DNA from: Chloroflexota bacterium
GTDB lineage: Bacteria > Chloroflexota > UBA11872 > VXNJ01
DNA length: 38,388 nucleotides
Assembly: GCA_009840625.1 (NCBI GenBank)
Contig: VXNJ01000011.1
Span: 1 to 38,388 of the forward strand
Direction: 5' to 3'
This document shows, piece after piece, positions 1 to 38,388 of the stretch. Positions within the stretch are counted from its first letter, which is position 1; each line of letters opens with the position of its first letter. Made by a program: the position numbers and the translations under genes. The notes below the pieces were generated by a model, which did no database searches, had not been told where the DNA came from, and worked only from the letters and a program-made list of their open reading frames with translations.

Positions 1-581
1 CCCGGGTGGCCTAAAGCTCGTGGCTACGCCGGACTAAAGGTCGTGGCGATCGACACAGATCGCAACCCAGATAGTCTCTGGATAGGCGCCCAATCGACGA
101 CGTCGACAGGAATGGGCGAACATCTACTGGCGTAGCGGTAAGTTGGTGGACTGTATATAGATTCTGGGCTCGATGCCCAAGTCGCCGGGTCAGAACTCTC
201 GTCAAGAGGATCGAAGCTTGCCGGATTAGGTGGGGTGGTCTGGTCGGACTTGCAGTTCGGGCAAGAGCGAATACTTTTTCGTCGACGTTCCTCTTGAAAC
301 CGAATTCGCACGCATACCAGGCTGGGAAAATGTCGATCAGTCCCAACCGGGTACAGACCTCTGCAACCCAAATCGCCCAATCCCGAGTGAACCTCTTTTG
401 AATCTGTGCCTCAATCTCGCGTTGCTCGTTTGAATTCCATGATTTTGTAAATCCACCGGCAATCGCCTCCTAAGGGCCAGAAACGTAGGGCACTTTCGAT
501 AATCTGATTTATGTCTAATAAAATCCGAATGCGGGCGCAGCCAACGTACGACTAGCTGCAATTGATCTGGACCCGAGCCAA
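1..581. other. gene-free left edge of the low-GC island
   Basis: I see no convincing gene here. Short open frames exist on both strands, but none has a recognisable motif, a ribosome-binding site or a coherent codon pattern. Two near-copies of a 15-base string (around 10 and 31) lie next to each other. The last 90 bases are AT-rich and probably carry the promoter for the ATPase gene that follows: TAAAAT at 519-524 is a fair -10 match, but no good -35 sits at normal spacing. The left copy of an imperfect direct repeat (492-511) also lies here. Confidence 0.5.
492..511 (+). repeat. left copy of imperfect 20-bp direct repeat
   Basis: ACTTTCGATAATCTGATTTA here matches ACTTTCGATAATCCGAATTA at 7548-7567 in the same orientation, 18 of 20 bases. 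The two copies bracket the ATPase/TOPRIM/HEPN/helicase block. One match this good is expected about once by chance in a window of this size, so only the position makes it suggestive of an attachment site or of shared promoter-like sequence. Confidence 0.3.
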
Positions 582-1688
582 TTGCTTGATGAGATACAAA
601 TCCAGGGCTTGAAGAGCTTCGATGATGCACGTGTTGCTTTACGACGCATCAATCTTTTAATCGGCGCAAACGGTTCCGGTAAATCGAATTTGCTCACCGC
701 ATTTCGATTACTTCAATTGCTCGGACAGGATCCTGATCAGGCCCGATTGCAGAAAATGATCGCAATCGCCGGTGGTGCAGAACAATTCCTTCACTTGGGG
801 TCCAAAAGGACGCCATCACTTTCCTTAGGTGTTTCGTTCGACAAGGGAGACTCTAATCTCTACGCCGAGCTAACCCGCGACCACGCCGATCGCCTCCTGC
901 TTACCGGTGCCTGGAGCCACCCGCCAGTCAGTAACGCTTTTGGAGAAAAAGAACCGCTTTACCGTGATCCTGAGGGAATTCAAGTTGTTCCCGATCGACT
1001 CCGAAAACTGACGGGTGACTGGCGCGTGTATCACTTTCGTGACACCAGCCCGGAATCACCACTCAGACGAACGCAAGATTTGCATGACAATCGGTGCCTG
1101 CGTCCAGATGGATCCAATCTTGCACCGCTCTTGTACCGTATGCGCAATCTCCACAAAAAGAGTTACGCATCAATTCGAAGAGCGGTAAAGTCGTTCGCGC
1201 CATTCTTTGACGATTTTGAACTCGAACCAACCGCGTTGAACCAAGGGAAGATCCGGCTTGAATGGCGCCAACTAGGGTCAGAATCGTATTTTGATGCCGC
1301 TTCTCTTTCGGATGGCACCCTCCGCTTCATCGCCCTCTCCACACTGCTTCTGCAACCACGGGAGCTACGGCCATCATTGTTGCTGATTGACGAACCCGAG
1401 CTCGGGATGCACCCCTCAGCCATTTCCTTGCTCGCAGCTCTCTTGAAAAAAGCCGCCAACCATTCACAAATCGTAGTGGCGACCCAATCTGCGAAGTTGC
1501 TTGATTTTTTCGAGCCCGAAGACGTAATAGTCGCCGATCGTGAATTCGAAGCTACCAAATTGAGGAGATTGGATAGCGCGGCATTGAATGATTGGCTAGA
1601 AGAATACAGTCTTGGTGAGCTCTGGGAGAAAAACGAATTTGGTGGTCGACCAGGCAATGAAAAGCTCCAACATGCTGGGAATCACTAA
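582..1688 (+). CDS. AAA-family ATPase, OLD/RecF-like (AAA_21 type)
   Basis: This is a 368-residue ABC/SMC-like ATPase of the kind paired with TOPRIM nucleases in anti-phage systems. It opens with the 'IQIQGLKSFDDARVALRRINLLIGANGSGKS' region typical of this family (Walker A GANGSGKS at 28-35). A signature-like SLSDGT follows at 241-246, Walker B plus catalytic glutamate LLLIDEPELGMHP at 266-278, and a switch motif ATQS at 300-303. The start is TTG; no ATG lies near the conserved N-terminus. The gene ends inside the start region of the next gene, so the two are translationally coupled. A two-component ATPase/TOPRIM effector similar in layout to PARIS or class 2 OLD systems is an inference from family and gene order. 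The exact trigger is unknown. Confidence 0.85.
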   Translation: MLDEIQIQGLKSFDDARVALRRINLLIGANGSGKSNLLTAFRLLQLLGQDPDQARLQKMIAIAGGAEQFLHLGSKRTPSLSLGVSFDKGDSNLYAELTRDHADRLLLTGAWSHPPVSNAFGEKEPLYRDPEGIQVVPDRLRKLTGDWRVYHFRDTSPESPLRRTQDLHDNRCLRPDGSNLAPLLYRMRNLHKKSYASIRRAVKSFAPFFDDFELEPTALNQGKIRLEWRQLGSESYFDAASLSDGTLRFIALSTLLLQPRELRPSLLLIDEPELGMHPSAISLLAALLKKAANHSQIVVATQSAKLLDFFEPEDVIVADREFEATKLRRLDSAALNDWLEEYSLGELWEKNEFGGRPGNEKLQHAGNH

Positions 1689-2383
1689 TTCGTCTGCTCG
1701 TACATGTCGAAGGAGAAACTGAGGAAGAATTCATCAATGCGGTGCTTGGCCCGCACCTATATGAATTGGGGTATTGGTCAGTAAAGGCCCGCTTGATAGG
1801 GAATGCGCGAATCAGGGCGCGGCGTGGCGGAATTCGGGGTTGGCAAGTGGTCAGAAACGACTTAGTGCGACACCTGCGTCAAGATTCCAATTGCTACGCC
1901 GCTTTGATGGTGGATTACTACCGCCTTCCACAATCAGGTGGACGCTCGTGGCCGGGGCGTGCCGATTCGGTTGAAGCCCCGATGGAAAGTCGGGCGGGTC
2001 ACGTTGAAACGGCATTGCGTCGAGATTTGTTAGACCTGCCAGACGGAGATTCGCTACAACGCCGTTTCGTTCCTTGCGTCGTTTTGCACGAATTCGAAGC
2101 TCTGCTTTTCAGCGATTGCGATCGACTCGCAACCGCAATCGGAAGACCCGACTTGAGCGAACCATTTCAAACTATCCGACGCGGGTTTGATTCGCCAGAA
2201 GCGATCGACGACTCTCCATTGACTGCCCCTTCGAAACGAATCGCAAAACTGAACCCGGAGTACCAGAAACGAATAGACGGAATCAACGCTGCTCGATCCA
2301 TAGGGCTTGCGAGGATCTGCGAAGAGTGCCCGAGCTTTTCAAGCTGGATCAACCGGCTGGAATCACTTTTGCAGATCAACTGA
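1688..2383 (+). CDS. DUF4276 family TOPRIM-like protein (start unclear)
   Basis: About 230 residues. The conserved beginning 'RLLVHVEGETEEEF' (codons from 1691) carries the VEGxTE motif that supplies the metal-binding glutamate in TOPRIM folds. 'LMVDYYRLP' and 'HEFEALLFSD' further on are typical of DUF4276. The partner is the ATPase directly upstream, with overlapping ends. The frame is open only from 1661, and no ATG, GTG or TTG precedes the conserved motif. The first standard start, GTG 1742, would delete it. Options are an ATT (1688) or CTG (1694) start, a -1 frameshift from the ATPase, or a one-base indel (ATG 1672 would join this frame if one T at 1689-1690 were absent). I mark 1688 as a working start. 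The family call is secure; the true N-terminus is not. Confidence 0.7.
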   Translation: MRLLVHVEGETEEEFINAVLGPHLYELGYWSVKARLIGNARIRARRGGIRGWQVVRNDLVRHLRQDSNCYAALMVDYYRLPQSGGRSWPGRADSVEAPMESRAGHVETALRRDLLDLPDGDSLQRRFVPCVVLHEFEALLFSDCDRLATAIGRPDLSEPFQTIRRGFDSPEAIDDSPLTAPSKRIAKLNPEYQKRIDGINAARSIGLARICEECPSFSSWINRLESLLQIN

Positions 2384-2492
2384 AGTCACTATGAGCATTG
2401 GGAATTGAGCGGATTTGGAGGGCAGATCCGGACATGGCGAGTTCCCAATTTCAAAACTCAAATAGTCCCCAGAATTGCCGGAAACCAAATTC

Positions 2493-3698
2493 TCAGTGTT
2501 GGAGTTGGCCAAAACCTTGGACCGCGCCAGACTGCGGATTTAACTTTTCTAGGGCATCCACGAATTCGCCATCCACGACGAGCGCGTCCGAATCTATCAG
2601 TGAACTCAAGTAGTCCACTGCCGTTTTAATCTCGTGGTCAATCTCAAGCCGGTTGGATGAAAGTTGGCGCAATCGATTTTGCGCGCGATGGAATCGCAGG
2701 AATTGATTCTGGCCAAATACATCAATTTGTTGTTCGATAACGCGATCGAGCACTTGGCCGGCTTCGAAAATGGTGACGTTCAGCAGCATCGCTTCCTTTG
2801 CAGAAAGGTCCAATCTGCCTACAGGGGTTTTCTTGAAGAAGTACTGGTGTAAATTTTTGCGCTCATTTCGTGGCAAGTAGCCACAAAGTAGTTCAATGAT
2901 TCGACTGCTGGTGCCTGGATTCCACTCTGGCCTGCCAATTTGGCGCTCCAATTCCAAGCAGATTTGCACTACTTCTTCGTCGAAAACCTCTTTGAATTGG
3001 ATTTGTAATTGATCGAAATTCAACTGGCTTTCAGTTGAGCCTTCCCGGTAGGGTACACCTTCGACAATGGCTCGAGAGATTGCAAGTTCTAAGCACTCCT
3101 GAATTCGAGTTTCGACGGGTTTGAACCCCCGGCCCGCGAATTGCGGGTCGATCAGAATCGTTACCGCCGCATGCGTCATTTCCAGCATCACATCGATGTG
3201 GGTCGCCGGCAGTTTCTGAGTGCCTTCAATCAAGAGATAACGCCAATTCGTGTAACCGCTTCCAACGATTCCGAGGAAATCAATCAGCGATTTGGATTGA
3301 ATGTAGTCGTGCAAGTTGCGCATTGATTGAAACGCTGAGTCCATGATCGCTTGATCCGCACGAGGCAGTAAGTCAAAGATGAAACACACATCGTGTTGCT
3401 GCGCCTGTTTGGACACGACGTCAGACATTTTTTTGTGAATCTCGCGAGGCGGAATTGACTCCCTGACTGCCCACAAGAGCTTCAACGATTGCTCAAGCAG
3501 TGAATAACAATTCGGAACAAATCTCCAAGCTTGGAGCAACTCAAAGTCGACAGAAGCGTCTGCTCTCATTGCGGTTTCGTTCCAAAGGTCGTTGGTTAAG
3601 AAATATGCTTGGTGCAATCGAAATGCCGGTTGCCTGTAAATCTCAGTCAAGAACTTCAACCTTTTGGATCTCACCCATGCGTATGGGGGTCGAGTCAT
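2493..3698 (-). CDS. uncharacterised 401-aa protein, possibly HEPN-like
   Basis: I do not recognise a named family. The protein is soluble, mostly helical and has no signal peptide. The helix 'YSLLEQSLKLLWAVRE' (65-80), followed by a loop and 'SMRNLHDYI' (125-133), resembles the two core helices of HEPN domains. A second candidate RxxxxH motif, RLEIDH, lies at 350-355. HEPN proteins often act as RNases or nucleic-acid-responsive effectors in bacterial immunity, and the neighbouring ATPase/TOPRIM pair and helicase would fit that. This is inference from weak similarity. It converges on the DUF4276 gene, with about 110 bases between them, and has the same low-GC composition. Confidence 0.6.
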   Translation of the reverse strand: MTRPPYAWVRSKRLKFLTEIYRQPAFRLHQAYFLTNDLWNETAMRADASVDFELLQAWRFVPNCYSLLEQSLKLLWAVRESIPPREIHKKMSDVVSKQAQQHDVCFIFDLLPRADQAIMDSAFQSMRNLHDYIQSKSLIDFLGIVGSGYTNWRYLLIEGTQKLPATHIDVMLEMTHAAVTILIDPQFAGRGFKPVETRIQECLELAISRAIVEGVPYREGSTESQLNFDQLQIQFKEVFDEEVVQICLELERQIGRPEWNPGTSSRIIELLCGYLPRNERKNLHQYFFKKTPVGRLDLSAKEAMLLNVTIFEAGQVLDRVIEQQIDVFGQNQFLRFHRAQNRLRQLSSNRLEIDHEIKTAVDYLSSLIDSDALVVDGEFVDALEKLNPQSGAVQGFGQLQH

Positions 3699-4186
3699 CG
3701 CTGCTCGGATTTGTAGATTGCGAAGACTGACGCTCGCACCGGATCCGAATAAGACTGCTCAAGTCTGTCGCTCCCCGTGACCATTCGCCGGCAAAGGGTG
3801 ATGCTCGCCGAGCATGTCGCACCAACTGACCAGCAATAGCGTCAGTTAGCGCGTGTTTGCGATTCTTGTCTGCTGTTCGCAGCAGTTTGCAGTTCGAGTT
3901 CGCCCTCGACGGGACAGCCGCCGCGAAGGGTCATCGTTGCATCCTGCCATGTTGGCTCAATCCGGTGCCGACCGTGGTTGACCGCACCGAATTTCCGATG
4001 CACAAATGTGGATGGAGATTGTCTTATCCAAAATCGCAGAGATAGCCAATTGCATTTGAACAGTGGCTAGGTGAATTAAAGAATGTGGCCACGGCGGAGC
4101 ATTGATCCCGGAAACCTACAACATGGCAAATCAGTTTGTGCCGGTTCCTCGCCCGGGCAAACCTCAATTCGGACAAGTTCGGTTGC
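3699..4186. other. intergenic, no gene recognised
   Basis: This separates two minus-strand genes of the island. It holds a small inverted repeat (ATGCTC GCC GAGCAT near 3801-3815) and the upstream region of the 401-residue gene. A short plus-strand frame starting near 4123 looks peptide-like but has no family signature and runs into the antisense of the next gene. I see nothing else to support. Confidence 0.4.
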
Positions 4187-4969
4187 TCAATACAGGAAGG
4201 GGATCAGCGCGCACTCAACGTCGCGCACGTCGCTTAAGCAGCGGCTCAGTACTTTTGCTACAGGTTGGCCAGCATACCAACTGACCACATCAGCATCCTG
4301 CGGAGGCTGCCCTTCGCGTCCCCAAAAACTCAAATTCAAACGAATGCGCGGATCATACTCCTCCGGGAGATTTCGAAACCACCCAACCTCCTTGTCCCGT
4401 TCGAGCGGTCCGATGTGAATTCGACCTTCGATGCGAGCACTTTTGTCCGCTGTGATTGGAAGCTCGTGATTGTCAATTCCCGTCGGGACGACTGCGGCGA
4501 TATGCAAATGCCTGTGTTTATCCACATTGCTCAGGCGATTGAGGGACCAAAGTTCGAATCCCGATTCGGTTGGCCACCACGGTTGGAATTCGCGAATTAC
4601 GCGCTTTGCGCCGCTTGCGACACCTTGCAGGGCGCGACTTTCAATCTCGTCGAAGCGTTTCGCATTTCCCGTTATTGGGTACCTGTTTGCAAATGTAGGC
4701 TTCCGGCCGTTGGCCAAAACTAATTCCCACACGATGTGGTCCAAGCTGGATCGGAGATTGTGAACGATTTCACCAACTTTGACCGAAAACTCGGGGGGAG
4801 CCAATCCGGATTTGCCCGTGAATGTCCATGTACGGAGATAGCCCTCTCTAGATTCGTGAATCTCCTGATGCATTTCCCGCAATATGGCATCTACCGAAGC
4901 ATTTGTTTCTGATTGCAAACTTTCCGCTCGGTTGATCCTGGAGCGAATCCACTTCAATCGGGGATTCAT
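4187..4969 (-). CDS. hypothetical protein with HEPN-type RxxxxH motif
   Basis: 260 residues, soluble. The central segment 'VGEIVHNLRSSLDHIVWEL' (65-83) places R73 and H78 in an R-x4-H motif at the end of a long helix. This is characteristic of a widespread family of uncharacterised bacterial proteins with a HEPN-like core. A long helical N-terminus (residues 1-45) precedes it and a more beta-rich part (WTF at 48-50, FELW, then 'KHRHLHIAAV') follows. Whether it cuts RNA is unknown; the motif is necessary but not sufficient. It lies between the other HEPN-like gene and the helicase on the same strand, but gaps of several hundred bases argue for separate transcription. Confidence 0.7.
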   Translation of the reverse strand: MNPRLKWIRSRINRAESLQSETNASVDAILREMHQEIHESREGYLRTWTFTGKSGLAPPEFSVKVGEIVHNLRSSLDHIVWELVLANGRKPTFANRYPITGNAKRFDEIESRALQGVASGAKRVIREFQPWWPTESGFELWSLNRLSNVDKHRHLHIAAVVPTGIDNHELPITADKSARIEGRIHIGPLERDKEVGWFRNLPEEYDPRIRLNLSFWGREGQPPQDADVVSWYAGQPVAKVLSRCLSDVRDVECALIPFLY

Positions 4970-5307
4970 TTGCGGACTCTATTTCTTCAATTGCAAGCGG
5001 CCACGGTGCAAGGCATTTGACGCTGGATTCATTCTCGATGACGATTCACTCACAACATTGCGGTCAACGTTTGAAACAGTCATCCCATGTGTCAACCCAA
5101 GCTTGCGAATCGGATTGATGAGGGTGCCGCATCCCAAAAAACTCAAGTCTGTATTACTCTCAGAATCCGATTTCGCGCGTATCGCAACAATCGACGTCGG
5201 ATGCCACCTAACACGTCTTTGGTGATTGGCGGAATCCGATTGCATCGATCTCGCCGAAATTGCCCATGACCACAGCGTCGGCTTTTTTTAAGGCCGCAAA
5301 ACGCCTC
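4970..5307. other. intergenic, no gene recognised
   Basis: The spacer lies between the helicase stop and the HEPN-motif gene. A run of seven T with short flanking complements (CGGC...GCCG near 5279-5297) lies just past the helicase stop. It could be a poor intrinsic terminator in either direction, but the stem is too short to call. Nothing else is evident. Confidence 0.4.
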
Positions 5308-7248
5308 TTAATGTGAGTCCATTGCAGGGAGGATTTCAGGCAAATCGGTGCCACTCTTCACGCCGCCCAACGACTGGGGTAACAGTCGGCTGCGGGAGGT
5401 AGTGACCCACTTGACTCCTCTCTGAGTCGTGACTTGACTCACGCGGCCCATGTTTTGCATGACGTCTGTCAATTGAATTCGACGGGGCCAAGAGATGATC
5501 AGGTTGTCTCGCGCTCGAGTAATAGCAACATAGAGTAGACGCCTTTGTTCACCGGCCATGATTAAGTCGTCTTCGTCAAATCCAGGGATTAATTGGTCCG
5601 CGATCCCCGCGATGATGACGTTGTCAGCCTCTAATCCTTTGGCGCCGTGGAGGGTCATGATCCGCACGCGGGGCTCCTCGGATTGCGATTCGCGCAAGGG
5701 CGCGCGCGTCGCGATTCGATACCGGAGTGCGCCCATAACTCTCGCAAGGCTTTCGGAGCCTTGGTTCGCTAGCAATTCTTGAGCCGCGGCTCGAAGCTCG
5801 GCCAAGTCTCGCAACAGCCAACGTTGTTTTTCTTCATCGGGCTCTGTAGAGGCCAATGAGTCACAAAAGCACTCGTCAATAATCTCCTTCGACGACCGGC
5901 TCCTTTCGATTAGCTCGACAGCCCTCTTGGCTCGCTGAACGATGTGACTTTGTCCAGGACCGGATACCGCTATTGCCGCGCTTGCTATGCCGCGTATGAG
6001 CGCGTGGCCCCCGATTTCATTCGAAACGGACGAGTAAGCTCCCGCATTCCTCCGTAAAGCTTGTTCTGCTTTTGCGCCCTTGAACCCGAGATAAGCGCGG
6101 GCAGCCACGTGATCGTTCGCGTCCGCAAGTAGAGACGCTGTCGCGAACGCCTCCTGAGCGACCGGATGATCGAGCACCTGTTCCGCAAACGCGGTCGATG
6201 CACCTGGGCCAATAGCTTCTGCCAGTCGATAGCCGATGAATCGCCGGGGGACCAAAATCAAAAAAGACTTCTCTGCGTGGGCACGGACGTGAGCGGCTAA
6301 CCCTTCGATTTCTGCTTCCAGATCTTTCCACTGCACCGGGACCAAGAATCCCCTTTGCTCCCTAGTTGAAGTCATTGCTGGTCTTGTGCTCCCGGCCTCC
6401 GCCATCATCAAATTGGCAACCCGCAAAATCTCATCGCATGAACGCCAATTGGCGGTAAATGTCAAGTCGATGCACATGGGCCAAGACAAGTGGAAGTCCG
6501 CAATCCCTTCAGGGTGATTGAACCGAAACCCGTAAATGGACTGATCGTTGTCCCCCAATACCGTTAAGGAGCCGGTGCCAGACCAAACCAGCCGAACTAG
6601 CTCTTGTTCCGCCGCAGTGAGATCCTGATATTCATCGATGACTACGTGGTCGAACATCGCCGGGGGTATGTCTCGACATTCCATACCAACCACGCACAAG
6701 TGAACGACTTCTCCTATCAGCATCGCCCTATGTCGCTGCAACCAACGTCGCACTGCGCCATCAAACTTCGCATTTGCAAAATCTTCCCTTTGAGCTCTAC
6801 TGGCTTGGAGGAGGCGAAGAGCTTCACGTCGCTCGTAAATATTCCCAGTGAAAGCGCCACTCCCAATGTCATAAAGCAGCGAGTCTTCTTCGTAGCGAAG
6901 AAGGAACCTCAAGCGCATTCCTTGGCAAGCGTCCGGGTACTTGCGAAGAAATTCATATGCGAGGGAATGTAGGGTAGAGACTCTAATTTCATTGCCCAGC
7001 GCCTCTCGCAATCCCTGAGCGATGACTCTGGTAAAGGTCCCCGCAAACGCCCTGTCGGGCTCGACTTCGCGCTGTTGAATGAGTCGTTGGAGCCGCCTTT
7101 TGAGGCAGGTAGTCTTACCTGACCCTGGTCCAGCAATTACTCGCACTACGCTAGCGTCGGATTCAATCAGCGCCTTAGCGGCGCTGCCCGCGATGCCACG
7201 CAACCAGGGTGATCCGCTAACTTTGGTCGATTGCGATCCTATTGTCAT
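5308..7248 (-). CDS. UvrD/PcrA-like superfamily 1 DNA helicase
   Basis: ATP-dependent 3'-5' helicase of the UvrD/Rep class, 646 residues from the ATG at 7248. That start is chosen over TTG 7254 because an AGGG element sits about seven bases upstream. Numbered from the TTG, the motifs are motif I AGPGSGKTT (41-49), motif Ia-like 'GTFTRVIAQGLRE', motif II VIDEYQD (205-211), motif III GDNDQSIYGFR (234-244), 'TLHGAKGLEADNVI' near the C-terminal third, and motif VI 'LLYVAITRARDNL'. It is somewhat shorter than housekeeping UvrD/PcrA (about 720), which suggests a specialised version. GajB of Gabija is a UvrD-like helicase that works with an OLD ATPase-TOPRIM. A comparable functional link to the ATPase/DUF4276 pair here is possible but unproven, since the genes face opposite ways and are about 3 kb apart. 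Confidence 0.9.
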   Translation of the reverse strand: MTIGSQSTKVSGSPWLRGIAGSAAKALIESDASVVRVIAGPGSGKTTCLKRRLQRLIQQREVEPDRAFAGTFTRVIAQGLREALGNEIRVSTLHSLAYEFLRKYPDACQGMRLRFLLRYEEDSLLYDIGSGAFTGNIYERREALRLLQASRAQREDFANAKFDGAVRRWLQRHRAMLIGEVVHLCVVGMECRDIPPAMFDHVVIDEYQDLTAAEQELVRLVWSGTGSLTVLGDNDQSIYGFRFNHPEGIADFHLSWPMCIDLTFTANWRSCDEILRVANLMMAEAGSTRPAMTSTREQRGFLVPVQWKDLEAEIEGLAAHVRAHAEKSFLILVPRRFIGYRLAEAIGPGASTAFAEQVLDHPVAQEAFATASLLADANDHVAARAYLGFKGAKAEQALRRNAGAYSSVSNEIGGHALIRGIASAAIAVSGPGQSHIVQRAKRAVELIERSRSSKEIIDECFCDSLASTEPDEEKQRWLLRDLAELRAAAQELLANQGSESLARVMGALRYRIATRAPLRESQSEEPRVRIMTLHGAKGLEADNVIIAGIADQLIPGFDEDDLIMAGEQRRLLYVAITRARDNLIISWPRRIQLTDVMQNMGRVSQVTTQRGVKWVTTSRSRLLPQSLGGVKSGTDLPEILPAMDSH

Positions 7249-7625
7249 GTTCAACCCTGTGATTGGTTTTGTGCAGAACGGTTGCGATCAGTTGTCGGCG
7301 CAACGGTAATTTACGGGATCATGACGAAACTGAAATCGTCTTCCGCGGAATCACGGACCGATCGAATGATGGGCCTATACCGTGAAATAAACGCGCTTTT
7401 TGCAGGAGCGCGCATGGTCGGATGCGAAACGGGTTAGATCTTGAGCGAGCTATGCATTACAAGAGGGTTTCAACTTCATTGCGTGGAAAAGCGCATTCAT
7501 TCCCAATTCAGTGAGCCAATGCAGACACATGTGCGGGCAGTTCTAGTACTTTCGATAATCCGAATTAGTTAAAGTGCCACCTGGTATTGGTAAACCTGAG
7601 CTGACCAGAGGCCGTCGGATTGGAT
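7249..7625. other. intergenic between helicase and vapC
   Basis: No gene is supported. It carries the helicase upstream region, a modest hairpin (CGCGCT ... AGCGCG near 7399-7419) and the right copy of the 20-bp direct repeat. Just after that repeat lies AAAGTGCC, the inverse complement of the GGCACTTT that starts the left copy. Confidence 0.4.
7548..7567 (+). repeat. right copy of imperfect 20-bp direct repeat
   Basis: ACTTTCGATAATCCGAATTA, 18/20 identical to 492-511. The two copies enclose the ATPase, DUF4276, HEPN-like and helicase genes and leave VapBC outside. See the left copy for the statistical caveat. Confidence 0.3.
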
Positions 7626-8012
7626 TTACGCTGCCCGCACATCGGTGAGCGTGAAATCGGTGCCTTTGAACAATAGCGGTTCACGGGTAACGTCGGACAA
7701 CGCGTAAGCAAAGCAATCGCCGAAATTGAGCCCGGCGGCATGATTGCCTTTGCCGAATCTCCGCCAGGCCCGGCGCGCTACCTGCACATGGACTACAGTT
7801 ACTGCGACCAGCTCGATTGGCGCTTTCGTCACAAACAAGTCCAATTCGTAGCCGGCTTCCGCGCTTGATCGGGATTCGAGAACGATTGACGCTTCCAAGT
7901 AATTGGCAACCGACATGCGGCAAGTTTCCGCGTCCGCGATGGCGGAAACATATTTATCTGCATCGGATTCCGCGAAAAGTACCGCCAACAAGGCCGAAGT
8001 GTCGACGATCAC
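7626..8012 (-). CDS. vapC: VapC-type PIN-domain RNase toxin
   Basis: 128-residue PIN-domain protein with all four acidic active-site positions visible: D4 in 'MIVDTSALL', E40 in 'ANYLEAS', D99 in 'NFGDCFAYAL' and D119 in 'FKGTDF'. PIN toxins are Mg-dependent endoribonucleases that typically cut tRNA or rRNA and are held inactive by a co-expressed VapB. The GTG start overlaps the vapB stop (GTGA, four bases), which gives translational coupling in the usual antitoxin-first order. 'FGKGNHAAGLNFGDC' is the typical core of the Rv0624-like subgroup. The sequence appears intact. Confidence 0.92.
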   Translation of the reverse strand: MIVDTSALLAVLFAESDADKYVSAIADAETCRMSVANYLEASIVLESRSSAEAGYELDLFVTKAPIELVAVTVVHVQVARRAWRRFGKGNHAAGLNFGDCFAYALSDVTREPLLFKGTDFTLTDVRAA

Positions 8013-8266
8013 TCGGGTAATCCGCTGTCGCCATACAAGTAATCGCCGTGATCGGTTGCAGACGGACCGTCGCGCAGAAGTGATGAGCAGCGTTGTCCAA
8101 TCGCGGATAGCTCATGGGAGCGGGATTCGACGCTCAGTGCACGTCGTTCGCGCGCCAGCCTCTGCCTGATCGCGACCGTTATCGCGCCGGTCTTCGATTC
8201 ACCTGTCAGATGTGCTAGCTCCTCGACGAGTCGGCATGTTTCTTCATTCTTGATGTTCAGGCTCAA
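8009..8266 (-). CDS. vapB: VapB-type antitoxin
   Basis: About 85 residues beginning 'MSLNIKNEETCRLVEELAHLT', the usual start of Rv0623-like VapB antitoxins. The N-terminal part is expected to form a DNA-binding dimer and the C-terminal tail to wrap around VapC. I chose the TTG at 8266, because GGAG lies six bases upstream and because family members begin with M-A/S-L-N-I-K. The upstream TTG at 8278 would add four residues. It is coupled to vapC by a four-base overlap and preceded by a perfect inverted repeat that is probably its own operator. Confidence 0.88.
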   Translation of the reverse strand: MSLNIKNEETCRLVEELAHLTGESKTGAITVAIRQRLARERRALSVESRSHELSAIGQRCSSLLRDGPSATDHGDYLYGDSGLPE

Positions 8267-8278
8267 AAGGCTCTCCAA

Positions 8279-8307
8279 AGGTAGACCTTCTTACTACCAG
8301 TCTACCT
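8279..8307 (-). promoter_or_regulatory. probable VapBC operator (inverted repeat)
   Basis: The arms AGGTAGAC (8279-8286) and GTCTACCT (8300-8307) are perfect reverse complements separated by 13 bases, so the half-sites are 21 bp centre to centre, two helical turns. The element lies directly upstream of the vapB start. This is the expected geometry for a VapB/VapBC autorepression site. It is called from position and symmetry only. Confidence 0.65.
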
Positions 8308-8315
8308 GTTAAATG

Positions 8316-8335
8316 TCGATTCGGTTTCGAATCGA
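8316..8335. repeat. perfect 8-bp hairpin upstream of vapB
   Basis: TCGATTCG GTTT CGAATCGA forms a perfect stem with a four-base loop, 9 bases beyond the operator repeat. It could be a second operator half-pair, a terminator remnant or a chance palindrome. There is no T-run next to it. Confidence 0.35.
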
Positions 8336-8835
8336 TTTACAAGTCCCCAATCAATGAGATTTGCCTCAACGCGAGTCGACCAGGCTCCGAGTGTCAAACG
8401 GTCTGGAAACGGCGACCGCCATCGAGGAATAGGGATCCAGATGAGCGGTCGCAATCGGTCAATTCCCCGCGGTTCTGCCGACCTCCTCCCGCAGCTAGGT
8501 GGATGCTTAGGAGCGTTAAATCGCCACTCTCATCCCAGAAGCCACTAGTCTGCGGCCAACCGGAAATACCCACCAACGGCCTCGAGAAGCAACCGGCCCC
8601 GGCAAACAGATCCAAAGCAATGCAACGGTGCTGATGCCGAAGCCGAAATAGGACCGGCAAGCGGTACACGAGTGGCGTCGTGGTCATTGCCCTCATGGAA
8701 ATGCCTTGATGCAGTGTTTCAGAATTCCATTTGCGAGCTGAAGGCTTTGCGATCAAATGCAGGCCCGTTTCACGCCTCGGTCAGGATGTCCCTCGCGATG
8801 CACTCCGGATAGGCCCCTCTAGCGAGCGCGGCACG
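8336..8835. other. probably decayed intergenic DNA
   Basis: I found no gene I can support. A 120-codon open frame on the minus strand (8394-8756) has no recognisable domain and an erratic composition. An 8-bp inverted repeat (GCGACCGC 8412-8419 / GCGGTCGC 8445-8452) is present. Because the next stretch holds a clearly broken gene, this may be further remnant sequence. Confidence 0.4.
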
Positions 8836-9016
8836 CTAATCCATGAGGATCAGTGCCTTCCAGATGCCCCACACGCGTCGTCGCGACTCAGTAGTTGCGG
8901 GCGTTCTGAAGTTGCTCCGTGACCCACTGCCACGAAATCGGCTCGAAGGGGTAGTCCTAGATGCTGAAGCCGAAGCTTTCCGGCATGTGTGGTCGTTCCG
9001 GTTCGGGGACGTGCAT
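8836..9016 (-). pseudogene. remnant of a pyridoxamine-5'-phosphate-oxidase-fold gene
   Basis: Read on the minus strand from ATG 9016, the frame gives 'MHVPEPERPHMPESFGFSI', then a TAG, then 'DYPFEPISWQWVTEQLQNA' and 'RNY', a TGA where the family has Trp, then 'VATTR'. A short out-of-frame 'WGIWKALILMD' matches the family's 'PVWGIW' strand after a small deletion. This order (RPHMP, then SW, then RNYW-ATTRPDGRPH, then VWG-W) is the N-terminal half of the flavin/F420-binding PPOX-like family. Two in-frame stops, a deletion and a frameshift show that it is dead. The family identity is from memory of the motif and is fairly strong; the C-terminal half is missing. Confidence 0.6.
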
Positions 9017-9020
9017 GGCG

Positions 9021-9422
9021 CTACTCAGGTTCGGGCGCAAACGGGTCGTAGGTACCGAGATGCCAGTGGTTGCCTTCGTAGTCGGCGACGGTGAAGGCAT
9101 GTGAGTCGTAGTCGGTGTCGGTCAGCGGTAGGATCACTGTTGCGCCAGCAGCTACTGCACGGGCAAAAACCTCGTCGACCTGCTCGGCCGACTCGGCAGT
9201 CATGCTGATCGAGCCGTGGTGCTGCGGCAGGCTGTGGACGTCGTCTGAGGCGTCGCCCAGCATGACAATCGAGCCGCGCCAGGCGAGTTGCGCGTGCTCG
9301 ACGCGTCCCTCGTCGTTGCGCACGACGAAGTGCTCGGTAATGCCGAACGCCTCTTGCAACCAGCGAATCGCTTCGTTGGCGTCGCCGTAGCGGAGCACGG
9401 GAACCACTGTTTGGTTCGGCAT
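9021..9422 (-). CDS. VOC family (glyoxalase/bleomycin-resistance fold) protein
   Basis: 133 residues from the ATG at 9422, which has GGAG nine bases upstream; an earlier in-frame start at 9452 lacks one. It has the PhnB/YciA-like vicinal oxygen chelate layout: 'VVPVLRYGDANEAIRWLQEAF' with a conserved opening strand and helix, 'HAQLAWRGSIVMLGD', then 'AVAAGATVILPLTDTDYDSHAFTVADYEGNHW', where the D-x-G-N-H/x-W end is typical. One such domain is present, so it would work as a dimer. Substrate unknown; members of this subgroup are rarely characterised. It lies alone, with a broken gene downstream. Confidence 0.85.
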   Translation of the reverse strand: MPNQTVVPVLRYGDANEAIRWLQEAFGITEHFVVRNDEGRVEHAQLAWRGSIVMLGDASDDVHSLPQHHGSISMTAESAEQVDEVFARAVAAGATVILPLTDTDYDSHAFTVADYEGNHWHLGTYDPFAPEPE

Positions 9423-9507
9423 TGAATTCTCCGTAGGTAGGCAGTGGTTCACTGGGAATCTTACGCAGGCCCGCGGCGGTGTGAACAGGAGCCGAGCAGG
9501 CGAAAGC

Positions 9508-9615
9508 CTAGTAGACGTAGCCTATCGGCTGGCCATTCTGCATCGGCTTGTCGGCGAGCTGGGGAACGAGGGTGTCGGGGCCGGAGCGATGGATGACTAC
9601 CGTTGGCCGAAGCAT
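9508..9615 (-). CDS. possible 35-aa peptide gene
   Basis: A short frame beginning 'MLRPTVVIHRSGPDTLVPQL' and ending 'GYVYY'-like before TAG. The support is the translation signal: AAAGGAGAT lies just upstream of the ATG at 9615, a near-perfect Shine-Dalgarno about nine bases away and much better than most in this window. I recognise no family. It could instead be the truncated start of a lost gene, since adjacent DNA contains a pseudogene. Confidence 0.4.
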   Translation of the reverse strand: MLRPTVVIHRSGPDTLVPQLADKPMQNGQPIGYVY

Positions 9616-9814
9616 CGTCTAAATCTCCTTTGATCAACAACTGAACCGTCGGACTCTTATTCGCCGAGACTTATCGCGACCTACCAAGTCCGCAGAGCCC
9701 AAATGTCGGTTTGAACCGCCCGCATGATCCCGGGTCGGTTGGCACGGCTACACTTCCGGGTGTTTAGGCGGACGAAGTCGCTCCGGCAATACAACCACAA
9801 GTTGGGGAAATTGG

Positions 9815-11092
9815 ATGTTTAGAGCAATCCAGCCGTATGGGCGAGTCGGGTACGGACTCTGGGCCATAGCCGCAGCCGTCGCGATGATCCTTTTGATGTC
9901 CGCCTGCGACGAATTGGGATCCGAGCAGGGATTGGGTGAAGTAAGGGTCGAAAACGGCGAGGCGATCCACATCCGGGGCCTCGCGGTCCTGGCAACACAA
10001 GCCGGAACGCCGTCTCCCACATTTAGAGCAATGATGATGGCGGTAGAAGACTTTGGCCCGATCAAAGGAAGCCCGGTTTCAATCGGGGCCGGAATTGATT
10101 CCCGTTGCACCGCCGATGGCGGAACCGCGGCCGCCGATACGGTAGTCGGGGACCCGCGCGTTGTCGCCGTCATCGGCCCGTCTTGTTCGGTTGCCGTGGC
10201 CCAGGCGGCGCCGATCCTCAGCGCCGCAGGGATGACCATCATCGCCCCTTCCGCGACTTCCCCGTCGCTAACGTCAGATTTGGCCGGAATAGCTGGAGAA
10301 AACCACAATCCAGGGTTCTTCCGCGTTGCCAGCAACGACCTGTACGAGGGTCGTGCGGCCGCACGTTTCGCGTTCGAAGAATTGGGATTGCGCAATGTGG
10401 CCGCAATCGACGACGGCGATCCCTATACCTCCGGGCTCACCGCAACTTTCGCGGGCGCCTTTATGGAATTGGGTGGCGCGGTCGAAGTTTCTTCGATCGC
10501 CAAGGGAGAAACCGAATTGCAGGCCCTGCTCGGCCAGATAGCCGGCGGCGGCCCCGATGGTCTTTACTTTCCGCTGTTCGCTCTGGAGGGCGAAGCGGTC
10601 ATCCGGCAGTCGCGCGCAACCCCCGGATTGGAAAACGTAACCCTCATCGGCGGAGCTTCGCTTCTGGAACCAGACATCCTGTCATTACCGGAGGCTGCGG
10701 GCCTCTATCTGCCTGGACCGGACCTGGACTATGGCGAAAACGCCAACCAGGTGACGGGCAAAAGCAGCCGACAACTGCGGACCGACTACGAAAACCGTTA
10801 CGGCGACCAGCCTGCATCTGTCTACCTGGAGCACGCCTACGACGCGACCACGTTGCTACTGGCGACGATCGAGTCAGTGGCCGTCGCTGATGGGGAGGAT
10901 CTGGTCATCGACCGGGCCGAGCTGCGTAAGGCGTTGGCGGCCACAAGCGAATTCGGGGGCATCATCGGCACCCTGTCGTGCGACGAGTTTGGCGATTGCG
11001 GCACCGGCGCAGTCCAAATCGCTCACAACCCCGATTCAGGCGCCGGGGCCGACATCCGCGAGTTGCCAATCGTTTACCGATTTGCACCATAA
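9815..11092 (+). CDS. branched-chain amino acid-type ABC substrate-binding lipoprotein
   Basis: 425 residues, exported and lipid-anchored: a hydrophobic signal (about 14-30) ends in the lipobox LMSAC with C31. The mature part is a type I periplasmic binding fold of the LivJ/LivK (Peripla_BP_6) class: 'VVAVIGPSCSVAVAQAAPILSAAG', 'FRVASNDLYEGRAAARFAFEELG', 'DGDPYTSGLTATFAGAFMELGG', 'LYFPLFALEGEAVIRQSR', and a C-terminal 'VYLEHAYDATTLLLATIE'. The ligand cannot be told from sequence; the fold binds amino acids, amides and other small polar molecules. GGGGA lies upstream of the ATG. No permease or ATPase gene is adjacent, so it is either an orphan or serves a transporter encoded elsewhere. Confidence 0.88.
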   Translation: MFRAIQPYGRVGYGLWAIAAAVAMILLMSACDELGSEQGLGEVRVENGEAIHIRGLAVLATQAGTPSPTFRAMMMAVEDFGPIKGSPVSIGAGIDSRCTADGGTAAADTVVGDPRVVAVIGPSCSVAVAQAAPILSAAGMTIIAPSATSPSLTSDLAGIAGENHNPGFFRVASNDLYEGRAAARFAFEELGLRNVAAIDDGDPYTSGLTATFAGAFMELGGAVEVSSIAKGETELQALLGQIAGGGPDGLYFPLFALEGEAVIRQSRATPGLENVTLIGGASLLEPDILSLPEAAGLYLPGPDLDYGENANQVTGKSSRQLRTDYENRYGDQPASVYLEHAYDATTLLLATIESVAVADGEDLVIDRAELRKALAATSEFGGIIGTLSCDEFGDCGTGAVQIAHNPDSGAGADIRELPIVYRFAP

Positions 11093-11284
11093 GTTGGCAA
11101 CCAGCCGGACAGGTCAGGCCTTTTTGATTACCTGAATCGCCATCGCCCGCAGCATCACTAGGGATATGCGCGGCCGATCAGGTAGCCAGCTAGACCGGCT
11201 GAATTCCGCAATTTCCTGAAAGATTCGCCGGCTTCCGATCGGACTGCATGAGCCTCGTCACGCGCGTCCAAATTCCGTAGCCAA

Positions 11285-13891
11285 TTGGGAAAATGGTGCT
11301 TGCATCCGCCTGCAAGCGCCATCGGATACCGTGCATTGGCAAATCAAAGCCTCCTTGTTCCAACAAGGGTCTTCGCAAAGGCGCTGATTGTTGCGCTGGC
11401 AACCGTCGTCGCGGCGTTGGCCGTACTTTTCACCTATGACGCCTCGTCGGCCCAGGAAGAACCGCGCTGTGCTGCAACCGCGCTTGGCCAGCTTCCGGCC
11501 CAGACTGAGGGCGGATTGCAATTTGCCGGATCCTGGAGCGCCCAGGATTGCGAATCTGAATACCGCCCCGGCATTGGCGCCCAGTATTTCGAATTCGAAG
11601 TAGTTGAAAGCGGCCGGATCCGAATCGAGCTGACTTCGAATTCCGCCGATCCCTTTCTGTACCTGACTGCAAGCGACGGGCTGCGTATAGCCGACGACGA
11701 TGACAGCGGCGCGCTCCTCAACGCCCGAATCGAACGCGATTTTGCCCCAGGCACGTATCAGATAGAAGCCACCACGGTGGGCGCGCGGACGCCGGTGGGG
11801 GCGGATTTCAACATCTCCATCTATTACGTGGAAGGCTGTGAAATAACTCCGCTGGGCGCGCTGACCGAAGACTCGCCGCTCCGTGCCATGGGGTCGTGGG
11901 CACTAGATACCTGCGGATCGCGCATCGTCGTGACCCACCCGGCCCATAGCTACCTTTTCGAATTGCCCCAGACCGGGCGCGTGCGCATCGATTTGACTTC
12001 AGACAACGGCGATCCGGTCGTATCGCTGGCCACCGTCGACGGCGTGGCAATCGGGGCAAATGACGACGGCGGCGTGGGCCTGAATTCGCGAATCGACCAG
12101 TACCTTCCGGCCGGTGCCTACATCATCGAAGCCACGACTTACAGCCAGGGCGGCCTGCAACCGGCGGCATCAGATTTCGAACTGAGCATCCAGGTCGTAA
12201 ACGAACAACTGGAGCAGCTGGATCCGAATCCCAAAGTTGAATTCCTGGCAGCGCCCGACCAGGTCGTCAGCGGGGATCCGTTCACCGTGCATTTCCGCGT
12301 CGGCAACCATGGCGGCGGCGACCTATACGGCAATGCCGCGAGCTACCTGGTCCTGGTCCGCGGTCCGGAAAACCGGCACTGGGGCAACCCCATCCCGGTC
12401 AGCGAATCGAGCTGGGCACCCGGATCCTCCTACCACACCGGCAATCCGGCGGCCAACTCCACCAGCACCACGCTGGAAGGATTGGCGTCAGTCGACCTGC
12501 GTCTGGAGGAACCGGGACGCTCCTGGGTCCTGGTCGCGCTTTACGCCTTGAACGAAGACGATCGCGGCCTTTGGTTTCATGCGACCTGGAAGCACGTACA
12601 CGTACTTGAATCGGCCGAATTCGGTCCAACGTCAGTCAGGCTAAACGGTCGAACGCTTTCGGTGGCGGCAACCGCCGAATCCGACGGGACGGTTTCGACC
12701 ACCGTCAGCGACGTGTCGGACCGCGAACAGTCGGTCGATTCGACCGAGGAACTGCAGGCAATCTACTCGGCCGGCGTCCGGCGATTGCTCCTTGACGACC
12801 TATTTGCCCGTGAGACCATCACTGCCCTCGAGGAATCGACCGCCGGCACCTTCCCGGGCGTATTCGGTCCCGGCCTGAGCGCCTTGACTCCTCAGAGCGG
12901 TTCCTCCGTGGCGCGATTCGCCGACCGGTACATCGCCGACGTCTCAGAGTCCGAGCTGGCCGCCGCCAGCGAGGCCGGTTTCATGATCGACCCGGGCTTG
13001 GTCGAGCAGCAGATTCTGAGCACCGCCGATAACGCCCGGCGGGAATACGAAACCCTGGCCGAAGGCTGGCGCCGACTGCGATCGCGGGTCGGCTCCGGAG
13101 GGGCGATCACGTATGCCGAGGCCCTGTCGCTGCATTCGCAGTTGCGGTACGCCGAGAGCATCCTTGACTCCGCAATCCGCGCCGGCGAGCTGGTCTCGTC
13201 GGCACGCGCAGCCGAATCGGGCTGGGAAAGCGACTCGGTGCAAACCCAGCTCGCCGAATTCGCGGCCGACGCCGGGTGCCGGGGGTCGGCGGGCCGATTT
13301 TCGGCGGCGCTCACTTCTGCCGCCCCGAGGCTGGCCGCCACCCACCTGGCGCTCGATTCGCAGCTGCGCGCGGCTTTGCCGTTTTTTGGCACCGCTACCG
13401 AACACGCCATTTGCGCAGCGCGGGAAATCGATGGTGCCAACGACCGGTTCTTCAACCTGCTGGGAATCGATTCGCCCGACCCTTCCCAGTTGCCGGGATT
13501 CCAGTACGCCCCCGCAAACTTGGATTCGGAACCGGCAGCGCACACGTTGCGGATCCTGGCAAGGCTGGACGCCGACGGCCGGATCGAACATGCGGTCGAG
13601 CTTGCCGACGGCCGCATCATCCTGCCGGACCGCCGGTTCCTGGCGGCGGGAGCGGCTCCGGGAGGGACCTACCACAGCAGCGCGGTTGAAATATCGGGTG
13701 GGCCGATCGGTGCCATTCGGTCGCAAATCGACTCCATGGGCCGAATAGTCGTTTCGTTCCTGGGTTCGGACGGGAACCAAGTAGTTCCGGACAACCGGAT
13801 AATCCCGCCCAACGCAACGGTCGGGGCCTGGCTACGCTCCACCCGGATCGAAGTACCGGCGGCGGTGCCCTTGCTGGCAGCGGTCGGTTAG
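11285..13891 (+). CDS. large secreted protein with duplicated PPC-like domains
   Basis: Up to 868 residues with a signal peptide (about 28-56, ending near 'ASSAQ'). Two tandem copies of a pre-peptidase C-terminal-like beta domain follow (about 61-165 and 177-305). Each opens with a Cys and 'LG-L', has a second Cys after 'GSW', and contains 'GRIRIELTSNSADPFLYL' or its counterpart and 'GTYQIEATT'. Residues 315-445 form an Ig-like/CARDB-like region ('PDQVVSGDPFTVHFRVGNHG'). The rest is helical, then ends in two short 'DGRI...PD-R' beta elements. I know no function; binding at the cell surface is an inference from the domains. The TTG at 11285 is uncertain (TTG 11336 is an alternative), as no good ribosome-binding site is visible. 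It converges on the next gene with a four-base overlap. Confidence 0.75.
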   Translation: MGKWCLHPPASAIGYRALANQSLLVPTRVFAKALIVALATVVAALAVLFTYDASSAQEEPRCAATALGQLPAQTEGGLQFAGSWSAQDCESEYRPGIGAQYFEFEVVESGRIRIELTSNSADPFLYLTASDGLRIADDDDSGALLNARIERDFAPGTYQIEATTVGARTPVGADFNISIYYVEGCEITPLGALTEDSPLRAMGSWALDTCGSRIVVTHPAHSYLFELPQTGRVRIDLTSDNGDPVVSLATVDGVAIGANDDGGVGLNSRIDQYLPAGAYIIEATTYSQGGLQPAASDFELSIQVVNEQLEQLDPNPKVEFLAAPDQVVSGDPFTVHFRVGNHGGGDLYGNAASYLVLVRGPENRHWGNPIPVSESSWAPGSSYHTGNPAANSTSTTLEGLASVDLRLEEPGRSWVLVALYALNEDDRGLWFHATWKHVHVLESAEFGPTSVRLNGRTLSVAATAESDGTVSTTVSDVSDREQSVDSTEELQAIYSAGVRRLLLDDLFARETITALEESTAGTFPGVFGPGLSALTPQSGSSVARFADRYIADVSESELAAASEAGFMIDPGLVEQQILSTADNARREYETLAEGWRRLRSRVGSGGAITYAEALSLHSQLRYAESILDSAIRAGELVSSARAAESGWESDSVQTQLAEFAADAGCRGSAGRFSAALTSAAPRLAATHLALDSQLRAALPFFGTATEHAICAAREIDGANDRFFNLLGIDSPDPSQLPGFQYAPANLDSEPAAHTLRILARLDADGRIEHAVELADGRIILPDRRFLAAGAAPGGTYHSSAVEISGGPIGAIRSQIDSMGRIVVSFLGSDGNQVVPDNRIIPPNATVGAWLRSTRIEVPAAVPLLAAVG

Positions 13892-14085
13892 TCGGGCTCT
13901 AAGTTGCGCCTAGCGCGCACCATCCAAAGGACGTTCAAACCGACCAGGACCGCCGCGCCGGCCCAGCAGGCAGTTCCCAGCGCAGCGTCGTATTGGAGTC
14001 CCAGGCCAAGTCCCAGATAGAAGAGCGCGCATGCCAGCGCAAAGACCGCCACGTGGGCGGCCCTACGGATTCCCCTGCCCAGCAT
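13888..14085 (-). CDS. small two-helix membrane protein
   Basis: 65 residues with two clear membrane segments ('AHVAVFALACALFYLGLGLGL' region, about 10-30, and 'ACWAGAAVLVGLNVLWMV', about 39-56) and positively charged ends (GRGIRRA at the start, RARRN near the end). It starts four bases after the stop of an even smaller membrane protein (TGACGCGATG), so the pair is probably one transcript. No family recognised. It is downstream of, and on the same strand as, the sterol genes, but a gap of more than 300 bases separates them. Confidence 0.65.
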   Translation of the reverse strand: MLGRGIRRAAHVAVFALACALFYLGLGLGLQYDAALGTACWAGAAVLVGLNVLWMVRARRNLEPD

Positions 14086-14089
14086 CGCG

Positions 14090-14230
14090 TCAGGTCCCGG
14101 ACAAGAGCCGGCCCACGATGTAGGCGACGATGATGATGGCGGCTCCCGAAATCAGAAATATGATCAGTCCGCGCAACTCGTCGCCGCCCAGCCGCGCGAG
14201 GGCGCTTTTGAGCGATCGCCATTCGTCCAA
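14090..14230 (-). CDS. 46-aa single-pass membrane protein
   Basis: Starts at TTG 14230 with GGGAG eight bases upstream. The sequence begins 'MDEWRSLKSALARLGGDELR' and continues into one strong membrane helix, 'GLIIFLISGAAIIIVAYIVG', ending 'RLLSGT'. An amphipathic helix followed by a transmembrane helix is typical of small regulatory or scaffold membrane proteins. I know no homologue by name. It is four bases from the start of the next small membrane gene, so the two form a tight mini-operon. Confidence 0.6.
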   Translation of the reverse strand: MDEWRSLKSALARLGGDELRGLIIFLISGAAIIIVAYIVGRLLSGT

Positions 14231-14551
14231 TTCCGGCTCCCGTCATCCCCCGGCTGATAGCCGCCCGGCCCTCGAGACTGTCGACTGGGCGTCTCGACCA
14301 CCACCGTCGCCGGACGGATCGAAATCGCGCCTGCCCCGGCGAAATTGGATTTCGGCCACGACTATGTTGCACGGTCAACGGTCGTTGCAACTCAGTGTAG
14401 CGGCGGGCCACTATGAAGCCGGGGCTCGGGTTCGGGCGTCCTCGGCAAGTGGGCTGCGCCAGCGCCTCAGACCACGCCGGCGATCAATCCAGCGGCCTAT
14501 GAGTAGTAAACGCTCTTTGCGGGATTGCGATCTTGCCGGCGCGGTGCTGAG
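14231..14551. other. intergenic downstream of the sterol reductase gene
   Basis: No gene supported. The middle contains TTGCAA and TTGACC elements read on the minus strand (about 14370-14395) that could belong to a promoter for the two small membrane proteins, but no convincing -10 is spaced correctly. No clear terminator follows the reductase. Confidence 0.4.
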
Positions 14552-15898
14552 TCACCACACCTTCGGGATGAAAAGGCGGGGCACCGTCTTGGTGTAGCGG
14601 TCCCAGTCGGATCCATATTTTTTGCGGCAGCGGAGGGTGTCGCGACGCGCCCGGTGCAGGATCATCAAAACGAAAAAGGTCACATAGAAGTAGGGCAAAA
14701 AGTGGCCGAATCCGCAGATCAGGCCCCAAGACAACGCCATGATCACGTCGGCGGTGTAGTGAATCTTGCGAGCGTAGCGCCACCAACCGTCCACCAGCAG
14801 AGGGGAACCGCAGGCAGTTTCCAGATAGCGCGGGTTTTCCAACTTGGCCCAGGGCAGTTGCGGGAAGGCCCTGCGTTTCACGTAGGAACCGTTCAACTGC
14901 ATGCGGAAGTAATTTCGCTGGCCCTGGGAGGTATCCCAGACGTAGTAGGCGCCGAACAGCATGACGAAACACGCCACCGTGATCGCAACCGGTGGTTCGA
15001 AATCCGGGCGCGCGGCCACGTACATCGAGTTGAAGCAATAGACGAAGGGGACGCCTGCCAGGTTCCAGAAGACCAGCATCCAGCCCCATTTTTCGTGAAA
15101 AATGTCCCAGGTCGTGGGGATGCACTCCTCACCCTTCATGCAGGCGTTGGCGTACAGAAAGTGAGCGACCAACATGAAGATCATGGGGGTGCTCAGCGTG
15201 CCGAACTCGGAGTACTGATAGGCGGCGGCGTTGGCCGTAAGCAGGAAAAGGGTGAGCCAGGAAACCCGTACTTCCGCCCACATCTTCAGGTCCAGCCGCC
15301 CGATCCGGGGGTTAAGCCAGGCCCCCATGAAGAAATCGTAGATGTGATTGCCGGTCATCCGTTCGGCGTTGCCGGAGAGTTTGGCGCCCAGGTAAACGGC
15401 GAGCGCGACCGCGTTGCCGGTGATCATCGCCACGACCATGAACGATCCGAACTGCTCGTAGATCGTCTGCAGCGGAAAGACGTCCGAAATATGCAGCACG
15501 ACCACCAATGCCAAGGTCAACCACCAGGCCGAAATCGCGTTGACGCGGTAGGCAAGACGCTGGCCCCCGCGTGAAGGGATCGGGTATCCCTTCACCCGCA
15601 GTCCGGGCAGATAGGCCGCCAGCAAACCCTGGGCGACCAGGAATGCCCAGTAGATGGCGAACGTGGACCAGGACGGGGACGCGTGGGTGGAAATCTGCTC
15701 CCAAATCCGCGCCAGATAGGGGCCGATGTCTCCGACTCCCGAAGGAAAGAACAGCGCGCCGTCGTAAAACCGCCAGGCAATCCACAGGTAAAGCAGCAGC
15801 GCGTGCGAGAGCGTGACGATGGCCACCACTCCCGGCGCGCCTCCGAATTCGCGCGCGGTCAGGCGACCTTCGGTGCCGGTTGAAGCGTCATTGAGCAC
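14552..15898 (-). CDS. ERG4-type C24(28) sterol reductase
   Basis: About 448 residues, polytopic (8 or more helices). The family is ERG4/ERG24. The ERG4 branch, NADPH-dependent reduction of the sterol side-chain delta24(28) bond, is indicated by 'NHIYDFFMGAWLNPRI', 'LDLKMWAEVRVSW', 'WGWMLVFWNLAGVPFVYCFN', 'DGWWRYARKIHYTAD' and 'CRKKYGSDWDRY' with the end 'LFIPKVW'. These correspond, from memory, to yeast Erg4 motifs including ARK-HYTAD and its LFIP end, rather than to the ARH-NY-GD of DHCR7/ERG24. I prefer GTG 15898, with GGGGAG nine bases before it; TTG 15928 would add ten residues. It lies in the same direction behind the sterol methyltransferase. The presumed substrate is a 24-methylene sterol made by that enzyme. 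An intact, full-length ERG4 homologue in a bacterial context is unusual. Confidence 0.85.
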   Translation of the reverse strand: MLNDASTGTEGRLTAREFGGAPGVVAIVTLSHALLLYLWIAWRFYDGALFFPSGVGDIGPYLARIWEQISTHASPSWSTFAIYWAFLVAQGLLAAYLPGLRVKGYPIPSRGGQRLAYRVNAISAWWLTLALVVVLHISDVFPLQTIYEQFGSFMVVAMITGNAVALAVYLGAKLSGNAERMTGNHIYDFFMGAWLNPRIGRLDLKMWAEVRVSWLTLFLLTANAAAYQYSEFGTLSTPMIFMLVAHFLYANACMKGEECIPTTWDIFHEKWGWMLVFWNLAGVPFVYCFNSMYVAARPDFEPPVAITVACFVMLFGAYYVWDTSQGQRNYFRMQLNGSYVKRRAFPQLPWAKLENPRYLETACGSPLLVDGWWRYARKIHYTADVIMALSWGLICGFGHFLPYFYVTFFVLMILHRARRDTLRCRKKYGSDWDRYTKTVPRLFIPKVW

Positions 15899-16071
15899 GG
15901 TCTTAGTCTCCCCTGACGTATCGCTCAATCAATCGCCCCGCCGAGCAAAGGGGGTGCGCCCCGAGAGGCAATCCGCGCGCCATCGCCCCTGGCTTGGCCT
16001 CAGGCCGTCGTCCGCCGCCTGCCAACGGTCCGGAACACTGTCGATCGGCGCAGACGAACCCAATGCGGGGA

Positions 16072-17094
16072 TTAGGACTTGCGCGCTTTGAAGTAGAACA
16101 TCGGCGTGAAGATGCCGAGTCGGCCGGCCGCGGTCAGGCTGTCCGCCGCCAGGTTCAGCACTTCCGTGACCTCCACCGTGCCCTTCGGGACCATGCCCAT
16201 GGATTCGAGGGCCCTGATTACCCGGGACGTTATGAACCGGCCGATCGAAGTTCGCGGCAGGCTCTTGAGCGTGATGTCGCGACCCTCGAACGCGCGGTAC
16301 CAGGGCGTTTGGGGATCGGCCTCCTCGGCAAGATCTCGCGACTCAACCACCTCGAATCCAACCGTTTGCAACGCGTTCAACACGTGATCAAAGGAACCGA
16401 CATCGGGCAGGCTGTTGCCCTCTTCGATTCCCTGTTTGAGCCTTTGGTGTTCCGGGTCGGAGTATTCAAAGGCGGAAGTCATGCACCACTCGTACCCGCC
16501 GAAGCACCCGCCCGGTTTAAGTACCCGCCAGATCTCGGCGAAGGCTCCCGCCTTGTCCGGCGCGTGGGCGGTGGCCTCGATCTGAAAGACCGCATCGAAA
16601 CTCTCGTCCGCGGCCGGGATGTCCATGAAATCGCCAAGCAGGACCGAGGTCTGCTGATCAAGTCCGGCCGCCCGGTTGTAGCCTTCACACTTCTCCAGCT
16701 GATAGGCATTGTTGTTCAGCCCCACAACGTGGGCGCCGGAAGCCTTGGCGATAACCCGCATCGGGCCGCCGACTCCGCAGCCCACGTCGAGCACGCGCAT
16801 GCCGGGCCGCAGACCGACGGACTGGGACAAGAACAGTTCGTGGCGGATAAGCGATTCCTTGAACGACTCTCCCCGGACCCGCGGAGCAAAGTGAAACGAT
16901 TGGCCCCAACCGAATTCATAGAAATCGGTAACCAGGTCGTAGTAGCGGTTGACCATGTCCATGTAGCGCTGCTTGCGCAGGGCGGCGTCGCCGCCCGCAG
17001 TCTGGTCGTGAAAGCTGCGGTACTCGTGCGCGGTGGCTTCGGTTTCAGCCCCGGGGATGGCCTTGGAAACGGGGTTGTGAAAGCGTTCGGGCAT
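16072..17094 (-). CDS. sterol 24-C-methyltransferase (ERG6/SMT type)
   Basis: 340 residues, SAM-dependent. All four regions diagnostic of sterol methyltransferases are present: region I 'YEFGWGQSFHFA' (59-70, sterol pocket), region II 'VLDVGCGVGGP' (101-111, SAM), region III 'IEATAHAP' (172-179) and region IV 'YEWCMT' (201-206). Also present are 'MVNRYYDLVTDFYE', 'VGLNNNAYQ' and a C-terminal sterol-methyltransferase domain ending 'FTPMFYFKARKS', as in yeast Erg6. The reaction moves a methyl from SAM to C24 of a delta24 sterol, leaving a 24(28)-methylene group. It starts 25 bases after the Rieske gene stop, so the two are probably co-transcribed; the ERG4-type reductase, which acts on the product, is next. 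Plant SMT2-like double methylation cannot be judged by eye. Not a plain UbiE/Coq5 type, because region I is conserved. Confidence 0.9.
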   Translation of the reverse strand: MPERFHNPVSKAIPGAETEATAHEYRSFHDQTAGGDAALRKQRYMDMVNRYYDLVTDFYEFGWGQSFHFAPRVRGESFKESLIRHELFLSQSVGLRPGMRVLDVGCGVGGPMRVIAKASGAHVVGLNNNAYQLEKCEGYNRAAGLDQQTSVLLGDFMDIPAADESFDAVFQIEATAHAPDKAGAFAEIWRVLKPGGCFGGYEWCMTSAFEYSDPEHQRLKQGIEEGNSLPDVGSFDHVLNALQTVGFEVVESRDLAEEADPQTPWYRAFEGRDITLKSLPRTSIGRFITSRVIRALESMGMVPKGTVEVTEVLNLAADSLTAAGRLGIFTPMFYFKARKS

Positions 17095-17119
17095 GGGACC
17101 TAGCCCCGAACCCTTGGGC

Positions 17120-18184
17120 CTATTCGGCGTAGAACTGCCTGTACCAGCGCCGCATGTTGTGCACCGGTCCGTCCGACCGCGAAAGTAGCGGTTTCGACCG
17201 GTAAATCTTGTTTTCCCAAATTTCCACGTCCCTGCCCCACTGCGAGACCCAGTTGCCCACGACGTAGCTGGCCAGCAGGCGCGGGATTCGCTTTTGCGAA
17301 AACCAGGAAAAATGAACCTGCTGTTTCAGCGGCGCCACGGGCGTGTGAGTTTGAAACATTGTCATCTGGCCGATGTCGCCGATTTCGAAATCAAACTGCA
17401 CGATGCTGGCGGGACCGTGAAAGATCACCTCGGCTGCGGCCCCCGCCCGCGGCATCGGACGACCGAATATCTCCACGTAGCTGCGGTCGCGGAAGTACCC
17501 GCGGTGGGAAAGGGCATCGTCGGTTGCCCAGCTCGTTTGATGATGGATCTTCACGAACGGGATGCGCAGCCTGGTCCAGGGCAGGTGCATCACGTCGTGG
17601 ATTTCGCCGAAATGCTGGAAGTCGACGGCGTTTTCGGCAAATTCGATGATGTGCATGTCGACTTCGCCGCCGGCATGCCGACCGCGAAAGATGAGCTCGC
17701 CGCTGTCGATGCTCGGCTGCGTTGGGAGTCGGTAGAGGACGCGGTCCGGGGCGTGCTCGGCATGGTAGATCACGATCATCCCGTAGTAGTCCTTGACCTC
17801 CCAACTGGTATGCCTGGCGGACGGCAGCTTGTCATTGGTTGGAATGGAGCGCACTCTGCCGGCACCATCCAGCTGCCAGCCGTGGAACGGGCACCGCAAC
17901 AGGTCGCCATCGACCGAACCGTCGGCCAGGTTCGCCCCCATGTGCGGGCAGAACGCCTCGATCGCGTGGATGCTGCCGTCGTTTCCGCTTCGGAAGAGCG
18001 CAATCTGTTTGCCCAGGCATTCAACGTACTTGACCTGGCCGGGCTTGATTTCCGCCGAGCCGGCGATTCGGTACCAGCCGTCCGGAAAAGGGGGAGGATA
18101 GGAGTCCTGGCGAACGCCAGGCGAAGGTCCCGGCTGCGACGATCGCCGCCTGGATGAAAAGCGCCCTGCCAAACGATGCCACAT
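17120..18184 (-). CDS. Rieske sterol/steroid oxygenase (DAF-36/KshA-like)
   Basis: 354 residues. Rieske 2Fe-2S ligands are C79 and H81 ('FCPHMGANL'), then C98 and H101 ('CPFHGWQLD'). The mononuclear iron site is 'ENAVDFQHFGEIH' (184-196; D188, H191, H196) with D319 in 'WGRDVEIWENK'. The end, 'LSRSDGPVHNMRRWYRQFY', is shared by 3-ketosteroid 9-alpha-hydroxylases and cholesterol 7-desaturases (DAF-36/Neverland). With ERG6 and ERG4 homologues next to it, delta7 desaturation or another sterol ring oxidation (including C4 demethylation as by SdmA) is likelier than KshA-type catabolism; this is inference. The N-terminus is odd. GGAG directly abuts the ATG, and a GTG two bases further (18182) opens another frame encoding a membrane helix ('ALFIQAAIVAAGTFAW') with better third-position GC, so a single indel may have separated an anchor from the enzyme. 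Confidence 0.85.
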   Translation of the reverse strand: MWHRLAGRFSSRRRSSQPGPSPGVRQDSYPPPFPDGWYRIAGSAEIKPGQVKYVECLGKQIALFRSGNDGSIHAIEAFCPHMGANLADGSVDGDLLRCPFHGWQLDGAGRVRSIPTNDKLPSARHTSWEVKDYYGMIVIYHAEHAPDRVLYRLPTQPSIDSGELIFRGRHAGGEVDMHIIEFAENAVDFQHFGEIHDVMHLPWTRLRIPFVKIHHQTSWATDDALSHRGYFRDRSYVEIFGRPMPRAGAAAEVIFHGPASIVQFDFEIGDIGQMTMFQTHTPVAPLKQQVHFSWFSQKRIPRLLASYVVGNWVSQWGRDVEIWENKIYRSKPLLSRSDGPVHNMRRWYRQFYAE

Positions 18185-18705
18185 CTCCGGAAATCGTTAC
18201 CCGCGCGATTCCCGGAGTCCCTCGACCCGGACGGTCCGGCACGAAACGCAGCCGTCCGAAACTGACCCTGCTTTGGGTGGCCGACCGGGCCCGGCCGGTT
18301 GGGCGGCCGAGACCGCGAAGGCCAGGCCGAGGGTGCCGGCCCGACCAGGTCCACCCCCGAAAGACGGCATCTGCCTTTCCACGTTTCCCGAAGTTGTGGC
18401 TAAATTGACATTGTCGTTTCAAATGCGTGTGCGTGCCTGCACAGCCAGACTGGCGCAGGGCCCTTGAGGATGATTCGAAATAAACCGGACCGGAACCGGC
18501 CGCCCGATGCGGGCCGTCTGTCGACGCGGCCGCGAGCAGGCGATTGGCCGGCCGGATCGGCACGCAACGGGCGCACCGGCGATTGCGGGGACTGGAACTT
18601 GCTCACCGAGAACGCCGATAGTCTGAAGGAAACTGGGCACTCGTTGCTGCCGGTCCGGCCATCGACCGGTCGCATCCCTACCAACAGTGGAATTCGGGAA
18701 CTCTA
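18185..18705. other. divergent intergenic region upstream of the sterol genes
   Basis: This lies between the divergently transcribed Rieske gene and a plus-strand membrane protein, so promoters for both should be here. An AT-richer pocket near 18400-18430 contains TTGACA on the plus strand and TTGAAA on the minus strand, but neither has a convincing partner -10. No gene is supported. Confidence 0.4.
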
Positions 18706-19266
18706 ATGCTCAAGCAGTTGGCACCGCGCGACCTTCAGCCGATACCCGCCTTGGCCTGCGCGCTGATCGTGGCGCTCGCCGTGTTCGGGTGGACCGAAAG
18801 ATCGGAGATCGTCGATCCTGACGGTCAGGGTGTCCCCTACCTGCCCTGGAAACTCTGGCAGATCGCTCCGCTGGTGATGGGAATTGGGGGCGTTTGGTGG
18901 ATGTGGCTGAGCACGCGACAGGTTCCCTGGGTGCGCAGCCTGGCGCTGGGCGTGCTTGCGTTCGTGGTTTTCGGTAATGCCTACACCGACTTGTTCGGCG
19001 ATCACTGGGCAGCAGTCTGGCGAACCGTGAACCCCATCTTCATCGGTTCATCATCGGTCGCCGCAGTAACCCTGTGGCGCTGCGGCACACCGCTTTGCCG
19101 AACCGCCGCGGTGCTGTCGGCGGGCCTGGGCGTCTTGCTTTTTGCCAACGGTTATTTCATCAATTACGGAACCCTCTGGGACGCGCTCGATCCATTGCGA
19201 ATGATCACTGCGATGGCCTGGGCGGCCGGTGCGGCCGGGGTCAACGCTTACCGGGCGGGCGGCTGA
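18706..19266 (+). CDS. hypothetical integral membrane protein
   Basis: 186 residues with about five or six membrane segments: 'ALACALIVALAVFGW', 'LWQIAPLVMGIGGVWWMWL', 'SLALGVLAFVVFGNAY', 'IFIGSSSVAAVTLW', 'TAAVLSAGLGVLLFANGYF' and 'MITAMAWAAGAAG'. No family recognised. It is divergent from the sterol cluster, sharing its upstream region, and precedes the prenyltransferase gene by about 330 bases. A weak GGGAA lies before the ATG. Confidence 0.7.
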   Translation: MLKQLAPRDLQPIPALACALIVALAVFGWTERSEIVDPDGQGVPYLPWKLWQIAPLVMGIGGVWWMWLSTRQVPWVRSLALGVLAFVVFGNAYTDLFGDHWAAVWRTVNPIFIGSSSVAAVTLWRCGTPLCRTAAVLSAGLGVLLFANGYFINYGTLWDALDPLRMITAMAWAAGAAGVNAYRAGG

Positions 19267-19598
19267 CCGGGCAAGGTAATCCTCCTGGCCGTCCGCTCAA
19301 TTTCCCGCGCGTTCAGCAACGGATCCCTTTTCGACCGGGAACCACGTCGGCGATCTGCCAGCCGAAAATCTCATGATTGCCCGTGCGGCGCGGTCTATTA
19401 CGTGATAGATCGCCGACGTCGCATCGCGCCCGATCGAAAACCGGCGGCCCGGGCACAAATATGACCCGCGGGTGATTCCGGCGCATCCGGAATTCCCGCC
19501 GCCCAATTGCAAGACTGGTTTGCCGACCTGCACATTCAAGCAAGGGAATGGGGCGTGCCGAATCGCCTCGCCAGACCAATTCAAGCGGAAGCTTCTCG
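19267..19598. other. structured leader upstream of the prenyltransferase gene
   Basis: No coding sequence is evident. Two inverted repeats lie inside: a perfect 13-bp pair (19344-19356 with 19407-19419, 50 bases between) and a 7-bp hairpin ATTCCGG/CCGGAAT (19475-19481, 19487-19493) with a five-base loop. Their spacing before the prenyltransferase start suggests a folded 5' leader or a small mobile remnant. Confidence 0.4.
19344..19419. repeat. perfect 13-bp inverted repeat, 50-base spacer
   Basis: ACGTCGGCGATCT (19344-19356) is the exact reverse complement of AGATCGCCGACGT (19407-19419). A pair this long and this close is unlikely by chance in one window (rough expectation well under one). 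It could be the stem of a leader RNA or the ends of a miniature insertion. No target-site duplication is visible. Confidence 0.5.
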
Positions 19599-20375
19599 AT
19601 GCTGCGCCGCCTGATCTACCGCATTTATGAAGCGCGCCTGGAGAGCGAGGTGCGGCGCGGCGCCATCCCCCACCACGTCGGCGTCCTTCCCGACGGGAAC
19701 CGCAGATTCGCGCGCACGACCGGTCTGGCGAGCATCGGTGCGGGCCACCGCGACGGGGCCGACAACATTGAGCGGCTGATCGACTGGTGTGATGAACTGG
19801 GCATCCCCGTGATCACCGTCTGGGCATTGTCGACCGACAACCTGAACCGGCCCGCGGAGGAACTCGAGGCGATCTTCAAAATCGTTGAAACGCGCGTCGA
19901 GGCGCTCGCCGATCGACAGCAGGGGGCCGCCATTTCGCGCCGCATCCGCTCGGTAGGACGCCGCGACATGCTGCCGGCCTCGACCGTCGAATCGATCCAG
20001 CGGGTCGAGCAAATGACCGCCGGCAACGACGAAGGCGATCTCATCATTGCCATCGGATACGGTGGCCGCGACGAGATAGTGGATGCGGTCAGGCGGATGA
20101 TCGGCGATCACGCCGGTCGCGGCGAAACCCTTGCCGACCTGGCGCAGATTCTCAATGCGGAAGAAATCGGCAGCTACCTTTACGCGCCGGACATTCCGGA
20201 CCCCGACCTGGTGATTCGCACTTCCGGCGAGCTGCGGCTGTCCGGGTTCATGCTTTGGCAGAGCGCGTTCAGCGAGTACTACTTTTGCGAGGCCTACTGG
20301 CCGGCGTTTCGTCGAATCGATTTCCTGCGGGCGATCCGTTCTTACGGCCAGCGGCAGCGACGGCGCGGCCGTTGA
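19599..20375 (+). CDS. cis-prenyltransferase (undecaprenyl diphosphate synthase-like)
   Basis: About 258 residues from ATG 19599; a longer frame from 19548 is less likely because conservation begins at 'MLRRLIYRIYEARL'. The catalytic aspartate lies in 'HHVGVLPDGNRRFAR' (D32), the counterpart of the M-D-G-N-G-R-W motif of UppS. 'VITVWALSTDNLNRP' and the end 'PDLVIRTSGELRLSGF' with 'FSEYYFC' complete the family pattern. It condenses isopentenyl diphosphate onto a short trans-prenyl diphosphate to make a long cis-polyprenyl carrier lipid for wall or glycan synthesis. The L-P-D-G-N-R-R-F variant differs from textbook UppS and may mark a second, specialised enzyme. It sits 1.4 kb from the sterol cluster; both use isoprenoids, but no direct link is shown. 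Confidence 0.88.
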   Translation: MLRRLIYRIYEARLESEVRRGAIPHHVGVLPDGNRRFARTTGLASIGAGHRDGADNIERLIDWCDELGIPVITVWALSTDNLNRPAEELEAIFKIVETRVEALADRQQGAAISRRIRSVGRRDMLPASTVESIQRVEQMTAGNDEGDLIIAIGYGGRDEIVDAVRRMIGDHAGRGETLADLAQILNAEEIGSYLYAPDIPDPDLVIRTSGELRLSGFMLWQSAFSEYYFCEAYWPAFRRIDFLRAIRSYGQRQRRRGR

Positions 20376-20478
20376 CCGGCGGACGAACCTAAGGCAGGGA
20401 CCGCGGCTCCGGGCTGAATGCGATGGGCCGGAACCGGAGCATGAGCGTGGCATCATTGTTTGGCGCTTTGGACGGCAG

Positions 20479-20506
20479 TTGCCCCGGCATTTAATTGCCG
20501 TGGCAA
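20479..20506. repeat. hairpin between prenyltransferase and binding-protein genes
   Basis: TTGCCCCGGCA and TGCCGTGGCAA pair in 10 of 11 positions around a TTTAAT loop. It lies 100 bases after the prenyltransferase stop. No T-run follows, so it is a possible processing or termination structure only. Confidence 0.35.
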
Positions 20507-20629
20507 AACCTTCACGTCCCCAAAGGATCCCGCCCGTAACTTTGCGCCCTTAAACGGTTGCAACAGCGCCTCCGGCGCCACGTTGACCGACTGTCGACTA
20601 GATCCACAGAACGCGAAGAGAATCCGCTC

Positions 20630-22147
20630 ATGCGCCCAATCGAATTCGATTCCAGAACCGGTATATGGACCGCTCGCGGCCGCCTCTGGCCGTTGGTCCT
20701 GCCAATCCTGGTGCTGGCAAGCTGGTTCGCGTTCGGAGTAGACCGCGCGAACGCGGCCGATTGCCAATTCGTGCTGGGTTTTGCGGCCCTTCAGGCGGCC
20801 GCCCCGGCAGCCGTCGGCGATTGCCTCGAGAACGAGCTCCACCACCCCGCGGACGGCATCACCAGGCAGCAAACCACAAAGGGCGTCCTGGTCTGGCGCA
20901 AGGCCGACAACCACACATCGTTTACCGACGGCCACCGAACCTGGGTCGCCGGGCCGCTGGGCCTGCAGCAACGATCGGTCGGCGATCGGTTCGCCTGGGA
21001 ATCTGACGCAGACCGCGTTATTCGCATCGGCGCGGTGGTGAGCGAGACCGGTCGATTCGTTGCGGAAGGCAACGACGTGCGACGCGGGTACCGGCTCTGG
21101 GCCAACTGGATTAACGGGGAGTATGGCGGCCTGAAGGTCGGCGACGCCCGTTATCGGGTGGAGCTGAATATGTACGACGACGCCGGCGAGGCGGCAGCCG
21201 CTCGGATGCTGGTCGAAAGGTTAATCACCGAGGACGAAGTCGATTTCCTGCTCGGCCCCTACAGCTCCGGTTTGACCCAGATCGCCCTCGAGGTTGCCGA
21301 TGCTCACGGCCAGATCCTGGTAACCGCGAGCGGTGGCGCTGAAAGTTTGTTCACTCAGGGATTCGGGAGCTTTTTCGCGGTGCAGACGCCGGCCGCACAA
21401 TACACCCGCTCGGCTCTGCAGTTGCTGGCCGGAGAGGGCGCGTCGTCGGTCGTGATCGCCCACCCCGACACCGTGTTTGCAACCAGCGTCGCCGACGGGG
21501 CCCGCCGCTGGGCCGCCGAATCCGAACTTGACGTCCTGGCGGTCCACGAATACCCGCAGGGGTCAGCCGAACTGTCCGCGATCATCGCGGACGCCAAGCG
21601 CCTCGGCCCGGACATCTTCGTCGGCGGCGGTCACTTCAACGACGCGATCCTGTTCCTGCGCGCCGCCAGGGAGCTTGACTTCCGGCCGGCGGCGATGGTG
21701 ATTACGGTCGGGCCGAGCAATCCGCTGCTGGTGGAGACGCTCGGCTCGGACGCCGAATACGTTATCGGCCCGACGCAATGGGAAGCGTCGATGAGCTACG
21801 CCGGCGACCTGATCGGTTCGGCGGCCGACTTTGCCGCCCGATACCACTCCCTGTGGGGACGCGATCCGACCTACCAGGCAGCCGGTGCGTCCGCCGCCGC
21901 GCTGGCCCTGCACCACGCAATCGAAGCCGCCGGCACCACGGATTCGGCATCCGTCCACCAGGCCCTGCGCGAACTTCAGGTCGACACCTTCTTCGGCCCG
22001 ATCAGCTTTGACGAACAGGGCAGGAATTCGGCCCGCGCAATGGGCCTGGTGCAGATCCAGGACGGACAAATACTGGTCGTGGCGCCAACCGCCGCTGCCG
22101 CCGCCGACATCATCTACCCGGCCCCCGCGGCCGGCGGAACTTCCTAG
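20630..22147 (+). CDS. periplasmic binding protein, amino acid ABC type, with extra N-terminal domain
   Basis: About 505 residues from the ATG at 20630, placed just before a Sec signal ('LVLPILVLASWFAFG...ANA'); a longer frame upstream adds unrelated residues. An N-terminal region of about 100 residues contains 'LVWRKADNHTSFTDGHRTWV', a module seen in front of exported proteins in Chloroflexi-like genomes. It is followed by a type I periplasmic binding fold: 'RIGAVVSETGRFVAEGNDVRRGYRLW', 'VDFLLGPYSSGLTQIALEVAD', 'ILVTASGGAESLFTQGF', 'TQWEASMSYAGDLIGSAADF' and 'QALRELQVDTFFGPISFDEQGRN', as in the LivJ/K and amide-binding class. Ligand unknown. As with the lipoprotein at 9815, no permease is adjacent. 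Confidence 0.85.
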   Translation: MRPIEFDSRTGIWTARGRLWPLVLPILVLASWFAFGVDRANAADCQFVLGFAALQAAAPAAVGDCLENELHHPADGITRQQTTKGVLVWRKADNHTSFTDGHRTWVAGPLGLQQRSVGDRFAWESDADRVIRIGAVVSETGRFVAEGNDVRRGYRLWANWINGEYGGLKVGDARYRVELNMYDDAGEAAAARMLVERLITEDEVDFLLGPYSSGLTQIALEVADAHGQILVTASGGAESLFTQGFGSFFAVQTPAAQYTRSALQLLAGEGASSVVIAHPDTVFATSVADGARRWAAESELDVLAVHEYPQGSAELSAIIADAKRLGPDIFVGGGHFNDAILFLRAARELDFRPAAMVITVGPSNPLLVETLGSDAEYVIGPTQWEASMSYAGDLIGSAADFAARYHSLWGRDPTYQAAGASAAALALHHAIEAAGTTDSASVHQALRELQVDTFFGPISFDEQGRNSARAMGLVQIQDGQILVVAPTAAAAADIIYPAPAAGGTS

Positions 22148-22249
22148 GGAGCCGCCGGACACAAGGGTGGCGCGGCGGGCGGATCCGGGTAACCGGTAAC
22201 CGCTGACAACCCCGCCGCCGACCGGCGCCGGCCGGCCGGGCAAAGGTTG

Positions 22250-22284
22250 GCCGGCCGCGGCCATCGTACCGGACCGCGGCCGGC
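22250..22284. terminator. GC-rich hairpin after the binding-protein gene
   Basis: An 11-bp perfect stem (22250-22260 with 22274-22284, GCCGGCCGCGG and its complement) with a 13-base loop lies about 100 bases past the stop at 22147. It lacks the T-tract of a standard intrinsic terminator, so termination is only a guess. Confidence 0.35.
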
Positions 22285-22548
22285 AGGTGCCGCGCTCACG
22301 CAAGGGCCCGACGCCCGGGAATGTGGGACCGGTCTGAGCTGACCGGTCGCACGGAGGACCCGCTCGCGTCCCGTCCCCGGGCCATTGCCAAAGACCTATT
22401 CCACGAGCCTCCCGCCCGGCTCGCCGGCAGGCGGAGATTCGCATGCCACGCGGCCTGAAAACGACTGATCCGGCCGCGGTTTCCCCGCGCAAAGTGATTG
22501 TCTGGCGCTGACAAATTTCCGCCACATTTGCCTCTTACCTTGATCAAT

Positions 22549-22562
22549 GTCACGGATGTGAC
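22549..22562. promoter_or_regulatory. operator-like palindrome GTCAC-N4-GTGAC
   Basis: GTCAC GGAT GTGAC is a perfect 5-bp inverted repeat 29 bases before the lipoprotein start codon, directly after a TGATCA. The TGTGA-like half-sites recall CRP/FNR-family operators, although the spacing (4) differs from the CRP consensus (6). Position makes a regulator site plausible. Confidence 0.4.
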
Positions 22563-22590
22563 GAGAAACGGAGTTCGATGGAGCTACAAA

Positions 22591-24060
22591 ATGAAATCCC
22601 AAATCCTGAAAGCCAAGAATGAACTTGCCCGGCCACTACTGGCGGCAGTGCTTTGCACCGGGCTCGTGATCGGCGGCTGCACCCTCGACGGCGGTGCCGG
22701 AGAGGGACGCGAATCTGGGGGCGAATCCCGGGGGCAGGAAGCGACCGAGATCGGCGGGGGTTCCGGCAGCGAGCATCCCGGCGGAGCCGAGGGAGCTGAA
22801 GGCGGCAGGGAGGGAACCGGCGGCGGTGAAGAAGGCAGTGGGGCCATGCTGGCTCCCGGTGACACCTTCGACACTGTCCGTGCCGGCGCCCGGCTGATCA
22901 TGAACTACGACCCGGCCAGCAACGCGTTCCTGGGAACTGTTGAGAACACGACCGCCGGCGCGCTGACGCGGGTACGGGTCGAGGTGCACCTCTCAAACGG
23001 GACCGAGCTGGGTCCGACCAATCCGGTCGACTTGGGCCCGGGTCAAACCCTGTCCATAACCTTGCCCTCGACTCAGGCACCTTTCAACGGGTGGGTCCCG
23101 CACGTCGAAGTCGGTGGCGGTGAAGGCGCCGGCGCAGAAGGGTCCGGTGGCGAAGGGCACGGCCCTGGCGGCGAAGGCGGAGCCGAGGGGGCCGGTGGCC
23201 AAGGCGGCCTGGGCGCCGAAGCCGGTGAGGCCGCCATGTCAAGTCCCACCGTGGCCCTAGACCAGACCTGGGAAGGAAACCTGGGCGGCCTGGCCGTGTT
23301 CGCCCGCTACGACGCTGCCACCCGGTCCGTCGAATCGACGGTGCGCAACACCCTGCCGCAGGTGCTCTGCTACGTCCAGTCCGAACCGCATCTGAAATCG
23401 GGCGGCACTACGGTTGGCGAACTTGGCCCGGACGTTCTGGGCCACTTGAGCCCCGGGCAATCGGCGGTGTCCAGCGTTTCGGTCGATACTGAACCCGGGC
23501 TGGCCGGGGTATCGTTCGACGGTTACGTGATCCACCTCGAGGTCTTCGACTGCTCCGGTACCGGACCAGTCCCGCACACCGGCGGCGAAGGTGGTGAAAG
23601 CGGCGGCGGCGAAGGCACTGGCGGCGAAGGGCACGGCCCTGGCGGCGAAGGCGGAGCCGAGGGAGCCGGTGGTGGTGAAGAAGGCAGCGGGGCCATGCTG
23701 GCACCCGATCAGACCTTCGATATGATCCGCGCCGGTGCCCGGCTGGTCATGAGCTACGACGCGGCCAGCAATACGTTCAACGGAACCGTCCAGAACACGA
23801 CCAACGGGGTGCTAACGAGGGTCCGCGTCGAAATACACCTCTCCAACGGGACCGAGCTGGGACCGACCGTTCCGGTCGACCTGTCGCCGGGTGAAATCAT
23901 TTCGATCAACCTGGACTCGACCGCCGCGCCTTTCAACGGTTGGATCCCGCACGCCGAAGTTGGCCGCGGCGAAGGCGCCGGCGGGGAATCCGGCAGTGAG
24001 TCGAGCGGCGAAGGCGCCGGCGAACACGGATCCGGCGGCGAAGGCGGGCACGGCGCCTGA
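22591..24060 (+). CDS. Gly/Glu-rich lipoprotein with three repeated beta domains
   Basis: 489 residues from ATG 22591. The signal peptide ends in a lipobox, LVIGGC, so the protein is lipid-anchored at the outer face. Three copies of a domain of about 90-105 residues lie at roughly 85-175, 216-321 and 368-458. Copies 1 and 3 are close ('AMLAPGDTFDTVRAGARL' and 'AMLAPDQTFDMIRAGARL', 'VHLSNGTELGPT', 'PFNGWVPHVEVG'); copy 2 is diverged. The pattern 'VENTTAGALTRVRVEVHLSNG...LGPGQTLSI' resembles FxLYD-type domains. The linkers are runs of GGEG and GAEG with His, acidic and disordered. No function known; a surface spacer or ligand sensor for the two-component system just downstream is a guess from position. 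Confidence 0.8.
   Translation: MKSQILKAKNELARPLLAAVLCTGLVIGGCTLDGGAGEGRESGGESRGQEATEIGGGSGSEHPGGAEGAEGGREGTGGGEEGSGAMLAPGDTFDTVRAGARLIMNYDPASNAFLGTVENTTAGALTRVRVEVHLSNGTELGPTNPVDLGPGQTLSITLPSTQAPFNGWVPHVEVGGGEGAGAEGSGGEGHGPGGEGGAEGAGGQGGLGAEAGEAAMSSPTVALDQTWEGNLGGLAVFARYDAATRSVESTVRNTLPQVLCYVQSEPHLKSGGTTVGELGPDVLGHLSPGQSAVSSVSVDTEPGLAGVSFDGYVIHLEVFDCSGTGPVPHTGGEGGESGGGEGTGGEGHGPGGEGGAEGAGGGEEGSGAMLAPDQTFDMIRAGARLVMSYDAASNTFNGTVQNTTNGVLTRVRVEIHLSNGTELGPTVPVDLSPGEIISINLDSTAAPFNGWIPHAEVGRGEGAGGESGSESSGEGAGEHGSGGEGGHGA
23149..23663 (+). repeat. 41-bp direct repeat in the lipoprotein linkers
   Basis: The same 41 bases occur at 23149-23189 and 23623-23663, encoding the glycine/glutamate/histidine-rich linker after domains 1 and 2. 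Exact DNA identity across the linkers, with domains 1 and 3 nearly alike, points to recent duplication or gene conversion inside the gene. Confidence 0.75.
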
Positions 24061-24169
24061 GGCCGGCAAACCCGTGGATATCCGAGCCCAACCCATTCCG
24101 GTCACCCCCGGTTGGCGAAACTGGACTTCGGGAGACATTCGGAATGTTGGTGCAAGCGGCTGTAGGCAA

Positions 24170-24193
24170 GGAGCGCCTCTATCGAGGCGCTCC
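24170..24193 (+). repeat. 10-bp perfect hairpin in the response-regulator leader
   Basis: GGAGCGCCTC TATC GAGGCGCTCC: a perfect 10-bp stem with a four-base loop ends six bases before a second palindrome that covers the ribosome-binding site. No T-run follows, so a plain terminator for the lipoprotein gene is less likely than a structured leader. Confidence 0.6.
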
Positions 24194-24198
24194 CGCCT

Positions 24199-24224
24199 TG
24201 ACCGGCCTCCGCGGAGGCCGGTCA
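24199..24224 (+). promoter_or_regulatory. 26-bp perfect palindrome enclosing the Shine-Dalgarno
   Basis: Bases 24199-24224 are a perfect palindrome (TGACCGGCCTCCG and its complement). The 3' arm contains GGAGG (24213-24217), six bases from the ATG whose A is the last base of the palindrome. In RNA the Shine-Dalgarno would be fully paired, and as DNA the same element could be an operator. Either way it should control translation or transcription of the two-component pair. Confidence 0.65.
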
Positions 24225-24901
24225 TGAAAGGCAATGTGCTGATCGTCGAGGACGACCGGCGAATCGCCAGGTGGGTGAAGGTCTATTTCGAGCGGGCCGG
24301 TTTCAGTGCTGAGATCGCCCACGACGGACAGACCGGCCTGGCACTGGCCCGCTCGCAGCTCCCGAACCTTGTGATCCTCGACCTGGCGTTGCCGCGCCTG
24401 GACGGCGTCGAGCTGTGCAAAAGGCTGCGCCGCGAGTCGGACGTGCCGGTGATCATGCTGACCGCCCGCGAATCCCACGCCGACCGGGTCGTCGGCCTAA
24501 ACAGCGGTGCCGACGATTACGTCGTAAAGCCTTTCGATCCGGACGAATTGATCGCCCGCGCACGCGCGCTCCTGCGCCGGGTCAATGCCAGCGTCCAGCA
24601 GGAGCTGAACCTGGGAGGGATCACGTTGGACGAGTCCTCCGGCGCCGTAACCGTCGACGGCGAACCGGTGCAGCTGACCCAAGCCCAGGCCGCTCTGCTG
24701 GCCGCGTTCATGCGTCACCCGAACCAGTTGCTCTCGCGGAACCAACTGATCTCGCTCGCATTCGGCGGGGATTTCGACGGGTTCGACCGCGCCATCGACA
24801 GCCAGGTCGCGCGGCTCCGCAAGCAGATCCACCGCGGCGGCCGGGAACCGATCCGGACCGTCTACGGTGCCGGCTACCGTTTCGTAGTGGGGCACGACTG
24901 A
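24224..24901 (+). CDS. OmpR/PhoB-family response regulator
   Basis: 225 residues. Receiver domain 1-118: acidic pocket D10/D11, phospho-acceptor D53 in 'LVILDLALPRLDG', T80 in 'VIMLTAR' and K102 in 'ADDYVVKPFDPDEL'. The winged-helix DNA-binding domain lies at about 130-222, with 'LTQAQAALLAAFMRHPNQLLSRNQLI', 'IDSQVARLRKQIH' and the end 'IRTVYGAGYRFV'. The ATG at 24224 has GGAGG six bases upstream, inside a perfect palindrome. The stop overlaps the kinase start by one base (TGATG), so the pair is co-translated. Target genes are unknown; autoregulation or control of the adjacent lipoprotein is a reasonable guess. Confidence 0.93.
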   Translation: MKGNVLIVEDDRRIARWVKVYFERAGFSAEIAHDGQTGLALARSQLPNLVILDLALPRLDGVELCKRLRRESDVPVIMLTARESHADRVVGLNSGADDYVVKPFDPDELIARARALLRRVNASVQQELNLGGITLDESSGAVTVDGEPVQLTQAQAALLAAFMRHPNQLLSRNQLISLAFGGDFDGFDRAIDSQVARLRKQIHRGGREPIRTVYGAGYRFVVGHD

Positions 24902-26307
24902 TGTCGCTGCGCTGGCGCATCCTGGGTTCGATCGTATTGGTCGTCTTGCTTTCGGTCCTGGCCAGCATTGCGGTCGGCTACTACGCCACCCAGTTCCGGC
25001 TGGACGCGTTCGTGGACCGTCTGGGCGGGGACGAGGCGGTCCAGCTGGCAGGGAGGTTGAGCCGGGAATATTCAGACACCGGCGGCTGGGCGACGGCCGG
25101 AGAGGTTCTGGCCGAAGCAGGCTACGGACTCAATCAGTCCGGCCGGGACGACGAACACGAATCCGAGCGAGGTGAATCGGCGGAGCTGTTTCATCGCGAT
25201 CCCATTCGGGTGGTCATCGTCGATTTGGAAGGACGGGTCGTGCTGGACAACCGCCAGCAAATCCCGCCCGGAACCGGCATTACCGATCTCGGCGGGCACC
25301 GCGAGGCGGTGTTCGACCAGACCGCCAACCAGCCCGTCGGGCATGTTTATTTGGACGTCGAGCAGGAGAACCTGGCAACCGAGTCGCACGGATTCTTGAG
25401 CGCTCTTCTTTACATCGCCCTAATCGGCGGCGCGCTGACGGCCGGGGTTGCGATCCTGCTGGCCGCCTGGCTGTCGAAACGGATCACGGCGCCGGTGAAC
25501 GCGCTGACGCAGGCGACCCAGGCGATCGCCGACGGCAAGGCCGCGCAGTTGCCGATCACCTCTTCTGACGAGCTGGGCCGGATGAGTGCCGCGTTCAACC
25601 GCATGTCTGCCGCCCTGGAAGCCCAGCGGGACCTTCGCAAGCGGTTGGTTGACGACGTTTCGCACGAAATCAACAGCCCCCTGAGCGTGATAAAGCTTGA
25701 GGCTAAGGCGCTGGGCGACGGTCTGCAACCACCGGCAGCCGCTTCCCGTCAAATCATCGAAGAAGTGGACAGGTTGCGGGGACTGGTTTCCGATTTGGAC
25801 TGGCTCGCCGAGACCGAACAGGGCGAATTCAAACTCTCGCCGGAGCCGACTTCCCTCCACGACCTGCTGAGCGCGGAGCTGGATCGCTGGCAACCACTGT
25901 GTCAGGCCCGTCAAATCGGACTTTCGCTGCAGATTGACGGCGAATCCCCGATCCTGGACATCGACCGGCTGCGGATGGGCCAGGCGCTGGCCAACATCCT
26001 CAACAACGCCATAAACTGCACCGAGTCCGGGGGAACCATACGCGTCGTTACCGGGTCGGATCGAAACGGGTCGGCAATCCTTTCGATAGTCGACGACGGC
26101 ATTGGGATTGCCCCCGAGGATCTCGAACACGTATTTGACCGCTTCTACCGCACGCGCCAGTCGCACGATCGCGGGATCAGTGGCAAGGGCCTGGGATTGG
26201 CCATCGCCCGTGCAATAGTCGACGCGCACGGAGGGACGATCGATCTTTCCAGCGATGGGCCCGGGAAGGGCACGACGGTGACGCTTCGCCTGCCAGCCTT
26301 CAGGTGA
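24901..26307 (+). CDS. membrane sensor histidine kinase
   Basis: 468 residues. Membrane segment 1 at about 7-28, an extracytoplasmic sensor domain of about 135 residues, membrane segment 2 at about 168-190, HAMP at about 191-243 ('SKRITAPVNALTQATQAIADG'), and HisKA with H255 in 'DDVSHEINSPLSV'. Note N-S in place of the common R-T-P, as in EnvZ/BaeS variants. The ATPase domain has N box 'ANILNNAINC', G1 'DDGIGIAPEDLEHVFDRFYR' and G2 'GKGLGLAIARAIVDAHGG'. It phosphorylates the regulator whose gene overlaps it upstream. The signal is unknown; the short sensor loop is acidic and contains 'DDEHESERGE', which could bind cations (inference). Confidence 0.93.
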   Translation: MSLRWRILGSIVLVVLLSVLASIAVGYYATQFRLDAFVDRLGGDEAVQLAGRLSREYSDTGGWATAGEVLAEAGYGLNQSGRDDEHESERGESAELFHRDPIRVVIVDLEGRVVLDNRQQIPPGTGITDLGGHREAVFDQTANQPVGHVYLDVEQENLATESHGFLSALLYIALIGGALTAGVAILLAAWLSKRITAPVNALTQATQAIADGKAAQLPITSSDELGRMSAAFNRMSAALEAQRDLRKRLVDDVSHEINSPLSVIKLEAKALGDGLQPPAAASRQIIEEVDRLRGLVSDLDWLAETEQGEFKLSPEPTSLHDLLSAELDRWQPLCQARQIGLSLQIDGESPILDIDRLRMGQALANILNNAINCTESGGTIRVVTGSDRNGSAILSIVDDGIGIAPEDLEHVFDRFYRTRQSHDRGISGKGLGLAIARAIVDAHGGTIDLSSDGPGKGTTVTLRLPAFR

Positions 26308-26710
26308 TCGGACGGCCGCCGGCCGTCAGGAACGACATCGCGGGCCGGCTGGCGCGACTGCGGCGGCGTTCCAAGCCGAAAGTCAGCAAAGGCGACTGGT
26401 CGGTCGGCGGCTGCGGGAAGAGCCGATGAGCACCCGAATCGATCAACCGGGCAGCTAGTTGTCAGAGGCCTGGCGGTCGCGCCGGGCCCGCCGAACTTGG
26501 CTTTGGCGGTGCATTGCGCCGGGCGCTTGATCGCAGCCGAATTGACCGACGTTGTCCCAAGAACGTATCAAACGCCGAACCCTATATTGCAAAATTGTGG
26601 CAAAACGCCAATATATTCGGCCCAACTTTGTCATATCGCGCTAACGAATCAACCTCCATGTCCGCCGGTGGCTGGCTATCGGTCCGTCCGATTCCGGGAC
26701 GGATGCACGC
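26308..26710. other. intergenic; hairpin then AT-rich promoter region
   Basis: Three bases after the kinase stop lies a 7-bp hairpin (GACGGCC 26311-26317 / GGCCGTC 26321-26327), perhaps a termination structure though without a T-run. The 26575-26660 stretch is AT-rich against the background and contains TTGCAA (26587) and TATATT (26612), spaced a little too widely at 19 bases, so a promoter for the fused regulator is plausible but unproven. No gene seen. Confidence 0.45.
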
Positions 26711-29113
26711 ATGACCGGACCCGAAGGGCCCGCGAGCAACGAGGCCGCGCTGCGCGATCGCCTGTCGCGGCTCAGCCAGGCCAGCCTGCGCATCAACGAG
26801 AGCCTCGAATTCGAATCGGTGCTGCAGGGGGTGCTGGATTCGGCCTGCGATCTGACCGACGCCAAATTCGGCGCCATCACCATGCTCGGCGATGGCCGCC
26901 AGCCGGATGGCTACGTGGTTGCCGGACTTTCATCCGACCAAGCCCGGGCGCTCTGGGACTTCACAGAAGGTTTTGAGGTTTACGAGTACCTGGGGCGCAC
27001 CCGCGAACCGCTGCGCTTTGCGGACTTCCAGGGCCATATGCGCGCCCGCGGCCTGCCGGAAGTGCCGCTTTCGGCACCGGTTGGCCCTTTCCTGCTGGCG
27101 CCGATCATCCACGTTGGCGAACTGGTGGGGACGATTTACCTGAGCCGGGAGCAGGGCGAGCCGGAGTTCAGCTCCGCCGACGAGGAGATCCTGGTCATGT
27201 TCGCCTCGCAGGCCGCACTGGTGATCGCCAACGCCCGCCGCTACCGCGAGGAGCGGCGGTCAAGGCTCGATCTTGAAACCCTGATCGACACCTCGCCGGT
27301 GGGCGTGATCGTATTTGACGCGGCAGATGGTCGCGTCGTTTCGGCCAACCGCGAAGCAAGGCGGATCGCCGCCGAAGTACACCCTCCCGGCGGTTCGCTG
27401 GAAGAAGCGCTCAAGACCGTCACCGTACGCCGCGCCGACGGAGCGGAACTCTCGCTGGCAGACCACCAGCTCTCGCACGCATTTAGCGGCGGCGAAAGTG
27501 TGCGGGCGGAGGAAATATCGTTCGAAACACCGGATGGCAGGAGCGTTTCCCTGCTCGTTAACGCCACCCCGAACCACTCCGAAGACGGCGCGGTCGAAAC
27601 CTTCATCGTCACCATTCAGGACCTTGCGCCACTGGAGGAACTTGAACGCCTGCGGGCGGAATTCCTGGGCATGGTCTCGCATGAATTGCGAACCCCGCTT
27701 ACCTCAATCCGGGGGTCGGCCTCGACCCTGCTGGATGGGGACCTGGCGATGGACCCGGAGGAAGCTCGCGAATTTCACCGGATCATCCTGGAGCAGACCG
27801 ATCATATGCGGGGCCTGATCAACGATCTGGTCGACCTGGCGCGGATCAAATCGGGAACCCTGTCGGTCGACGCCGAACCGATTGAAGTCATTGCCCTGGT
27901 GAACGAGGCCCGCAACGCGTTCAGGGGTGCGGGGGGCGACAACACATTCGCAATCGACCTGCCCCCGGACCTCCCCCGGATCATGGCCGACCGGCGGCGC
28001 ATCCGCCAGGTCCTGACGAATCTGATACGCAACGCGGCCGGATATTCCGGAGATTCGTCAACGATCGGCCTGAGTGCTGAGCAACAGGACTCGCATGTGG
28101 CCATTTCGGTCGCCGACGAGGGCCGCGGGATCCCGCCGGAAATGCTCTCGCAGCTGTTTTCCCGCTACTCTCGGCTCGGTCCCGACCGCGGTTCGAGCGC
28201 CGAAGGTTCGGGGCTCGGCCTGGCGATCTGCAAAGGACTGGTTGAAGCGCACGGGGGGCGCATCTGGGCCGAGAGCGAAGGCGAGGGCCGGGGGGCCCGC
28301 TTCACATTTACGGTTCCGGCCGTGGACGAACCTAACCTGGCTGCGCTGGTCGCTCCCGGTCGGGCGACGGCGCGTTCCCGACAGCGCGCTCCCGATCGAC
28401 GACGAATCCTGGCGGTCGACGACGATCCGCACGCGCTCCGGTACATCCGCGATTCGTTGCAAAAGTCCGGTTACAACCCGGTCGTGACCGTTGATCCCGG
28501 GGAGGTGGACCGGCTGCTGGAAGAGAGCCAGCCCGACCTGGTGCTGCTCGACCTCATGCTGCCGGGGGCCGACGGTATCGACGTGATGCGCGCCATCCAG
28601 GTCAAGGCCGACGTACAGGTGATCTTTCTCTCCGCCTACGGGCAGCAAGAAAACATAATTCGCGCGCTTGACCTTGGTGCGGCCGACTACATCGTCAAAC
28701 CGTTTTCGACCGCCGAGCTGGCGGCCAGGATCCGCGCCGCCCTGCGCAAGCGATCGCAATTCGAATTGCCGGCCCACCCCGAACCGTTCCGGCTGGGGAA
28801 TTTGAGCATTAACTACGGAGAGCGCCGCCTCACCGTCGCCGGTCGCACCGTCGAGTTGACCGCCCGCGAATACGCGGTGCTTTTCGAGCTTTCGGTAAAT
28901 TCCGGGCGGGTAATGACGCACGAGCAGTTGCTGCTGCGAGTCTGGGGATCACGCGAGACCGGCGACTCGAGCCTGGTTCGCACGATCGTTAACCGGCTGC
29001 GCCGCAAGCTCGGCGACGACGCCAAGAACCCCTCATTCATAATCACCATGCCCGGCGTCGGATACAGGATGGCCCGATCGATTGACAGCGGGGTATCCCG
29101 GACCGCCCCCTGA
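26711..29113 (+). CDS. one-piece GAF-PAS-histidine kinase-receiver-winged helix regulator
   Basis: 800 residues, soluble, with sensor, kinase and DNA-binding output in one chain. GAF at about 28-178; PAS-like at about 186-308 ('LIDTSPVGVIVFDAADGRVVSANREA'); HisKA with H324 in 'GMVSHELRTPLTS'; ATPase domain with N437/N441 ('LTNLIRNAAGYS'), 'ADEGRGIPPEMLSQLFSRYSR' and 'GSGLGLAICKGLVEAHGG'; receiver at about 565-680 with D570-D572, D614 ('LVLLDLMLPGADG'), S641 and K663 ('ADYIVKPFS'); OmpR-type winged helix at about 693-790 ('LTAREYAVLFELSVNSGRVMTHEQLL', 'PGVGYRM'). The gene stands alone. A chain that can phosphorylate its own receiver and bind DNA would need no separate regulator. This layout occurs in Chloroflexota but is rare elsewhere. 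The GAF ligand is unknown. Confidence 0.92.
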   Translation: MTGPEGPASNEAALRDRLSRLSQASLRINESLEFESVLQGVLDSACDLTDAKFGAITMLGDGRQPDGYVVAGLSSDQARALWDFTEGFEVYEYLGRTREPLRFADFQGHMRARGLPEVPLSAPVGPFLLAPIIHVGELVGTIYLSREQGEPEFSSADEEILVMFASQAALVIANARRYREERRSRLDLETLIDTSPVGVIVFDAADGRVVSANREARRIAAEVHPPGGSLEEALKTVTVRRADGAELSLADHQLSHAFSGGESVRAEEISFETPDGRSVSLLVNATPNHSEDGAVETFIVTIQDLAPLEELERLRAEFLGMVSHELRTPLTSIRGSASTLLDGDLAMDPEEAREFHRIILEQTDHMRGLINDLVDLARIKSGTLSVDAEPIEVIALVNEARNAFRGAGGDNTFAIDLPPDLPRIMADRRRIRQVLTNLIRNAAGYSGDSSTIGLSAEQQDSHVAISVADEGRGIPPEMLSQLFSRYSRLGPDRGSSAEGSGLGLAICKGLVEAHGGRIWAESEGEGRGARFTFTVPAVDEPNLAALVAPGRATARSRQRAPDRRRILAVDDDPHALRYIRDSLQKSGYNPVVTVDPGEVDRLLEESQPDLVLLDLMLPGADGIDVMRAIQVKADVQVIFLSAYGQQENIIRALDLGAADYIVKPFSTAELAARIRAALRKRSQFELPAHPEPFRLGNLSINYGERRLTVAGRTVELTAREYAVLFELSVNSGRVMTHEQLLLRVWGSRETGDSSLVRTIVNRLRRKLGDDAKNPSFIITMPGVGYRMARSIDSGVSRTAP

Positions 29114-29687
29114 TCCAGGACGAACCAAAAACTCAAGTCCCGGCGCTCGCAACCACATCGGTTACGAGCTTCCAAAGCCCCGGCGCCATACCTCCTTCGG
29201 CACTACGAAACCATGTTCCGGCCGGCACGCCCGGCCGCGGGGTATCGCGCTAATCTCGGGCCCGGTCGGGTCCAGATCTTGCCCAGGGGTGCGCAACACG
29301 ACGCCAAGACCCCGTCCCAGTCGATCACCGGATATGTGAGAATCGCCACGGTTTTGGGACATTCGTTGCACACGGAACACGAGGGTGGATTGCTCACACG
29401 CCAGTTGGGGCAAATGTACGCACCGATTACCGCCCGGCCGACTCCGCCACCCCAGGCATGGCAGATTCGCGGCGCGCCGGGTCCCTGAGGGATCGCTCCG
29501 CAACTCTTGCAAATCGCAATCCCCGGTCCGTGGCGCTGCACGCTGTCATGGCGCGGACCCGGTTCTTGGGGACATTCGCGGCAGGTTTGCGTTTCGGGCG
29601 CGCTCTAAACGCTGGGCGGAAAAGGTCGTTTCCGCAGCGCGCTTCGTTCTCCCCCGATCCCGGCCAGCCTGACGGGATCGCTGAATC
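29114..29687. other. intergenic region with one doubtful cysteine-rich frame
   Basis: No well-supported gene. A minus-strand frame (29203-29541) is listed separately because of its cysteine spacing. Plus-strand frames here are rich in Pro/Arg and look like antisense. No terminator with a T-run follows the regulator gene. Confidence 0.4.
29203..29541 (-). CDS. doubtful cysteine-rich 112-aa protein
   Basis: The frame contains 'ICKSCGAIPQGPG', 'RICHAWGGG', 'YICPNW', 'SCSVCNECPKTVAI' and 'ASCCAPL': ten cysteines, several as C-x2-C, which recalls zinc-ribbon proteins. Against it: the C-terminus is Arg/Pro-rich and reads like random GC-rich DNA, and I know no matching family. It is convergent with the regulator gene upstream and divergent from the small gene at 29688. 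Listed so that it can be tested. Confidence 0.3.
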   Translation of the reverse strand: MQRHGPGIAICKSCGAIPQGPGAPRICHAWGGGVGRAVIGAYICPNWRVSNPPSCSVCNECPKTVAILTYPVIDWDGVLASCCAPLGKIWTRPGPRLARYPAAGRAGRNMVS

Positions 29688-29993
29688 ATGCCCGAAAGAA
29701 TCCGGCGGTGTTCGGAGGAAGCCGACGCGATCCTGAAAGTCGCGGTGGAGAAGGGCAACGACATCCTGCGCGAACGTGATCGGAAAGGTTCGATCATCAG
29801 GGTCGCCGACGTGCAGTTTTTGGGTCCGGGCGATGAATCGCGCAAATGCGCGCTCTGGACCGCCGCCCTGGGCGAGCTCGAATCGCTCGGTTACGCCTGG
29901 CCGGCATCGACTGAGCGAGGAGTTTTCCGGATAACGGGGCGCGGGCGCAACTACGTCGCGAAAATCACGCGGGCAGGCAGTCTGGGAGCGTGA
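29688..29993 (+). CDS. hypothetical protein, winged-helix-like C-terminus
   Basis: 101 residues. The last 45 ('ALGELESLGYAWPASTERGVFRITGRGRNYVAK') look like helix 3 plus the wing of a small winged-helix domain. The first part ('ADAILKVAVEKGNDIL') forms a helix that could be helix 1. I recognise no named family; a small DNA- or protein-binding domain is an inference. It precedes the permease gene by about 200 bases in the same direction. Confidence 0.55.
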   Translation: MPERIRRCSEEADAILKVAVEKGNDILRERDRKGSIIRVADVQFLGPGDESRKCALWTAALGELESLGYAWPASTERGVFRITGRGRNYVAKITRAGSLGA

Positions 29994-30201
29994 TCGGTCT
30001 CCACTGCAGGGCCCGACCGAAATGCGGGCCGAATTGATGACCGAACGCCGGCAGGCCAGACGCGTCCGAGCGCTCCGGCCCACGCCCCCTGGATCGCTCC
30101 GTCCATCCGAACATTTCGGCGACCCGACCCTCCGGGCGATACGCGCGGGAATCGCGCCGAGGCGTAATTGAACTCGCTTTCAAACCACATCTGAGTCGCA
30201 G

Positions 30202-31938
30202 GTGTCATCCGAGGAATTCAACGAACACGTACTCTTCGAACCGGAAGAGAATCCCCCGACCCTGATCGCGATCGGCGCCGGCATGCAGTCGGCGATGGTC
30301 ATCGTGGCCCCGATTGTTTTGACCGTCGTGATCGTGGTGCGGATCGCCGAGCAGTCGGCCGATTACCTGTCTTGGGCGGTGTTCGCGGCGCTGTTGATCA
30401 GCGGCGTTACCACGGTGATCCAGGCGGTTCGATTCGGATCAATTGGTTCCGGCCATGTGTTGATCATGGGGACTTCGGGGGCGTTCATTGCCGTATGCGT
30501 CGCCGCGCTGGTCGAAGGTGGACCGGCCCTGATGGCATCGCTGATCGTGGTCTCGTCGCTGATCCAATTTCTCCTGGCGTCGCGGCTGGCCCTATTGCGC
30601 CGCGTCTTTACCCCCGTAGTCGCAGGTACCGTGATCATGCTGATCGCGGTCACCGTAATGCCGATCGTGTTCGACACTGCGCGCAGCGTTCCGGCCGGGT
30701 CACCACCGGAATCCGGCCTGGTGACGGCGCTGGTGACCATCCTCGTGACCGTCGGATTGATTCTCAAAGCTCCGCCGGTACTCCGGCTCTGGTCGCCCAT
30801 CGTCGGCATATTCGTCGGATGCGCGGTCGCGGGCGCGTTCGGAATCTACGATGCGAACCTGATCCTCGACGCGCAGTGGATCGGCATCCCGGTGGCCTCG
30901 TGGCCAGGTTTCGATTTCGCGCTGGGCGAGGGTTTCTGGTTGCTTCTGCCGGCGTTCGTGGTCGTCACGCTGGTTGGCGCGATCGAGACCCTTGGCGACG
31001 GCGTGGCCATTCAACGGGTTTCGCGTCGCCGGCCCAAAGCCACCGACTTTCGCGTCGTGCAAGGCGCCCTGAACGCCGACGGAATCGGGAACCTGCTTTC
31101 GGGTTTGGCGGGAACCCTGCCCAACACGACCTACTCGACCAGCATTTCCCTGGCCGACGTTACCGGTGTCGGATCGCGCCGGGTGGGCGTGGTTATCGGG
31201 ATCGCACTTTTCGTGCTGGCGTTTTTCCCGAAAGCGGCCGCGGTGTTCATCGCCATTCCGAACCCGGTGGCGGCCGCCTACATGATCGTCTTCATCGCGC
31301 TGTTGTTCGTCCAGGGAATGCGGATCGTCGTCCGCGACGGGGTCGACCACCGCAAAGTGATCGTGGTGGGCCTGTCGTTCTGGCTCGGCGTGGGGTTCCA
31401 GAACGGCGCAATATTTCCCGATCAGGTCGGAGACGGGTTTTTTGCCGCCCTGTTCGCCAACGGGATGACCGCCGGCGCGATATCGGCCACGGTCATGATG
31501 GTGTTCATCGAGTTGACCGGCAGGCGCGGCAACCGTCTACGTACCAATCTCGACGAATCCTGTTATCCCGAAGTCGAGGACTTCCTGCGCCGCGTGGCCG
31601 ACCGCAGCGGCATGGGCGAGGTTACGACCGAACGGCTTGTTTCGGCAGGGGAAGAGACGCTGGCAATCCTGGTCCAGGCGGCCGAACAAGCCGGCGGCGA
31701 ATCCCGCCGGCTAAAGGTTTCAGCGCGGATTGACGGCGAGCGTACCGAAGTCGAATTCGTCACGGCGGCCGAGACCGAAAACGTCGAGGACAGAATCGCT
31801 TATCTCAGCGAGTTGCCGCCGATACCGGACGAACGCGAAATCTCTTTCCGATTGCTTTGCCATTACGCCGATTCGGTCCGGCACCAGAAGTACCACGCGT
31901 TGGACGTGATCGCGATCGGAGTTTCCGGGAAGCGCTAG
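30202..31938 (+). CDS. NCS2-family nucleobase permease with soluble C-terminal domain
   Basis: 578 residues. Residues 20-440 form an NCS2 (uracil/xanthine permease) core with about 12-14 membrane segments, the TM8 acidic residue in 'GAIETLGDG' (E262) and the family signature 'GNLLSGLAGTLPNTTYSTS' (296-314). Such carriers import uracil, xanthine or urate with protons. Residues about 455-575 are soluble and extra: 'FLRRVADRSGMGEVTTERLVSAGEETLAILVQ', then strands and 'HALDVIAIGV'. The helix-E-E-helix pattern resembles the start of GHKL/anti-sigma-factor-like ATPase domains, but without clear nucleotide boxes. The C-terminal role is unknown; regulation or assembly is a guess. GTG start at 30202 with only a weak ribosome-binding site. 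Confidence 0.88.
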   Translation: MSSEEFNEHVLFEPEENPPTLIAIGAGMQSAMVIVAPIVLTVVIVVRIAEQSADYLSWAVFAALLISGVTTVIQAVRFGSIGSGHVLIMGTSGAFIAVCVAALVEGGPALMASLIVVSSLIQFLLASRLALLRRVFTPVVAGTVIMLIAVTVMPIVFDTARSVPAGSPPESGLVTALVTILVTVGLILKAPPVLRLWSPIVGIFVGCAVAGAFGIYDANLILDAQWIGIPVASWPGFDFALGEGFWLLLPAFVVVTLVGAIETLGDGVAIQRVSRRRPKATDFRVVQGALNADGIGNLLSGLAGTLPNTTYSTSISLADVTGVGSRRVGVVIGIALFVLAFFPKAAAVFIAIPNPVAAAYMIVFIALLFVQGMRIVVRDGVDHRKVIVVGLSFWLGVGFQNGAIFPDQVGDGFFAALFANGMTAGAISATVMMVFIELTGRRGNRLRTNLDESCYPEVEDFLRRVADRSGMGEVTTERLVSAGEETLAILVQAAEQAGGESRRLKVSARIDGERTEVEFVTAAETENVEDRIAYLSELPPIPDEREISFRLLCHYADSVRHQKYHALDVIAIGVSGKR

Positions 31939-32112
31939 ACAATACGCACGCTGGCGGCGATCCCGGCCAGCACCCGGACCGCGATCGGATCTGGGAGCGG
32001 GATTCGGGTTGGGATCCGAATTGTTCCAGAAAATCGGCGGCGCCCCTACTGGGTCTTGCCCGGTAACCACCCCGGACCGGGAACTCTGCAGCGATTGCTC
32101 GCCGCAGTTAGT

Positions 32113-32496
32113 TCATCTTTGGGAAAGTTTGCGACTGACCGCGAATGCTGCCACCGCGTAAGCGGCGTCCACCGCCGGCCACCAGACCGCATGCGCGGTG
32201 TGCGCAATCTCGGTATCCGACCAGGTGCTGCAACCCCAGACCCAGAAAAAGGTCATGCCGAGGGCGATGGTGCCGTAGAAGGCCAGATCCTGTTCAATCT
32301 TCTTCCCGCCGGAAAAGTGCTCGTACGCGCTGAGCAGGAGCACGATCAGGATCCCTGCGGCCATCAGCCAGTGCAGGATGTCGCCCGGGGTACTGCCCCA
32401 CGAATCCGGGTAGGCGGCCACGGTGACCCGGTGAAGGACGACCAGAGCGCCGGTGATGAGGAGATAGATGGTTGCGACGATCTTCAATGAGTTCAT
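32113..32496 (-). CDS. hypothetical four-helix membrane protein
   Basis: 127 residues with four membrane segments: 'IVATIYLLITGALVVLH', 'LHWLMAAGILIVLLLSAYEHF', 'AFYGTIALGMTFFWVWG' and 'AVWWPAVDAAYAVAAFAV'. Several His and Trp lie near the membrane edges (HRV, LHW, HTAHAVWW). The start is secure: AGGAGG lies ten bases before the ATG. I know no function or family. It is convergent with the permease and stands alone. Confidence 0.75.
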   Translation of the reverse strand: MNSLKIVATIYLLITGALVVLHRVTVAAYPDSWGSTPGDILHWLMAAGILIVLLLSAYEHFSGGKKIEQDLAFYGTIALGMTFFWVWGCSTWSDTEIAHTAHAVWWPAVDAAYAVAAFAVSRKLSQR

Positions 32497-32682
32497 CGGT
32501 GAATGCCTCCTGCGGTCAGGCCTTTCCTAAGTTTTAGATATCGATTAAATCAGGTTGCTGACACCGGCGTAGTTCGCCCTGCCAATTGACCCGCTGTCGG
32601 CGTTGCTCTCTCCCCGTCAACCCTTGGCCGATAGTCCCTTAGGTCGCACGCCCGTATTGCTGCCAATTTGCAGCGCCGGCGC

Positions 32683-34065
32683 TTACAGGTCCGCCCGGTT
32701 GCGGATGGCGTCCAGGCTATCGCGTACCAGTACTTCGCCGTCGCGGAATACTTCCCGCAGAACGTCTGGTTCGGAGTTTTCGCAAATTCCCACCGTTCTA
32801 AATCCCTTGCCCGTCCGCACCAATTTCAGCGCTCCGGACTTGGAATTCTTGGCCGGGTCAGACGCCGGGCGTTTGAAAACGTCGCGCTGGACCCCGGCTA
32901 CCTGGACCCAGTTGCATTTGAGCGCAAACCGCAGAGTATCGCGGTCGCAGTCCTGCAGCAACCCGCCACCGCTGCCGAAGACCATGTTGTCCATCGACCA
33001 ACCGGCACCCGTGATCGCGTCGCACAGCCCCGGCAGCGAATGTCGCGTGATGCCGTCACCCTGGATCAGACGCACGTGATCCGGCAACACCTTGTAGCCC
33101 TTCCCGTTGACGCTATGCCCGAATTGCTCCCCCAAGATCGAAAGGCATTCGACCACGACGCGCTCCGGTTCGCCGGAATCTGGTCGCACCACCAGAGTTC
33201 GCTCCCGGTTGTCGGCGACCTCGTCCCGCAATTCCCGGCCCCATAGCTGCCGGCAGGCCTCGAATATGTTCCAGGAATCGCTGACCACCGCGACCGTGCC
33301 GGAGTGGAACCGGTCCAGGATGTGCCGGTAGGCGTCAAGTTCGCCGTCCTCGCCCCACGCGGTGATCGTCGAGTGCTCGGCCGCCGGGACCGAATACCCC
33401 GGCTCTTCGGCGGCGTAGTGCGCCATCAGCAGTCGCAGTCCGGCAATCGTGTCCGTGCCCTTGAAGTTCACCAGGTGGGCGGCGCCGCCGAGGGCGGCCG
33501 ATTCCGAACTGCTGGAACCACGGTACCCGAAGTCGTGCAGCATGAAGGCCAGGTTGTCCGGATTGCCCGATTTCTCAAGCGCCGATTTCAACGTCCGTTT
33601 CTGCTCGCGGCTGATGGTGGCCACCGTGCAGGGATACCAAAGCTGCACAAGCAGCGTCTCAAGGTGGTTGGTCAGCCAGGCGCAATCGGGGTCGGTGTTT
33701 TCGATCGTAAACAGCACGTTCGATTCGGGAATTACGCTGCCCTCCGGGGCAGCCCTGATGCTGACCGGCAAGCGGCCGTCGTGCGCGCTCACGACGTGCT
33801 CCCAGCCCCGACGATTGAAGAGCTCCTGACCGAAGTGCCACCGGCACAGGTCCTCGGCCTCGTCGATCATCGCCGGCGTAACCCGGTGGGCACCGGAAAG
33901 GTGCTCGTCCATAAGGTACTGGAGCCCGAAGAAGACGCAATACGGGTATTCCCCGCCGGCCCGCGACTCGAAGTACGACGAGACCACCTCGGTCCCCGGC
34001 TGGTACATCGCGTGATGTGATTGCTTGTAACTGTCCGTCGCGAGGATGATGTTGTCGGAGATCAT
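32683..34065 (-). CDS. nadV: nicotinamide phosphoribosyltransferase
   Basis: 460 residues, full length for the NAMPT/NadV family (human about 490). It joins nicotinamide and phosphoribosyl pyrophosphate to give NMN, salvaging NAD without deamidation. The evidence is 'ILATDSYKQSHHAMYQPGTEVVSSYFESR' at the start, 'LHDFGYRGSSSSESA' (D178, matching human D219), 'PAAEHSTITAWGEDGE' with the phospho-acceptor H231 (matching human H247), and 'VVRPDSGEP' and 'GSGGGLLQ' for phosphate binding. Most bacteria use the deamidating NadA/PncA route; NAMPT is scattered in bacteria and common in phages, which suggests horizontal spread. No other NAD gene is nearby. The ATG at 34065 has no clear ribosome-binding site. 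Confidence 0.95.
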   Translation of the reverse strand: MISDNIILATDSYKQSHHAMYQPGTEVVSSYFESRAGGEYPYCVFFGLQYLMDEHLSGAHRVTPAMIDEAEDLCRWHFGQELFNRRGWEHVVSAHDGRLPVSIRAAPEGSVIPESNVLFTIENTDPDCAWLTNHLETLLVQLWYPCTVATISREQKRTLKSALEKSGNPDNLAFMLHDFGYRGSSSSESAALGGAAHLVNFKGTDTIAGLRLLMAHYAAEEPGYSVPAAEHSTITAWGEDGELDAYRHILDRFHSGTVAVVSDSWNIFEACRQLWGRELRDEVADNRERTLVVRPDSGEPERVVVECLSILGEQFGHSVNGKGYKVLPDHVRLIQGDGITRHSLPGLCDAITGAGWSMDNMVFGSGGGLLQDCDRDTLRFALKCNWVQVAGVQRDVFKRPASDPAKNSKSGALKLVRTGKGFRTVGICENSEPDVLREVFRDGEVLVRDSLDAIRNRADL

Positions 34066-34249
34066 TTACGATTCATTTTGATGGCGGCTGCCACTAGTTG
34101 CTGTACGCTCCCGGCCGACTACATTTCACCGTTACGCTACTTCCCTGGCCAGGCACGCTTGGCATCAACGACGCAGCGTGACCACGTTCGGCCGGTTCCG
34201 CTGCAAGTCAGTGACCATTTCCACAGTTTCACCGGACAAATCCGGCTGA

Positions 34250-34604
34250 TCCCACGGCGTTGGGGATTACGCTGGTAACCGCAATTCCGTTTGCGTCATA
34301 GACGCGGACGGGGAGATTGCGTTTTGCGGTTCAAACTGGTGGAACGGCAGGTTTCCGGCAATCGAACCCTACGCGGCGGTGAGTTCCGGTGGCGATTCTT
34401 CGCGCAGGTTGCGTCGCGATGATTGGCAGTCTCCTGGGCAGCGGAATTCCTGGGCCGCGTTATCCATCCAAGAGAGGAGCGTTTGCTTCGATTGCGGTCG
34501 GCGACAGATATACCTGTGGGGTGCGAACGAACGTTAACGTGGATTGTCGGGGCGAGGTGAAAGAAGGCCAAGGTTTGTCGGTACGCCAAAAGTCCCCTGG
34601 CTAG
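34250..34604 (+). pseudogene. decayed RCC1-repeat protein gene
   Basis: In one frame from about 34250: 'VGDYAGNRNSVCVIDADGEIAFCGSNWW', 'YAAVSSGGDSS', 'DDWQSPGQRN'. In another frame (34389-34604): 'FASIAVGDRYTCGVRTNVNVDCRGEVKEGQG'. These match successive RCC1-like blades, whose consensus has ASI-G--HTCG-R-DG-V-CWG. Stops upstream, a frame change between blades, Cys/Trp losses (R for C, R for W) and missing ends show a broken gene. RCC1-type repeat proteins are usually exported and numerous in Chloroflexota; this one is a short remnant between intact genes. Confidence 0.55.
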
Positions 34605-34655
34605 ATTCGCCGGCGATCCGGGTTGCGACGCCGAGGGCGCTTGACAGCGCTCGGC

Positions 34656-36605
34656 CTAGCGGATCCCTACCGCGGCCAGCCCGGAACCGGTCCAAATGAT
34701 CACGATGTTGTCAGCTGCCGTCATCAGTAGAGGATCATCACTCAACTTGTCGGGGTCATCGTCCCAAGTCCATGAGTATTGCCAAAGCCGGGAAGATAAA
34801 TCGCCGTCGAATGCGGCGACCTCGCCGTCAGGCACTTCGTAGATGATGTTCGCCCGGCGGATGAATTGAGGACCGCGTCGAACGCTGCCCGGTTCCGTGT
34901 CCCTGGTCCACAATTCCATCCCCGAGCCGGCTTCGACCAGGACGACTCGGTTCCCCGATTCAAGTCGCAATCCCCCCACTCCTGGCCAGATGCGCGCGGA
35001 ATACCCTTCGAGGTCTTCGCACCAAAGAACGTTCCCCGAGCCCATTTCGAGGACGCAGAAGCCCTCCGGATGGGGAAAGGTCGGATACGTGCCGGGGATG
35101 TGTGGCTCAAAGGTGTGGACCACGGCGACGCCTTCGAACAGGAAGTGAATCCTCACATCCATTCCGGGAAACCGGAACGACCAGCTCGGCTCCCCCGTTT
35201 TGGCGCTAAACGCCACGATCGAATCACCTGATTCGGCGACCACGTTTCCGGCGCTTGGTCCTTGCAGCTGACGCAAACCGGAAAACTGCTTTTGCCAGAC
35301 CGTGGCCCCGCTGGTCAGGTCAATCGCGGTCACGAGGCCGAGGTGCTCGGACAACCAGACGCCGTCCGAGGGCCGTTTCGTGAACCCGGGCGTCCGGGCC
35401 TCCCATAACTTCCTGCCCGTCGCCAAATCCAATCCGATGCGCGGATATGCCGCGATGACAAGGATGTTCTGCCAGATATGAATCCGCTGGAACCACTGAC
35501 TGGAGATTTCTCGGAAGTGCCAGAACTTTTCACCGGTCCGAAGGTCCAAAGCCATCACCTCGGTTATCGGCGTCGGCCTCCCGTTGGCCGGTCGGGGTTC
35601 GCTGTATTTGCGCAGGTAAACCACACCGCTGGAAATCTCGTACTTGAAGTTCGATCGCACCCCAGGGTCGGCGACTCCCCAAAGGAGTTGCCCGCTCCGA
35701 ACGTCCAGGGCGCGAATCTCCGAGTCGCCTAGGCGAACAATCGCCACGCCTTCGTCGATCACCACTCGGTAATGTGAGTGCGGGTAGTTGTGCTCGGGCA
35801 GAGGATATTCCCAAAGGAGTCTTGAATCTCCGTCGCCTGAATGACCCTCGACCGCGCGTTCGGTCGCGATTTCGGGTGGTTGCCCGGGTAGAACGGCGTT
35901 CTCCGGCCACAACCCCAATGCTTTTGCTTCTTCCCCACCGTTGGCGACCGTCACCGCGCCCGCGTCGGCCCAGGGCACATCTTCGGTCCAGAGCTGCAAG
36001 ACCGCCCTTTGCAGACGGATCGTGCGCAGCAGACCGTCGCCGTATTCGCGCACCCGGGACTGAGGAAGCCCGAACCAGCGAAGGGGGTCGGCCACGCTTT
36101 CGTAGCTGGCGCGCAGGGCCGGTTCGGCGTCCATCAATGCGATGCGGCGCTCTGATATTTCGTCGAATGAAAGCCCCTCTTCATCGAACTGCTCTTGGGG
36201 TGGAATCAATCGGGATTCGAGCGCATCGTCGAATCCCAGCCGATTCAGGTCGTCGAACACGTTGATGAATTCGACTCTTGCGGTGTCGGCCCTCCACTGA
36301 AAAGCCGCCTTTTGAAATACCTGGGTGACGAATCCGTCCCACCGGAAGCGGCGCGAGACCGGATAACCCACCGACTGGATCCCGCCGAATTGGCGAAACG
36401 CGGTCCAAAAGAGCGCATCCGAATCATCGAGAACCGCATAACCGTCCAGCGGATCGGGGGTATCCCCGCCGGTTTGCGTGAAGAACCACCCGCCGGCGAC
36501 CGGAAAATCGGCCGATTGTGACTTGGCATCAGGGGTCACGAACCCGGCCAGCGACACAGCGGCCAGAACCACCAGTGCCATCCGGCGAAGTGCACGACCC
36601 TTCAT
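34656..36605 (-). CDS. exported PQQ-like beta-propeller protein
   Basis: 649 residues with a Sec signal (about 1-30, 'MALVVLAAVSLAGFVTPDAKS'). An N-terminal domain (about 35-120) contains 'AGGWFFTQTGG', 'LDGYAVLDDSDALFWTAFRQFGG' and 'VGYPVSRRFRWDGFVTQVFQKAAFQW', seen repeatedly at the start of exported Chloroflexota proteins. From about 255 a beta-propeller follows with repeats of the form 'IRALDVRSGQLLWGVADPG', 'VMALDLRTGEKFWHFREI', 'GLDLATGRKLWEARTPG', 'AIDLTSGATVWQKQFSG', 'AFSAKTGEPSWSFRFPG'. These are BamB/PQQ-type blades (A-D--TG---W), but the metal and PQQ ligands of true quinoprotein dehydrogenases are not evident, so a structural or binding role is more likely. Intact. Confidence 0.88.
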   Translation of the reverse strand: MKGRALRRMALVVLAAVSLAGFVTPDAKSQSADFPVAGGWFFTQTGGDTPDPLDGYAVLDDSDALFWTAFRQFGGIQSVGYPVSRRFRWDGFVTQVFQKAAFQWRADTARVEFINVFDDLNRLGFDDALESRLIPPQEQFDEEGLSFDEISERRIALMDAEPALRASYESVADPLRWFGLPQSRVREYGDGLLRTIRLQRAVLQLWTEDVPWADAGAVTVANGGEEAKALGLWPENAVLPGQPPEIATERAVEGHSGDGDSRLLWEYPLPEHNYPHSHYRVVIDEGVAIVRLGDSEIRALDVRSGQLLWGVADPGVRSNFKYEISSGVVYLRKYSEPRPANGRPTPITEVMALDLRTGEKFWHFREISSQWFQRIHIWQNILVIAAYPRIGLDLATGRKLWEARTPGFTKRPSDGVWLSEHLGLVTAIDLTSGATVWQKQFSGLRQLQGPSAGNVVAESGDSIVAFSAKTGEPSWSFRFPGMDVRIHFLFEGVAVVHTFEPHIPGTYPTFPHPEGFCVLEMGSGNVLWCEDLEGYSARIWPGVGGLRLESGNRVVLVEAGSGMELWTRDTEPGSVRRGPQFIRRANIIYEVPDGEVAAFDGDLSSRLWQYSWTWDDDPDKLSDDPLLMTAADNIVIIWTGSGLAAVGIR

Positions 36606-36893
36606 GGACCTGCCAATCCGCGAGAGTCCGCCCTCAAACTGGTTGAAATCCGGGTCAACCAGGCCATCATCGGCGGCCGTTGATGGGCCAAATCGCGTAA
36701 CGCCATGACACGAATTTGGGACTGATTTGAGGGTTCACCCCAATTGATTGAGGGAACCGCCATTAACCCCGTTGGGGTTCGCGCTGCAATCGGCCGGCGA
36801 CAGGCAATAGCCGGTTCCAGCAGCCGGAATCTGGATCGGGGTTCTGGCGGGTGCGTGCAATCCAGTGGTAACCGAGCGTGGATAGGGCCGAAT
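36606..36893. other. intergenic with a short hairpin
   Basis: Between the binding-protein stop (36894) and the PQQ-propeller gene start. It holds a perfect 6-bp hairpin (AACCCC GTT GGGGTT, 36765-36779) that might help terminate the binding-protein transcript, but there is no T-run. No gene seen. Confidence 0.4.
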
Positions 36894-38388
36894 TCAAGCG
36901 ATGATCTCCGCGACTTCGCGATCCATGCCGCGCAGGGCTTCATCGACCGAAAGTTGACCGAGGGCCGATTGCTCCACCCAGCGGCTCATCGCGGGTTCAA
37001 TTGCGAAGTGCTCAGGTGCGATCAGTCGGGATTGAGCGTATCTCGTGTTGTCGGCAAGCGACCGCCACGGGTCGGATTCGAACAGTGGAAAAACCGCCGC
37101 GGCCCCTCGGCAGGGCAGAAAGCGGTTCGGGAAGATGTTGATGTCGTAGTTGGGACCTGGCGATGAGAAGTATTTGATGGTCTCAAATGCCGCGTCGTGA
37201 TGTCGCCGCCACCGCGACGCCATGTATTTGTCGACGTAGAGTTGCATCCCTCTTTGACTGGGGCCCTGAAGCGGTGGGCCGACACTCAGATCCGCGAATA
37301 CGAACGGAGCGTTCTGCTCGCACGCGGTGACGTCGCGCGGCCAGAGCAGCTGCATTGCTACGCGGCCGGCGCAAAAAGCGTGCAGGTTGACGATGCTTGA
37401 CTTCATTCCATCAATTGGCATCGACCGGTCAGTCAGTCCGTGCAGCACGTGCTGGGAGAGGGCGAGATGACCTTCGGGTGTGTCATTGGTTGGCCTCGAC
37501 AGGTCGGCGTTGAAGGGCCTGCCGCCGGCTTGAATGAGCCAGTCTTCATAAACCTGGGTGTGATGGTGCAGATTGATGCCTGACTGTTCGAAGAATTCGC
37601 GGTCGTCTCTTATGGTCAGCCTGCGGGCAGATTCATTGAGTTCTTCCCAGGTGCTCGGCGGTTCGGGTTGCAACCCCGCAGCTTCAAATCTGGAAGGTCT
37701 AAAAACGACCGATCCGCGGTGATACGTGTTGAGGGGGATCCCGTAGACGTGGCCTTGGTAGGTGACATCTTCAACCGCGTTCGGGTAGAAGTCGGGCCAC
37801 TGATCCCACTGCGCCACGTAATCGTCGAGTTCAAGAACGTAATCGTAGGCCACCAGAGATGGGATCCACGTACTTTTGCCGTACCAGACATCCGCATTCG
37901 GAGCCGGCAATTCGCCCGACGTCGGCAATTTGAAGGAGAAATCGAACTCGATGTTGATTCCGGTCAATTCCGCAAATTTCGCAGCTTCGGCGCGAAGCGC
38001 TTGTCGGGTGGCGGGATATGGATCGACGTAGCTGAAATCGATGATCGTACCCGCAAACGGTCTTGGCGGCGGCTGGTCATCCATTGAGTCTTGAGGGGTC
38101 GCAACCGGTACCGCCGGGGGCGGCCCTGGTTCCTCTTCGGCCGACGATTCAAGCGGATTTGTTTCCGGATCCGACTCGACCGGCGTTTCAGTCCGGGTCG
38201 GCGTGGGCTCGGCTTCGGCGGGCGGTTCGGTCGGGGCCACCTCGACCGGCGTTTCAGTCGGGGTCGGCGTGGGCTCGGCTTCGGCCGGCGGGTCGGCGGG
38301 CGGTTCGGTCGGGGCCACCTCGACCGGCGTTTCAGTCGGGGTCGGCGTGGGCTCGGCTTCGGCCGGCGGGTCGGCGGGCGGTTCGGTC
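36894..38388 (-). CDS. family 1 extracellular solute-binding protein (partial)
   Basis: The frame is open to the right edge, so the start and signal lie outside. The visible 498 codons comprise a Pro/Thr/Glu-rich linker (TPTPTETPVE, APTEPPA) of at least 75 residues and a MalE-like sugar-binding fold: 'IIDFSYVDPYPATRQALRAEAAKFAELTGINIEF', 'VYGIPLNTYHRGSVVFRPSRFEAAGLQPEPPSTWEEL', 'ILVVKY'-type helix replaced by 'ETIKYFSSPGPNYDIN', and 'AMSRWVEQSALGQLSVDEALRGMDREV' at the end. Family 1 proteins deliver oligosaccharides to ABC importers. No permease is visible on the downstream side. A low-complexity linker between anchor and domain is typical for such proteins in Chloroflexota and some actinobacteria. 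Confidence 0.88.
   Translation of the reverse strand, partial: TEPPADPPAEAEPTPTPTETPVEVAPTEPPADPPAEAEPTPTPTETPVEVAPTEPPAEAEPTPTRTETPVESDPETNPLESSAEEEPGPPPAVPVATPQDSMDDQPPPRPFAGTIIDFSYVDPYPATRQALRAEAAKFAELTGINIEFDFSFKLPTSGELPAPNADVWYGKSTWIPSLVAYDYVLELDDYVAQWDQWPDFYPNAVEDVTYQGHVYGIPLNTYHRGSVVFRPSRFEAAGLQPEPPSTWEELNESARRLTIRDDREFFEQSGINLHHHTQVYEDWLIQAGGRPFNADLSRPTNDTPEGHLALSQHVLHGLTDRSMPIDGMKSSIVNLHAFCAGRVAMQLLWPRDVTACEQNAPFVFADLSVGPPLQGPSQRGMQLYVDKYMASRWRRHHDAAFETIKYFSSPGPNYDINIFPNRFLPCRGAAAVFPLFESDPWRSLADNTRYAQSRLIAPEHFAIEPAMSRWVEQSALGQLSVDEALRGMDREVAEIIA
38221..38388 (-). repeat. 78-bp in-frame tandem repeat in the linker
   Basis: The sequence repeats with an exact period of 78 bp (26 codons): copies begin at 38221, 38299 and 38377, the last one cut by the window edge. 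A shortened copy (about 12 bases less) precedes them. Each unit encodes a Pro/Glu/Ala/Thr stretch of the linker. The copies are base-identical, which implies recent expansion and likely length variation between strains. Confidence 0.85.

Follow-up and report, generated by a model that had tools for sequence, protein, structure and literature searches.

A predicted operon of a Rieske oxygenase, a sterol C24-methyltransferase and an ERG4-type reductase for sterol side-chain remodelling in a Chloroflexota bacterium

Introduction

In fungi, ERG6 and ERG4 catalyze two linked side-chain steps of ergosterol biosynthesis. 24-Alkyl sterols, together with fossil steranes, are commonly read as markers of eukaryotes.

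Bacterial sterol C24-methyltransferases (SMTs) from sponge symbionts and from marine and freshwater metagenome-assembled genomes (MAGs) methylate desmosterol in vitro, and their meaning for biomarkers has been shown (Brown et al. 2023, PMC10070321). In that study, two of the 10 sponge-symbiont enzymes and two of the 14 environmental ones gave no product, and its main text names no ERG4, Rieske protein or Chloroflexota. The CBU1206 protein of Coxiella burnetii is a functional delta24 sterol reductase that complements yeast erg4 (Gilk et al. 2010, as recounted in PMC5418226). Published work thus already covers bacterial SMTs, steroid clusters of sponge symbionts and a bacterial homologue of ERG4 with demonstrated function. 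What is new here is the tight linkage of SMT, ERG4-type and Rieske genes, the recurrence of this linkage across phyla, and its presence in a member of the Chloroflexota that lacks a cyclase; no earlier report of ERG4 next to an SMT in bacteria was found in the literature searched.

Results and Discussion

Organization and integrity of the locus

The stretch of DNA analyzed, here called the window, comprises 38,388 nucleotides. The three genes lie on its minus strand and are transcribed in the order Rieske, SMT, ERG4-type. The first gene (positions 17120-18184) encodes a 354-residue oxygenase with a Rieske [2Fe-2S] domain and a KshA_C catalytic domain, the second (16072-17094) a 340-residue SMT of the ERG6 type, and the last (14552-15928, with a TTG start) a 458-residue membrane protein predicted to be an ERG4-type sterol C24(28)-reductase. 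The gaps measure 25 bases between the Rieske gene and the SMT and 143 bases between the SMT and the reductase. Recomputed coordinates, shared strand and first gap agree with an earlier reading of the sequence alone (the sequence-only reading), which had described three co-directional ORFs within 3.6 kb and a 25-base first gap. Since their Pfam scores far exceed the curated cut-offs, these are not chance ORFs.

Contamination of the genome bin at the operon was considered and rejected: from ∼11 kb onward, operon included, the tetranucleotide composition of the contig matches the remaining genome, foreign composition by this measure being confined to the first 10-12 kb. Among the genome's own 3.7-kb windows the operon falls at the 33rd percentile, i.e., its composition is typical, and mis-binning of this stretch is therefore unlikely. 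A uppS gene located 1.4 kb upstream of the operon is a second copy, the other being on C8; the operon-side copy is 36-43% identical to all relatives and is uninformative on contamination.

The sterol C24-methyltransferase

The second gene product carries the Sterol_MT_C domain (PF08498; 74.9 bits, cut-off 21.7) downstream of a class I SAM domain (Methyltransf_11, 75.4 bits). It is 42% identical over 331 residues to a reference sequence taken to represent yeast ERG6, and keeps 15 of the 16 positions checked in that sequence, among them (yeast numbering) Y81, E82, H90, E108, D125, C128, D189, E195, H199, E209, E224 and D276; the exception is D152, replaced by alanine. The positions checked sample the conserved active-site regions of ERG6 (the YEYGWG-SFHF region, the SAM loop, IEATxHAP and YEWxMT). 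Identity to the SMTs of marine Myxococcota is 54%.

In the phylogenetic tree, the protein clusters with SMTs and is split from RebM and MitM at 100/100 support; its branch is long, which leaves its placement inside the SMTs unsettled. The UbiE/MenG models gave scores of 27-39 bits, versus cut-offs of 158-420, so that the protein does not group with UbiE-like methyltransferases. A UbiE-like, tocopherol-type or natural-product methyltransferase was thus ruled out by Pfam, model scores and tree. Domain content, residues and phylogeny agree on the ERG6-type assignment made from the letters alone, and by all these sequence criteria the enzyme qualifies as a genuine SMT and is remote from UbiE-type models.

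The ERG4-type reductase

The reductase matches the ERG4_ERG24 family (PF01222) with 421 bits over profile positions 3-432 of 432, i.e., at full length, and Pfam returned no match to the isoprenylcysteine methyltransferase (ICMT) or NnrU families, in which a misassigned reductase might have been placed. For comparison, the sequences of the delta14 reductases 4QUV and 9L5R were retrieved, and reference sequences taken to represent yeast ERG4 and human DHCR7 were added. The window reductase falls in a clade supported at 100/100 with the yeast ERG4 reference and other bacterial ERG4-type proteins, while 4QUV and 9L5R lie outside it. Within this clade, the window protein shares 62-63% identity with environmental Coxiellaceae proteins.

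The bacterial ERG4-type proteins share 30 invariant positions that the delta14/delta7 set lacks; at 18 of these the yeast ERG4 reference has the same residue, and the window reductase keeps the ERG4-specific positions. Phylogeny and diagnostic residues therefore agree with the initial proposal of an ERG4-type enzyme rather than another sterol reductase. Identity as a delta14 (ERG24/MaSR1) or delta7 (DHCR7) reductase was ruled out on the same two grounds, and the protein is a predicted ERG4-type C24(28) reductase.

The Rieske oxygenase

The first gene product scores 83.7 bits for the Pfam Rieske domain and 79.3 bits for KshA_C, with the motifs C-x-H-x16-C-x2-H and E-x3-D-x2-H-x4-H intact (ENAVDFQHFGEIH). 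The corresponding motifs of Neverland/DAF-36 are C-x-H-x16-17-C-x2-H and E/D-x3-D-x2-H-x4-H (PMC7609953). The window protein conforms to both, with E first in the second motif; KshA conforms to both as well, so that this likeness is not decisive. An SdmA 4beta-methylsterol monooxygenase was ruled out, as the SdmA model NF052579 gave 73 bits against a cut-off of 600 and matched the Rieske part only, compared with 402 bits for the cluster-linked SdmA-type protein in L141.

Near kin were found only among Rieske genes adjoining SMT genes in marine Myxococcota, with whose products the window protein forms a clade supported at 100/99. KshA appears as sister to this clade with 90/93 support, over long branches, and the nearest solved structures are those of KshA (4QDF, 4QDC). 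Together with the KshA_C domain, these affinities would suit an operon for sterol breakdown or detoxification, in which a KshA-like Rieske enzyme attacks the steroid for degradation, and the SMT and the reductase modify or protect sterols incidentally. Identity to KshA, however, is only 25-26%, the SMT to which the Myxococcota kin are linked is an anabolic side-chain gene, and the window shows no genes for degradation. Moreover, side-chain methylation hinders, rather than helps, side-chain breakdown of the cholesterol type. We regard breakdown as very improbable. The Rieske protein, judged on its domains and tree position, is not SdmA and appears to be only distantly related to KshA, and the repeated SMT-Rieske pair marks its uncharacterized family as a likely sterol enzyme.

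Sterol skeleton genes in the genome

The draft genome to which the window belongs (G000) is 96.6% complete. Within it, no match was found to squalene epoxidase (PF08491) or to oxidosqualene or squalene-hopene cyclase (PF13243). Tandem squalene-synthase-family genes are present, with no cyclase among their neighbors. In ∼20 relatives of the same order no score of the oxidosqualene cyclase (OSC) type was obtained: their cyclases score 377-456 bits, versus 167-189 bits for OSCs, and carry the hopene-type motif DVDDTA where it was read. The self-contained route to 24-methyl sterols suggested by the sequence-only reading is consequently not upheld, and imported sterols are the most likely starting point because these genes are missing from G000.

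A de novo route would require that the bacterium make its own sterols and that the operon finish their side chain, with cyclase and epoxidase hidden in an assembly gap or belonging to an unrecognized family. A cyclase cluster could indeed sit in a gap of this draft, and the squalene-synthase-family genes would fit such a route, as would the SMT/ERG4 pair adjoining an OSC in Spongia_Bin9. Steroid clusters with OSC, CYP51, ERG24 and often SMT are known from sponge symbionts in 10 phyla, among them Dehalococcoidia of the Chloroflexota (PMC9531527). Set against the negative searches in G000 and the hopene-type cyclases of the order, de novo synthesis nevertheless seems very unlikely.

Squalene-derived lipids are likely to be made in the order (relatives have squalene-hopene cyclase), and its other SMT clade has diverged residues, with Y81, E82 and E108 replaced in L082. 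The SMT-type enzyme and the reductase might accordingly act on a non-sterol polycyclic lipid, e.g., a hopanoid or other isoprenoid; this is the least probable reading considered, given that the window SMT keeps nearly all checked ERG6 residues, the reductase retains its ERG4 signature, and G000 lacks a hopene cyclase.

G000 also encodes a second SMT, two more ERG4/ERG24-family reductases, a second KshA_C Rieske protein, a GPP34-P450 fusion and an MMPL transporter with a sterol-sensing-type domain.

Recurrence in other genomes

An SMT is also present in 12 of the 21 other bacterial genomes with a related ERG4-type reductase. In five Myxococcota genomes (L145, L150, L153, L152 and L143) the SMT is next to a Rieske gene from the same clade as that of the window, and in the first three of these loci the two overlap by 4 bases. 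In Spongia_Bin9 (L073/L141) the SMT and an ERG4-type gene are divergent neighbors, and an oxidosqualene cyclase, a P450, an SdmA-type Rieske and a delta14-type reductase lie beside the SMT. Two relatives in the window's class (G027 and G035) have an ERG4-type gene and no SMT in the genome. No SMT was found in the three Coxiellaceae genomes searched or, among 150 relatives searched, in Chloroflexota outside that class.

Because its Rieske kin adjoin Myxococcota SMTs, and 12 of 21 reductase genomes hold an SMT, the three genes are a recurrent, putative sterol side-chain module. Phylogeny, diagnostic residues and co-occurrence in other phyla thus favor the joint function first proposed from gene order.

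Proposed function and significance

The operon probably remodels the side chain of sterols taken up by the bacterium. Such sterols would be imported from other organisms, perhaps from a sponge host or the environment; sponge association of this genome is itself suggested only by its relatives. With S-adenosylmethionine as donor, the SMT would methylate C24 of a delta24 sterol resembling desmosterol or zymosterol, yielding a 24(28)-methylene sterol. NADPH-dependent reduction of its 24(28) double bond by the ERG4-type reductase would leave a saturated side chain of the 24-methyl (ergostane) type. The Rieske enzyme may oxidize or desaturate this sterol too, probably in the rings; the leading guess is a C7 desaturation like that of Neverland/DAF-36. 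The activities of the enzymes, their substrates, uptake from host or environment and the Rieske reaction are what we infer from these assignments. An SMT sequence is no guarantee of activity, by analogy with the several bacterial SMTs that gave no product in vitro (PMC10070321).

A broader proposal, which we consider rather unlikely, is that SMT, ERG4-type reductase and a new Rieske desaturase form a cross-phylum sterol-finishing module, by which cyclase-less bacteria would convert sterols from a host or the diet to 24-methyl forms, possibly with delta5,7 (ergosterol-like) unsaturation. Bacteria would then be the source of some of the 24-methyl sterols found in sponges and of some ergostane signals in rocks.

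The biomarker relevance that the sequence-only reading saw in a bacterial source of 24-methyl sterols has a precedent, bacterial SMTs having been shown in vitro in 2023 (PMC10070321). Those SMTs already weaken the reading of 24-alkyl sterols as eukaryote markers. Their products retain a side-chain double bond, and an ERG4-type partner would give bacteria the eukaryote-like saturated 24-methyl chain. If the operon acts as predicted, eukaryotes would not have to be the sole source of 24-methyl sterols. Finding it in a lineage that has no sterol cyclase suggests that bacteria can rework sterols made by other organisms, and a search for oxidosqualene cyclase alone would therefore miss such bacteria.

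Comparison with known systems

The SMTs of Brown et al. (PMC10070321) belong to the same enzyme family as the window SMT and carry the same consequence for 24-alkyl sterane biomarkers. An oxidosqualene cyclase accompanies 13 of their 24 SMTs, in contrast to the cyclase-less window genome; some of the SMTs come from bacterial genomes without other sterol biosynthesis genes (their Chlamydiae MAG). The steroid gene clusters (CSGs) of Ircinia symbionts (Kelly et al. 2022, PMC9531527) occur in sponge-associated bacteria of many phyla, are flanked by SMT1/ERG6 and show evidence of horizontal transfer. Their core, ERG24-CYP51-OSC, serves skeleton formation; the window operon lacks all three and has an ERG4-type gene added. 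The Spongia_Bin9 locus combines the CSG layout with an ERG4-type gene adjoining the SMT.

CBU1206 of Coxiella, as described in PMC5418226, is likewise a sterol reductase of an organism that makes no sterols itself, a likeness drawn here through environmental Coxiellaceae proteins; unlike the window reductase, it is not in an operon with an SMT. KshA and Neverland share the Rieske and KshA_C architecture and iron-binding motifs with the window Rieske, the comparison with Neverland being by motif. The fungal ERG6-ERG4 pair carries out the same two linked reactions as those proposed for the window pair, but uses endogenous sterols and has no Rieske partner, whereas the window operon includes one.

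Organization of the three-gene unit

Three minus-strand ORFs were found at exactly the coordinates that the sequence-only reading had assigned to a sterol side-chain cluster. In transcription order, these encode a Rieske oxygenase with a KshA_C catalytic domain by Pfam (18184-17120), a sterol C24-methyltransferase (SMT) with a Sterol_MT_C domain (17094-16072) and an ERG4-type reductase (15928-14552), separated by spacers of 25 and 143 bases, respectively. The upstream neighbor (18706-19266, plus strand) is divergent and the downstream one (11285-13891, plus strand) convergent, such that the trio, judged by its position, appears to be an isolated unit. Positions 1-11000 of the window look foreign (GC 0.51-0.59, with a tetranucleotide pattern unlike the rest of the genome) and carry a HEC-01A/HEC-01B-like candidate defense pair (582-2383, plus strand), a UvrD-type helicase resembling GajB (5308-7254, minus) and a PIN-domain toxin-antitoxin-like pair (7626-8278, minus).

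Reductase and methyltransferase

The reductase covered the whole Pfam ERG4_ERG24 profile (421 bits). The closest solved structures were the delta14-sterol reductases 4QUV and 9L5R, at only 33-35% identity. In a tree of these two proteins, bacterial relatives, yeast ERG4 and human DHCR7 (the latter two provisional sequences, serving as leads only), the window protein, yeast ERG4 and other bacterial ERG4-type proteins formed one clade (support 100/100), outside of which the delta14 and delta7 reductases fell. Thirty positions were invariant across the bacterial ERG4 type and never present in the delta14 and delta7 reductases compared; the provisional yeast ERG4 sequence has the identical residue at 18. 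Relatives at 70-76% identity occurred in Myxococcota, Gemmatimonadota, Nitrospinota, Gammaproteobacteria, one sponge MAG of the Alphaproteobacteria and two Chloroflexota from the window's own class, followed by Coxiellaceae (62-63%). Complementation of yeast erg4 by a Coxiella sterol reductase has been reported (PMC5418226).

The SMT retained 15 of 16 checked positions of a provisional yeast ERG6 sequence, and scores far under the UbiE and MenG model cut-offs ruled out those identities. In the tree it lay among the SMTs, separate from RebM/MitM, but without a settled place within them and outside both SMT clades standard in its order; marine Myxococcota SMTs were nearest by tree path (54% identity). 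The reductase led to 21 other bacterial genomes, 12 of which also have an SMT.

On the basis of family membership and precedents (PMC10070321, PMC5418226), the SMT would most likely use SAM to methylate a delta24 sterol, and the ERG4-type enzyme would use NADPH to reduce the resulting 24(28)-methylene sterol to a 24-methyl sterol.

The SMT-linked Rieske oxygenase

The Rieske protein has intact iron motifs and is only 25-26% identical to KshA (3-ketosteroid 9alpha-hydroxylase). A model search ruled out SdmA (4beta-methylsterol monooxygenase). Its closest kin were five Myxococcota proteins (42-46% identity; shared clade, support 100/99), each encoded beside a co-oriented SMT gene; in three of the five loci the two genes overlap by 4 bases. 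The order is SMT-Rieske in Myxococcota and Rieske-SMT in the window; the pairing has thus outlasted rearrangement, an argument for action in one pathway. As a guess, the Rieske enzyme would modify the same sterol, perhaps by C7 desaturation. In two of the five loci (L145:1-3569 and L153:256-3313) the next gene after the pair encodes a FAD_binding_4 protein that resembles DHCR24. These marine Myxococcota also have the ERG4-type reductase, hence two different candidate side-chain reductases per genome.

Sterol supply and other sterol-type loci

The window comes from a 2.27-Mb genome and makes up the leading 38.4 kb of a contig of 50.4 kb. Neither squalene epoxidase nor a cyclase of known family (oxidosqualene or squalene-hopene) was found in this 96.6%-complete genome. 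Two adjoining squalene-synthase-family genes (HpnC/HpnD-like; locus L139, contig C18) are present; relatives have a hopene cyclase nearby, where this genome instead has flavoprotein, IspH-like and Dxs-like genes, so named by sequence inspection. The relatives' cyclases scored 377-456 bits, compared with 167-189 for presumed oxidosqualene cyclases, and those read carry the hopene-type DVDDTA motif. As a whole, therefore, the order possesses SMTs and sterol reductases but lacks a sterol cyclase.

The genome encodes further sterol-type proteins. A second SMT (L082:10041-11078, contig C9) and its kin keep Sterol_MT_C, with ERG6 residues Y81, E82 and E108 replaced, and may use another substrate. 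Tandem short (~380 aa) ERG4/ERG24-family reductases (L027:7629-10107; contig C1:31632-34026), also found in the same order, are 31-33% identical to 4QUV, although the lineage lacks oxidosqualene cyclase. A conserved locus combines a KshA_C Rieske (in this genome the second), the second-clade SMT, a GPP34-cytochrome P450 fusion, a FAD protein similar to amine oxidases and an MMPL transporter that bears a sterol-sensing-type domain (contig C1, 279-289 kb, L140:9239-17588; also L076, L083, L087, L146 and L147). It occurs in the window's order and in sponge-associated Gammaproteobacteria/Gemmatimonadota; an AcrB-type RND pump replaces the transporter in L146 and L147, and in the window's genome the SMT lies not at L140 but on C9. 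GPP34 is the Golgi phosphoprotein 3 domain, and its fusion to a P450 is an odd combination. The locus looks like one for sterol uptake and remodeling. These additional genes, and the lack of a sterol cyclase, fit an organism that takes up and remodels sterols made by others. From its relatives, we infer a sponge association.

Comparison with known systems

No earlier report of the tight SMT-ERG4-Rieske unit, of the SMT-linked Rieske family or of a cyclase-free Chloroflexota carrier of the unit was found in the literature that could be searched. Already known are bacterial SMTs and what they imply for biomarkers (PMC10070321), sterol-making bacteria with ERG4/DHCR24 homologues (PMC4919349), sterol reductases in bacteria not producing sterols (PMC9666466, PMC5418226) and steroid clusters with SMT in sponge symbionts (PMC9531527). 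In the sponge MAG Spongia_Bin9, an ERG4-type gene and an SMT gene stand side by side in divergent orientation, within a cluster that also encodes an oxidosqualene cyclase, a P450, an SdmA-type Rieske protein and a delta14-type reductase; the cluster's layout is the same as in the Ircinia symbiont clusters of Kelly et al. (PMC9531527), with the ERG4-type gene extra.
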